The translations under genes and the position numbers were made by a program. The notes under the pieces were generated by a model. That model saw only the letters and a list, made by a program, of their open reading frames with translations, did no database searches and was not told where the DNA came from. A stretch of 64,000 nt of DNA, taken from contig WHVD01000138.1 in assembly GCA_015178975.1 (NCBI GenBank), positions 156,018 to 220,017 of the forward strand. Direction: 5' to 3'. Below, one piece after another: positions 1 through 64,000 of this stretch. How positions within the stretch are numbered: position 1 is the stretch's first letter; each line of letters opens with the position of its first letter. The stretch comes from Hysterangium stoloniferum (lineage: Eukaryota > Basidiomycota > Agaricomycetes > Hysterangiales > Hysterangiaceae).

Positions 1-49
1 ACCCCTCCGCAGGTCACCTGACCCTCTCGTCACCTCCCACTCTACTCCG

Positions 50-478
50 ATGCCTTTAGTCCCTGCGGTGTCTAACATTCCCCTCACTTCCTTGACAACT
101 CGGAGTCCACCGCCCGCCTCTCCCTACTCCCCTTGCATTTCTCTGGGAAGCCCCATTCAGCATCCTAACGATACATTAATGGATATTGATCACCCTATCC
201 CAGAAGTTCTCGCAACGCCTATGGAGGAAGTCCTCGAGGTGCCTCTCTCAGCCACAGACATCTCCAAAGAACCCCCCCCGGCAATGGAAGTCTTTGAGGA
301 GCCTCCCCCCTTAAGCGAAAAAGCAAAAGGGAAACGAAGAACTGATACTCAGGCCGACGAGCCCCTTGTCATTGACCCCCCCCCGGCCCACCCCATTCGC
401 AGCCCCCCGCCGCAGCCATCCTCTCCCCTCCACTCTGAGGATATGGCTGGCCCCTCCCGTCCCTTCCAGTCAAGTTGA
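50..478 (+). CDS. Proline-rich hypothetical ORF
   Basis: An open frame of 142 codons from ATG to TGA. The protein is rich in Pro, Ser and acidic residues, with a short basic patch (KAKGKRR, about residues 91-97) and repeated EVPL/EEPPP-like segments. No domain or catalytic motif is visible, and it looks disordered. It may be the 5' part of the unidentified ORF that restarts at 617, since both lie on the plus strand with only a 140-bp gap, but no clear intron joins them. It could also be a fragment of a transposon ORF1. Product unknown; even whether it is expressed is uncertain. Confidence 0.3.
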   Translation: MPLVPAVSNIPLTSLTTRSPPPASPYSPCISLGSPIQHPNDTLMDIDHPIPEVLATPMEEVLEVPLSATDISKEPPPAMEVFEEPPPLSEKAKGKRRTDTQADEPLVIDPPPAHPIRSPPPQPSSPLHSEDMAGPSRPFQSS

Positions 479-616
479 ATGTGCATGTCCATTAATTACC
501 CCTCCGACATCTTCACCGTGGGATGCACATTAACGCGACTGGGACCAACCCTGCGGCACCCCCTTCTTAAAGGGCATATCCAGGGATAAAGCAGGTCTCT
601 CACGTTGTCAGACCGC

Positions 617-2001
617 ATGAGTGCGTTTTATCTATGCGTGTTAGGATACACACACAGGCCGGGTTTCCGGAGAAACCCGCGGGATATCCGGTAGGACTTG
701 GCTTCAGCTTATAGGCTGCACCCTCGCTAGATCGTGTTGTCCAATTTCAAATGGACGGACGGGGATCCTGGGGAGAGTCCGGGCAGGGTTCGTAGGTCGT
801 AGGTCGTAGGTCGGAGGTCGTGGGTCGTAGGTTGGGGGTCGTGGGTCGTGAGTCGAGTTGGTTGAGAGAGATAGATGCGCCGGAGCCCGTGGGCTCCGAC
901 TAGTGTGAGCGGTCTGATGAGAGTAGGGTTTTAGAGCGGAAAATATATTAGATTACTGGGGGGAATCTAAGCTAATTTTCTGACTGGATTGTATGTACAA
1001 CATCTGCCAGTTTATATAGACTGTGGAATGCATAACATACAAAATCCAGTAATAATGAAACGAAACTAACAAAACATGAAACGGGAATAGTAAACACCAA
1101 ATTGGTGTTAGGAACGGAACGGAACGGAGCGGAGTCCGAATTGTGACAAAGCATAACCCATAACGGGAAATGGAGCAGGAGCGGAGTCCTAAATCATGAC
1201 AGGTCATTTGACTAAAATGGGAATGGGGCTCGATTAGAGTGGTGACGGGATTCTAAGCGGGGACCGGTGACTGATGTGTGGGACGAAGACGGACATAGAC
1301 AGAGATGGAGTCTGGGGGAAGTCCGGTGACTGATATGTGTCGTAATGAGGTTGAACGTAACGAGTCTTGACATGATGGAGTCCGGGCGGGAAATCCTATA
1401 AACAGACAATTGGTGCTTGTAGCGTGTGGGGGCGTACGGGTTAGTGCCGGAGTCCGGCGGGATTGTCCGGTCATAACAACGCGTCAACGACCCTAAGGAA
1501 CAGCTGCGTTTAGTGGAGGATATCAAATGGGTGGAACTCTCCATGTTTCGGTCCTTACTTGTCAACTCTTCTTGTGTTCTTCCTGACCACACACCAATCC
1601 ACTCTGCAGTGGACCTCGTTGACTTGCTGGAGCAACTGTTGCCGGATTCGGACACCTCAAGAGGAATCCCCCCTGGGGGAGACATGAGCTCCACACCGCT
1701 CATGACTCCTACCCCGCCATCACTACACTCTCGACCCCCTCTCATTGCCCGTATTACCAACGCTTCCACTGATCGTGTTCGCGCCATAATTTGAACGCGC
1801 CAGAAGGCCTACGGTCGTTGGGTCTCGTCGATCCAAAAACTGGATGGGTTGACATCCACCAATGACGCTTCGAAGCGGGAGGACATCGCTCTTTCCTTTC
1901 ATGCCAAGCGTCTCGCCTGGGGCAATGCTATCCTACACCTTGGGGGTTCATTGCAGGACGCATGGGGAGGAGTTCCAAGCGTCCTTCGACATCTTCTTTG
2001 A
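617..2001 (+). pseudogene. Unidentified ORF split by a solo LTR
   Basis: The frame starting with ATG at 617 (MSAFYLC) runs to base 638, where a solo LTR begins. On the far side of the LTR, after the duplicated target, the same frame continues from 1484 (NDPKEQLRLVEDIKWVEL) to 1791. A single TGA at 1792-1794 interrupts it, and the frame then stays open (TRQKAYGRWVSSIQ...) to TGA at 1999-2001. This was therefore one coding region of about 180 codons before the insertion. The single TGA is one C-to-T change from CGA. I do not recognise the protein. It is mostly helical-looking with a Pro/Ser-rich middle, and it could be a host gene fragment or part of a retroelement ORF1. A gypsy LTR follows at 2027. 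Confidence 0.45.
639..1478 (+). mobile_element. Solo LTR, family 1, copy 1
   Basis: An 840-bp segment starting TGTTAGGATAC and ending CCGGTCATAACA, i.e. TG...CA ends. It is flanked by ATGCG (634-638) and ACGCG (1479-1483), a 5-bp target duplication with one transition. Related copies lie at 32390-33200, 35699-36523 and 44004-46231. It carries a short degenerate tandem stretch of GTAGGTC/GTGGGTC units at about 790-855 and no coding capacity. The length, ends and target duplication fit a solo LTR left by recombination of an LTR retrotransposon. No matching internal region is in the window, so gypsy or copia origin is unknown. Confidence 0.85.
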
Positions 2002-2026
2002 CATAGCTCTTCGACCTGGGGGGCAC

Positions 2027-2655
2027 TGTGAGAGGTATGGTGAAATACACTCAGGAAATATAGTCGGATGAGCTCTTACTATATCTCCTTTATTATTTCT
2101 ATTTTCTCTCTTTTATTATATCTATAATTAGTTCGACGACCTATGTATGCGGTACATCGACTCTTGTGGGTGCACACATGCCAGACTTATGTATTCTAGC
2201 ACCCGTAGTTTAGAACTCAGACACTTTTACACCGCAACCACGACTTACTCAGACACCTGTTAGTGTCCTGTAAGTTATGATTGGTGTATCGTCTCGACCG
2301 TCACAGACAGGCTTTAGCTACTCATTCAATCTGAGTTTCGAACTGTACCAGTCGAAACTCAATCCTTATCTCAACCCGCGTGGACTACATCCACGCTATT
2401 CTATTATTCGACTCTCTAACTACTCTACTTGGACTCGAGCAGTCGTCCAGAATCGCACTTAACAGTCGATTCTACTTATTCGTTCTAGCTATCTACCTTA
2501 CTTTAGATAGCTACTTCTCTCTACCATATTGAACTAAGTAGTCAATATGCGTTCGGTCTGTATTAGACTTAGACAGTCAATACATTGTGGTATCGTACCT
2601 AAATGGTCAATATTCTTCGTATATAGAACGGTTAGAACTTCTACCACACTTCACA
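2027..2655 (+). mobile_element. Gypsy LTR (gypsy family of this window), plus orientation
   Basis: A 629-bp LTR with TGTGAGAGG at the left and CTTCACA at the right, closely matching the LTRs at 5561-6155 and 14721-15346. The last of these is followed by a primer-binding site and gag, which fixes the family as Ty3/gypsy. The flanks (GGCAC / CAAGC) do not form a target duplication. On the right it abuts a gypsy gag in the opposite orientation, which suggests recombination between copies rather than a simple insertion. Confidence 0.8.
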
Positions 2656-4725
2656 CAAGCGTTAATCAGAGCTTCTTGCAGGTTATTAGCATAAGTCTGC
2701 AAACTCATAATATCGTCGATGGGTTGTCCTTGAAGAAGGTAGAACCATTCCGTAGGCAGCGTGAGAATGAGTCTGCGTGTCTCATCTCCTCTGGCCTCTG
2801 TCCTGGTGGGCCCCCGTACAGGAAACAATAGAGTTTAACTCTCTGCTGGATATAGTGGATGGGTGTCTCATGATCGTGACCAGCTTGTCGAAATTTCATG
2901 GCTTCCCATTCTAAGGCCAAGGATTCACGCCAGTGAGTTCCAAGCAATCCTTCCACAATGCCCCAGAGAAATGACCCATGAGATTGACTGAATTCAGTAC
3001 GATGCTCACAGTCTAGGGTGCTCCACCAGACCTTAGCGTTTCCCGTGAGTCATCTTGGCAGAGCAACTCCTAACATCACACTCAAAGAATCTGATATCTC
3101 CGCAAGACTCATGATGTCCATGATATAATCCAAGGCCTTGGATTGGGCTCCATCATATTCGGGGAGGTCAGACCATTTGATCTTAAGGTCGTTGGTGTTA
3201 AGAGTGATCTTCTTGTCCTTAGGTAAGTCATCAATAAGCGCGCTAGCTTGAGACCACATCGGAGTTCGAAAAGGGGTATTAGGCACTCCATTGTGGCACT
3301 CCCCACGTCCTGAGTTCCCTCCTCGGTCTGAAGTATTCGAACTCCCGGATGAATCACTAGGGGGTCCTCCTGATGGCAAGAAGGGATTCAAAGTGATCGG
3401 CAGAGAATGGTGGGGACCGTCTGGGTTCAGTGATCCTCGACCAGCAACTGGGCCAGCTATACCCTCAGTGAACGCTGTAGAGAAGGACGGTCGACCCTCG
3501 CTGGCGACCGATTGGTTTCTGACAGTGGTCACCTCGTTCCCGACATTAGGGCTGTTGGAAACTTCCTCAAACGCGACGCGAGAGCGAGGATCTCCCTGAA
3601 AAGGCGTGGACCAGGTTCCATCGCGATTTGTCTCTCGATCTCCATCGTGTTCAGGAGTCGACACCGCTGAGGTTGATGAAAGGGAGCAGAGACCTCAATC
3701 CTCTTTTCTTGAAGGTGTTCTATCACCTGCGTCCTCAAATCCAGCGGAAAGTCCTCCAATATCACAGGACGGTTGAGAGAACATAGGAAACGAGTATCTG
3801 GAGACCCATTTAGGTTGCAAACGAACGAATTAGTCGTGGAGATAGGCAAATTGGGGACCTGAATCGAGTCATTATAGGGGAGGAGTACCTCTAAAACCAT
3901 CTTATTGAGTCTTCTTTGATTTCGCTTCAGCCAACCCCTTAAAGTGAAGTATGCAAATGGCAGATTTGGCGTGACTCCATTGAGAGACTCCTCCAACATG
4001 CGGATGTACATGTACTGGTAGTCAACCTTAGGCACGACATGATGTCCGCCGAGCAGGACGTGCAGGATCTGCAACGCATCATCATGTGTACGAAGTGCTT
4101 CAAGGAATAGAGAAAACACCTCCCCCTTGAGAATCCTTCTTCCTCCTTCCATAGCAGTAGTCACCTCGTTCGACCATTCGGGAATCGATCGGGTCAAGTC
4201 CTCAAGGTTCCCTGGTCATGTGAATAAATCTCATGCCGATAAGATCGCCTGGTAACGACCTAGCCAAACTGCTACAGTCACTGGTAAAATGGGATAATCT
4301 GTATTGTACTCCTCTACAAAGGGAGTAACCAGATCCTTGGAGATTCGATCGGTGTAGTACATATCCCATTGTAAATTGATGGGCTGAGCATAAATCATAT
4401 GACCTCCGAGGAACTGCTTGAGAATAACCTGTCTCAGAGGGAACTTGAGAACGGGCATGGGTGCTCGACCAGGCTCAACATTGGCTCCAGGGGCGTTCAA
4501 CTGCCCGGGTGACGAGTGTTCTTCAGGTGGGTCGGGTGGAATGTTCGTTGACGATTCTGCTACTACTCCGGAAGGATCCTCCAGAGGAGTTGATCCTTGG
4601 AGAGTCAACGAAGACTTCCTCAAAGTGACGTTACGGGGTGGTTCCAAATTAGTGGATTTTTGACGAGGCATGGAGCTACTTGGAGCTGATGAAGACCTAG
4701 GTGTTTGGTTCTTGCCCATAGTCAT
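2656..4725 (-). pseudogene. Ty3/gypsy gag, decayed (element B)
   Basis: Minus-strand gag starting near 4725 (MTMGKNQTPRSSSAPSS) and broken by frameshifts and stops into pieces at 4725-4231, 4197-3529, 3664-3050 and 2956-2607. It matches the plus-strand gag of element A (15423-17560) segment by segment: the N-terminal PRNVTLRKSSLT block, the middle DYQYMYIRMLEESLNG block, and the capsid-like DLPEYDGAQSKALDYIMDIM and PTEWFYLLQGQPIDDIMSLQ blocks. It stops inside the capsid region at 2656, where a plus-oriented LTR begins. Zinc knuckle, protease and RT are absent. Gag would form the particle core in an active element; this one cannot. Confidence 0.85.
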
Positions 4726-4783
4726 TCACGTGTTCGGGTTTTAGTAGTCCAATAATAAGATCTTTCTTCGTAGAAAAAGAATG

Positions 4784-4801
4784 GTCCTGCCCGGATCACC
4801 A
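4784..4801 (-). other. Primer-binding site of gypsy element B
   Basis: Reading on the minus strand, TGGTGATCCGGGC follows two bases after the LTR end CTTCACA. The same arrangement occurs in element A at 15348 and in the fragment at about 13985-14000. A TGG start is what is expected for pairing to a tRNA 3' CCA end; which tRNA is not determined. Confidence 0.6.
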
Positions 4802-4802
4802 C

Positions 4803-5395
4803 TGTGAAGAGTCGATAGATTCTGACCACTCAATGTACGAAGAATAGTATTTATTCAACTACTATTATTAAGTATTGACCGTTCTGTACAATACTGTAGC
4901 TTACTAGACTGATAGTACTAGTAAAGGATGCACTACACGTCACAAGAGCAACTGTACAGTTGCTCGTGACAATAAGGACTGGAGAAAAGAAGAGTTGACC
5001 TTTACGGTACAACTTGTAGCTAGAAGTAAGAAAGATAATCAGCGAAAGACTGAATATCAAAGGTAGAGATATAGCAGCGCGAATCGACTAGAGTGTCGAC
5101 AAGCGTAAAGACTTGAGAGTGGGACTTGACCTTCGCGGTTCGAGTCCAAAGATTATTAGTATGCAAGAAGTTGCTACTTTTATAAGTAGCTGAGACGTTA
5201 CCCTTGACACCTCTCGCTATTCGACGTCTGGGTCGTTACGAGGTGGTGTCTGCTGGGTAAAAAGGTGTCTATCTTTTGGCGCCGAGAGTGCCCATAGGTA
5301 TACACAAGACTTCGAACTAAGAAATACAGGTATGCTCAAAGGATATAGAGAATTAAAGAAAAGGAATAGAAACTAGATAATAAAGTACTATAATA
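4803..5395 (-). mobile_element. Diverged 5' LTR of gypsy element B
   Basis: The proximal part, reading minus from 4803, is recognisably the gypsy LTR (TGTGAAGAG as seen on the plus strand, then the inverted TAGATAGTTGA-type and GTGTCTGGG blocks). Similarity fades towards 5300, and the outer end near 5395 is placed only approximately. It is oriented with the gag at 2656-4725. It is more diverged than the three plus-strand LTRs, so this copy is older or from a subfamily. Confidence 0.55.
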
Positions 5396-5401
5396 TGCAT
5401 A

Positions 5402-5584
5402 TTATTCCACTGTCCAATCATGCATATATGCATACCCTTCACAGTGATTGTGTCGCCACCATTTCACATGCCATCTTTTGGGATCAGAATCATGATCAAG
5501 TCGAATTAGCTGCACAGGATAATAATACTTCCCATGTTGGGCAAGGGCACCCAAACCAGGTGTGAGAGGTATGGCGAAATACAC
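5402..5584 (-). pseudogene. Fragment with a YYPVQLI / WHVKWWR motif
   Basis: A 60-codon minus-strand frame with HGKYYYPVQLIRLD and RWHVKWWRHNHC, followed by TAA. Blocks of the form YYPxRLI...WxVxWWR recur, to my memory, in repeat-associated hypothetical proteins of Agaricomycetes and may be a small beta-barrel (Tudor/BAH-like) fold; this is recall, not something tested. The frame is cut on its upstream side by the gypsy LTR at 5561. It may be the downstream remainder of the GCM-type gene at 6156-6736 or a separate fragment. Confidence 0.35.
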
Positions 5585-6155
5585 TCAGGAAATATAGTCG
5601 AATGAGCTCTTACTATATTTCCTTTATTATTTCTGTTTTGTCTCTTTTATTATATCTATAATTAGTTCGACCACCTATGTATGCGGTACATCGACTCTTG
5701 TGGGCGCACACACACCAGACTTATGTATTCTAGCGCCCGTAGTTTAGAACTCAGACACTTTTTACACCACAACCACGACTTACCCAGACACCTTTTAGTG
5801 TCCTGTAAGTTGTGATTGGTGCATCATCTCGACCATCACAGACAGGCTTTAGCTATCTACTCAATCTGAGTTTCGAACTGTACCAGTCGAAACTCAATCC
5901 TTATCTCAACCTGTGTGGACTACATCCACGCTACTCTATTATCCGACTCTCTAGTTACTCTACTTTGCACTCGAGCAGTCGTTCAGAATCGCACTTAACA
6001 GTCAATTCTACTTATTCGTTCTAGCTATCTACTTACTTTAGATAGCCACTTCTCTCTACTGTATTGAACTAAGGAGTCAATACATTGTGGTATCGTACCT
6101 AAACGGTCAATATTCTTCGTATATAGAACGGTTAGAACTTCTACCACTCTTCACA
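5561..6155 (+). mobile_element. Gypsy LTR inserted in a minus-strand gene
   Basis: A 595-bp LTR from TGTGAGAGG to CTTCACA with the same blocks as 2027-2655 and 14721-15346. The flanks (CCAGG / CATTG) do not show a target duplication, so flanking sequence has probably been lost or the copy moved by recombination. It separates the GCM-type fragment on the right from the YYPVQLI fragment on the left. Confidence 0.8.
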
Positions 6156-6736
6156 CATTGTGATACATAATCCCATTCTTATAATGAATAATTGTGGACA
6201 ATACATTGAATATCACATGTTGTAAATTCCATCCACAGTCACAACTGCGGTTTAATTGTTTTTGAATACCAGTATCTCTAGTCTGAGGCCGAATGATAAT
6301 ATCACAGTCAGGATTTTTGCAATGTATGATACCCAAACATTTACATTTTGTATGCTTTCCATGATCTAAAGTTGGAGAATTTATATCATGGTGTTTATCC
6401 CCACCTAGCACTACAGTTGCCCAGTGAACAGATAACTTGTTGAGGGCTTTATATTCAGAATGTGTAAACTGATGTGACCATTCACCATCAGGCCATCCAT
6501 CCCAGTCTTGAACCTTTTTATTCTCCATTGGTCTGATAGATGATTGTGGAGCCTTGAGATGGTGATAATTGCTCTAATTTTGGTAAAGGAACTGAGGGAG
6601 TAGCAATGGTAATGCTAGGCTTTGATGGCTTGGAAGTAACATCATCAGAAATAGTGTGAGGTGGGGCTTGGGAATTGAATATAGATGGAGTGATGTGATT
6701 TGGATTTAAAAAATAACCAAAAGGATTTCCTATCAA
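6156..6736 (-). pseudogene. GCM-type zinc-binding domain protein, broken
   Basis: Minus-strand frames at 6736-6518 and 6528-6156 overlap with a frameshift. The second reads WDGWPDGEWSHQFTHSEYKA, then KLSVHWATVVLGGDKHH, a Cys/His-rich stretch (CKCLGIIHCKNPDCDIIIRP) and CDCGW, ending at NGIMYHN where the gypsy LTR starts. The spacing of Cys and His residues and the IIIRPQTR motif resemble the GCM/WRKY-like DNA-binding module found with MULE-type transposases and with lineage-specific proteins of Agaricomycetes. It was probably a DNA-binding protein of a DNA transposon or a domesticated relative. The upstream half (about 70 codons, Ser/Pro-rich) has no domain. No catalytic transposase segment is visible. 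Confidence 0.55.
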
Positions 6737-8212
6737 TAATGAATTAATTATTCTGTATTAAATAATTGAGTATAACTTGTACCTTCCAGGTCATAACCAG
6801 GTAACATCCTAGGTGGATAAGGTCCATGATGGTATAGTTCAGCAACTACATATATAATTTAGTAAAACATAGAAATGATTAAAGGAAACTTGGCATACCT
6901 TTTCCAGGGGTAGATATTGTTGGTTCACAGTCTTTGATATTGATAATATCAGGCCTGGAATGAAATCCAAATAACTTGTGAAAATAATGGAACAGAAACT
7001 ATATAAATAGTATATAAGAATTAATTCAAAAGGTATTATAATAATATACCATTAGAGAAATAAGAGAGATAGTTCCCAGATAAGAGGAATGGCTGAATAA
7101 ATTTCAAAAAGTCTAATAAGCAGTGTAAGTGATCCAATAAGCCAAGACTTCCAAAGTATACATTCACAGGGATCCAAAGTGTCCACAGATGATGCTTCTT
7201 GACCGATATGATATTCCATCAGCAGAGAAGGAAAAGAGATGGCTATCTAAGAGAATGGATAGTATCTTTCCAAAGCAAGAGATTCCCAAAACTCTTACAG
7301 AAGTGTAGAATAACTGGAAAGAAACAATGCTCTATAACACTGGATGAATAGAGAAGCTGATCAGAGTGTCACCAAAAGATATAGTGTGATTTGGCTCAAG
7401 AATTGGAGAGGTTGACTGTCGAGGCTCGAAAATATTTCAAACTCCGACATTGAATCTCACTGTAGGGGTGCCGCGAAAAGTGGACAATTGCCGCGAATAT
7501 ACATTTTGGCTTCAAACTAAAACATAGCTATATTTTGAATGGTAATACTCAAAATACCATTTTAAATGATATATGCTCTTCAAAAAAGGACTATTTACAA
7601 TTTTAAACATCCAAACCCAGTCTTAAAGTAAATTAACAGGGCCCCAATGAACAGATTGATATATTTATTAGAGTAAACTGCAAGCCTGGGGAGCAAGTTG
7701 AATGACTCTCTATGTAGGGCAGAGAATGCGACTTAGATAGAGCGGTGTAGAGATAAACCGATGCTATAACTAGGCTTCCAGTTGAGGTTTCTACTCCTCA
7801 ACTGGGGCTAACTATATACTATATTACATGGTTAGTGCATGGGTCTGTGCTCACAAGGAACTCGGAACTCCGTCACTAAACTAATAATACTATCACGGAA
7901 GTCCATGAACCGGCGATAACCTAAGCAGTCACAATACAAGGTATGAGGTCATACTAATAGATGATACCTCATATTCCAACAATATTATGAAGAACATAGA
8001 CAAAACTATGTCTATTTTATGCTAGGTAAATGTGTCTTTGAAGGCATTTTGAGGTGTTCGCGGCAGTCGCGACACCTGCGCGGCACTTTCCCATGGCCCG
8101 AAGTAACTGTGGGAAAAGCCAGGTGACTTGTCACGCTTATCGGTCTTCAGTCTCCACCGCACGTTCGGACAAATTACACCAGCTTCCCTTACCACAAACA
8201 AATTTCCAAACT
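6737..8212. other. Gene-poor stretch upstream of the NLR
   Basis: Mostly AT-rich sequence without a convincing gene. At about 7181-7345 (+) a short coding-like frame reads MMLLDRYDIPSAEKEKRWLS and KRMDSIFPKQEIPKTL before an in-frame TAG; it resembles a decayed exon but I cannot name it. The last 150 bp before the NLR start include two in-frame ATGs (8054, 8093) that could extend the NLR by up to 53 residues. No clear TATA element was found. Confidence 0.3.
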
Positions 8213-11200
8213 ATGATTCCTATCTTTAAGCGTTTGAAACGAGCCTTTCTTTTATACCCTGCAGAGTCAGAACCTCTGGGTTCTTTTCTGATCCCTCCCC
8301 AGCAGTTACGGTCTAAAGGTTCCTTATCGCCTTCAGTGGGACTACTAAGTGATACATTCCAATCCAACGCCCAAGAACAAACCCGCTCTCAGGGTTTCGG
8401 CATCGAGGAGCTTGAACCAGGTATTTCTCCGTTAATCGAGTAAGCAATCAAACTTCGAATTTTATTGTCCACCAAGAGTCAACTACGTCTTTTACAGCAT
8501 CGTGGCCATCCACGGCTTGGATGGCCATCGTGAAGCATCGTGGACAGCAGACAACGGTAAACTGTGGCTTCGTGATCTCTTGCCCCGGGATGTACCGTCC
8601 GCTCGGATTTTGACATATGGGTATGATGCCTACACCGAGAGCACGGCTACATCATCCACACAGACCTTGGATGATCACGCAGAGAACTTCCTCGCACGCC
8701 TGGCTGCGTTAAGAGCAACTTCAGATACTACGGTTCGTACAATTCAAGTCTAGCGAACTTGTCGTTTCCTCATAAGAGGTGCTCCAGAAACGGCCCATAA
8801 TTTTTATTGCGCACAGCCTTGGCGGGATTATTCTCAAACACGTAGGTTGATTTCTGTAATAATTATCCGGCTGTAATTCAATGTTGATGCCTGTCAGGCT
8901 TTGATACGAGCCAGTCAGGCACACAGAGGTCACCTGGTCGAACACAAATGGATAGCTTTGTCTACATATGGTATTCTATTCCTCGCCACACCACATCAAG
9001 GCACCACTGCCATTACCAACCCTGCTAATCAATTGCTGAAACTTGCATCGCTATCCAGCAAAACTAATAATGTGTTGTTGAAGCACTTGATTTCCAACTC
9101 TGAGTGGTTGCAGCAGCAGTCTTCTTCTTACAGTGCAATAAGTACAAATTTCCATACCAAATTCTTTCATGAGTCTCTTAAGACCGTTCTTCCTGATAAA
9201 AGTTCTCAAATTGTAAGCCTCCATAAGCTTATGACCCTGTACAAATTTACAGTGCCACTTACAGATTGTTCCGAAATTTTCTGCGATGATTTCAGGGGCC
9301 AATATGGAGGCGGTAGGGATGGCTAAGGATCATAATGGGATGACCAAATTTGCATCTGAAAGTGATGATGACTTCATTTTCATATCAATGACAATTCAAG
9401 ATATGATCAAGAAAGCACCACCCCCAATACAACTCCGGTGGACTAAGTTTGAGCATGCTGGTGAGAAATATTTATTAAATATTTGGGATATTGACATCAA
9501 TTGGTACAATAGAGGTGGAGTCCACAGGAATGACATACAGGGCCAAACTTCGCCCTAGTCCAAGATTCTTGGGACAGGAGGAATATCTTTCAACACTGAG
9601 GAAATTCTTTGGCCCTGATGATTCTCAGCCATGGAGGCACTTCCTTTTATATGGGATGGCAGGAGTTGGGAAGACTCAGATATGTTTGAAATTTATTGAA
9701 GATGTGCTGGCCAATGATTAGTAAGTAACAAGTGACTTCAATTGGGTCTATTCTATAGGTTCTCATTAATGAATCAGTAACTATTGGAGAATTGTCTGGA
9801 TTGATGCCACAGACACAATGACCTTACAAAATGGCTTTGCCAGTATTGCAGATGATCCTGATGTTAGAGCACAAGGTGTTGAAAGGTCCAGTGATGCAGT
9901 TGTGGAATGGCTGTCTCATAATAGAAAGAAGTGGCTCCTTATATTGGATAATGCTGATGGGATGGATGATGAAATCCTTCAATATTTGGACAAAATCAGG
10001 TTGATTCATGCCCTGATTACAAGCCGGAGTCCTGTTCTTGGGGCCCATGTACAGTCATGCATTGAAATTCTACCAATGGATGAAGACAGTGCTATTTCTC
10101 TGTTTTGGATTGCAGGAAAGCTTCAAAAGGAATCTGATAGTACAATGGTTACAATGTCAAAACATATTGTAACAACATTAGGTTCCTTGCCCCTTGCTGT
10201 GGACATTGCAGGAGCAACAATATCTGCAGGACTATGCACACTTGATGATTATTTGAAAATGTACCAAACACAGACAGCAAACTTGTTGGATGCTAACCAT
10301 CCTTCTCTGAAAGGAGCATCCAGATACAACCACACTGTGTATAGTGCATTGAATGTCTCATATAATCTCATTGAAACATCTGTCACCTTTTCTGAAACTG
10401 CACAGAATGCCTTATTCATCCTGAGAGTATTAAGTTACTTTCACCATCAGAATATCATGGAAACAATGTTCAAACAAGCTGCAGAGTCCATTCCCACAGT
10501 CATTAATGATGAACAACTGCAAACTACAACATCTGATCTTCCCACTCATTTGCTTAAATGTAATGAGGATGGAGAATGGACAAGCATGGAGTTTAGGCAG
10601 GCAATGCAAGTATTATGTGATTATTCCTTGCTATTTAAAGGTGATGATGCACATGGGTCTCTTTTTTGGACAATACATCCTGTGATTCATACATGGTGCA
10701 GAGACAGAGCTTTGAGGGGGAATAATTCTCTTTACATATGCACAGCAAGAGCTCTCTTAGTAGGAGCTATCCCAAGTGGAGATAGTATAGAGGATATTAT
10801 GAGACGAAGGAATATTTTACTCCACATTCAAGCATTTAGAAGTAGCAGCTGTGGTGGAAAGGATCTGAATGTTTATTATGATGACATGTTTAGCAAATTT
10901 TCAATGATATTGAGAGAATTTGGCCACTGGGAAATTGCAAATGCTATGCAGAAAATTTTATTGACAAAGAGAGACAATGTATTAGGTGCACAGCACTCTG
11001 ACACCATTGAAGCCAAGGCTAATTTGGCAAAAACCTACAGTGACCTGGGAAGGCTCAAGGAGGCAGAGGTGCTTCAGCTTCAGGTGTTGGAAGCCCAACA
11101 GCTTATATTAGGTCCAGAGCACCCTGACACCATTCTAGCCAAGGCCAATTTGGCAATCACCTACAGGGACCTGGGATGGCCCAAGGAGGCAGAGGTGCTT

Positions 11201-13366
11201 CAGCTTCAGGTGTGGGAAGCCCGACAGCTCATACTGGGTCCAGAGCACCCTGACACCATTCGAGCCAAGGCCAATTTGGCAAGGACCTACAGTGACCTGG
11301 GAAGGACCAAGGAGGCAGAGGTGCTTGAGCTTCAGGTGTTGGAAGCCCAACAACTCATACTAGCTCCAGAGCACCCTGACACCATTCTGGCCAAGGCCAA
11401 TTTGGCAAGCACCTACAGTGACCTGGGAAGGACCAAGGAGGCAGAGGTGCTTGAGCTTCAGGTGTTGGAAGCCCTACAGCTCATACTAGGTCCAGAGCAC
11501 CCTGACACCATTCTAGCCAAAGCCAATTTGGCAAGGACCTACATTGAGCTGGGAAGGCCCAAGGAGGCAGAGGTACTGTATCTTCAGGTGTTGGAAGCCC
11601 AACAGCCCCTACTGGGTCCAGAGCATCCTTACACTATTCAGGCCAAGGCCAATTTGGCAAGGACCTACAGTGAGCTGGGAAGGCCCAAGGAGGCAGAGGT
11701 GCTTGAGCTACAAGTGTTGGAAGTCCGACAGATCATACTAGGTCCAGAGCACCCTGACACCATTCAAGCCAAGGCCAATTTGGCAAGGACCTACAGTGAC
11801 CTGGGAAGGCCCAAGGAGGCAGAGGTGCTGGAGCTACATGTGTTGGAAGCCCGACAGCTCATACTAGGTCCAGAGCACCCTGACACCATTTTAGCCAAGG
11901 CCAATTTGGCAAGCACCTACAGTGACCTGGGAAGGCCCAAGGAGGCAGAGGTGCTTGAGCTTCAGGTGTTGGAAGCCCAACAGCTCATACTAGGTCCAGA
12001 GCACCCTGACACCATTTTAGCCAAGGCCAATTTGGCAAGCACCTACAGTGACCTGGGAAGGCCCAAGGAGGCAGAGGTGCTTGAGCTTCAGGTGTTGGAA
12101 GCCCAACAGCTCATACTGGGTCCAGAGCACCCTGGCACCATTCGAGCCAAGGCCAATTTGGCAAGGACCTACAGTGAGCTGGGAAGGCCCAAGGAGGCAG
12201 AGGTGCTTGAGCTACAAGTGTTGGAAGTCCGACAGATCATACTAGGTCCAGAGCACCCTGATACCATTCAAGCCAAGGCCAATTTGGCAAGCACCCACAG
12301 TGACCTGGGAAGGCCCAAGGAGGCAGAGGTACTTCAGCTTCAGGTGTTGGAAGCCCAACAGCTCATACTGGGTCCAGAGCACCCTGGCACCATTCGAGCC
12401 AAGGCCAATTTGGCAAGGACCTACAGTGACCTGGGAAGGCCCAAGGAGGCAGAGGTGCTTCAGCTTCAGGTGTTGGAAGCCCAACAGCTCATACTAGGTC
12501 CAGAGCACCCTGGCACCATTCTAGCCAAGGCCAATTTGGCAAGGACCTACAGTGACCTGGGAAGGCCCAAGGAGGCAGAGGTGCTCGAGCTTCAGGTGTT
12601 GGAAGCCCGACAGCTCATACTAGGTCCAGAGCACCCTGGCACCATTCGAGCCAAGGCCAATTTGGCAAGCATCTACAATAAGCTGGGAAGGCCCAAGGAG
12701 GCAGAGGTGCTCGAGCTTCAGGTGTTGGAAGCCCGACAGCTCATACTAGGTCCAGAGCACCCTGGCACCATTCTAGCCAAGGCCAATTTGGCAAGGACTT
12801 ACAGTGACCTGGGAAGGCCCAAGGAGGCAGAGGTGCTTCAGCTTCAGGTGTTGGAAGCCCAACAGCTCATACTAGATCCAGAGCATCCTGGCATCATTCA
12901 AGCCATGGCCAATTTGGCAAGGACCTACAGTGACCTGGGAAGGCCCAAGGAGGCAGAGGTGCTTGAGCTTCAGGTGTTGGAAACCCAACAACTCATACTA
13001 GGTCCAGAGCACTCTGACACCATTCTAGCCAAGGCCAATTTGGCAAGGACCTACAGTGACCTGGGAAGGCCCAAGGAGGCAGAGGTGCTTCAGCTTCAGG
13101 TGTTGGAAGCCCGACAGCTCATACTAGGTCCAGAGCACCCTGGCACCATTCGAGCCAAGGCCAATTTGGCAAGGACCTACAGTGATCTGGGAAGGCCCAA
13201 GGAGGCAGAGGTGCTTCAGCTTCAGGTGTTGGAAGCCCAACAGCTCATACTAGGTCCAGAGCATCCTGACACCATTCTAGCCAAGGCTAATTTGGCAAGC
13301 ATCTACAATAATCTGGGAATGTACAAGGAGGCAGAGGTGCTGGAGCTTCATGTATTGGAATCCTGA
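8213..13366 (+). CDS. NOD-like receptor: SesB-like hydrolase / NB-ARC / 19 TPR
   Basis: A fungal STAND/NLR protein of about 1,610 residues. I place seven exons: 8213-8439, 8498-8732, 8779-8841, 8898-9212, 9265-9460, 9513-9720 and 9778-13366. All introns are GT-AG, 46-58 bp, and they preserve frame through every junction. Residues about 75-290 form an alpha/beta-hydrolase of the SesB-like type: HGLDGH oxyanion region, then IAHSLGGI with the nucleophile Ser near residue 167, and LATPHQG. The NB-ARC domain follows: GMAGVGKTQI (Walker A, about 393-402), KKWLLILDNAD (Walker B, about 466-476), LGSLPLAVDIAG (GLPL motif, about 549) and WTIHPVIHTW in the position of the MHD motif. TPRs fill about 815-1610. 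Family knowledge suggests ligand binding by the TPRs triggers NB-ARC oligomerisation and activates the hydrolase in non-self recognition or regulated cell death. ATG 8213 was preferred because MIPIFKRLKR is typical for the family. It appears intact except for a possible premature stop (see findings). Confidence 0.9.
10982..13366 (+). repeat. TPR-coding tandem array, 19 units of 126 bp
   Basis: Eighteen complete units and a shortened 19th, each 126 bp (42 codons), with no insertion or deletion between units. The core of each reads LGPEHPDTI, AKANLARTYSDLGRPKEAEV and LQVLEARQLI with few changes. Positions 7 (D/G), 10 (L/R/Q), 17 (R/S), 32 (E/Q) and 39 (Q/R) vary between two or three residues in shuffled combinations, while the rest is almost fixed. 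Units 6 and 10 share the rarer VRQII ending, which suggests a block of four units was duplicated. This is the pattern of unequal exchange and conversion within an array. Each unit is a TPR of the 42-residue kinesin-light-chain type. Confidence 0.97.
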
Positions 13367-13754
13367 CAGCTCATACTAGGTCCAGAGCACCCTCACATCA
13401 TCCTGATCAAGGCCAATTTTGTTAGAATCAGAAATACAATATCTATACTAGGCAGACTGTTATAAGTCCCATTTGGCATCAGTAACTGGTTGTTACTGTT
13501 ATATAACTATCTACTAATACTTGTGTTGGTACTTTGTTTTTTAAAAGCTAAATTGTACTTATTTCCTAGTAAAATACTGCATGTGAGATATCATTGGAGA
13601 TTTTTCATCCTGTAGCTGTCTTTATTAAGGAGGATAGTCACAATTTATTGAATATACAAAATTTTATAGAATAGTCCTCATATTTTAAGTGAGTGTATTT
13701 TTCCTGCCCATGCCCACATGTCCCAGGAGCCCATATTCCACCACCCCAAGACGG
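13367..13754. other. NLR 3' flank with a half TPR remnant
   Basis: From 13367 to about 13420 the sequence still reads as a TPR unit in frame (QLILGPEHPHII...KAN), then diverges and meets TAA at about 13464. The rest is AT-rich and without a gene. It probably holds the NLR 3' UTR. The first bases of a decayed gypsy gag begin near 13755. Confidence 0.6.
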
Positions 13755-13925
13755 TCCAGCTGCTGCTCCTGGGGAACTTCCAGGAGGAACTGGTTTTTGA
13801 AAAGTCAACGAAGACTTCCTCATGGTGACGTTACGGGGTGGTTCCAGACTTGCAGGTCTCTGGTGAGGTTTTGAACTACTTGGGGTTATCAAAGATCTTG
13901 GTGTTTGGTTCTTGCCAGTGGTCAT
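13755..13925 (-). pseudogene. Gypsy gag N-terminal fragment (element C)
   Basis: The minus-strand frame starts MTTGKNQTPRSL and carries RPASLEPPRNVTMRKSSLTF, nearly the same as the gag N-terminus of element A at 15423. Homology ends after about 55 codons, where the frame runs into unrelated sequence. Together with the LTR fragment to its right, it is a truncated 5' end of a gypsy copy lying minus-strand. Confidence 0.8.
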
Positions 13926-14001
13926 TTATGTGCTTAGAAACTAATAGTCGTAAAGTAATGTTTTCTTCGTAGGGAAAGAGCGGTCTGGCCCGGATCACCA
14001 C

Positions 14002-14495
14002 TGTGAAGAGTGGTGGAAGTTCTAACTGTTCTATATATGAAGAATATCGACCATTTAGGTACGACATGTAGTTGTATTGACAGTCTAAGTCCAATACATG
14101 CTGAACAAGTATTGACTGTTAGTTCAATATGTCTGAGTGAAGTAACTATCTAAGGTAGAGTAGATAGCTAAAATGAATAAAGGGAATCGACCGTTAGGTA
14201 TGATTCTGAATGACTGCTCGAGTGTAGAAAAGAGTAATGAGAGTCAAATGATAGAGTAGCACAGATGTTGTCCACGTGGGTGGAGATATAAGTGGAGTTT
14301 CGACTGGCACAGTTCAAAACTATGATCGTGTAGATAGTTGAAGCCCGTCTGTGATGGTCGAGATGATACCCCAATCACGACTTACAGGACACTAACTATG
14401 TGTCTGGGTAAGTCGTGGTTGTGGGGTAAAAGGTGTCTAAGTTTTAACTACGGGCGCTAGAATACATAAGTCTGGTGTGTATGTGCCCACAAGAG
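14002..14495 (-). mobile_element. Truncated gypsy LTR of element C
   Basis: The minus-oriented LTR begins at the CTTCACA end (TGTGAAGAG on the plus strand) directly after a TGGTGATCCGGGC primer-binding site. It is truncated at about 14495, after the GTGCCCACAAGAG block, roughly 130 bp short of the expected TGTGAGAGG end. There it joins a plus-strand gypsy RNase H fragment, so the break is a rearrangement junction. Confidence 0.75.
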
Positions 14496-14720
14496 CTTTT
14501 GACCGTGTGCAGGATGTGCCATCCTTTGTTCATCGGTACAAAACCAAACAGCCCGAGATTGAGTGGTCAGATTCATGGGGACCCACTTTTGAGGCGACCG
14601 AAGTTACCATTGAACGAGTCATTGCATATTGGAGTCGCACACTGAAAAGCGCTGAACGTAACTATTCTGCCACTGAACAGGAAGCGTTAGCAGCAAAGGA
14701 GGGACTAGTCCACTTCCAAC
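14496..14720 (+). pseudogene. Gypsy RNase H fragment
   Basis: The plus-strand frame contains VIAYWSRTLKSAERNYSATE then QEALAAKEGLVHFQL, the conserved RNase H block of Ty3/gypsy polyproteins, preceded by TEVTIER. It is cut on the left by the element C LTR fragment and on the right by the 5' LTR of element A. It is probably the target into which element A inserted or recombined. Confidence 0.8.
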
Positions 14721-15346
14721 TGTGAGAGGTATGGTGAAATACACTCAGGAAATATAGTCGGATGAGCTCTTACTATATCTCCTTTATTATTTCTATTTTC
14801 TCTCTTTTATTATATCTATATTAGTTCAACGACCTATGTATGTGGTACATCGACTCTTGTGGGCGCACACGCAGACTTATGTATTCTAGTGCCCGTAGTT
14901 TAGAACTCAGACACTTTTTACACTGCAACCACAACTTACCCAGACACCTGTTAGTGTCCTGTAAGTTGTGATTGGTGTATCGTCTCGACCGTCACAGACG
15001 GGCTTTAGCTACTCATTCAAACTGAGTTTCGAACTGTATCAGTCGAAACTCAATCCTTATCTCAACTCGCGTGGACTACATCCACGCTTCTCTATTATTC
15101 GACTCTCTAACTACTCTACTTGCACTCGAGCAGTTGTCCAGAATCACACTTAACAGTCGATTCTACTTATTCGTTCTAGCTATCTACCTTACTTTAGATG
15201 GCTACTTCTCTCTACCGTATTGAACTAAGTAGTCAATATGCGTTCGGTCCGTATTAGACTTAGACAGTCAATACATCGTGGTATCGTACCTCAACGGTCG
15301 ATATTCTTCATATATAGAACGGTTAGAACTTCTACCACTCTTCACA
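14721..15346 (+). mobile_element. 5' LTR of gypsy element A
   Basis: A 626-bp LTR, TGTGAGAGG...CTTCACA, directly followed by the primer-binding site and gag of element A. The matching 3' LTR is not present because the element is cut at 20570. Confidence 0.88.
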
Positions 15347-15347
15347 G

Positions 15348-15365
15348 TGGTGATCCGAGCTGGAC
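15348..15365 (+). other. Primer-binding site of gypsy element A
   Basis: TGGTGATCCGAGCTGG starts two bases after the LTR. Its TGG start fits pairing with a tRNA 3' CCA end. The tRNA species is not identified. Confidence 0.65.
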
Positions 15366-15422
15366 CGCTCTTTCCCTATGAAGAAAAACATTTATTTCAA
15401 CTATCAAATTCTAAGCACATAA

Positions 15423-18400
15423 ATGACCACTGGCAAGAACCAAACGCCGAGATCCTCTGTGACCCCGAGTAGTTCAAAGCCTCGTCAAAGACCTGCAAGT
15501 CTGGAACCACCCCGTAATGTCACCATGAGGAAGTTTTTGTTGACTTTTCAAAAACCAGCTCCTCCTGGAAGTCCCGTCGAAGCAGTAGCTGGACCGTCAA
15601 CGGATGCCCCTCCAAGTCCACGAGAAGAACATCCGTCAACTGAGCAGTTGAACGTCCCTGGAGCTAAGGTTGAAATTACCTGTGCTTCTGAACCCGTTCT
15701 CTTGTTCCCACCTAAACAGGTCATCCTTAACCAATTCTTTAGGGGTCATATGATTTACGCCCAGCCCATCGACTTACAATGGGATGCGTACTACGCCGAT
15801 CGAATTTCTGCGGATCAGGTTACTCCCTTTGTGGAGGAGTACAATACGGACTACCCCCTCTTACCGGTGACTGTAGCAGTCTGGTTAGGTCGTTATCAGG
15901 CTATTTTATCAGCGCAAGATCTATTCACACGACCTGGAACCCTTGAGGATCTAACTTGCTCGATCCCCGAATGGTCGAGCGAAGTTACTTCTGTTATGGA
16001 AGGAGGGAGGATGGTTCTTAAACAAGAAGTGTTCTCTTCATTCCTCAAAGCGTTCCGCACGCACGATGACGCGTTACAAATCCTTCACGACCTACTCGGT
16101 GGGGATCACATCGTCCCCAAAGTCGACTACCAGTATATATACATTCAGATGCTGGAGGAGTCTCTTAACGGGATTACTCGGAATTCTTCGTTTGCATATT
16201 TCACTTTAAGGGGTCGGTTAAGGCGAAATCAGAGAAGACTCGATAAGATGGTTTTGGAGGTGCTTTACCCTTATGGTGATTCCATCCAGGTACCCGATTC
16301 GCCCATCTCCACAACAAGTTCGTTTGTTCGTACCCTGAATGGATCTCCCGACACTCGTTTCCTTCATTCGCTCAATCGTCCCATTATTTTGCAAGACTTC
16401 CCGTCTGACATGAGGATGCAGGTTGCGGAATGTCTTCAGGAAAAAGGAATGGAAATATGCATCCCCCTCTATCAGCCTCAACCTCGTCGACCTTTGAATA
16501 CGGTCAAAATCAAGAGAGGGATTGCGATGGAACCTAGCCCTACCCCCCATCAGGAAATTCACCGCTCTCGCGTCACGTTCGAAAGAATCCCTGGCAATAC
16601 AAACATGCGTGATGAACCAACTACGACTAGATATTGATCAGTCGCCAACAGGGTCAACCGTCTTTCTCCACTGCATTCACCAAAGGTATAGCTGGTCAGG
16701 TTGCTGGTCGAGGATCGCCGAATCCAGTCGATCCTCGCCATTCCCTGCCGATCTCCTCCAACCCTTTTCTGCCATCAGGAGGACCTCCTAGTAATTCATC
16801 TGGGAGTTCTAGTACCTCAAGCGATGGAGGGAATTCGGGACGTGGGGGCGTCACGGTAGAGTACCTAGCTCTCCCTTTTGAACTCCGATGCAACCTCGAG
16901 CCAGCGGGCCTATCGATGACTTACCTAAGGATAAAAGGATCGCTCTTAACACCAACGACATCAAGATCAAATGGTCAGACCTTCCCGAATACGATGGGAC
17001 TCAATCCAAGGCGTTGGATTACATCATGGATATTATGAGCCTCTCGGAGATCTCTGACTCCATGAGTACATTGTTGGGAGTCACTCTGCCAAGATGACTC
17101 ACCGGTGGTGCTAAGATCTGGTGGAGCACCCTAGACCGTGAACATCGCACTGAGTTTAGTCGATCTCACGGATCGTTTCTTTGGGGCATCGTAGAAGGAT
17201 TACTTGGAACTCGTTGGTGTGAATCCTTGGCTCTAGAATGGGAAGCCATGAAATTTCGACAGGCTGGTCACAATCATGAGACACCCATTCATTACATTCA
17301 GCGAAGGGTCAAGCTCTATTGATTCTTGTATGGGTTCCACCAAAACCGGAAGGACGAAATGCACAGACTTATCCTGACACTGCCCACGGAATGGCTTTAT
17401 CTTCTACAGGGACAACCTATCGACGACATCATGAGCCTACAGACTTACGCGAACAATTTACAAGAGGCGTTGATCAATGCTTGGGTTCAAACACATCAAG
17501 AGCGTTATCGGTTCCAAAAGCCTAGAGTCATGATCGCCGAGCAAGACAAGTCGGATCCCTGGCATGAGGAAGAGCACTCTGGAAGAATCGACCCCACTAA
17601 CCGAGGTCACGTCCTCCTTGGCGAACTCGAGGATAAAACCGTCCCTAGGAGATCGAACGCTAAGCAGGGTAAGAAACACGGCAAGTTCTTTTTTGAACAG
17701 AGTGACAAGAAAAGCATCGCCAAACCTCCGAAGGAGTGTTGGATTTGTGGGAGTTTAGAGCATTTCAAGATCGACTGCCCCCATGCGGGCAGGATGTCGC
17801 ACTATGTCTCTATTAACAAGTGCTCCGCGCAGAACCCAATGGAAGAGGCGGAGGATCAAAGGGCTTATGAAATGGTTTATGGATTAAGTGTATAGGGACA
17901 AGTACATAACATTGATGAGGAATCGATTTTCATTTCTGTCTACCTTCCTCAGTCAGAGGACAGCATCGTTTCAGATGTGAAAGCATCCTCGAATGAGAAC
18001 GAGACATCGCAAGTGTATGTTTCTATATCAGACCATGATTTTCTCGAGAAAGGAGACTGGCTAGACGCTCATCGTCAGAACCGTGAAGGTCTGACTGAGA
18101 CGAGAGTTTTATCGCGACCTGAACCTCCCACCATTGAGGAAATCGTCGATGAGGACGCATTTGCAAACCGATCTAAGGAAATAAGTCAGACCTACATTAT
18201 AGAAGACCCCTCTGAGTCAGAGGGATCGGAGGAGGAGAGCTTCCCCTTTGACCCAGGGCAATTACCTGACTTAATTCCTTGCGATGAGTCAGACTCTGAA
18301 GCAGACGACTCTATTTCGAACGCCACTCCCAAGGTACCTAACGGTAGATGTATCAGGAGGAACGTCAAACTGGCTGCAAGAAAAGAAAGCAAAAGACCTA

Positions 18401-20570
18401 GAGTTCAATACCCCCGATCCAGTCGACTTATGAAAGAGGATTCGACTATTATTTATCGCAGAAGGGACCCTCCGGGTGGATATTCCAGTATTGGGATTTC
18501 AGCATTACACATCTACAGATGCATAGGAAATTCAGAAGCCTCAAATCCTATTAAAATCAGGCTGGATGCTGGGGCTGACCTCTCCTTAATCTCGGAGGAT
18601 TTCTATAAGGAACTAGAGGACCGCCCTAAACTCAAGCAAGGACTCAAGCTGCATCTCATACAACTTACCGGTAATGCCAAAGTATTAGGATACGTCAATG
18701 TCGGACGACACCGGTATACTCCTTAAATTTACCGCTGAAATGTATGTTGTCCGAGGTATGACCTTCCCGATCCTTCTTGGAGAAGACTTTCACGTGAACT
18801 ATGAGATCGGGACATTGCGAGACCAACCGCTGGGTTCCAGATTGATTTTGCCTGGGAGAGCGGGATCTATCCCAGCCAGTTCTTCCAAGGAGCCGCAGCC
18901 TTTAACCTTTTCGATTAGCAAGATCCCCTTTGAGGAATTAGCCAATGACTCGCCTGAATTGACTTCCAAACCAGACAAAGGAGTGCATACTGAAAGAGTC
19001 GCACGGGCCTTACAAGATTGTACTATAGAACTGCAATCGGCTCGATTAGTACCAATCTTTGTAGGAGATCTTATTGGTGGCCAATGGATAGTCGAGGGAG
19101 TTGTCTTGCAGAATGATGATGGGAGTATACTAGCTGCTCCCACCACCGCCATCTCTAGGGAACATGCCGCAATACCTCTCGCTAATCCCTCTCTGATGCC
19201 AAGAATCATCAGACGAGGGGAAACCGTTGGATTAATTCATGACGCGAACAAATGGGCCCAGACTCCTAGATCTTTGACTGAGAAAGCATCGATGCAGTCA
19301 ATGGCAACCAAGATCACCCATCCCGTTGAGAGTCTATCAAAAATAGAAGAGGAGCGTGTCCTGAATCCTCAATCCTCTGGACTGCCCCCAGAACGGGAAC
19401 TCGCAGACGATTTCGACCCGGCAGGTCCTAAAACGTCAGAGGTTGCCACCACGGAAACGTTTCATGCGGAAGATCTGCATAAGCTGGTTAACTTAGGACC
19501 TGACATCCCTACCGAGGTCTCCTCCCACTTGGAGTCGGTATTAACTAAGAATGTCCTAGCCTTCGGAGTAGACGGGCGACTGGGACAAGTGGATGTCAAG
19601 GTCAATGTCCCATTGAAAAAGGGTGCACAACCTATTTCAATGTCAATGTTCCCAACCTCCCCAGCTAATAGGAAAGTCATTGATGAACAAATGGATACTT
19701 GGTTCCAACAGGGAGTAATTGAACTGTCCAAGAGTCCTTGGGGGGCGCCAGCCTTTGTTGTCTATCGCAACGGGAAACCACGAGTAGTGATCGACTATAG
19801 AAAGTTGAACAGTCTAACAGTTCCCGACGGATTCCCGCTGCCACACCAGTCGGAAATCATGCAAGCGCTTTCGGGCTCCAACATCTTATCTTCCTTTGAT
19901 GCACTAGCCGGTTTTACCCAACTTGAAATGTTAGAGGAAGACAAGCCGAAGACCACCTTCAGATCCCATCAAGGACTGTGGCAATTCAGGAGAATGCCCT
20001 TTGGACTTCGTAATGGACCTTCTATATTCCAAAGGGTTATGCAAACCATACTTGCACCTTACTTATGGATATTCTGTCTGGTTTATATTGACAACATCGT
20101 GATATTTTCTAAGACATGGGACGATCATCTAGAACATTTAGATCAGGTTTTACAAGCCATAATTGCCGCAGGAATCACTCTCTCACCCAAAAAGTGCTAT
20201 GTAGGGTATAATTCGATTCTACTACTAGGACATAAGGTGTCTAGACTCGGCTTTTTGACCCATCAAGAAAAGGTCGCCGCTATATTAGAATTGGCTACAG
20301 CTTCTAAGATAGCGGATCTTCAACGTTTTCTAGGAATGGTTCTGTATTTCTCTGCGTATATACCATTTTACTCCTGGACGGTCGCTCCACTTTTCAACCT
20401 CTTGAAGAAAGGAGTTCGTTGGAATTGGGATTCTGAACACACCCGAGCTTTTGAGGACATCAAGGTTGCGTTGAGCTCAGCTCCAGTACTCGGACACCCC
20501 GCAAACGGTATGCCTTATCGGTTATACACAGACGCTTCGGACTTTGTGCTAGGATGTTGTCTCCAACAAA
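15423..20570 (+). pseudogene. Ty3/gypsy gag-pol, frameshifted and 3'-truncated (element A)
   Basis: The longest retroelement coding region here. Gag opens at 15423 (404 codons), then passes through frameshifts at about 16630, 16890, 17098-17326 (with a TGA near 17323), 17895 and 18700. The zinc knuckle CWICGSLEHFKIDC lies near 17740-17780. The aspartic protease appears near 18560 as LDAGADLSL, with Ala where Ser or Thr is usual after the catalytic Asp. Reverse transcriptase follows: VIDYRKLNSLTVPDGFPLP, MPFGLRNGPSIFQRVM and VYIDNIVIFS (about 20085), where the second Asp of YIDD is Asn. RNase H begins with LYTDASDFVLGC and is cut at 20570 by the fold-back element. Integrase and the 3' LTR are missing. 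It is certainly inactive on its own. Confidence 0.92.
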
Positions 20571-22109
20571 CACTGGAGGCATCCCAAGATTTTTGGAGTT
20601 GGAAAACCTTCAGAAAATCTTGTTATTTGGCCAAATTTTCTAAGTGTTTTGTGAATTGAAAAAATCTTTGAAAATTCTGAGTTTTAGTAGGTTTTTCTGA
20701 GGCCAAAAATTGGATCTGAAAATTCTAAAAATTTGCATCAGGAAATTATGAGGAAATATTGTTGGAAATAGCCTATTCTTTATGGATTTTCTGAATAAGA
20801 AAACTTTTAGAAAACCCTGTATTTTCTTAGGATTTTTCCACCTAACAAAATCCTATGAAAACTGTAATAATGTGCCTAGGAAAATCAATTGAAAACCACA
20901 TATTTCTACTTAATTCTGCCCCTGAGGAAAATTCAGTGAAAACTACGGTTTTCTGCCTGAAAAAATCTTGAGCCAAGACAAAGTTTTTTTAATGTTTTGT
21001 CAAGGGGAAAACCATGATGAAATTTGCAATTTAATTATACATAAATCATTGAATAATTATATATTTCAACAAAATTTTCCTTAGTCACAAACACTATGGA
21101 AATTCAAAAAATCTGTTTGTGAAATCATGAAGAAATTGATGATTTTCCATGAGTTTCTTAGAGGTTTTTCAAGGTGAGAAACCCTGAACCGATGTTTTGC
21201 AATTCAGCACGATTCGCAAATATTCGAAAGGATACAGTGCGATTCAGTGTGATTCACAAATGTTTGAAAAGATACAGTGTGATTCATTACAATTGGCAAG
21301 TGTTCGGGAATATTCAATGCGATTTGCAAGTTTTCAGGAGGCTAGAATGTGACTCTTTTAGACTTTTTGCAACTATTCTAGACTTTTTGCAACTATTCTA
21401 GACTCTTTGTGATTGTTTGCGACTGTTTGCAACTCTGATAGACTGTTTGCGACTCTTTTGGACTTTTTACGACTCTTTTGGACTTTTTGCGACTCTTTTG
21501 GACTCTTTGCGACTCTTTTAGACTCTTTGTGACTCTTATAGACTTGTTATGACTGTTATAGACTCTTTGCAACTGTTATAGACTCTTTGTGACTCATGTA
21601 GACTCTTTGTGACTTTTTGTGACTCGTTTAGATTCTTTGCGACTCTTTTAGATTCTTTGTGACTCTTTTAGATTCTTTGCGACTTTTTTAGACTCTTTGC
21701 AACTTACTCTTTGTGACTCTTTGAAAAGTTGCAAAGTTGCACAAAGTTGCAAAGTGTTCACATGAAGTCACAAAGTCACACAAAGTCACAAAGTATCGCA
21801 AAAAGTCGCGTTGCAAAAAGTCACAAAAGTGTCACAAATCATAGCAGTGTCTTCACACAATAATAATCTATGTAAAAAGCCTCCAAAATTTCTATTATCC
21901 TCTTTTCTCTATGACCACAAACAATGATACACTATACACACAGCACATGGAGAAAGGGAGGAAAAAAACGCATCACTGTCAATTATATAGATAATGTATG
22001 TTAAAAAGAAGCCGCAGCAAACCTGATATACAGTAGGAGGTACACATCGTATGTGAATTTGAAGCTGGGGGATGATGGCATGGAACAAGAAAATGGGGCT
22101 TGGGGCAGG
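20571..22109 (+). repeat. Left arm of the fold-back element
   Basis: Runs from CACTGGAGGC through an AT-rich part, then about 21220-21720 made of loosely repeated GACTCTTT(T/G)xx words, then CAAAGTCACA words, ending at CTTGGGGCAGGC near 22109. Each part is present in reverse order and complement in the right arm with few differences. Only about three copies of the 20-bp motif expanded in the other arm are present. Confidence 0.9.
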
Positions 22110-22976
22110 CAGTATCCAAGATGGCGGCAGCGGCAGGGGGCAGGCTGGGGTGATGGTGGGTAGGTACAGGTAGTTGAGTATCGATACCAGTATCATCAGG
22201 CGCAGGATATAAACGAGACATTGGTTATATTAAGTAGAATATACTTTTTACTTGTATAAATCTTGAAAGCTGGTGCAGTGCTGGCTGGGGCGGGGTGACA
22301 AGGCGGGGAGAGGTGCTGTGGGCATGATGGTGTGATATAATATGCTGAGCAAGAAAAAGGGAATCAAACTCCAAGTCTAGCTGGAGAGGATAGCAATAAA
22401 AGTGGGGGGGATAACCAAAGGGAACCGGCCAGAGGAGACAATGGCGAAACGTGATCACTCATCCATCCTATTCATATCTCCGTTTTCATCATCTGCATAC
22501 TGCTCCACAGACTGCCATGCTGCACATTTGCGGGGGACAGCGCAAGCGTGGTCCCCAGGCCCAACGGGTGCTGGTACGACTGGCGCGTCGTCGACGTGTG
22601 CGGGTGATGCGAGCCAGTATACAACGTGTGGTGCGAGTCGCATGCCTCCCCGCGAGAAATGGCCCGGCCCCACCTCCGCGCCCGATCCGCCACCCGCCGC
22701 ACCGCTCGAGCTGGTCGTGGTGGTGCTCGGCGAGCCCCCAGGGCCCTGCGGGAAAAACGGCGCCATCAGCGTCCCAAGCCCCAGCATGCTGCCCCCACCC
22801 CCTCCGCCGCTGCCACCCCTACTCGCGTTCCCCACACCACTGCCGCTCCCGCTGAGGCTGCCGTATCCGCTCCTGCCGTTCCCCGCGGCGCCACTACCAA
22901 GCCCAGGCGGGAAGCCCCCAAAGTCCACGCTCGAGCCGGTCTCGTCGGACCAGTTCTGCGCGTGGTACGGGGGTGC
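22110..22976 (-). pseudogene. Captured gene-like GC-rich segment in the element loop
   Basis: The loop is abruptly GC-rich at about 22500-22976, in contrast to the AT-rich arms. On the minus strand an open frame (23015 to 22455) reads a Gly/Ser-rich, low-complexity protein: APPYHAQNWSDETGSSVD, FGGFPPGLGSG, then Gly runs, Thr/Ser runs and a tail with SVEQYADDENGDM. It looks like a piece of a host gene, such as a disordered part of a transcription factor, taken up by the element, as in Pack-type transposons. The 22110-22450 part is less GC-rich and has no clear frame. No domain is recognisable, so the source gene is unknown. Confidence 0.5.
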
Positions 22977-24975
22977 GCCTGCCCCAAGCCCCATTTTCTT
23001 GTTCCATGCCATCATCCCCCAGCTTCAAATTCACATACGATGTGTACCTCCTACTGTATATCAGGTTTGCTGTGGCTTCTTTTTAACATACATTATCTAT
23101 ATAATTGACAGTGATGCGTTTTTTTCCTCCCTTTGTCCATGTGCTGTGTGTATAGTGTATCATTGTTTGTGGTCATAGAGAAAAGAGGATAATATAAATT
23201 TTGGAGGCTTTTTACATAGATTATTATTGTGTGAAGACACTGCTATGATTTGTGACACTTTTGTGACTTTTTGCAATGCGACTTTTTGCGATACTTTGCG
23301 ACTTTGTGCGACACTTTGTGACTTTGTGTGACTTTGTGACTTCATGTGAACACTTTGCAACTTTGTGCAACTTTGCAACTTTTCAAAGAGTCACAAAGAG
23401 TAAGTCGCAAAGAGTCTAAAAAAGTCGCAAAGAATCTAAAAGAGTCGCAAAGAATCTAAAAGAGTCGCAAAGAATCTAAAAGAGTCGCAAAGAATCTAAA
23501 AGAGTCGCAAAGAATCTAAAAGAGTCGCAAAGAATCTAAAAGAGTCGCAAAGAATCTAAAAGAGTCGCAAAGAATCTAAAAGAGTCGCAAAGAATCTAAA
23601 AGAGTCGCAAAGAATCTAAAAGAGTCGCAAAGAATCTAAAAGAGTCGCAAAGAATCTAAAAGAGTCGCAAAGAATCTAAAAGAGTCGCAAAGAATCTAAA
23701 AGAGTCGCAAAGAATCTAAAAGAGTCGCAAAGAATCTAAAAGAGTCGCAAAGAATCTAAAAGAGTCGCAAAGAATCTAAAAGAGTCGCAAAGAATCTAAA
23801 AGAGTCGCAAAGAATCTAAAAGAGTCGCAAAGAATCTAAAAGAGTCGCAAAGAATCTAAAAGAGTCGCAAAGAATCTAAAAGAGTCGCAAAGAATCTAAA
23901 AGAGTCGCAAAGAATCTAAAAGAGTCGCAAAGAATCTAAACGAGTCTACATGAGTCACAAAGAGTCTATAACAGTTGCAAAGAGTCTATAACAGTCATAA
24001 CAAGTCTATAAGAGTCACAAAGAGTCTAAAAGAGTCACAAAGAGTCCAAAAGAGTCGCAAAAAGTCCAAAAGAGTCGCAAAAAGTCCAAAAGAGTCGCAA
24101 ACAGTCTATCAGAGTTGCAAACAGTCGCAAACAATCACAAAGAGTCTAGAATAGTCGCAAAAAGTCTAGAATAGTTGCAAAAAGTCTAAAAGAGTCACAT
24201 TCTAGCCTCCTGAAAACTTGCAAATCGCATTGAATATTCCCGAACACTTGCCAATTGTAATGAATCACACTGTATCTTTTCAAACATTTGTGAATCACAC
24301 TGAATCGCACTGTATCCTTTCGAATATTTGCGAATCGTGCTGAATTGCAAAACATCGGTTCAGGGTTTCTCACCTTGAAAAACCTCTAAGAAACTCATGG
24401 AAAATCATCAATTTCTTCATGATTTCACAAACAGATTTTTTGAATTTCCATAGTGTTTGTGACTAAGGAAAATTTTGTTGAAATATATAATTATTCAATG
24501 ATTTATGTATAATTAAATTGTAAATTTCATCATGGTTTTCCCATTGACAAAACATTAAAAAAACTTTGTCTTGGCTCAAGATTTTTTCAGGCAGAAAACC
24601 ATAGTTTTCACTGAATTCCCTCAGGGGCAAAATTAAGTAGAAATATGTGGTTTTCAATTGATTTCCCTAGGCACATTATTACAGTTTTCATAGGATTTTG
24701 TTAGGTGGAAAAATCCTAACAAAATACAGGGTTTTCTAAAAGTTTTCTTATTCAGAAAATCCATAAAGAATAGGCTATTTCCAACAATATTTCCTCATAA
24801 TTTCCTGATGCAAATTTTTAGAATTTTCAGATCCAATTTTTGGCCTCAGAAAAACCTACTAAAACTCAGAATTTTCAAAGAGTTTTTCAATTCACAAAAC
24901 ACTTAGAAAATTTGGCCAAATAGCAAGATTTTCTGAAGGTTTTCCAACTCCAAAAATCTTGGGATGCCTCCAGTG
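22977..24975 (-). repeat. Right arm of the fold-back element
   Basis: Reverse complement of 20571-22109, lengthened by about 460 bp through expansion of a 20-bp tandem motif. Outside that expansion the arms match closely, including minor features such as the ACCTCTAAGAAACTCATGG and CAAATCGCATTGAATATTCC words. Confidence 0.9.
23441..23940. repeat. Perfect 20-bp minisatellite, 25 copies
   Basis: The unit AGAGTCGCAAAGAATCTAAA is repeated 25 times without a single change over 500 bp, with degenerate relatives on both sides. It is non-coding. The corresponding position in the left arm (about 21630-21690) has only about three imperfect copies. The uniformity indicates a recent expansion, or possibly collapse or mis-assembly of a longer array. 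Confidence 0.97.
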
Positions 24976-25455
24976 AGATGACAAATGCCGGGGTTCCCCA
25001 AGGGCTCTTGGATGGTTTGATAACTTCTTGCTGAAACCAGGTGTCCATTTATTTATCAATAACTTTCCTGTTAGCAGGAGAGGTCTGAAACATTGGCATT
25101 GAGATTGGTTGCACACCACTCTGCAATCAGATACTAACTTTAACATCCACCTCTCCTAGTCATCCATCCACTCCAAAAGCTTGAACATTCTTAGTTAGTA
25201 TTGCACCACAATGAGGCAAAATGTCAGTGGGGATATCAGGTCATAAGTTAACTAGTTTCTGAAGATCCTCTGAGTGAAGCTTCTCTGTAGTGGTGACTTC
25301 AGAGGTTTTAGGGCCTGCTGGGTCGAAATCATCTACTGTTCTCTGCTCAAGGGATGACTCAAATGACTGGGGTTTAAGGATACATTCCTCCTTGATCCTT
25401 GAGAGACTCTCAATGAGATAAGCAATTCTCATCCCCATTGATTGCATAATCTCCC
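24976..25455 (-). pseudogene. Gypsy protease-RT spacer fragment
   Basis: Minus-strand remnant matching element A at about 19290-19760: MQSMGMRIAYLIESLSRIKE, DFDPAGPKTSEVTTTE, then after stops PANRKVIDK and WGTPAFVI at the fold-back boundary. Several stops (in place of WLQSG and EQMDT positions, for example) make it inactive. Its orientation is opposite to element A on the other side of the fold-back element. Confidence 0.85.
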
Positions 25456-25582
25456 TTCAGTGTTAATCCTACTTGACATCCACCGACAGCGTCCTTGCTA
25501 GTGTTAGTTATTAGGGTGACATCAAAGGAATCAAAAGAGAAAATCAGGCAGAATGTATATCATGACTTCATCACTTTCGGGG

Positions 25583-28001
25583 CTACCTCAAACCGTAGTC
25601 CTTCCTTATCCCTCCCTCGCTTCTCTCCTTCAAACTCCCACTCCCCTTCACTGTCCCTCTGCCAAGCCCAATCAAATCTCTCGCAGCCACAAAGACAGAC
25701 TTCGATCTTTCACCAGCCCCTCCAAAGCTACTATTCCGTTTACTTTTTCCAGTACCCAGCTTCATACCGTTATCCACCTCAGAAGCCTCCGTCGAGTGTC
25801 GCTTAACCTCCTCGGCATTTTCCGATACCTCTTCTGTCCATAGTTTCTTGATCTCCTCTTCCAGTGGCAGCAATTTACATACAATTCCTGGCTCCTTGGA
25901 AACGACCGCTTTTATGGCGGGAACTTTATCAAGTTGACAGAGGACCGAGGAATGGATTGATTCGTACGTCGGGAATGCAGGAACGGATTGCGAGAGTGGG
26001 GAGAGGGATCGCTGAGTTTGAAATGTTAGTTGGAATATGCCTGTGCGGGGGCTAAGATAACACGGAGGATGAATTAATGAAGAAGCATTAGCTTTCCGAG
26101 GATTATAATGAACACCTACTTGTGTGGTACTTGTGTGCCCCATGCGCCTACGGGCTTGGGGTATGATTTCATGTAGCCAATGTCGAGAGACAACATTTGC
26201 TCGATGCTTGCCTGTTACGCAACAGATGTTATTGTTATGATACTATATGAACAAGTATCACGCATCGGCGCAACGTACCGCCATCCAAGCCAGTGTGATA
26301 TCGGATAGATCGTGAGTTTGGTATCCGCCACCAATCTAAATAATACTTTTAATATGATGCTTGCGTCTAACAGTGAGACCATACTCACGTCCGAGTGACA
26401 ACCTGGCCATCATCTTTCAGAGAAAACCAAGCCTTTCGACAGCTTATAAAAACACTCACCGGAGAACCAAACCTGCTTCAATACCTGTCCCTTCTGCTTC
26501 CCCGTCTCTGTCTGAATAAATTTGACAACTCCCTAATATCACGACACAATAAGCACTCCAAACTGCACGGTGGGAGCCTTTTGAGGTGGCGAACTCACAA
26601 AATCAGTCCTAGCCTCGTCAATAGCCATTGCTTGAAATGCATACTCGATATGGTCCCCAAGCTTTGTATCCGGAAATCCATATAATGTTTCGACTTGAGG
26701 TAAGAGGCGCATTTCGCGCGGTAAACCAAGTGCACCAACAGTGTCGAATACGCCAAGTACTCTTCAGATAAAGGAAGGGAATGGAAGTGGTGATATCAGT
26801 AGCAGGCCAGCGGCCGTGATTTACTCTTAAAGACCTACTTCACTGTAAATTTATCACCATCCGCGTCGGCTCTTAAACGACCTTTTGCGGTGGGACTTAA
26901 AAAGGGAGCTAGTTTCTCTGTTAGCTGCTCTTTTTCTGCGAATGAAGTAGATTAGAATCGTTATTGGGATGTACAAAGTTGTTTCGTTAGACAAGATACG
27001 ACATGAGAGAAACATGAGTAAATAAACGGCTCCTACCTGTCTTATCTGTGGTATGTGCTCTTTTCTGGTAATTTAAAAACATATCCGCAAAATGATCCAT
27101 ATCATTCTTGTCCAGGACCCCAATCTCCCCCTGTTTCTCGCGTTTTGAGAGACCATTATAATGAAGGAGAAGCTGAGCTTACTATAAATGCAGCAACCAT
27201 ACGAGCTGTATAAGCACCTCGTGAAAACCCGAACATGTATATCTATTAATCATCATGATAAGGAACAAGAGATAACCAAACATGGAGGCCAACTATGCGC
27301 ACTTCGTCTCTTGGTTGGTAGTTTCTGGGAAAAGGAAATTAACGTAGAGGGATGGTATACAGCGAGACTTCTTGCTTACTGCGCGATAAACCCGTACGCA
27401 TCTTGGACTTTTTCACGTAGAGATGCGCCCGTTGCACCTAACGGGCATCTCATATGTCGGATACTAAGAATAACTGGATATGTTTGTTACGAACCTGCGA
27501 AGAACCTGGTTATACCCGGATCAGTGCCGACACCGCGTTGATAGAAGACGATTTGAGGGATGGCCGGGTTTCTGAAATTGTCCATTACGTATTTAATAAT
27601 GTTGACAACTCAAAAGTGTAGGGCGATGCGTACGTGCGATTATCCTGCGCATTCATCATTCGTGATAACTACAGGAAAATCATGTAAGCGTGAGCGAGTC
27701 ATAGGAATAGGCGGAAGCTGTAGCTCCTAACCTTAAGAATATTAGTATATTTGGTCGGTATTTTTGTCACCAGGCCATCTTGATATTCCTTGTCAGCCCT
27801 CCAGTCGAACGTAACACGAATACCGCAGAATTACATACCTTTCCATGTCCCATCACAGCAAACAATCAGCCTCTTAGGTATCTTTTCCCTCTCTCCATCG
27901 ACACTGGCATGGGGTACTGTATGGGATCGACGGTGCGACGAGCTTGTTGAGGGTCGTTCCGGTTTCTCTGGGTTTGATGTTGAGCTTGCGTCTGGTGGCA
28001 T
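25583..28001 (-). CDS. DUF2235 (Tle1-like) alpha/beta-hydrolase
   Basis: A spliced host gene with about 13 small exons. ATG at 28001 opens exon 1 (to 27839), which ends RLIVCCDGTWK. Exon 2 (27778-27732) continues DGLVTKIPTKYTNILK. Later exons read in order NPAIPQIVFYQRGVGTDPG, GATGASLREKVQDAYGFIAQ, NYQPRDEV, FGFSRGAYTARMVAAFI, DKNDMDHFADMFLNYQK, VLGVFDTVGALGLPRE, TETGKQKGQVLKQVWFSG, CHSDV, GGGYQTHDLSDITLAWM. The last exon ends RKDYGLR at TAG 25583-25585. GFSRG is the nucleophile elbow; FDTVG and HSDVGGG carry the likely Asp and His of the triad. The family is common in fungi and shares its fold with bacterial Tle1 phospholipase effectors; the substrate is unknown here. No stop or frameshift was seen in the conserved blocks, so it is probably functional. 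Inner exon edges are approximate. Confidence 0.87.
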
Positions 28002-29244
28002 TTCGGGTCTCGTGAAATGTGTTGTTGTTGGTGTAGTAGTGTTTGTAATGGAGGCTTTGGCCGTTAATATAATATCTCCCGAGTCGTGAACTCGTCAGTG
28101 GTGTGTTGGGCAGGATTGGTGATGGTGGTTCAGATATCGTTAGGAACTGGGAATATGATGTAGAGTATAAGCAATGTCGTGGGACCAAGGAAGGTGTACA
28201 GCACGGCGGCACGGCACAAGTACAGGTTATGTAAAGGGAGAGCTGGGGGAAGTGAACTCAGTCCAAGAAACAATACAATTCACGGCACTAGTGATCACCA
28301 TCTTCGTGCGCGTGCTAATTTAGACGTGTGGGCGCGATGCTGAGCAGCTTGTTTATTGAGGCGATTTACGTAACTAGGCACAGAGCCAATGATTTCGAGA
28401 TATGTCAAGGAAAAATAGGAGTATTGGGTTGACAGTACCAGACAGCACTTATGCATTGGTAAATTTGACTCCGTATATTCATGCAGTTAGCATACCGATA
28501 TCACTGAAAGCCAAACTTTAAAAAAAAAAAACACACACACTGGCGTTTATCTTTCAATTGAGCTATCATTTGCACCGCCACAAGATGTAAGGATGTACTG
28601 ATCAGTGGGTAATAAATAATCACCATCAACGGCGGTATTATAACCATCGCCGGATGAGCGCCATTCTGTGCCAGAGCTAGTCACGCGTGTAGTACTGCAT
28701 GGCACAGTGGTTCCACGATGGAGCTAAAATGAAACATGCACTGATTCTAGTGCTGCCGAGATAGCCACTTCTACAGAAACGTGTTTTATCATGCACTGTC
28801 GGAAAAATCCGAAAACCCTTGACCACAGGCCAATCAGACGCTCAGGTTGGTTGAACGGCTGATCAGGCCTGATTTGGTCAAGAGTTTAGAGGGAGGGCCC
28901 TGACCAGGGAACTGGATGCCTGATGCAAGCAATCAGCATGACGTATCCTGTCGAAGCCTGGACAGGTCACCTGACACACCTGTGCACTGTGCAGGTCACC
29001 TGATGAGCCTGGACAGCGTACTGTATGTCATGCTGATTGCCTGCACACAGGCAACATCAGCTGTTTAATAAAAAAAAGAAGGTTGTGGGGTCTCGGACCC
29101 CATTCCCACTGGTAGAATAAATATTATTATTGTTTAAAGTGAGAATTGAATGTGCAACCAAGAGAGACTACTGATACAAAATACATACAACAAAGTACCA
29201 TTACAATTACACTACAGAACCTACACATGCTAGCCTTTCATTTA
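28002..29244. other. Intergenic stretch with short repeats
   Basis: No gene seen. It contains a short A-run followed by a CA microsatellite near 28520-28545, and between about 28800 and 29110 a stretch rich in TCACCTGA / CAGGT words ending in an A-rich tract and GGGGTCTCGGACCCC, which may be a small non-autonomous repeat. The start of the DUF2235 gene lies at the left edge, so its promoter should be within the first few hundred bases. Confidence 0.4.
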
Positions 29245-29936
29245 CAGCTGTTCCGGATACGTAGTGCGGAGTTTGAAAATCAATAAAAAAATTCCGCTTT
29301 GGTCCCAAAAATAAATTGCCTTGTAACTCCATAACGGAGAGGAAGTAAGATATAATAATTTGTATTGAACATATATATATATGGGGCAAGCTATTCCTAT
29401 AATCAGAATTTCTTATTTCCTGTTATTTAACATTTAGACCTCTGTCAAAGAATCAGCTCCTCCACCACAATTGAACACTTGTTTGAGTTGAAACCCGGGG
29501 AGAATAATATGACATATTATATATAAAAGTCTAAATAAGAATGGATGCTTATAAAGTATGGAATGTAGGGAATGGCGACACTTATATGCTGCATTAGTGT
29601 AGGTCTGGCCTTTCCCTACATTCTGTCCTGTATAGGCATCCATTCTTGTTTATACTTTTATATATAATATACAATATTATTCTCCCCAAGTTTCAAACAG
29701 AAAAAGTAATTGTGGTGGAGGAGCTGATTCTTTAACAGAGGTCCAAATGTTAAATAAGAGGAAATAAGAAATTCTGAGTCTAGGAATAGCTTGCCCCATA
29801 TATATATATGGTGAATACAAAGTATTATATCTTACTTCCTCCCCATTATGGAGTTACATGGCAATTTATTTTTGGGACCAAAGTGGAATTTGTTTTATTG
29901 ATTTTCAAACTCTGCACTACATACCCGGAACAGCTG
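29245..29936. mobile_element. Palindromic MITE with TA target duplication
   Basis: The ends are CAGCTGTTCCGG and CCGGAACAGCTG, flanked on both sides by TA (29243-29244 and 29937-29938). The two halves (29245-29580 and about 29600-29936) are near-complete reverse complements with a centre near 29590. There is no ORF of note. TA duplication and lack of coding fit a Tc1/mariner-mobilised fold-back MITE. Confidence 0.85.
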
Positions 29937-31111
29937 TAATCCACATAACCATCAACAACTGGCTCACTATTATTTAACAATAACCAAGACATTGATATTA
30001 ACCTGCTGCTTGCATGGATTTCAATTTCACCTGTGTAGGATTAGCATGACAATAGTATTTTTTATTCCACAAAATAAATAAAAAATAAATGAAAATAAAC
30101 ATTGTACAAACAATTTTAGAATGGCCAGTCCAAGCTGAAGGACCCAAAGGTGGATATAGGGTAACTTTTATGTAGAGAAAGAAGTGGAGTGTGACAAGGG
30201 GGGTCTGCATTACCTTGCCAATTGCACAATGGCTGGAGAGTAATCATGTCAATCCAAAGTATGTGTGATGATCTGTATTTTATTCTATTTCCAACACACC
30301 TAACATGTTCATCTTTGACCACCTACTGAATGTCGAGGATGATGACAATTTGGGAATGGTGGAGGACCCTCAATAGGGTTCATCATTTAGCTGGAGTCCA
30401 TGGACACAATGTGGTGCAGAAAATTATTGAACTCCAGCCAATGCTTATTGGCAAGTTCTACAGAATGAACACTGGTAGATCTGATGGAGAGAGTTTTAAT
30501 GACACAGGTAGAAGTTTGAGTGGACTGAGGGAGAAAGCATGATGTTGATGATGTATCAGAAGGAACTCTGGGATTTGGGTGAGCCGACCCACATCTAGGT
30601 GCTAGGGGGTGAGTGGGATCCCATGAGGCAGAGAGATGGAGAGGGAGGATATAATAAAAAGACACTGGGTAGGTCAACAGGGGCATTTGAATGGCAAGTG
30701 TTGTACTTGAGGGGAAAGTCATTGATATGTATCAAAAGAGTAGGAGTGTTATAGGTGAGTATAATGCAGTGTCGACCACAGGGCCTAATCAAAATGTGAC
30801 AAGATCTAGTGGTACCAATGGGAGGTTCCAATATGTATGTCCAACAAAAACACATGCAAAGTGCAGAAATAGATACAATGCCCAGTGAGATGTACATATG
30901 TACTGGCTCTCAATGCCACCCAATCCAACATGCACAGCAAGAATGGGTTGTCAGTTTTGATGGAATAATGTGGGCATTTGAGGGCATTATCCCACCATGA
31001 AGGCTGCATCTGTGATTCTTTGATCCTTGCCAGAAGACAGTCCTCATGCTCAACAAGGGTGCATGTCTACTTCAGTGTGTTAGAGTGGGGATGGGTTTAA
31101 TAGGGAGAGGT
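29937..31111. other. Unassigned stretch between MITE and copia LTR
   Basis: Small overlapping frames exist on both strands (for example 30330-30542 + and 30691-30888 +), but none shows a conserved motif, and the sequence reads like decayed coding DNA of a mobile element. I make no functional call. Confidence 0.3.
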
Positions 31112-32282
31112 TGTTGGAATTTATTCATATAGGTTGCAAGCTGTTGAGTATCTACACAGTCTTGCTCTCTTTTTCTGAATACACTCAGCTATATAGTACA
31201 TTACAATAGCTTAGTAATACTGAATAAACCCTGTCTGTTTTCTATGAACCATCAACATTTAATAGAGGTAAGTGTTGAGATTATTTGCACAGTTCTAAAT
31301 AATACTCTCAGTGAGTGATAAGCCTTCACTGAGTATGTATATTACTATATATGTACCTATTAAAAGACTAGTGAAGATAGTTAGTATTAATCATCACATA
31401 TAAAACTAAGCTAATCATACCTCTGTTAAGAACTGAAAACTGACTAATGTCGGTGGCTGACAGGGACCGATTGGAAGGACTTATGTGCTGTGCCCTTGCA
31501 AATATCCGTAGGGTGTCCTTAGATTTCGGGTGGGTGAAGACTAATCCTAAAGAGCTGCTTTCGGCGAGATACTGATCGGAATTGAAGGACAAGTCGAGCA
31601 TCGGGCCAAGGGGTCGGGGCTGGGAGTGGGCGAGCGCACGCGAAGGTGGATGGGGGGGGTTCTTAGTATGGGACTGTTACAGACGTATGAGGGTATTCTG
31701 AGTCGATGTTCTGATTGCCTAGTAACTACAACTACAGCAGGTTCATATACAAGTAACAGGTGTCTAGAAAATACTAATGAGGAGAAGGGCGGAAAACGGC
31801 ATTAACAATAAGCTTGACTAGGAATGGGAAGTTTATGATTAGTTCGGAGGCCGATGATAACCAAGAGCGGGATTGTGATAAAAGGAAATAGTTCAAGGAC
31901 TACAAATATAGATAGACATATGTGAAACATAAGATTGAACAGATCAACATAATAAAAGGGACGTATCAAAAGTTTGACCAGACAATACGAGTTATTTTGA
32001 CGTGGGCGTAAATGGAGTTTGATCTTCACAAAAATATACATCAGCTTCGGGGCCGATGGTTTCCGAGATGGTGACTTGAAAACATTGATAAGTGGCGATA
32101 ACCTCGGGACCGATAGGGTTGCGACACGGTTGTAACAACCTCTCAGTGAGTGGTAACTCCACTGAGAGATTATGCCAGTACACCCTAAGCAAAAATCATG
32201 TTCCTGAACTGTACAGGTGCTTTAGCTGATTACTATGTTTGCAATTATGTAATATGCTGATCTAATACTTTTGATTTCAACA
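31112..32282 (-). mobile_element. 3' LTR of a minus-strand copia element, interrupted
   Basis: The outer ends are TGTTGGAATTTATTC (31112) and GATTTCAACA (32282), about 450 bp once the inserted solo LTR is set aside. Immediately to the right the plus strand shows CCCTCCCTT, i.e. a purine tract AAGGGAGGG on the minus strand just before the LTR, as expected for a polypurine tract at the 3' LTR of a minus-strand element. The copia RNase H lies just beyond it. No 5' LTR was found. Confidence 0.75.
31424..32137 (+). mobile_element. Solo LTR, family 2, copy 1
   Basis: 714 bp from TGTTAAGAACTGAAAAC to GACACGGTTGTAACA, with a perfect 5-bp target duplication ACCTC (31419-31423 and 32138-32142). It is inserted in the copia 3' LTR. 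A second copy lies at 50736-51477. Internal retroelement sequence is absent. Confidence 0.9.
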
Positions 32283-35059
32283 CCCTCCCTTAATCAGAAT
32301 GTAGTCCAACAAGATGTGAGAATGCTTTGACCTTTTGCCTGGTGAGTGGTTTTGTGAACATATTTGGTGGGATTATCATTCATAGTGACTGTTAGGATAC
32401 ATACAGGGTAGGTCTCCGGAGAAACCTGTGGAATATCTGGTAGGACTTGGCTTCAGCTTATAGGCTGCACCCTCGCTAGATCGTGTTGTCCAATTTCAGA
32501 CAGGCAGATGGGAATCCCAGGGAGTCTGGGTGGGGGTCGTGGGTCGTGAGTTGTAAGTCGGAGGTTGTGGGTCGTGAGTCGAGACTGGTGAGAGAGATAG
32601 ATACACCGGAGCCTGTGGGCTCTGACTAGTGCGAGCGGTGTGAATCAAGTAGGGTTTTAGAGTGGAAAATGTATTAGATTACTGGGGGGAATCTAAGCCA
32701 ATTTTCTGACTGGATTGTATGTACAACATCTGCCAGTTTAAATAGACCATGGAGTAAATGTCATACCGAATCCAGTAATAATGAAATGAAATGAGCAAAA
32801 CATAAAACGGGAATAGTAAACACCAAATTGGTGTTAGGAATGGGACGGAACGGAGTGGAGTCTGAATAGTGACAAATCATAAACTATAACGGGAAATGGA
32901 GTGGGAGCAGAGTCTGAATCGTGACAGGTCATTTGACTAAAACGGGAATGGGGCTCAGTTAGAGGGATGACAGGTATTCTGAGCAGGGTCCGGTGACTGA
33001 TGCGCAGGACGAGGTTGGAATTAGACAGAGACGGGGTCTGGTGAGTATTCCAGTGACTGAAAGACAATGTAACAAAGACGAATGTAGATGAGTCTGATGT
33101 ACGGAGTCCGGTGGGAATTCCGGTGAACTGATCATGGGTGCATATAAGTTGGTGCATATAAGTTGGTGCCCGGAGTCCAGTGGGATTTCCGGTCATAACA
33201 GTGACATAATGTATCAATACCAATTGTCTGTTCACCACATTGTGGATAAAATGATATCAGATATCAATATGTTTCATATGTGTGAAATTCATCATTTTTG
33301 ACAATAGCAATTGCAGATTGATTATCACAATGAATTGTAATAGGACATGTGAGGGGGCAGGCAATTCTGGCCAGGAATGCACATATCCAAAGTGCCTCCT
33401 TTGTAGTGTGAGTGGCAGCTATGTATTCTGCTTCTGACATTGACAGTGTGACAATAGGCTGCTTCTTTGAGCTCCAAGATATGGCACCTCCATCTATGAT
33501 GAAGACATAACCTGAAATTGAGTGCCGGTGCTCCTGTGTTTCCCAATCTGCATCAGTGAAGCCCTCCAATGCATTCTGTGAGTTTCTTCCTCTGTTTCTG
33601 AGTACTAACCATTAATCTCTGGTTCCTTTCAGATACCTAAATACCCTTTTTATGGCTTCCCAATGTGGGCATCCAGGATTCTGCATAAATTGTGCAAGGT
33701 GGGATACAGCAGACATTATGTCTGGATGAGTACCAAGTGCTGTGTATATGGCCTCTTGATAGGGGACATCCTGCATATCTTCAAAATGCTTGGGTGTATG
33801 TACTAGGTAATTGGGAGATGGCAAGACAGTGGTGTGGGTCTAGTGGTGCTGTTAGTGGTTTTGTATCTTGTAGACTGAAATGTGCTACAATTTTGTTGAT
33901 GTATGTACAATCATTGGGAAAATGATATTGTCCTTTTGGTGCAATTCCTTTTGACTTTGATCCCTAAAAGCCATTTAAGCTCTCCTAAGTCTTTGATCTT
34001 GAATTCAACATGCAATTGGTCCTTGAACATCATTATAGCTGATTTCAAATTCCCAGCTAGTGTCATGTCATCAACATCTACAGCAATGATTAGTGCATCC
34101 CCATTTGTGTACCTATAAAATACAGCATGTTCAACTTGACACATTGTAAATCTGATCCTGAACATACAAAACACCACATAGGTGTTCATACCATTCTTGG
34201 CCAGCCTGTTTTAGTCTGTATATGTATTGTGTGTTTGAGCAGACAAACCATATGCTCCTTTCCTGGGACCTCAAGACCTTTTGGCTGTCTCATATATATT
34301 GTTTCTGTGTGAGATATGCAGCATCAATGTCAGTTTGCTCTAGCTCCCAGTCATTTTGGGCAGCAATGGTGGCAATAGTATGAATTGTGGTGAGTTTTGC
34401 AGTAGGTGAAAACATCTCATTATAGTTGATTCCTTCTACTTGGGAAAATCCCTGCACTACAAACCTAGATTTTAGTCACTGATTTCACTGTTAGGGCCAT
34501 GTTTGTATATCATGACGACTTTACTGCCTATGATATTTGCATTCTTTGGTGGTTCAACAAGTTTTCACATCCCTGTATTGATGTGGTGTTGCATGTCCTT
34601 CTCAAGGGATGTTTTCCACTTTGGCCAGTCACCTCAATGTTTTGCCTCTTCAACATTTGCTGGTGGATTGTCCAGTACATGCATCGAGATTGCTGGTAAT
34701 GTATTGTCAAACTTGCTCTCAAGTTCTTTGCTGATATGTAATAGTGCTGCAACAGCTGCTGTATCTTTTGGCATTGGGATCTGTATGCCCTTGGGGAATG
34801 TGGGTCCTTTTTGACATGCTTCTGCTGATCCTTGTCCACTGGTGATATTGCAGATGTAAGCTGATGGTTTTCACATGTGATAGCCTTGACCTGATGTTTT
34901 GACTTCTGATAGTGGCATGGTTTCTTCAAAGTCTTCTAGGGGGTCTACATATGCATGCAAATTCAATTCCATTGATGATAATGACTTCAAATCTATACCA
35001 TTGATTGTACAAAACATGATCCAAAAAGCTCTATCTACAGTGCAAACCTGATGGACCAA
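32283..35059 (-). pseudogene. Ty1/copia pol remnant
   Basis: The minus strand carries, from right to left, a decayed RT (about 34930-34300), the VDVDDMTLAG active-site region and FKIKDLGELKWLLGIKV (33911-34189), the connection (ALGTHPDIMSAVSHLAQFMQ, 33612-33824), and RNase H (GFTDADWETQEHRHSISGYV, SKKQPIVTLSMSEAEYIAAT, HCDNQSAIAI; 33264-33569). Frameshifts and stops separate these blocks. A family-1 solo LTR cuts the end of RNase H at 32390. Integrase and gag are missing, and the 5' side is truncated near 35060. Confidence 0.88.
32390..33200 (+). mobile_element. Solo LTR, family 1, copy 2
   Basis: 811 bp, TGTTAGGATAC...GGTCATAACA, with a perfect 5-bp target duplication GTGAC (32385-32389 and 33201-33205). 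Inserted in the distal part of the minus-strand copia pol. Confidence 0.92.
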
Positions 35060-35698
35060 ATTTGATCAGCAAAGTGGTTGGTGTCAATATATATAGAAAT
35101 ACTTGAGCTAATATCATTAAACAGGGGATACTCCCAAAAGACCTATATACATTCCCAAGTCCTGTCCTAGTCCAAGATTTGTAGGATGGGAAAAATATCT
35201 CAGGAGACTCCAGAACTTTTTTACCCCTCAGAGTTCACACTCTGGGTGGAAGCATTTCCTGTTGTATGGTATGGAAGGAGTTGGGAAAACACAGATTTGT
35301 TTGAAATTCATTGAAGAACTCATGAACAATAGCTAGTGAGCTGCAAATCATTTGATTGCTCTTGCTAGTACTCAGTTAGTAATTTTAAGTAACTTTTCCA
35401 AGATTTTATGGATAGATGCCACAAATGCAGAAACTCTAGCAAATGGTATTTTAATTATTGCAGATGAGCCTAATGCAAAATTACATGATGTTGAAAAGTC
35501 TGTTGAAGCTGTTTTAGAATGGCTTGCACAGATTCAAAAGAAATACCTCTTTGTCTTTGACAATGCTGATGGAATGGATGGAGTGGTTAAAGACTATTTG
35601 CCACATATCCACTGGATTCATGTATGTATTACTAGCCATAATCCTAAACTGTGCAACAATGTGACAGATTTTCTAAAAGTTGATCCAATGGAGAGGGA

Positions 35699-36523
35699 TG
35701 TTAAGGCATGTGCAAAGCTTAGTGGAGGGTTTCCGGAGAAACCTGCAGATATTCCAGTAGGACTTGGCTTCAGCTTATAGGCTGTGCCCTCGTGAGATCA
35801 TAGCATCCAATTTCAAACAGGTGGATGGAAAACCCAGGGAGTCTGGGTGTAGTTGATACATATGTAGGTCGAGGGTTGATATGTTGAAGGACCAGTTGGA
35901 AAGCCCGTGGGCTCTGACAAGGTCAATAGTGAGCATGTGATATGAGAAATGGGGATGGAGTGACCAGTCAGAAAACCTGCAGGCTCTAATGAGGTCGATA
36001 GCATTGTGAGATGGGGATGAAGTGGGTATGTGCTAAGGGAGGACTTAGTCTGAAAACTTAGTTGATTTTCTGACCGGATTGTATGCACAACATTAGCTAG
36101 TTTATATAGACTGTAGAATGTATGCAATACCAAATCTGGTAATAATGAGATCCAAACAAGTAATCATGAAATGAGATAAGTAAACACCAAATTAGGTGTT
36201 AGGGGCAGAATGTAATGGAGGTGGAGTCTGAAACATGACAGGTCATTAGACCATAATGGGAACAGGGCTCAGTTGGAGAGCTGTTGGGTTATCCGGGCAG
36301 AGCCTGGTGACTGGGGCATGGAATGGGGTCGGACATAGACAGGCTTTGATGTGCATGGGTCCAGTGGGGTCCAGTGACTGATGCACGAGACACAGAGAGT
36401 TGGGTGTAGACAGGCTTGATGTCTGGGTCCTGGCAGGTTTTCTGGTTTAGCTGTAACTTGGTATAGCAAGTCAGGTGCATGTAGGATGGAGTCCAGAGCC
36501 TGGCAGGTCTTCCAGTCCTAACA
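35699..36523 (+). mobile_element. Solo LTR, family 1, copy 3, inside the second NLR
   Basis: 825 bp, diverged from the other copies, from TGTTAAGGCATG to CAGTCCTAACA, with the characteristic TTTCCGGAGAAACC and GGACTTGGCTTCAGCTTAT blocks. Perfect 5-bp target duplication AGGGA (35694-35698 and 36524-36528). The NB-ARC frame is consistent on both sides. Confidence 0.92.
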
Positions 36524-37329
36524 AGGGATGATGCACTTACTCTATTTAAAGCTGCAGCTAACTCTGACAATGAAACTGCTATTCAAGAACTGTCTAAACA
36601 AATTGTTACTACACTTGGCTTCCTTCCTCAACCATCTCAAATGGACTCTGTCCAGTGACAGAGTATCTGGTCATGTATAAAAAATATCAGGTGGATTTCT
36701 TTGATGCAGACAATCCATCAATGAAAGGAGTATCTGGATATAATCACAGTATTTATAGCACTTTAAAAGTGTCATATAGTATGATTGAGAAGAAGGCTAC
36801 AGAGTCAAGAAGTGCAAAAGATGGATTATTCATTCTGAAAGTTCTGGGATTCTTTCATCACCAGAATATTATGGAAACCATTTTCAAACAAGCTGCAGAG
36901 TTGCCACCAGCAACTACATGTGGTGGTATATTACAAACTACCACATCTGAGCTTCCAGATCAGTTACTCAAATCCAATGGTGATGGACAGTGGCTAAGTC
37001 TGCCATTCAGAGAAGCCATGCAGGTCTTTTGTGATTATTCACTCCTTTCCAGAGATCCTGCCACACAAAAGTCATTTTCTTGGACAATGCATCCTGTCAT
37101 TCTTTTGTGGATAAGAGACCAGGCACTGGGTATTGACAATGTCCCTCATTTGTATGCAGCCAGAGCACTAATAACAGGATGTATCAATATGTCTGATGAT
37201 ACAGGGAATGGCAAGGTGTTCCAACAAGAACATTTGCTACACATTGTAACAAATGAGGCAGCAATGAATGGGAAGAAAAAATATATATTATGATGATCTC
37301 TGTATGAGGTTTGCCTTTGTATACAAGGA

Positions 37330-38443
37330 GACCAACAGATAGTCAGATGCAGTACAACTTCAGATGGCTATAGATGAGGCTAGAGAGGACATGCTAGGCA
37401 CTGAGCACATATACACCCTGACTGCCAGGGCTGACTTGGCAGGAACATACTGCAAGATAGGAAGATGGCCAGATGCAGAAGGACTGCAGGTCCAAGTTTG
37501 AGAGGCCAGGGAGCAAATCCTAGGGAGTGAACACCTACAAACTGTAGCCTCTAGAAGTGACTTGGCAAACACATATGCTAATATGGGAAGATGGCCAGAT
37601 GCAGAAAGGCTGCAGGTCCATGTGTTGGCAGCCAGGGAGACAATTCTAGGAAATGAACAACTGAATAACTTGGCATTGACATATTACAACATGGGAAGAT
37701 GGGCAGATGCAGAAAGACTGCAGGTCCAGGTGTTGAAGGCCAGGGAGAGAATCCTAGGAGTAGAACACCCATACACTCTAACTTCCAGGAATGCCTTGGC
37801 CACCACACTTTCCAGGATGGGAAGATGGGCAAATGCAGAAAGACTGCACATCCAGGTGTTGGAGGTCAGGGAAAGGATCCCAGGGACTGAACAGGCATAC
37901 ACTCTGACCTCCAGGGACTCCTTGGGATTGACATATTCCAATATGGGAAGATGGGCAGATGCAGAAAGACTGCAGGTCCAGGTGTTGAAGGCCAGGGAGA
38001 GAATCCTAGGAACAGAACACCCATACACCCTAACCTCCAGGAATGACTTGGCAAAGATATATTCTCACATGGGAAAATGGCCAGATGCAGAAAGACTGCA
38101 AGTCCAGGTTTTGGATTGCAGGGAAAGAATCCTTGGGTATGAAGACCCACACACCCTCATCTCCAGGAATCACTTAGTAAACACTTATTCGAAGATTGGA
38201 AAATTCCCAGCTGCAAAAGAAATCCAGGTCCAGGTGTTATCAGCCATAGAGCAAATCTTAGGATTTGAACACCCAGAGACCCTGACCTCTAGGAATGATT
38301 TGGCATGGATATATTGCAATATAGGAAGATGGCAAGATGCAGAAAGTTTGCAGGTCCAGGTGTTAGAGGCCAGAGAGTGAATCCTAGGGACTGAGCACCC
38401 AGACACCCTGGCATCAAGGGTTGAAGCTCAAATTGACATCTTC
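37330..38443 (+). repeat. Diverged TPR array of the second NLR
   Basis: About nine 42-residue TPR units recognisable by TLTSRNDLA, MGRWADAERLQVQVLEARE and ERILGTEHP. One unit has a deletion (GNEQLNNLALTYYNMGRW). A TGA interrupts the first full unit near 37499 and another stands at 38380. Units differ from each other far more than in the intact NLR, and the consensus differs too, so homogenisation is not shared between the loci. Confidence 0.88.
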
Positions 38444-38470
38444 TGATATGGGAAGGGAAACCCACACCTG

Positions 38471-38492
38471 GAGGGTTAAATATTTAACCCTC
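38471..38492. terminator. Perfect 22-bp palindrome after the second NLR
   Basis: GAGGGTTAAAT is followed directly by its reverse complement, then by a T-rich tract (ATTTTTCTTTCTC). It sits about 90 bp after the last TPR codon. Such a structure could mark an RNA 3' end or be a protein-binding site; nothing else in the sequence decides. Confidence 0.4.
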
Positions 38493-39234
38493 ATTTTTCT
38501 TTCTCTTTTTATCAAATACTGTGTCCAGTTTATGTAGGCCACACCTTATCCCACATATCAATGCATTATTTCTCACAAAGACCATCTCAATTTTAATAAC
38601 ACTGACATTGATTGAATATAGTATTTAGATCTAGCACAGGGAGACCACAGGAATCATTACCTTATGTAATAACTCATGCATATAGATACTGGTATGGGCA
38701 TTACTGGTTACCATCTGAGCTTTACTTGTAACTGTCATATACTAAGTATCAATATACTGTCCCTGGTACTGTTTAAGTAGTGTGATATAAGTAAACAGGG
38801 TTACCTTTAAACAACTGTTTACAAGTATCAGGTTTATTTTTGATATCTTTTTCACCTCACTCAAAGCACTAGAAATAATGTTGAAAATTTATTTATTGTT
38901 CTATTTACAGTTAGTATCACCATCTATTAGTTACATATAATTATGGGAAAGAGAAACAGCCAACATCAATCAACATCATGAAACCTAGTGTCATTGAAAT
39001 TGACCCCTGTGCACTACAGGATATTGTCCCCACAGTCACCTGTACATAAAGAGGGAGTTGACAGCCCTCTGTCACTAATATCAGTTGCCACTATCCATGT
39101 ATCATGCTGGAATATCAGTGTACCATCCTAGAAATTACAGGGGATACTGCCCTACATGGATAGGTTCTGTTCATCCCAAATAATAAGGCTGACCTCTTTC
39201 ATCAGATTGGTTTATCTGAGCTTTCTTCACAGCT
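38493..39234. other. AT-rich stretch without genes
   Basis: No frame, repeat end or RNA gene was recognised here. Confidence 0.5.
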
Positions 39235-39528
39235 TTAAGCAAAGTGTATAAAAAGAAGCTTGGGCCACTTGAGGGTCCTGTAAATGAATGTGTCCAATGA
39301 CAAATCCCTTGTTTCTTGTTTTCCATTTTCTATCTTGTGCATTCCATGTGGAAAATTCAGGAAACTTAACATAGTGAAGTAAATGGGCTGTTCTACACCT
39401 ATTGCATTTTTAGCATTGGCCTCAAAATATGCCATCAGCTTGGTCTTGGAATGATGGGCAGCATCCAAAACTTCTTCTGGACCATCCATGCCATCAAAGA
39501 TAACTAATTGTTTATTCTCTAAATGCAC
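39235..39528 (-). pseudogene. Helitron-helicase-like fragment
   Basis: A 97-codon frame with SKTKLMAYFEANAK, MLSFLNFPHGMHKIENGK and IYRTLKWPKL. The pattern KLxAYFEAN...EFPxxxVWxxxxKxW is typical of the linker between the Rep and PIF1 helicase parts of fungal Helitron proteins. Here the W positions are lost and no helicase motif follows, so only a degraded remnant is supported. Confidence 0.4.
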
Positions 39529-39539
39529 AGGGCTATTAC

Positions 39540-40337
39540 AGCAGGTATTTGAGTATGAATCTCATTTTCCAAAAGTCTCCCAGTTTTTCTGGAAAAGGCC
39601 TGGAGAACCACTTGGAGACAGAGGTGGAAGCAACCATCAAATTTGGAGGAGTAGCATCATGGTTCGGGATTGCATGGGGTTGCATGGGGCTGGAATTATT
39701 TGTGAGGTTGAGGGAAAGATTGATGTGAAACAATTTGTAAGCATTTTGGAGTATGGTCTTCTGGTATGGAAGTGGAATTAATATTCCAATAGGACAATGA
39801 TTCCAAGCATACCTCAAAACTTGCTCAGGAATGGTTTGAAGAACCAAAATATCACAGTTCTGGACTAGCTAGCACAATCCCCAGACGTCAATCCCATTGA
39901 ATATCTCTGGAATATCTTGAAAAGGAAGATTTTGGATTATGAGGCACCAGCTAAGGGAATTTGGAAATTATGGGAGCAGATATCAACAGAGTGTGGGAAT
40001 ATCACTGAAGAAGATTGTTAGGGACTCATAGAATGTATGCCCAGAAGGTTGCAAGCTGTAATTAGGGCCAAGGAAGGCAATATGTACAAAGTACTGAACT
40101 GTTGTTTTGTACTTAAAAAATGATGCTCAAAAAAGTGTCCAAGTGTGTTCATGTTTTCAAAAACTCATAGTTCCACCAATTCTGATTGGACTAGGACAGA
40201 GTTGGAGTCATTTTGTAGCTGAGATATTAAAGTTCAGTTCTACCATTATACAATGATTATATAGATGCCCTGTGTGATTTGTTATTGGATTTTCTTTGAA
40301 AAAGTCTGAAACATTTGGACACTTTTTTGAGCCACTG
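39540..40337 (+). pseudogene. Tc1/mariner transposase C-terminal half with right terminal repeat
   Basis: The plus strand reads FWKRPGEPLGDR, SSIMVRDCMGLHGAGII, then in a shifted frame the DNDSKHTSKLAQEWF block and, in broken form, SPDVNPIEYLWNILKRK, the D and E regions of a DD34E transposase. The right end at 40337 is TTTGAGCCACTG, and an inverted relative of it (GCTCAAAAAAGTGTCCAA) lies at about 40130. The N-terminal half and left terminal repeat were not found. Several stops; inactive. Confidence 0.8.
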
Positions 40338-40524
40338 AACTTACTTTGACATATTTGAAAAATCTGAATCCAATTCAACTGTTACTCGAAACATTATCAG
40401 AAAAGAAGTATGCTTTGATCTTGGTGAGTCATTCATTAATTTCTGAGAAACATCAAAATCCAAGACTATTAATTTGATCACAATTCAACCTTATGGGCTC
40501 AGTCATAAGAGGGGAATACTGTCA

Positions 40525-42090
40525 TCACCATAAAAATTCCAATAATATTTAACTTGACTTTCCTTTGACATTCCTTTGATTTTTTACTTGACTTAATTTC
40601 TGACTTTTCTTCAACTTGATTTCCAACTTGACTTCCAACTTGTCTCAGATTGACATCATTTATAATTTCATTCTTATATCATCTTATAGTCATTGTTTAA
40701 CATTGAAAGGCATAAAAGGGGAATATATTAGGATCCCAGTCATTTGGCCCTCCCACAACCTTGTTCCACCTTCTCTGCCCTCTGGCTTCCTGCTATCAGT
40801 ACCCCTGACTATGGTGTCACTGCCCATAGTACCCTGACACTTGGTTCACTATGGTTTTCCATTTTTGTCATTTCATCCCATCTCCATTCCAATGCTCTCC
40901 CATTACCCATTCTACATGGAAATGTTATTTGTCACCTCATACCCTTTAGAATACCTTTGTTACATCATATTTAGTCCCAGTCAGATTCCTACCCCTTCCT
41001 GTGCTTCTTTTGACCTGTCACTACTTCTCACTTCCTTGATCGGGCCTCTGCTCATCCATTATACTTTTGTATAAAGTTCCTACCATATACATATTATACT
41101 ACTCTTCAGTTCTAATATTGACTTAGATTACCCCCATTTAGTCTTCAGTCACCTTGCTCTCTCCCTAATACCCTCAAAGGCATCACCAGCAAGCTGTGGC
41201 CCTTTATTCTATGACTCTTAGCATTTTGGCCCTCCAGTCAAAGAGCTAAGTGTTGTCTGTAGTTCTCATTATGCTATCCACTCTTGTCATGAACCTACAA
41301 GCTCAAATTCCAATAAAATTTAATTCAACATTCCTTTGACTTTCTTCACTTCAACTTCCTTCAACATTCTTTCAACATTCCTTCAACTTTTTGACTCAGT
41401 ATACTAACCTTTGACTTACCTCAGTTTGACATCATTTCTGATTTCATTCTGATATCATATTGTTGTCATAGGTAAATGATAAATAGTATAAAAGGGCAAT
41501 GATAGGAGTGAGGGAAGTTGGTCAGAAAATGTGTACCATAATCTGTATCATTACTATTGTATTATTAATTTGACTTCTATCCAAGATTTCTTTGACTTAA
41601 TTATTTGTGTGTTTCTGTGTCCTATCTTTGCCTCATGCTTTATCAACAGGATGAATTAATACTTCATTGAATGAGGAATCTGTACTCAATATTGTTGAAT
41701 ATTCTTCAATTGTTATTCAACTTTATTGAGTAAAATCTGATATGTGTCAACTCTGTCTGAAATACAAGAGCACCTTAACAGTTCGTATGAGGGAACAACA
41801 CATAAGTTGAAGCCAAGCTCCACTCATTTTATAGAGTCAGACCTCCCAACTAGTATGATCTCTATCATTGGCCCTCCAACATAGAGCCTCCTTTTACCTC
41901 TCTACTTAGATCTTAACACAATGAAAGGAGCCAGGGAAGGCAGTCAGAAAATCTGTATTATAGTTGCTCCATCTCCATATTATCTAATTCTCAAATACTT
42001 CTGATATAAGTCTGACTCAATAACCTGTGAGCCTTTGTGTAGTCTTTCACTTCATCTGCAGGATGAATTAATACTTCATTGAAAGAGGCA
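40525..42090 (+). repeat. Three partial copies of an LTR-like repeat (R5)
   Basis: Related stretches at about 40525-40727, 41290-41680 and 41925-42090 share ATTCCAATAA, runs of TTTGACTT/TTCAAC words, GACATCATTT, a TATA-like element (GCATAAAAGGG, AGTATAAAAGGG) and, in the last two, GTCAGAAAAT plus GGATGAATTAATACTTCATT. The order of elements (upstream region, TATA, short leader) suggests LTR fragments. Ends and target duplications could not be fixed. Confidence 0.45.
40728..41090 (+). repeat. Repeat R4, copy 1
   Basis: Aligns over about 350 bp with 47897-48250 in the same orientation: TCCCAGTCATTTGGCC, CACAACCTTGTT, CAATGCTCTCCCATTACC, TTCCTTGATyGGnCCTCTGC and TATAAAGTT at the end. Non-coding. 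Possibly a solo LTR or MITE; no target duplication seen. Confidence 0.6.
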
Positions 42091-43015
42091 TTCTGTATAT
42101 TGACAAAAGTCAAGGATATTTGATTCATGTTAGACACTAGAAAAAGGATTAAGAAGTATGAACAATACTTTAAACTAAATGAAGGTATTATTGCATAAGC
42201 TTTTAAACATGAGAGGTGCATTCTAGATAGATATTCTAAGTTAATATTCAAACTGAAGGATAGTATAGAAGATGGGGTTTTATACTAAAGTTCACAGAAA
42301 CACAGGAGGAAGGTGAAAATGGATATCTGATATTAATGGAACAGGAGATCAAGAAAAGAAACATGAAACACCAGAAAAAAGATAAATACTCTGAGATGGA
42401 AAATGATGTGATGAAATGATGTAAGGAATAATAGAATGCCATCAGAACAGAAATGGGATGGAGTGGCTAGAAAAGGAAATCATTAAGTAGACGTATTGTC
42501 AGGACATCATCATTGGAGATGCTGTTATGTACAGTATCAGCAACACCAATGTTAGGATGCCAGATGACAGTATTGTAAAGGGACCCTCTGTTACCAGGAA
42601 GCACTATTGTGAGCCCTGAGTCCCCTGAAGATGCTGTCATTTCTTCCAAACCACAGTTCATCATCTTATTGAAGCCCCTGAGTCCACAGTCCAACCCTTG
42701 CCTTTTGAGTCTTGCTATCCCTTTCCCAGACCTTCTGGCCTCATGCTAGGCATTCCTATCCATTCCCCTCACTTCCCTCTCCTTGTGGATATCAACTACT
42801 CCTGCTAATACCTCAGAGAAGTAGGTGACTAACTACAAAGGCTTGTAGCATTAGTGTTCCTTTGTGGGGAAGGGTCCTTGTTCTGTGTTAGGTAGAGTTA
42901 TTTTAAGACTATGGGTGCCTATGGGTCACACTGCACAGAGGGAATTCCTTAGACAGCTTCTCTTTGGATTCCCTCCTGCTAGGTGAGCTAGATAATTGTT
43001 TATATACATATCATT
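42091..43015. other. Unassigned stretch
   Basis: Short frames only (for example 42467-42694 on the minus strand), with no recognised motif. Confidence 0.4.
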
Positions 43016-43109
43016 TTTAATATTACTTTTAATTCCCTCCTGCTCGTTAAAAGTGTAGAAAATGAATGGCCAGACTGGGGATTGAACCTGGGCTTCTTCT
43101 GCATATATA

Positions 43110-43325
43110 CAGTAGGGGACAAAAACTGACCCAATGTTTTGATAATTCCCATTAAATGTTGTATAACTGATCACATAAATTTCCTAAAATGGTGAAAGTA
43201 TTCTAGCAGATGCCCTAGCATACTAACTTTCATATTCCCAAGTATTACATACATAATGTTGATGGAAATTGGTGTCATAGTGAATATTTAAAAATAACCA
43301 ATCATTGGGACAGTTTTGTCCCCTG
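43110..43325. repeat. Fold-back module at the transposase 3' end
   Basis: Besides the outer end at 43110, an inverted relative CATTGGGACAGTTTTGTCCCC stands at 43301-43321, so this end of the mariner can form its own hairpin of about 216 bp. The other end (46658) has no such inner copy. Confidence 0.75.
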
Positions 43326-44003
43326 CTCTTTTTGAATCAGATATCTTGTTATTCTAGTACTTTGTATGGCCTCCCTTGGCCTCTATTACAGTAGCTAGTC
43401 TTCTTGGAATACTTTCTATAAGTTTCTGACACTCCTGAGGCTCAATCTTTGGCCATTCCACTTCCACCCTCTCCCATAACTCCCAAACTCCCTTTGGTGG
43501 AGAAGGATATTTCTGGAGCTGTTTCTTCAAGTGGAACCAAAGATGTTCTATGGGATTCAGGTCTCAGGAGACTGTGCTGGCCAGTCTAACACCTGAATAT
43601 GATTTTCAGAAAACCATTTTTGTGCCATCTTTGATGTGTGTTTAGGGTCATTATCCTGCTGGAAAATGGCCTCACCTGCTGAATCTTCAATACTCTGGGA
43701 CAAGTGCTAAGCCAGGATCTCCACATATTGCATATTGTGCAGAATCCTTCCTTCCTTCAATCTCTGCAAGCATTCCCACTCCATTCCAACCTGTACAGCC
43801 CCACACCATGATATTTCCACCTCTATACTTATGTAACTGTAGGTTGGGTTGTCCTATCAGAAAGTGGTTCTTTAGCTTTCTTCCACACATACATATTAAT
43901 ATCCATCTAACCCAATCTTATTGATATTGGTCTCATCAGACCACAAGACCCTTTTCCAATCATCCACAGTCCAGTTTTGGTACTTGAGGGTAAAGTGTAA
44001 CCT

Positions 44004-46231
44004 TGTTAGGATACGTACAGGGCGGGTCTCTGGAGAAACCTGCGGAATATCCGGTAGGACTTGGCTTCAGCTAATAGGCTGCGCCCTCACTAGATCATGT
44101 CGTCCAATTTCAGACAGGCAGATGGGAATCCCGGGGAGTCCGGGTGGGGGTCGTGGGTCATGAGTCATAAGTTGGAGGTCGTGGGTCGTGAGTTGAGACT
44201 GGTGAGAGAGATAGATACGCCGGAGCCTGTGGGCTCCGACTAGTGCGAGCGGTGTGAATCAAGTAGGGTTTTTAGAGTGGAAAATGTATTAGATTACTGG
44301 GGGGAATCTAAGCCAATTTTCTGACTGGATTGTATGTACAACATCTGCCAGTTTAAATAGATCGTAGAGTAAATGTCATACCAAATCCAGTAATAATGAA
44401 ACGAAGTGAGCAAAACATAAAACGGGAATAGTAAACACCAAATTGGTGTTAGGAACGGGACAGAACGGAGTGGAGTCTGAATCGTGACAAAGCATAACCC
44501 ATAACGGGAAACAGAGCGGGAGCAGAGTCCAAATCGTGACAGGTCATTTGACTAAAATGGGAACAGGGCTCAGTTAGAGCAGTGATGGGATTCTGAGCAG
44601 GGTCCAGTGACTGATGCATTGTAGAGAGTTCAATCGGAAAGTAACCTATATGGGAATAGTTTCAAGTCACGTCACAAGCACAAATTCCTATGTATACTTT
44701 GGCACTCAAGATGACTTCTACACAGCCAAATCAGTTTCATCACACAGACGACCAAAACTCCATCATGTTCAACACTGCATCGTCCTCCAAAGTAACCCTC
44801 AGTTCCTACTCAAAACTGACTCTTCACTCCCAAATAGAACTCCAGCCAATAACATCTCGTTTCTCCTCATCCTCCAACATCATTCCCAAGCCCCTACCAG
44901 CCCACTCATGCTCCTCCAAGAAATACCATTGTTTCCTCCATCGACAAGGTATTCGACTCCCATATGCTCCAGACGATCCTGTCTTCATTCGTATAGAGCA
45001 CTATGATGGCTCCTCCGAAATCCTCCACTATTGATTCAATCGAGTGTTCCAGCAGGACTGTTCCCCACCATCATCGGGAATCTGTTACATGGCAACGTTC
45101 ACTCCAATAGGAGATCACAGAGGACCCAAGTTATTCACGACCCCAGTTCCAGAGGGAAGTCAAGTAGAGCCTTGTCGAGGTCATCATCGATTCGTGTTCC
45201 TTGCGTGGTTGTGGAGCCTACTCACCACCTGGTTCTAAAATGGTGATTGATTGTGTCCCCTCCTTATACTGCAAAACTAGGAACACAATACGTCCAATCT
45301 CGGTTCATCGATTGGTAATATTGTCAAAATTTCGAAATCAAGCATAGCATTTGAGGGTGACACATTATCATGGGATTCTTGTGTTTCTGACTCATGTCAT
45401 CGATGTTTCATCAGCCATCACTTCTATTACTCCATCATCCCTATTGTCTGACTCACTTCCCCTATTGTTCTATTGTGTTTCCCCATTTATCCGTATCACA
45501 TGTCTGATCTCATCTTTTGTTTGTCATTCTCTTATTGTTCAGCGCAGCCTCCCCCTATTATTGTTCACAGCTTTACTAACACTCCTATTGTGATGACTCA
45601 GAGATGACTCACACCATATCGCATCGTTATTGTGTCATTGTTTGTAGATGTTTGATTTGACCTGTGCTCTCTCATGTATATAAGGGCCTCTCTTTTGCCC
45701 ACTATTGAACAAGCAATTCCATTGTATCTCATTTCGAAGCTCATTCTTAAGGACAATCTCTTAAGTCTTACTCTCAGTCTCACTCCTACGGCCAGTAAGG
45801 GATACTGTGGTGTCTCTTATTGTTGAAGTTCTACACTCCTCAACATTGGGCTTATGTCAGCCTTTTGTATTCATCTTCGTTTACGTCATCCAAGGTCCGA
45901 TCTCCAGCCTCTCGCTCCGAGTGTGTTTGGTTATAGACTGGTTTCAAGAACGACTGTGTCAGTGACTGTCATAAAGACTTGACCGTTGCGCGCAGGTTAT
46001 TAGGTCTTTTCCTAGTAATGAACTTACAGCGTGGGACGAAGATTGACATAGACAGAGACGGAGTCTGGGGGAAGTCCGGTGACTGATATGTGTCGTAATG
46101 AGGTCGAACGTAACAAGTCTTGACGTATGGAGTCTGGGCGGGAGATCCTATAAACAGACAATTGGTGCGTGTAGGGCGTGGTGGCGTACAAGTTAGTGCC
46201 CAGAGTCCGGCGGGATTGTCCGGTCGTAACA
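44004..46231 (+). mobile_element. Solo LTR, family 1, copy 4, itself interrupted
   Basis: TGTTAGGATACGTACAGG at the left, CCGGTCGTAACA at the right, with a perfect 5-bp target duplication AACCT (43999-44003 and 46232-46236). The LTR matches copy 1 up to about 44619, then resumes at about 46029 (GTGGGACGAAGATTGACATAG). The part between is another insertion. It sits inside the mariner transposase gene. Confidence 0.92.
44620..46028 (+). mobile_element. 1.4-kb insertion inside the LTR, gag-like remnant
   Basis: Begins TGTAGAGAG and ends CTTACA. Flanking GCAT / GCGT may be a 4-bp target duplication with one change. One frame (44690-45238) encodes about 180 codons rich in Ser/Thr/Pro (SSKVTLSSYSKLTLHSQIEL; APDDPVFIRIEHYDGSSEIL; DHRGPKLFTTPVPEGSQ) with a single TGA at 45032-45034. 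Its second half contains a TATA element (ATGTATATAAGGGCC, about 45675) and downstream T/C-rich leader, like an LTR promoter. It may be a small non-autonomous retroelement carrying a gag piece. Identity unresolved. Confidence 0.5.
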
Positions 46232-46715
46232 AACCTGACCTTTCTACATATGTTGAGCCTTGAGCAAGGGCCTTTTTGCTTTGACTACAGCTTTTAAACC
46301 ATGCTGTTTCAAGGTTTTCCTGACTGTTTTGGATGGGACATAGGATTGATTGATGGAATTGGTGAAGTGTGTGGCCTGGACAGCATTATCTAGCTTCCCA
46401 GAGGTGATTTGATGTATGATCCTCCTCTGGTCAGTAGGAGAAAGCTTGGAAGGACATCCTCCTTTCAGGTTTTCTTTGTCCATGTCCATCTCCTGAACAA
46501 TTCTACTGATAGGTGGACTTGCTAACACCTGTGATAGAAGCTACATTCCTCTAGATCATCTGCTAGAATAGTTTCACCATTTTAGGAAATTTATGTGATT
46601 AGTTATACAACATTTAATGGGAATTATCAAAACATTGGGACAGTTTTGTCCCCTACTGTACATATGTAGCAAGGGTGTTACCACTACACCACCTGACCCT
46701 GGGAAACACTGCTAG

Positions 46716-47896
46716 CATTACTCAATCTAACACTGCTAGCCTAGTGTGAGTACCACAGGCAGCAGGAGTTGCCCTTACAAGTATAGGGTAAAAACATGCA
46801 TAAGGGTCTGAATGACATGGTTCCTAACAGGCAGGTTCTAACATCATGTTTGAACTGGATATTAGTAGAATACAAGACAATAATTTATACTAAAAGATTC
46901 AATGACAGACAGATGAGTGGAATGGAAGGAAAATGGGGTATGAGTATGAATAAGAATAAATAGGGAGGTGGAATATGCAGAAGCCCTCAATATGACATGG
47001 GAAGATGGAAGTCCAATGTGGAACAAAACACCTGATGATGAGATGGTGAAACTGAAATGGAAAGTAATACAAAAGTTATGTGATCAAGTATTGAGGTACT
47101 ACTAACAAAGATGTCACAATCAAGGGGACCAATGTCAGGATCCTGAATGAATAATGTTTGTGGAAGGATGTTTGGAGTGCCTGGAATAATAACTGTCATA
47201 ATGGAACAAGGTTGTGGCTGATACAAATGTCTCACAGAATACTTTGAGTGAAGATTATAGAGATGGCATTCATTCCTTCAATAACAATTATTCCAACTCC
47301 AAAACAATTGTGATTTGAATTGTATTATCAGCAATGTCCAGGTTGGCTCAGGCAATATAATGATCAATAATTCAGAGGTCAATCACTGAAATAGTTGGAT
47401 TGGCATCTGTCAGGGAAACACTTGCACAAGTGATAAGGCTGCAAAATCAAAAGATAAACCACAAGGACCTCAGTTAAGAGGTAGATGAAATGAGAGAGAT
47501 GAAAGTAAAGGAATAAGAATCAATGACTTGTGTAGGTTCTCATTTGTGACTAGTGGGAATCCTAAGAGATTGAAGCTGAGGCTAACTACTGTACATGCAG
47601 GGTATTTATACTACTGAGGATATCTAGAACATTATACATATAGCATAATAGCATTGTACAGCATCACTGCATCACTAACAGAAGTACTGGTACCCTGACA
47701 GGATCTGTACACTCCTGTCTTCTCACATGTTCAGTTTTATGCTCATGCTTCAAGAGGAACAAATTGGGGAAGAATGAAAATACTATTCCAAGACAGATAT
47801 GACTACTGATGTAGTGTAAGAACATTATTATTGACCAATATGTAGCTGTTTGGAGTTGACAGTGGCAAATGATATACATATGTGTGTAAGATAAGT
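46716..47896. other. Unassigned stretch
   Basis: No gene recognised. A minus-strand frame at 47235-46987 (82 codons) has no motif. Confidence 0.4.
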
Positions 47897-48250
47897 GTTA
47901 GAATCCCAGTCATTTGGCCCCCCACAACCTTGTTTTACCCTCATCACCCTCAAGCATCCTCCTATTGGTACCTCTGACTACAGTGTTGCCATCTATGGCA
48001 CCCCAACACTTGGTTTACTGTAGCTTTCCCCTTTCATCATTCTGTCCCAATGCTCTCCCATTACCTGTTCAAGATGTAAGTGATACTTTGCCACCTCACA
48101 CCTTTTGGTATACTTTAATTACATTATATTCACTTTCAGTTTGATCCTTACCCCTTTCCATGCATCCTTCAACCCATCACTACTTCTTGCTTCCTTGATT
48201 GGACCTCTGCTTATCCATTACACCTTCATATAAAGTTTCTACCATGTATG
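47897..48250 (+). repeat. Repeat R4, copy 2
   Basis: Starts TGTTAGAATCCCAGTCATTT and follows copy 1 (40728-41090) block for block to CATATAAAGTTTCTACCATG. The TGTTAG start would suit an LTR, but the CA end is not clear. Confidence 0.6.
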
Positions 48251-48631
48251 CTATTATGCAAACCTGTATGAGGGTAGTTTGTATGCATTTACTTGGCAAA
48301 CTCACTCACATTAGCTCTGTTGCATTTTCAGACATGTGGGGTTTCAAATTATGTATATAAGGCCACTATATAGTAAATATAAAACCCCCAGAGCCCTCTA
48401 AGCCCCCTTTCCTGCTGTGTCGCCTCCCAATTCAAGGTCCTCACCACACTTCTTCCCACAGCTGCAGCACTTTTTATCTCCAGCAGCCATGAGACGATCC
48501 ACATTGATGCAGGCTCAGGGAGATCATGGTATGATGGCTCATGCTAATGCCACAGTGATTGTCAACAGTTATAATGGTCATCTTCAGCATTGCTGCTCAG
48601 ACTCAAGTCTGAACATTGTGGCAGGCATCCT

Positions 48632-48928
48632 TCAGCAACAGCCATCCACTTCAGCCCACAGAGTAGAGCCTGCAAGCCCAACATCCCAAGCTTGCACTGT
48701 ATCAGCCTTTCCAGAGCTGATAAGACATTGTGCAAAATGGATATTGGCTGTAGCGAGTTTGGAAGGATGACCACCAGAGGACTTAGAAAGGTGGGAGTGA
48801 TATTTAGAGCAAAGTCTAGAGATAGTAGCAAAGCCATATCCAGTGGAAACTGAAATATGTTTGGCAGAATGGCCAACATCAAGTAGAGAAAGGATCTCTT
48901 TCTGGGCAACAGGGGACAGAGGATGCAT
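48632..48928 (-). pseudogene. Tc1/mariner transposase N-terminal fragment
   Basis: Minus-strand frame of 98 codons: LDVGHSAKHISVSTGYGFAT, ISRLCSKYHSHLSKSSGGHP, SKLATANIHFAQCLISSGKA. This is the first helix-turn-helix DNA-binding domain of a Tc1-like transposase, related to the one at 46528-46244. The second domain and catalytic part are missing (truncated at 48632). The start codon at 48926 appears genuine. Confidence 0.8.
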
Positions 48929-50556
48929 AGTTGAAATTAGAAGAATCTTAGCTGTGAAAGCCCTTCTACTTATACTTCAGCATAGCATGATCACATGACA
49001 TGTTGAAAAATATTAACAAGTGCAAACAATTAACATTGTCATATGATTTTCATGCAAAAGCCTATCAGTTACAAAAGGTATCTGTGATGTATCTAGTATA
49101 TATTCACGAATTTTCCCTTAATTTTCCAGAATTTATTTCAATTTATTTTATTCTATTTTATTTTATTTATTAATTCAAGAATTAGGCTATTTTCCTTTTA
49201 ACTTCGAATACTCAAAGCTTCGAATGACATCATATTATGTAATCGAAGCCTAGAGCGGTCGAAATATAAGTATAATAAAGCCGGGTTATCTGATTTCGAG
49301 AGACCGGGTTTTTATTATATTATATTAGTACATATATGCGCATTATTATCGCGCGATCACGTGACATCACGTGACGACGACGTCACGACGTGTTTACAAA
49401 TCGTCGCGAGTAGTTTTCGCAGCCGCCCGGCCGCGTTTATTTCCGTTTCGGCGCCACGGCTTATTTTGCTTCCACCCTCGGCCATCTCGGGTTTATTCTC
49501 TGACTCGACCGGTTCGGATCTTCGGTTCGGATCTTCGAGTCGGGTGATAGCTATGACATCATAGCGGAATTATAGAAACTTTTAGAAGCTTCCAATAATT
49601 TCCTAATTAGTTATTTAGCTATTATTAAGCAAAAATCTCTACATGTATAAAAGGAGGCCTAAATCACTGAATAAATAACAACTACTTTACTACTATCAAC
49701 AGCACCAGCTCATAAGCTTATCTAATCATCCTAAGGACAAAAATAGCCTTAGTCTGATTTACTAACTGCAAGCACCTACACTTGCAGCATTTTGAACTCT
49801 TTCTCAGCAACTCTTGAACTTAGCTAATTCATCTAAGTTCCCTCAGCTTCCCGGAAAACCTTTAGGCTTACTAATCACTTAAGTAAATCTAAATTCTCAT
49901 TACTGAAATCCCTGCCCGTTTAGGTTATTCAAGAGCCCATTTTAACAGCACAGTTAATTGATCTTTAAACAAATGCTTGGATATTCGACTCTCGGACAAT
50001 CTCTCTATTTATAAATTATTCAACAGCTTGTTAAATCTTTATAAATAGTAAACTAAAAGGCTACAAGAAAGCGAAGGCTTACGACAAGTTTCCGCCAACT
50101 TATTGCGCATACATTCAGCTCCCGAACCTTTATTCTCAAAGAGAACTTAACTTTCGTAGAGCACGTCACTACAAGTTCATCTGAATTTGTCAAGAGACCA
50201 AACAAATATTGACTTTAGTTGTTTAAGCTTAATAGCGCAGCTAATTAATCTATCAGTATTTAAATTACTGGACCTTTATTTGTTTATTTCTTGAATCCCT
50301 TGCCGTGTCAACGCTTGTTAATTATTTGAGAGAGTAAATAGCCGGATACCTTACAGTATCCAATGACCCCTCTGTATTAAAATATTCATATTGTTATCAT
50401 ATATGGATATTACATAATGTCCTTATGGTGCCTTGGACTATACATGATAGAGCATGTTGGGAAATAATTTGGTGATTTCTATGATTTTATCTACTAGGGT
50501 ACAAGCTATACAAGTTGAAACTGAAAAACATTGGATATGTTTTATAAGTCACTGTA
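48929..50556 (+). other. LTR-like or promoter-like stretch with TATA box and E-box cluster
   Basis: No ORF of interest. Notable features: an ATTTTATTTTATT tract (49135-49170); a GC-rich part at 49350-49550; a TATA element (ATGTATAAAAGGAGGCC, about 49643) followed by a long T/C- and A-rich leader with CTCATAAGCTTATC and AACTGCAAGCACC words to about 50340. This layout (GC-rich upstream region, TATA, long untranslated leader) is common in fungal LTRs of 1 kb or more. No second copy is in the window to confirm ends. Confidence 0.4.
49357..49392. promoter_or_regulatory. Cluster of CACGTG and GACGTC motifs
   Basis: Two CACGTG E-boxes (TCACGTGACA, TCACGTGACG) and one GACGTCACG CRE-like site lie within 36 bp, about 255-290 bp upstream of a TATA element. 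Such sites bind bHLH and bZIP factors in fungi. The target transcript is unknown. Confidence 0.45.
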
Positions 50557-51848
50557 CTTTGATACATCCCCTTTTTACTTATGTTGATCCACTCTACTCT
50601 ATGTTTCACCTATGCCGTATATGTATATCTGTAATCCTTGGACTATTTCCTTTTCTTGTAAACCCGCTCTTGGTTAATTCACGGCCTCCAAACTCATTGT
50701 AACCTTCCGGTTCCTAGTCAAGCTTATTTGTTAATTGTTAAGAACTGAAAACTGACTAATGTCAGTAGGCCAACGGGGACCAATCAGAAGGACTTGGCTT
50801 CAGCTTATGTACTGTGCCCTTGCAATTATCTGTCAGGTGTCCTTAAATTTTGGGCGGGTGAAGACTAGTCCTAACGAATACCTCTCGGCAAAACTACCGA
50901 TTGGAAATGAAGGATAAGTCAAGTGTCGGGCCAAGGGGTCGGGGACTGAGAGTGGGTGAGCACACGTGAAGGCGGATAGTGGAGTACTTAGTATGAGACT
51001 TCTAGGGCGTAAGAGGGTATTCTGAGTCGATATTCTGATTGCCTAGTAACTACAACTACAACTGATTCATATACAAGTATTCAGTGTCTAGAAAATACTA
51101 ACTAGGAGAAGAGCAGAAAACGGTATTGACAAATAAGCTTGACTAGGAATGGGAAGGTTACGATTAGTTTGGAGGCCATGCATTAACCGAGAGTGGGATT
51201 ACAAGAAAAGGAAAAAGTCCAAGAGTTACAAGTATATATAGACATGTGTGAAACATAGAGTAGAACAGATCATCATAATGAAAAGGGATGTATCAGAGTT
51301 TAACCAGATAGTATGAGTATATTTTGATGGGGGTGTAAACAGATTTTGATCACCGCGAAGGCATACGTCAGCATCAGGGAGCTGACAGCTTCTGATGTGA
51401 GGACTTGAACAATGACTTGAATCGTCAATAGGTGGCGATAACCTCGGGGACCGTCAGGTTGTGACACGGTTGTAATATCAATAGTATTTTCTGCTCTTCC
51501 CTTAGTTAGTATTTTCTAGACACTGATAATTTGTATATAGACCCACTGTAATGTAGTTACTAGGCAATCAGAATATCAACTCAGAACACCCACATACATC
51601 TCTCATAAGTCTCACTCTAAGTATCCCGCTCCCCACCTTGGTGTGCGCTTGCCCACCCTTGGCCTCTGACCCCTTGGCCCGACACTTGGCTTATCCTTTG
51701 GTTCTGATCAGTAACTCACCATGAGGAATTTGATAGGACTAGTTTTCACCCATGATGGTAACTTGCGAGGGTGCAGCACATAAGTTCCAAGTCCTTCCAA
51801 TCGGTCCCCATCAGTCTACTGACATTAGTCAGTTTTCTGTTCTTAACA
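50557..51848 (-). mobile_element. Family-2 LTR, minus orientation, split by another family-2 LTR
   Basis: The right piece (51848 down to 51478) is the first part of the family-2 LTR (TGTTAAGAACAGAAAACTGAC reading minus, so AACAGAAAAC instead of AACTGAAAAC). The left piece (50735 to about 50557) is the following part (GCTTGACTAGGAACCGGAAG). The distal end is missing. The pieces abut exactly at the plus-oriented copy between them. Confidence 0.8.
50736..51477 (+). mobile_element. Solo LTR, family 2, copy 2, inserted in its own family
   Basis: 742 bp from TGTTAAGAACTGAAAAC to CACGGTTGTAATA (the terminal CA is changed to TA). Flanks TTAAT (50731-50735) and TCAAT (51478-51482) are a 5-bp target duplication with one transition. 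It lies head to head within the minus-oriented copy. Confidence 0.8.
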
Positions 51849-53040
51849 ACCACAGATTTTATTCACCTTAATCAATCTTGTTCAAAATTTTACAAGGATT
51901 TGATTGTGCATCTCCATAAGACAAAAATCTTTTGGGTGCCTAAGGAAGGGTTCATGTACATTTTATGTGATGTGACCAATTGTGACACTATTGATGAGCA
52001 ACTAAAGCAACAAAATGGAGCAGGGTTGGAAATGTGCCCAACCTTAGTTACATCCCAAATATAGTGAGCTTGAAAATTCAACTAGTGGAAGCTGAAACTG
52101 AGAACAACCCAAGCCTATTCCTGACAGAACAGTCTCAGTTGTGACCGACAACCAAATCGCAATTGGCAGAGAAATCAAAAACAATTAATACAAGATTGAA
52201 GGTTAATGCTTGGTACGCTAATTCCTCAATATTGAACACAAACTACCATGGTTTCAACTGATAAACTGAAGGGTGTATTATTAAAAAATGTTAAGAAGTA
52301 GAAGGACATGGATAGAACCCGACTACCGATCGGGTTCTTCCGGTTCAGACCTGTCATTACTTGTGTTTTACAACTCCTTGCGGGTCCTTGACACTATTTG
52401 GACCCATTTAAGGCACTTTCAAAAAATCGGAATTTTTGTCAGATATCTTGGTCGCCTCTTGATATTTCACCACACTTTCTATCATCTCCCTGGATATACA
52501 ACTTTAAACTAAGCGCTGACTTCCCATTCTCTTCCAATGGTACCCCGCTCTAAGGAGCCCTATGAGCACATCATAGCTAAAAAAAATCCAAACCGTTCTA
52601 ACAGCTCGGATGGTACTATCACCATCCCGATGCACGGCTCCAGAATGAGAATCTTGCGATTCAATATTTCACTAAAAGTTTGAAGGCAGGCGAGTTGTCG
52701 TTGTTCATTTTTCCATATTCTTCCTCTTCGTTATTGCACTGTCCACTGACAATACGTCTCTTTTAGGATCCCTGTTACGCCTAATCCTGGTATCTCCTTG
52801 GTTGCACCTACATGCAAGGCCAGAAATACGATAAAGCCTATGAAGTCTACGAGCAAGCCATCTACCGTGACAGCTGCAATCTTACATTGTAGTGTTCGAT
52901 CGGCGTACTCTACTTCAAATAAACCAATACTGTGACGCTCGATCCGAATCAACCCTCACCTCATTGTGGTGTGGTTCGACCTGGGAAGTGTCTATGAGAG
53001 CCGTAATAGCCAAGTCAGCGATGTTATTGATGTGTATGTG
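51849..53040. other. Stretch without a recognised gene
   Basis: Small frames only. A minus-strand frame at 52952-52731 (EVEYADRTLQCKIAAVTVDG) might be a decayed exon, but no family was recognised. Confidence 0.4.
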
Positions 53041-53850
53041 AGAGCCAGTGACTTTTCCAGGCATGGAGGTCGAGCGAGATCGGACCTCATGCATAATTTC
53101 ATTTTCGCAACGTACTTACGTTGACGACATTATAGCACGATTCGGTTTGCAAGATGCGAAACCGCTATCCACCCCGCTCGACCCCCACCGACACCTATCC
53201 ATGACACAAATACCGAGCACGCCTCGACAGTACGAAGAGATGCGTGGCGTACCCTACTGGGAATCGATGGGATCACTCATGTCCCCCGCACTCGGCACGC
53301 GCCCTGACATCGCATTTGCAGTATCGCTGCTCTCGCAATTCATGCAGAACCTGGACGACCACATTGGGAAGCCCTCAAAAGAGTTTTCCGGTACCTTCAG
53401 GCACTAAACAACCATACATCTTTGATTAGTACATGGGGAGGGACGAGTGGGGAGGTAAACGGTATAGAAGGCTATACCTATGCGGGCTGGGCTTCACAGC
53501 AACACCGCCATTCACTCTCGAGCTAAATATTCACGATTGACGGGAGCACCGTGTCCTGGAGTTCCAAGAAGCAGCCAATTGTCGCATTATCAAGCACCAA
53601 AGCCGACTATATTGCAGCAAGCCACGGAACTAAGGAAGGATTGTGGATACGCGCGTTTATTGTAGAAATTGCCCACCCACTTACTTGACTACTCTCGCTT
53701 TATTGCGACAACCAGTCGGTGATCGCCATGCACCACATTGATATACATTATCATTTTATTCGGGACATCGTGTCTAAACAATGCGTGCATATTGCAGATG
53801 TCTCCACTAACGATAATGCAGCCGATCCACGAAAGCTCTCCCGCGCACGA
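53041..53850 (+). pseudogene. Ty1/copia RT-RNase H fragment
   Basis: The plus strand reads GMEVERDRTSCIISFSQRTY, VDDIIARFGLQDAKPLSTPL, ALGTRPDIAFAVSLLSQFMQ, then with frameshifts RNase H blocks: SWSSKKQPIVALSSTKADYI and YCDNQSVIAM, and IRDIVSKQCVHIADVSTNDN. These are the C-terminal parts of a copia polyprotein. It differs clearly from the copia at 32-35 kb and is more GC-rich, so it is another family. No LTR was found beside it. Confidence 0.85.
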
Positions 53851-55195
53851 AGATCGAATCTTTTGTTCGAAATATTGGATTTACCGAGAACGGTACTTGA
53901 TGGCCATAAATCGCCTCAGACACCGCTATGCCTTCGGGGACAGAGATAAGGCTGCTGTTGCACTCAGTATCGAATGAGGTACTGCTTGTATGGAAAAGGA
54001 GACACTACGTCACTCCAGTCAAAGCCACACTTCCCATCAACGCAACAGCTGTATATCCCCCTTTTTCAGATGGATACATCGGAGTCGTGCTAGATCTTGA
54101 GGATCATGCCCCGGCAACACCTTCGTCGCATGCGCAAACACCACACGCGGCAATCTGCTCGTAATCATCGCATGGTCAACTGCACCATTGTGAATACGCG
54201 GCAACGTCGCGTGAAACAAACTCTTCAGCGCTGCAAGGGTGCGCACGAGATTGTTGAACCTGCAGCTGCCAGAGACGGACGGCGTCCGGGAAGTTGTGTA
54301 GGAAGGGACAGGGTACGGAGGTAAACGGTATAGAAGGCTATACCGACACGGCCCGGGCTTCACAGCAACACCGTCATCACTCTCGGGGTAAATCGTCACG
54401 ATCGACGGGGGCGTCGTGTCCTGGAGTTCCAACAAACAACCAATTGTCGCGTTATCAAGCACCAAAGCCGGCTGTATGGCGGCGACCCGCGGACCTCGGG
54501 AAGCATTGTGGATACGCACGTTTATTGCAGAAATTGCTCGCCCGCTTACTTGACCATTTTTGCTTTATTGCAACAACCAATCGGCGATCGCTATCACTAA
54601 AAGTGATGAGTGCCATGCACGAATGAAACACATTGATATACGTTATCATTCTATTCGGGACATCGTGTCTAAACAATGCGTGCATATTGCAGATGTCTCT
54701 ACTAACGACAATCGAGCCGATCTCTTCACGATAGCTCTCCCGCGCACGAAGGTTGAATCTTTGCTTGAAAAATAGGAGTAAGTGAGAACCGTACTTGATG
54801 GCCATAAATCTCCTCAGACGCCGCTGTGCCTTCGGGGCCTCAGAGATAAGGCTGCTGTCGCATTCAGTATCAAATGAGGTACTGCGTTTATGGAAAGGGA
54901 GACGCTATGTCACTCCAGTCGAGGCCACACTTCCCATCAACGCAACAGCTGCATATTCCCCCTTTTTCGGACGGATACATCGGAGTCGCGCTACATCTTG
55001 AGAACCATACCCCTGCAACACCTTTGTCGCATGCGCAAACACCAAACGCGGCAACCCTGCTCGTGCTCGTCGCCTGGTCAATTGCACCATTGTCAATGCG
55101 CAGCGACGTCGCGTGAAACAAACTCTTCAGCGCTGCAAGGGTGCGCACGAGATTGTTGAACCTGTGGTTGCTGGACACGGACGGCGTGCGGGAAG
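53434..55195 (+). repeat. Tandem duplication of a 0.87-kb segment
   Basis: The segment from about 53434 to 54300 (copia RNase H end plus about 450 bp of flanking DNA) is repeated directly as about 54301-55195. Shared landmarks are GGAGGTAAACGGTATAGAAGG, GTGTCTAAACAATGCGTGCA, GTACTTGATGGCCATAAATC, CCATCAACGCAACAGCTG and AAACTCTTCAGCGCTGCAAG. The copies differ by scattered substitutions and small indels. The second RNase H (54460-54775) keeps the frame end IALPRTKVESLLEK. The flanking part holds minus-strand frames (54519-54037, 55178-54888: FNNLVRTLAALKSLFHAT) of unknown nature. Confidence 0.85.
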
Positions 55196-57582
55196 CTGCT
55201 TAGAGGCTTGCGAGACGCAACAGTGAACTCAGCTCGTCGCGATCGCGCTCAGCGTGTTCTTGATTTTGGTTCTGCAGGTTAGTGACAGTAACCTGTACAG
55301 AAAGGCTCAGACTCAGGTTGCCCAACCATACTCGTAGAAGCGCAGGGTCCACCCACTGATTGCGATCCCGCTGCGAGTTTCTCCGCTGGCATGGGAAAGG
55401 CTTTGCGTTCCGCTTCCAAGATCACTTAGCCGGAACCAGTTCGTGATAGCCTTGGCCGACAGGTAGAAGTGCCGTTTGTGGTGGGTGCGACGACAGGTCA
55501 AGGTGCAGCGGGGATGGCAGGTGACGATGTCGGGTTGATTTCTACTTCTTGTGCTGATCCCTCGTAAAATGAAGGAGTGATTTGCAGTAAAATGGTATTG
55601 GCCTGACGTTGGCGTTGGGGCATACACTGACCAACGCAAAGGCTCAGCATGCGAGCAGACATTCCCAGAATGACATGTCCTCTTCAACCCACCATAACAA
55701 ATTGATAAAAGGGTTACAAAATGCCTATGGTCAAATATCCAGTCGATCTTAGATTATGTAAGATGGGGTGGATTTTGGGTGCCTTGACACGAATACTGGT
55801 GTGATTAGAATCCGGGAGGGCGGCGGAAAATTCTCACAGTGGTAGTCATCGCAGTTCCAATAACACCAATACCATCTCTCTCTTTCTATCAACCACAATA
55901 CCATCCCAAGCTAGATTTTCTTAGACGCAGATATTACACCTCTTTTCAATATGCGCGTGTGGGGTTTGCAGCTGGACGCTAGATGTGTAGATGCAAATAC
56001 GAAGGAATAAGACACACCTTTCCCGAGTTAGAACGGGTATTGGACCTCTTCCTCCATGTTGATCGATGTTCGCGGAGAATACGATGACAGTGGTAACGCT
56101 ATCTCCTTTTTTTTTTCTCTTTCCGTCTGCTCATAATCGGTGTCCCAGCTGTACGTGAGGTATATGTGCGAGTGCGGACTCCTCGACCATTCCATTCCAC
56201 CCTGAGCACTTGGGTGTATCGGGGTACGCAGATGCACATAAGGTGTATGCGCGAGTTTTGGATCGTTCCATCTCACCACTCCAGCGTACGATCTTGCCGC
56301 GACGTGGATTTACACCTTCCTCTGGCTAAGTCTCTCCTGGCTTGACACTCAAATGGTGGATGCGTCTGTTTAAAAAACAGTGGCATTATTTTCTTTAACA
56401 CCTTTTACTGTTTCTATTTATTCTCTATTCTCCATTATCTCCTCTTCCTTTAATCCTTATTCATATCTCCCTGCTTTCTTTTCATAATCCACCCAGAACC
56501 CTACTAGCCTCCACCTCTCCGGATGAATGTGTATTTTGCCTACCCTCCTACCCACAAACCCAACAACACCCCAAACAGATGACATGGTACAGGCATCAAG
56601 ACGAGATGACCACGTTGCGGACTTTGATGAAATAATCGGACGACGTCGCAGCTATCCTATACGAGCAGGAGCGATGATCCACGTTATGCTTCGCGCTTTT
56701 GGAAGACGTTACGCTAATTGTTTGTGTGCCAACGTCCCGTCTGAATAGATGTCAGCCTCGGACCGCCAGACGATCATGCCGTCAACCCATAAGATGTTCC
56801 TACTTGCAGCTATTCGTACTCCCTTGTGCACCATACTCCCCCGGAGTGTCCACGGAACGGTATGGATTATGAGAATCAACTGTAATCCACACGTTCAATG
56901 ATTGGTCTTCGATAGGCTGGTTTCAAGTCGCACGCCGCTTTCTACAGTTGCAAGCCCATGCTGAACTTCAGCACTACCAAGCATGCGCTCCTCCTCCACT
57001 CATTCCCTCACCCCAGATGATAATGAAGACCTCTTTTCCTTTAGCAAATACATACTGTCGCCGCAGGCTCTGAATCAGATCCAAACATCAAATCCGAATC
57101 AGGCTCCAGCTGCAATTCCCTGTCTAGATACCAGCAGCGGTATTGACATTAACATCTCCATAGCCTTCAATACTAGCAACAACATGCCCATCAATACCCT
57201 ATCTCATCACCTTTGACATGTCGTTCCTCACTGGACTCTGTGGATTTAGAGGCTATGCATCAACGACGAGCGCAAGTTTCAGTGTTAACCCTCCAGAAGT
57301 TGTGAGAGAGTTTATGTTTGGCGTGAAGGGGTGGAGGTGAAGAGACATTGGGATCCGGAGGCGGGGACTTTATGTTTGCAGCAGCAGCAGGGGCGGGAGG
57401 GCTAGGCGCCAGTCTTGGGGTTGGGTGCATCGATGTCAACTCCGTATCCGCATAGCGTTTCAGGTATCGTTGGGGGGCAGGGGCGAAGCAGGCGGCATGG
57501 GTCCGACCACAGTAGTCGCAGCTATCCCAGTGTAGCCAGCTCCACAATCGAAATTCCAGCGCCGCACCGCAACACCAACTAG
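55196..57582. other. Gene-poor stretch with a dispersed duplication
   Basis: No confirmed gene. A 78-codon plus frame at 56983-57216 (LTPDDNEDLFSFSKYILS...) and a minus frame at 57547-57260 (CDYCGRTHAACF, then Pro-rich) lack conserved domains. Part of 55860-56390 recurs near 58345-58570 (TCTTTCTATCAACCACAAT, TAGATGCAAATnCG, CTGGCTTGACACTC). Confidence 0.35.
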
Positions 57583-57888
57583 ATGCCCAATCTTGATCCC
57601 AATCTCACCCCTACTTCAAGCAACAACAACGACAACATATCAGCCACACGATACCTTGGCAAAACTCCCAAACCCTCGCACTTGCAGTCGCAATCGCATA
57701 CTCAATCACAACCCCAACCACAATCGCGACCCGAACTGGTCCTTTTGCTCTCTACGCCGGCACAGATTGCGGCTGAAGGGCATAAACTGCTGCTGGGCAA
57801 CACGCCCAGGCGCAACGGCAGAGTCAAGCGGGGAAACATGAACAAAATCAACAACCACATCGTCGTCAATCGCGAGGTGCTAGTGTAA
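57583..57888 (+). CDS. Hypothetical ORF, Ser/Gln-rich
   Basis: A 101-codon frame: Asn/Ser/Gln-rich N-terminal half with alternating SQ/PQ words, then ELVLLLSTPAQIAAEGHKLL and NTPRRNGRVKRGN. The second half looks like a real helix followed by a basic patch. It could be an exon or pseudo-exon of a larger regulatory gene such as the transcription-factor remnant at 59 kb, but no splice chain could be drawn with confidence. Confidence 0.25.
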   Translation: MPNLDPNLTPTSSNNNDNISATRYLGKTPKPSHLQSQSHTQSQPQPQSRPELVLLLSTPAQIAAEGHKLLLGNTPRRNGRVKRGNMNKINNHIVVNREVLV

Positions 57889-59081
57889 AGAGTATTGTGC
57901 CTGCGCCTGCATTAAGGCAAGGTAGTAGTAGAAGTGAGAGCAGGAGCCGTGACGGGATGGACAGGTGGGTTGGATGCACATTCATATGCAGAGATTGGGA
58001 AGCTCACTATGGACTATGTTGTTTGTGTTTGTGTTTGCAGGGGCAGATGCACGTTCAGGTCCAGGGTGGATGGGCGTGTATGCAGCCTCAGACTCGTCCT
58101 TTCGGTCCCATTTCAACTTACTGCAATTTCGTCGCTGCCCACTTCTTTCGATTCCGCCGGTCAACATCTTCCGCCCTCCGTCCCTTCGTGCATATCCCAT
58201 CTTGCCGTATTCTTCTCCAGCGCCATCGTACCACTGTTTCTAGCCCGCGTCATCCCGCCACCACTTCCGCACTATCCACCCAAACACACTATTCTCACTC
58301 CGCACGCGATCGCCAGGCTATCTCTCCTCAAATTTCAATTACTCATCTGTCTCTTTCTATCAACCACAATCTCACCTTGGCTCCGCCCTTTGATCGTCCC
58401 ATCCCTACGTTTCAATTTGCGTGTACTCCGTAGGTTTTTGCAACAGCACTCTAGATATGTAGATGCAAATGCGTACGAATGAATTACTCCTCGACCATTC
58501 TATCACCCTTTTTCTGTTCAAGTCTGTCCTGGCTTGACACTCGAGAGGTGGATGCGCCAGTTGAATCACCCACCGCTTACGCCATGATGGAAGCAAAGGC
58601 GTTATTCTCTTTAAAACAAGCATAGCAGATCATCACACGAGCAAGAATTCAACGGAAGCTTGAAGCCGGACAGCAGGTCTGGAATTAGATGCTAATGGGA
58701 GTGGCAGCGGATCAGCAGCGGGGGCTGTGTTGAGATGAATTGAGACAGCAGCGTCGATAGCGCTTAAGAAAGGCGGGGAGAAGACGAAGAATGCGGGTAG
58801 TGGTGCGGCCTCGATGCGTGGGGGGAGATGGTGCGTGAAAAGAGCGAAGATGGCGATAGTGATGATGGGTGGAGACAGGGAGGGGAGTAACGAGGAGGTG
58901 CCTTGGGATGAAGAGTTAGAGAGGGAGTGAAGAGAGGTTGTAGGTGAGGAGGACGGAGTGCCAGGAACAGAAACAAAACACCGCGCTGGAGATTGACAAA
59001 ATCATCTCGCTTGTACTATATAACCTCTTCCCTCCACCGCTTATTCCCCCACCCACACACGCTTCCCCCTCGATCTGCACC
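57889..59081. other. No confident gene
   Basis: Overlapping frames on both strands reflect C/T-rich sequence. The part near 58345-58570 is the second copy of the dispersed duplication described at 55196-57582. Confidence 0.4.
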
Positions 59082-59662
59082 GATGGGTCTGCTTGCGCGG
59101 CTTAGTCTCGAAGAGGCATATGTTGTTTCTAAACCTGGTTCCTCAACGTTATCGTCATCATCAACAATGAAGGTTTCGAGTCCAAGCTAAAACGCGCCGC
59201 TACCTATGACGAAGAGGATTTTGAAACAGAATCCGAATCTGCAACCACCGAAGGATTGTCTCCCCCCGACAGATCATCTCGCCTCAAGCCTGCCTCCAAC
59301 CTCGCACCGAAGGGTCTTGAAAACGGGCGCTGCCCCCCCCCGCTATTCTTTCGAGTGGGTCAGTGGATTGGGAGACTGCAAAGGAGTTGTTTGATAGGTG
59401 AGTGGCTTGTGATCCTAGGTTTTTTGATATTCGGTGTTGACTTTTCCAATGGTGGTAGATTTTTCAAATATGTTAGCGTAAGCAGTGTTTATCCTTCTTC
59501 TTTTCAAAAGATGAATATTTATAGTGTTTTCTACTATTTGCCAGCCTTCTTATCCGTCTTAGACCCCGTTCTCCACACGGTCCAAAACGTCTACGAACGG
59601 GACCCGTTCCTCTTGACTGTCTCTAAGTCCTTCCCCACCTATATAATCCAACAGCATGCATA
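59082..59662 (+). pseudogene. Fungal transcription-factor (Fungal_trans) gene remnant
   Basis: Starts MGLLARLSLEEAYVVS at 59082, a type of segment that precedes the middle homology region of basidiomycete Zn2Cys6 factors. After TAA at 59187 the sequence continues in shifted frames (DEEDFETESESATTEGLSPP), then an ELFDR end at an intron-like GTGAGT (59398), FFKYVS (59460) and, after a second intron-like gap ending in CCAG, FLSVLDPVLHTVQNVYERDP then FLLTV. The block LDPVLHTxQxVxxRxPFLxTV is characteristic of the Fungal_trans domain of acuK/FacB-like factors. The Zn2Cys6 cluster and the rest of the domain are missing, so it is a truncated pseudogene. Confidence 0.6.
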
Positions 59663-61948
59663 GAGCACAATGGTCGACACTATTGTGCCCTCATTGTACT
59701 ATGACACTCGGAACTCTAGGATCCAATCCCCACAAACATGCAACTTGATAATTTAAAATGCAAAACGAATAATTTCAAAACCGCGTATGATCGTCCGCTA
59801 TCTATCTCAGCAGGGTCTCCGGTGATGGGATTCGCATTCTGTCTCAATCTGATATCGAAGATGGGGGAGAGGGCAAGGACCGTTCTCGGGACGGGATACT
59901 GTGAGAGGTGATCTGGGGAGTGTGGGGTATGGGGTATGGAGTATTAGCGATTAGCTATGGTTAAAGCGGCCTAGGAGAGCATGATTCCAGATGGACTAAA
60001 ATGAGCGGTCAATTGGTGGAACGCCGTGTAGGCATTACTTGCGTAGCTGTTTGGAAACAAGCATGAGGAGTTGGATGTGTCTAGTCAATATCAAGTTATA
60101 CTGCACTCCGACGAATGGTATTCAAGATATGGAATTTTTCTACTTTGATTCAAGCTGTCTCAACGTTGTCTTCCATCGAGTACCTGTATGTATGTACAGA
60201 GTTATAAATTTTCGAAATTGTGAAATCGTCGCAGCGCCATAGCTCCTGGCATGCAGCGCAGATTTGAGTCTGGCAAAGCCGGTCTAACTTGACACATTTC
60301 TTGAAATCCGTTGACTGCGGGGTAATAAAAACTGAGACTGCATAGAAGGCTAAAAAAGCTTATCCGGTTACCCTAAATGGAATGATGGGACTGGAGGTAA
60401 GATATGGATCTTGAAGTGCCTTCCATTTGTAGGTGACAACTAACTCATTGGAGACGTGTATCCATATGTACCCTAGTAACACTTACTAATATCCCCATAT
60501 GGTTCGAATTAATTGCGTACCGAATTCGCAATGGATGCGTGGGCAATAGAACATCTGAATCGCGGGAAAAAATGAAACGATATGATACCATATAGAAAAA
60601 TGAAAAAAATGTCACTGTATACCTCCGCTTAGACATAACGATCCCAAATCCGGGCGCATCCCGCTCCGACATCGGGTGTCAAGAATGAATGCTAATCAGG
60701 AGTGCTAATCAAGCTAATCTAAGGTTTTGTGATAGCAGTACTGCGAGCCTTGAGATGCATCATCGACAATAATAGAATCCACACCTGGCTTGAAAGTTGC
60801 AGATGTTCAGCCTTTTACTCCATGCAATCAAAGTGTAAAATCACGGAATTTGGCTCGTGACATAGGAATCCACAACAGGGTGTAGGACTGAATGCTTAAG
60901 TTCTTATAGCAGCTTTCACTCTGCATTGGATGAGTATAGCCGACTATCCTACAGGGAAAAATAGGAATACAAGTAAATCGGCCAGATTCAGATGTGTATT
61001 ACTTCGAGGGAGTGTGCATGCGACAATGTCAGCTACACTAAACTATACCAGACATACTATCTCCTGATGTCCCGAGACATATGGTAGGCTGTGTCATCAA
61101 TGGTACACCCTGAACAGTCCCAAATTTCGTTTATTTCACCCATAAACTGTAACTATGTTATGGGTACTTGCTTCGGTTCGCCAATGGACTTTACCACAGC
61201 ATATATCTGCTAGCATGCTTACAGCTCCGGGTTGTGCATGGCATTCAGTATAAGCTTGAGAGAATCCAAAAATCGTCATTTGAAGGGAAGATGTTGCATC
61301 CTCTCGGCAAGCATTTGGAGATCCTTCTAATTGAGTGAGATCAAATCGGTTGACCGCCTTTTGTTTCAAGTTGATGGACAATGATGTTATAATATGGGAT
61401 CTCGGAGGCGTTATATAGTGGCTGTGTAGCCGCTTGCGCAGTTACTGGGTATACAGCGTGACGACACGGTGTGATTCGTTGTGACGTGAGCATACGACAG
61501 CATATACAGTCCGGCGTCACACCTGCACATTTGCGGTCTCGTTTTGAAGACCGACTGCCTCTCAATGGTGACTCGGACCCAGCATTATTATCGAGATTGC
61601 GACTGAGCACATCCTACAATGACCCATCGGATTGTGGACGAGAGCATCTCAATGGGTTGAAAGCTCGGCACTAGCACAGTGCAAAGCTTATGTAACTATC
61701 CCCGATCTGACTCGATGAAGTGTCCGGCTTCAGGAACGATTAGCGAAGGAAGCCTTCCCTTTGATGTGGCGTCAAATGAGTATTCGCGAACGTCCAACCA
61801 CCTTCTCGGTTAACATGCAGTTAGAGGTTGATCCCGGTAGAAGCCCGAGCACACACAGCAAGAAGGCGGTGTTGTGACGTTTTATCCAGTCAGTCACGGT
61901 TGTGGCGTTTTGCCCAAGTCACGGTTGTGGCCATGTATCTTCGCCTAG
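59663..61948. other. Gene-free stretch
   Basis: Only short frames, none with a conserved motif. No repeat family seen elsewhere in the window. A TCACACCGTGTCGTCACGC-type short palindromic area near 61455-61475 is unremarkable. Confidence 0.4.
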
Positions 61949-62010
61949 CCAATAAATACAATTTTCACCCCAACCTCGTGCTCAGTCACAGAAGGGGAGG
62001 TATAAAATTT
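61893..62010 (+). promoter_or_regulatory. Promoter of the 231-residue gene
   Basis: Three elements in the right order: a 14-bp direct repeat GTCACGGTTGTGGC (61893-61906 and 61918-61931), a CCAAT box (61949-61953) and a TATA box TATAAAATTT (62001-62010), 35 bp before the ATG at 62045. The direct repeat, with 25-bp spacing, is a candidate binding site for a dimeric activator or repressor. Confidence 0.6.
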
Positions 62011-62044
62011 AGGATGGCAGCATTTTGGTGCATCTCCAGCTATC

Positions 62045-62800
62045 ATGGCATACCACCCTCCCAACTCACCTTTCTCACCAACTCGAAACCCAGATAATTC
62101 GTCCGCCATTCAGGTGATTTACAATCCAACCCGAGTTCTTTTACCATATTTTTACTAGTTTTCACTCCTTCAGACATTCTGCAATCCACTCAGCATATAT
62201 GCGGGCCACTACGGAGATGAATACTTCGTCTCCTCAGTCACTATTTATAAACAAAACAAGTCGAAGGGACTGCACGAATTTGTTGCTATTGAGGTCCTAG
62301 ATCCACACCAGTTCAGAGTTTTCCTCATCGTGGAGCGCACGCCGGGGAGGGCGTCTCCCTTCAATACGGTCCGGACCGCTTCCTCGAAAAACTTCGTCGC
62401 AGCGGCAGACACCATTATCAGCCTCGATCAACCTACCTTCACTGAAACCATTCGAACCAGATCCGCTTCTCAATTATATCGCCTCGTCTTCGATCCTTCT
62501 CCAGGACGTAATACATGCCCCGCTGTCGACGTTTGTCTGTTGGTCGCCAGCATATCAGTATACCAGGAGTCATACGCTCTTCTCCGCAGCTCTTGCTATT
62601 GGTTTTCTGGAATGGTGATGGAGATGGTCGAGGAGTGTTTCACCGTGGCACAGACGGAGGGTAATAGGTATGCTGCAGGGCGGTACAGAGGCATAAGGGT
62701 GTTCCGCGCTGATCCGGACGCGATACGCGACATAAAGATCAGATACAATACCAGGAGAAGGGAAGAAGGACGATCCCTCGCATCCGAAGCGATTCAGTGA
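62045..62800 (+). CDS. Conserved-looking basidiomycete protein of unknown function
   Basis: Two exons (62045-62113, 62174-62800) joined by a 60-bp GT-AG intron give 231 residues, starting MAYHPPNSPFSPTRNPD and ending SLASEAIQ. After the intron the protein reads IYAGHYGDEYFVSSVTIYKQ, VAIEVLDPHQFRVFLIVERT, then LVASISVYQESYALLRSSCY followed by WFSGMVMEMVEE, and a basic C-terminal tail (DIKIRYNTRRREEGR). The QESYxLLRSSCYWF block is reminiscent of unnamed, often multi-copy Agaricomycetes proteins; that is recall rather than a search. No signal peptide, membrane segment or catalytic motif is seen. The ATG follows a good TATA box, and frame is open throughout, so it is probably expressed. Function unknown. 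Confidence 0.75.
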
Positions 62801-63627
62801 TCGCAAAGCAGGAATGGCCAACGAAACCGTGTCCTCATTCCGGGAGAGGAGGGATTATTGCGAGTAGCAGGCCCAGTATACCCGTTCTCAAGTCAGCGTT
62901 TGAAACAACATCCCACCCATCCATCGTGTATATGTCTTATAAATGACTGTGTGTCTGGTCCTATTCGAGTTCTCTTCACCTTGTATTCTCCCCAAGGTAG
63001 GGGTCCACCTCCCACCTTTTTAATGAACATTGCAAAGTAATATATATTAGTAAACCGAATTGGTTCCTGATATCCGTACAATGTGCGTAGTCATCCAGTT
63101 GCTAATATATATTACGGTCAAACAGGTCAGGTCTAAAATATAATTACGTCAATGAATGTGCAGAGAATAGTCAAACAATGGCAACTCGGTCTGGTTACTA
63201 CTAGCAGCATCTCCGGGCAAGCACTGGTGAGGCATAAATGATTATCAGAGACAACAAACATTTATACTAGTCACCTCCTCAATTTAGTTAGCTTAAGCGT
63301 AAATCTGTTATGCCGCAATGTGCTCGACTTTTTCCTGTGATTAAATTCTATAACATCGAAAAATACGATAAGACAAGCGGATAAAATCTTTCAATTCCGT
63401 GCATTATTTCTACCTTTCGACAAATCTCTCGAACCAATTTCTCGCACTCTCCCATCCAACAAGTTCTGCTTCTACAGTGTCAAGGGAATGCCCATTCCCG
63501 GGAACACGAGCATCTCCAACCCTCCCTACCGCGCCCCTTCAACGCATGGAAATAATTCCTCGCTTGCGAGTTCGGCATCGTCTGTCGCTGTTCCCCAACC
63601 AGTAGAAGAACAGGCGCCTGGGTAGAA
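62801..63627. other. Intergenic stretch
   Basis: No gene recognised. Probably includes the 3' UTR of the 231-residue gene. Confidence 0.4.
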
Positions 63628-64000
63628 TCAATATACGCAATGGGTCTGCAGCGCATCAAAAATTTCCGTCGTCGTCGTCGTCGTCGGGCCGAAGGCGGTG
63701 CCGAACTCCAAGAATGCCCAGTCGGGTAGCCTCCCCTTCCCTGCAACTTGAACAGTGATTACTTGAGTTGGGAAATGGTCTGGTATATCCAACAAGATTG
63801 AATCAATTCCATTTGGCTTCTCGCTGGAAAAAGAAAAAGAAAAAAAACAAGATATCAACGTGGTCTACTGGAATAATCAAAAACTTATTAGAAGCTGTGA
63901 GCTCGGGTTTATCGATAACTCTCCAGGACTCTGGCATGTATGCAACAGCAAGCTCTGGAGGCGATTTAATAAAGCTCCGGACACCTAAAATGCCGTTCTT
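63628..64000 (-). CDS. Possible partial gene at the window edge
   Basis: On the minus strand from 64000 the sequence is open as SFIKSPPELAVAYMPESWRV then IDKPELTASNK, followed by an intron-like segment with a T-rich 3' end and CAG (to about 63839), and then PNGIDSILLDIPDHFPTQVI, TVQVAGKGRLPDWAFLEFGT and a Thr run encoded by a CGT/GTC microsatellite. The coding character is plausible and the intron shape is good, but phases at the junction are ambiguous and the frame ends at 63630. Family not recognised. The 5' end lies outside the window. Confidence 0.3.

Follow-up and report, generated by a model that had tools for sequence, protein, structure and literature searches.

An apparently intact SesB-like/NB-ARC/TPR receptor gene in Hysterangium stoloniferum, with a proposed recognition mechanism

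Dyrka et al. 2014 (PMC4986451) described Pa_2_10340 of Podospora anserina as a sesB-like/NB-ARC/TPR protein with highly conserved TPRs. In the parts of that article used here, most highly conserved TPRs are 42 aa long and carry a few diversifying positions per unit, located on the concave face, and high internal repeat conservation means over 85% across at least 100 aa. In Neurospora crassa, cell death by the patatin/NB-ARC/TPR protein PLP-1, whose partner is SEC-9, needs both the P-loop and the effector, and it has been argued that PLP-1/SEC-9 follows a guard model (PMC12881547). For the HNWD genes of P. anserina (het-d, het-e), Paoletti et al. 2007 (PMC1805685) proposed RIP, with its CpA bias, as a supply of mutations. 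CpG-biased hypermutation has been reported from Rhizoctonia solani AG8, at similar levels in genes and repeats (PMC4014442).

The gene analysed here lies in a 64,000-nucleotide stretch of contig WHVD01000138.1 (the window). It resembles Pa_2_10340 in its three domains in identical order, its conserved TPRs and its few variable positions per unit, and differs from it in having 19 units and 16 close paralogous loci and in being known here from one genome. With PLP-1 it shares an N-terminal lipid-type hydrolase effector, an NB-ARC and a TPR sensor, but the PLP-1 effector is a patatin and not a SesB-like alpha/beta hydrolase, and for PLP-1 the cell death and the partner have been demonstrated. The HNWD genes are like the family of the window gene in their concerted repeats, proposed repeat-targeted mutation and diversifying positions on a binding face, which for the window family is a predicted one; unlike the window gene they are built as HET/NACHT/WD40, and the mutation signature is CpA (RIP) there and CpG here. 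R. solani AG8 also changes CpG to TpG in genes, with TGA as the primary nonsense product, yet it does so in genes and repeats alike, whereas here CpG loss is concentrated in NLR bodies with the 5' end spared. The kind of receptor, with its repeat turnover and diversification, is already described through Pa_2_10340, and the window gene adds a well-preserved case with its 16 loci. Its mutational background would be the new element: a CpG desert that runs through NLR bodies across the family but spares the 5' end, and TGA codons that truncate arrays at a single set position of the repeat unit. Neither the CpG desert nor the CGA/TGA pattern is described in the parts of Dyrka et al. 2014 (PMC4986451) drawn on here, and among the papers seen in literature listings none dealt with fungal NLR methylation or CpG loss, which leaves absence unproven.

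A sequence-only reading of this DNA had proposed a seven-exon gene at 8213-13366, and the reading frame, the GT-AG introns and the paralogue alignment bore this out. The model, which encodes 1602 aa, is one of four printed at the top splice-site score among 12,012 stop-free exon combinations and was picked by eye. It is supported because the intron boundaries and the ATG align with 16 paralogous loci, where the six introns have donor GT in 102/102 cases and acceptor AG in 99/102. The features are as follows.

8213..8439, forward strand: exon 1, with the ATG at 8213 (aligned in 16/17 copies) and a conserved N-terminal leader, MIPIFKRLKRAF...
8498..8732, forward strand: exon 2, where the SesB-like alpha/beta hydrolase begins (DUF676 at residues 78-214)
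8788..8841, forward strand: exon 3, nucleophile elbow AHSLGG, Ser164 codon at 8815-8817
8898..9212, forward strand: exon 4, hydrolase core with ATPHQG
9265..9460, forward strand: exon 5, DHNGM with the presumed catalytic His, then linker
9528..9720, forward strand: exon 6, the P-loop exon, Walker A GMAGVGKT at 9653-9676
9778..13366, forward strand: exon 7, remaining NB-ARC, winged-helix region, TPR array and stop TGA at 13364-13366
10964..13357, forward strand: 19 TPR units of 126 bp, unit k beginning at 10964+126(k-1)
13364..13366, forward strand: TGA at codon 3 of unit 20; the same codon in the 19 preceding units is CAA (10), CGA (7), AGA (1) or CTA (1)
13367..13419, forward strand: untranslated remnant of unit 20, the DNA repeat continuing past the stop
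9001..13700, no strand: CpG desert over most of the gene

When residues 1-1119 were searched against Pfam, DUF676 was matched at 26.0 bits (cut-off 20.3), NB-ARC (PF00931, residues 381-603) at 41.0 bits (cut-off 23.5) and TPR_10 at 233 bits (cut-off 27.5). The name SesB was taken from the sequence-only reading and PMC4986451, while the domain call itself is DUF676. AHSLGG begins at residue 162; its serine, expected at about residue 167, is there but sits at 164. Walker A is found at residue 385, Walker B at residue 460 (9935-9952) and an MHD-like IHPVIH at residue 706 (10673-10696). HSxGG is kept in 14/14 aligned copies, as is DHxGM. The hydrolase effector with AHSLGG and the NB-ARC with Walker A and B had both been claimed, and Pfam and the motifs agree: the protein has an N-terminal hydrolase with a GxSxG-type Ser, whose activity is predicted, and the NB-ARC of the SesB-like/NB-ARC/TPR class of NLRs. 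The C-terminal superstructure-forming repeats of the class are represented by the 19 TPR units together with a fold prediction. A sequence search of the hydrolase against solved structures gave no matches at E 0.01.

The array holds exactly 19 units, as had been claimed, at 42-aa spacing, but the near-identity attributed to them did not stand. Mean pairwise identity is 83.3% in protein and 90.6% in DNA, and with an amino-acid range of 57-98%, "extreme" internal identity was an overstatement. The two end units are divergent; units 2-18 average 86.2% aa identity and so exceed the 85% over at least 100 aa of PMC4986451, while inclusion of the end units gives 83.3%, both computed as plain pairwise identity and not with the program of that study. 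TRF reported 19.3 copies with 91% matches and a score of 3971, extending to 13419. Variation among units is concentrated at a few positions per unit. A higher-order repeat period in the window array was rejected, since none of the lags from 1 to 9 is prominent. AF2 run on nine units from a single sequence returned helix pairs all along (pLDDT 84, pTM 0.50), and Foldseek placed KLC1/KLC2 TPRs as best matches, while 4y6w/4y6c, which are TPR-like repeats from a putative kinesin light chain of P. anserina, came at ranks 33 and 37. The window TPRs match 4y6w/4y6c and KLC by sequence and by predicted structure, at 24-34% identity in the structural alignments listed, and share with them a repeat length class. 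Globally the model superposes poorly on KLC: the listed KLC matches reach a TM of at most 0.58, with rmsd values of 7-17 A. The array is predicted, from the model, to adopt a kinesin-light-chain-type TPR fold.

The window gene is a member of a large family and not a singular locus: its exon-7 NB-ARC query found 113 matching pieces in the genome, and 16 close paralogous loci are 64-88% identical to it in the NB-ARC. Arrays evolve in concert within genes of this family. Unit DNA identity was higher within than between genes in 15/17 copies, 253 of 324 units were closest to another unit of their own gene, and in one paralogue (L016) three-unit blocks were repeated with 0 differences. Among 15 copies in this one genome, the array frame held 8 to 36 units. 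Comparing tandem units across 14 genes (position-wise pN, gene bootstrap; not a formal selection test), we found that the ratio of pN to array-wide pS exceeded 1, as did its bootstrap lower bound, at positions 13, 16, 3, 26, 23 and 38 (lower bound 1.01 at the last); position 27, which is variable in the window gene, gave 1.07 (0.65-1.64). Helix A carries four of the diversifying positions on a single face, and five variable helix A positions share one face at P 0.028, with positions picked after the entropies were known. The variability of position 3 is confounded by CpG hypermutability. Within-gene homogenisation and pN/pS above 1 at a few positions per unit agree with the fast-evolving-receptor pattern that the sequence-only reading had suggested, and match what has been published for fungal NLRs whose repeats are highly conserved (PMC4986451).

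The window gene, apparently intact, probably encodes a receptor of the fungal NLR (STAND) type, in the SesB-like/NB-ARC/TPR class, with a putative immune function. The similarly built PLP-1, with its P-loop- and effector-dependent cell death (PMC12881547), argues for this assignment. The TPR groove would read a non-self or altered-self ligand, binding would release the NB-ARC switch and lead to oligomerisation, and the clustered N-terminal hydrolases would then bring about death or arrest of the cell. Unequal exchange within the array may supply new units. The gene had also been named the best candidate in the window for a functional immune or incompatibility gene, and this holds because the other NLR found there, at 34.9-38.4 kb, carries several in-frame stops. 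There is nearly an even prospect that the receptor serves against mycoviruses or bacteria or monitors a self-state in the guard manner, with allorecognition as a by-product, and is not an incompatibility gene. The large family in one genome, with its 113 pieces, fits a repertoire of that kind, and the guard model argued for PLP-1/SEC-9 (PMC12881547) points the same way; the molecular mechanism is common to both functions, and no result here tells them apart.

NLR bodies in this genome are CpG deserts with the 5' end spared. In the window gene, CpG is 0.04-0.08 in exon 7 vs 0.65 in the first six exons, and it declines gradually at about 0.5 to 1.1 kb of coding sequence past the ATG. Ten DEAD-box loci of 39 matches, taken as a non-NLR control, gave 0.84-1.07 (10/10), and three of eight NACHT-profile loci (from 38 matches) were flat in CpG, though those three may not be NLRs. 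Amino-acid composition was rejected as the cause by a simulation that drew codons at random 200 times from the pooled usage of exons 1-6: the window NB-ARC part had 2 CpGs where 43.5 were expected, the array 14 where 70.5 were expected, and exons 1-6 had 41 for 45.8, with the other four of the five copies simulated (of 17) alike. CpA and TpG are in excess in 15/15 arrays (CA 1.44-1.66, TG 1.08-1.40) and CpG is at 0.01-0.26. RIP of the Pezizomycotina type (CpA-biased C to T, TAA/TAG stops) was rejected: CpA is not depleted, and four of six in-array stops are TGA at codon 3.

The few CpGs left in the repeats look like hot spots that alter or truncate the sensor. Twelve of the 14 in the window array belong to CGA codons at variable positions 3 and 16, and among closely related units, CpG transitions account for 24/211 differences although CpG makes up 138 of 11,536 C/G sites, with 13/17 codon-3 changes being CAA/CGA. 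These three counts all favour CpG decay, without selection on a ligand surface, as the sole source of variation at positions 3 and 16, a reading we regard as somewhat doubtful. Against it, positions 13, 23 and 26 are also above pS, and their codons hold no CpG in the window array (codon 26 holds 18 in the pool); position 16 varies widely even where its codon is without CpG. The nearly invariant Arg30 avoids CpG codons (AGG/AGA in 312/313 cases), so it is chiefly where a site is variable that Arg codons with a CpG persist or are regenerated. In the proposed mechanism, CpG loss would add a further mutation source to exchange, turning CGA at positions 3 and 16 into CAA (Arg to Gln), and position-3 CGA may also become TGA, which would cut the array.

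A joint reading, rather unlikely as a whole, is that methylation of NLR bodies steers both the diversification and the length of an immune receptor through contingency codons. Cytosine methylation of the bodies would set in some 0.6 kb of coding sequence past the start, and CpG would be erased there unless selected. In the window gene and the copies nearest to it, most surviving repeat CpGs would then be Arg codons at ligand-facing positions 3 and 16, where one deamination gives Arg to Gln or, on the other strand of the position-3 CGA, the TGA that cuts the array. Units so cut off might persist, silent, as donors on which later exchange could draw. If methylation is the cause, the route by which variation enters fungal recognition arrays can be tested directly.

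It is distinctly unlikely that the window gene is a recently silenced or decaying copy whose frame has been open only from shortness of time and whose homogenisation is passive tandem-repeat turnover. In favour of this, 4/17 copies are not open in exons 1-6 with aligned boundaries applied, exon 7 of one copy (L019) is interrupted by an early stop, and the body of the window gene falls within a CpG desert such as methylated DNA would be expected to show. Its DNA repeat also goes on beyond the TGA; the stop sits inside a decaying unit, and therefore the copy may be shorter than its ancestor. On the other side, dN/dS of effector and NTPase is well below 1 against each of 12 paralogues (0.24-0.36 in exons 1-6, 0.32-0.48 in the NB-ARC region of exon 7), the catalytic residues are kept, and conserved positions are held before stops and decay after them. 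TGA at the often-CGA codon ends the window array and at least two paralogous arrays. Conserved-position decay rose across the stop from 2/286 to 11/308 cells (0.7 to 3.6%) in L016, from 2/440 to 14/154 cells (0.5 to 9.1%) in L017 and from 5.1 to 13.6% in L020, and therefore pre-stop units behave as translated. Although the frame is kept for 13 more units after the stop unit in L016 and for 6 in L017, each with one further TGA, this post-stop decay led us to reject read-through that would make post-stop units part of the protein as highly improbable.

The genome examined spans 111 Mb in 554 contigs, with the window at 156018–220017 of contig C44. Stop-to-stop frames include a single 1197-codon frame at 9773–13366 and several short frames upstream of it. 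Enumerating GT/GC-AG introns between the long frame and the upstream frames produced 12,012 stop-free combinations, so an open frame by itself is little proof of a gene model. The model used here, which shares the highest splice-site score with three other listed models and was selected among them by eye, is as follows:

Window NLR gene, exons 8213–8439, 8498–8732, 8788–8841, 8898–9212, 9265–9460, 9528–9720, and 9778–13366, product 1602 aa

This model was checked against relatives by aligning the 5′ regions of 16 paralogous loci (L011 and L026 among them) from the same genome. Of the 102 introns in the 17 copies, all start with the donor GT and 99 end with the acceptor AG, the exceptions being intron 5 of L015, L018, and L019; 16 of the 17 copies have the ATG, which only L025 lacks. 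The seven exons proposed by the sequence-only reading were borne out, and because six intron positions are common to the 17 copies, the model is well supported. Exons 1–6 are not open under the aligned boundaries in L014, L020, L023, and L026, and L019 has an early stop in exon 7. Pairing the window gene in turn with the 12 paralogues whose exon 1–6 frame is open gave dN/dS of 0.24–0.36 in exons 1–6 and 0.32–0.48 in the NB-ARC-coding stretch of exon 7; these comparisons all share the window branch, and L019 and L025 are included.

The full fungal STAND architecture claimed earlier (hydrolase, NB-ARC, and TPR array) was recovered through both Pfam matches and motifs. Residues 1–1119 matched DUF676 (26.0 bits, cut-off 20.3), NB-ARC (41.0 bits, cut-off 23.5), and TPR_10 (233 bits, cut-off 27.5), with these motifs:

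Hydrolase: AHSLGG (Ser164), ATPHQG, DHNGM
NB-ARC: Walker A GMAGVGKT, Walker B, TSR, LPLA, MHD-like IHPVIH

The motif names are those we take to apply, and the His of DHNGM is presumably the catalytic one; HSxGG and DHxGM are both found in 14 of 14 aligned copies. An N-terminal leader, MIPIF[KR]RLKRAF (window 8213–8260 and paralogues), is mostly conserved in the aligned copies and possibly serves in membrane or organelle targeting.

The array has 19 units, each exactly 42 aa, as previously described, but the accompanying claim of almost no divergence did not stand. Over all 19 units, pairs average 83.3% identity in protein and 90.6% in DNA; the means are 85.3% and 91.9% for units 2–19 and, in protein, 86.2% for units 2–18, and single protein pairs across the whole array range from 57 to 98%. 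Only with the end units left out does the array pass the published cut-off for highly conserved internal repeats. Variation in the window array is concentrated at positions 3, 13, 16, 23, 27, and 38. Among 324 units from 17 copies (352 found, less those scoring <26/42 against the consensus or containing stops), entropy was 1.8–2.7 bits at positions 3, 5, 13, 16, 23, 26, 27, and 38. In 14 genes (without L014, L023, and L026, first units dropped, and L016, L017, and L020 cut before the stop), pN exceeded the array-wide pS at positions 13, 16, 3, 26, 23, and 38; the lower bounds from bootstrapping over genes were 1.25, 1.26, 1.30, 1.23, 1.05, and 1.01, respectively. The ratio was 1.44 (0.98–2.02) at position 31 and only 1.07 (0.65–1.64) at position 27.

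A single-sequence AlphaFold2 model of nine units (pLDDT 84, pTM 0.50) folds into helix pairs in which helix A spans unit positions 12–27. Its variable positions 13, 16, 23, 26, and 27 share one side of the helical wheel, opposite the conserved positions (P 0.028 against random choices, the positions having been picked after the entropies were seen). The mapping of Pa_2_10340 published in PMC4986451, as excerpted, suggests that this would be the concave, ligand-binding side. The top-ranked Foldseek hits were the TPR domains of KLC1 and KLC2 (E from 4e-10); since TM is at most 0.58 and rmsd large, the likeness is of local fold more than global shape. P. anserina 4y6w and 4y6c appeared at ranks 33 and 37.

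By its anatomy, and as in other tripartite STAND receptors, the TPR groove would act as sensor, the NB-ARC as switch and oligomeriser, and the hydrolase as executioner. The closest tested relative in form that we found is PLP-1, whose cell death requires its patatin effector and P-loop (excerpts of PMC12881547); it is tripartite like the window gene, whose own function we infer. Excerpts of PMC4986451 describe sesB-like/NB-ARC/TPR genes with conserved TPRs, repeat number varying among strains, and concave diversification. The window gene shares the domain architecture and, end units aside, the TPR conservation, may share the concave diversification, and is a further case of this already described class.

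The family is large: in this genome the NB-ARC query matched 113 pieces, and there are 51 NB-ARC Pfam matches. In 15 of 17 copies (L013 and L026 are the exceptions), the units of a gene resemble one another more than they resemble those of other genes, and 253 of the 324 units have their nearest match within their own gene. In L016, three-unit blocks are repeated with no difference. The close paralogues L015 and L018 (G000:C533 near 75 and 86 kb) are oppositely oriented and separated by about 10 kb, and their arrays end identically (QLLGGEC*). A relative on another contig (L029–L030, G000:C157:172060 onward) has an open frame of 4247 aa with 83 TPR-like motif matches; its units are more varied, and it shows a CpG desert as in the window gene.

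CpG observed/expected in the window gene is 0.65 across exons 1–6, 0.04 in the NB-ARC-coding stretch of exon 7, and 0.08 in the array. When the coding sequences of 16 copies are binned, mean CpG per 100 nt is 5.1 at 400, 2.7 at 500, and 1.5 at 600, remains near 1 in places as far as 1000, and reaches 0.0 at 1100; CpG observed/expected upstream of the 16 paralogous loci is 0.61–1.16. The loss was observed in all 15 copies with array-frame units, window gene included (NB-ARC part 0.02–0.12; arrays 0.01–0.26, the two highest, L018 and L025, taking in sequence past the contiguous array). It extends to distant relatives (the C157 gene, L027, and L028, the last at 0.18 in its NB-ARC part), to 10 NB-ARC loci (L001–L010, of 51 matches; in L001, CpG returns at the 3′ end), and to five of eight NACHT-profile loci (8 of 38 matches). 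The three NACHT-profile loci with flat CpG may not be NLRs. DEAD-box controls were at 0.84–1.07 overall and 0.58–1.41 in 600-nt bins in 10 of 10 loci (of 39 matches). Codon choice does not account for the loss in the five of 17 copies compared. CpA and TpG are in excess, matching expectation after CpG deamination. The desert is a property of the genomic domain and not of coding sequence alone, because 3′ flanks are also low (0.00–0.16) in nine of 15 copies and window stretches at 30–31, 34–44, and 47–49 kb are equally CpG-low; the other six flanks, including that of the window gene, are at 0.42–1.14. In the NACHT-type locus L046 (G000:C50 near 39137–39610), the desert is broken by a CpG-rich stretch, as if by recent insertion.

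The CpGs that survive are unevenly placed. In the window array, 12 of 14 belong to CGA at codons 3 (seven) and 16 (five). Over 324 units, the 136 CpGs (summed by hand) include 59 at codon 3, 18 at codon 26, and 16 at codon 16, with at most six at every other codon. The form is CGA in 57 at codon 3; at codon 16, it is CGG in 11 and CGA in five. The nearly invariant Arg30 is coded AGG/AGA in 312 of 313. CGA at codon 3 occurs in eight of 15 copies (window, L011, L013, L015–L019), which counts against a family-wide rule; the remaining seven have mainly AGA, AGG, AAG, CAA, or CAG (for L020, commoner codons only). In the 85 closest within-gene unit pairs (1–4 differences; undirected, pairs non-independent), changes from CpG to TpG or CpA account for 24 of 211 differences, with CpG making up only 138 of 11,536 C/G sites. 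Thirteen of 17 codon-3 changes are CAA/CGA and two are CGA/TGA.

Six in-frame stops lie inside contiguous arrays. Four are TGA at codon 3 (two each in L016 and L017), and the others, both in L020, are TGA at codon 7 and TAG at codon 38; codon-3 TGAs of L018 and L021 fall in units outside the contiguous array and were left out of the count. TGA at codon 3 also ends the array in the window gene, L012, and L019, the end lying elsewhere in 11 of 14 listed copies. The L012 end stop may have an origin other than CGA, as L012 has no codon-3 CGA today. Contiguous arrays hold 66 CGA codons versus 829 CAA/CAG codons one C to T from a stop, so four of five C-to-T-type stops at a presumed former CGA would greatly exceed the 7% share (~1e-4 by hand, assuming origin from CGA, with events within a gene non-independent).

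Conserved positions deviate more after the first stop: in 2/286 cells before and 11/308 after in L016 (P 0.022), 2/440 and 14/154 in L017 (P 3e-7), and 5.1% versus 13.6% in L020 (no P value; exons 1–6 not open). Units before the stop therefore act like translated sequence and those beyond it like unread sequence, with the caution that several genes lacking an in-array stop likewise have more divergent last units. Some unread units stay near-identical to read ones (L016 unit 22 is one base from unit 6), which allows exchange across the stop and leaves it unproven.

Excerpts of PMC1805685 propose RIP, a repeat-targeted mutation process, as mutation supply in WD-repeat NLRs, and those of PMC4014442 report hypermutation with a CpG bias in a basidiomycete, its main nonsense product being TGA. 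Neither an NLR-body CpG desert nor a fixed truncation codon is described in these excerpts or those of PMC4986451, nor did either appear among the papers listed for fungal NLR methylation or CpG loss. The two features raise the window gene above routine annotation and form the less certain part of the account, coming from one genome and 10 non-NLR control loci. Methylation may be the cause of the desert, and the fungus may make use of it. That NLR-body methylation steers receptor diversification and length, with CGA at positions 3 and 16 as contingency codons (Arg to Gln, and at position 3 also to TGA), seems to us improbable, the more so because codon-3 CGA is confined to eight of 15 copies and because CGG outnumbers CGA at codon 16 of the pool.

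The window also holds a second, more distant SesB-family NLR, within the 34–44 kb desert, whose NB-ARC pieces are 37–49% identical. Introns could explain a few of its several in-frame stops. Its position and those of other elements are as follows:

34896–38410, second NLR, about eight degenerate TPR units
20571–24975, element with long inverted arms, pieces of 360, 775, and 336 nt, each 98% complementary, with 20-bp tandem repeats within both arms
15423–20659, retroelement-like frames (404 aa and 653 aa) in CpG-normal DNA, with a reverse transcriptase identified only by eye
13638–13925, minus strand, partial copy of the first of these in opposite orientation, ~270 bp past the NLR stop
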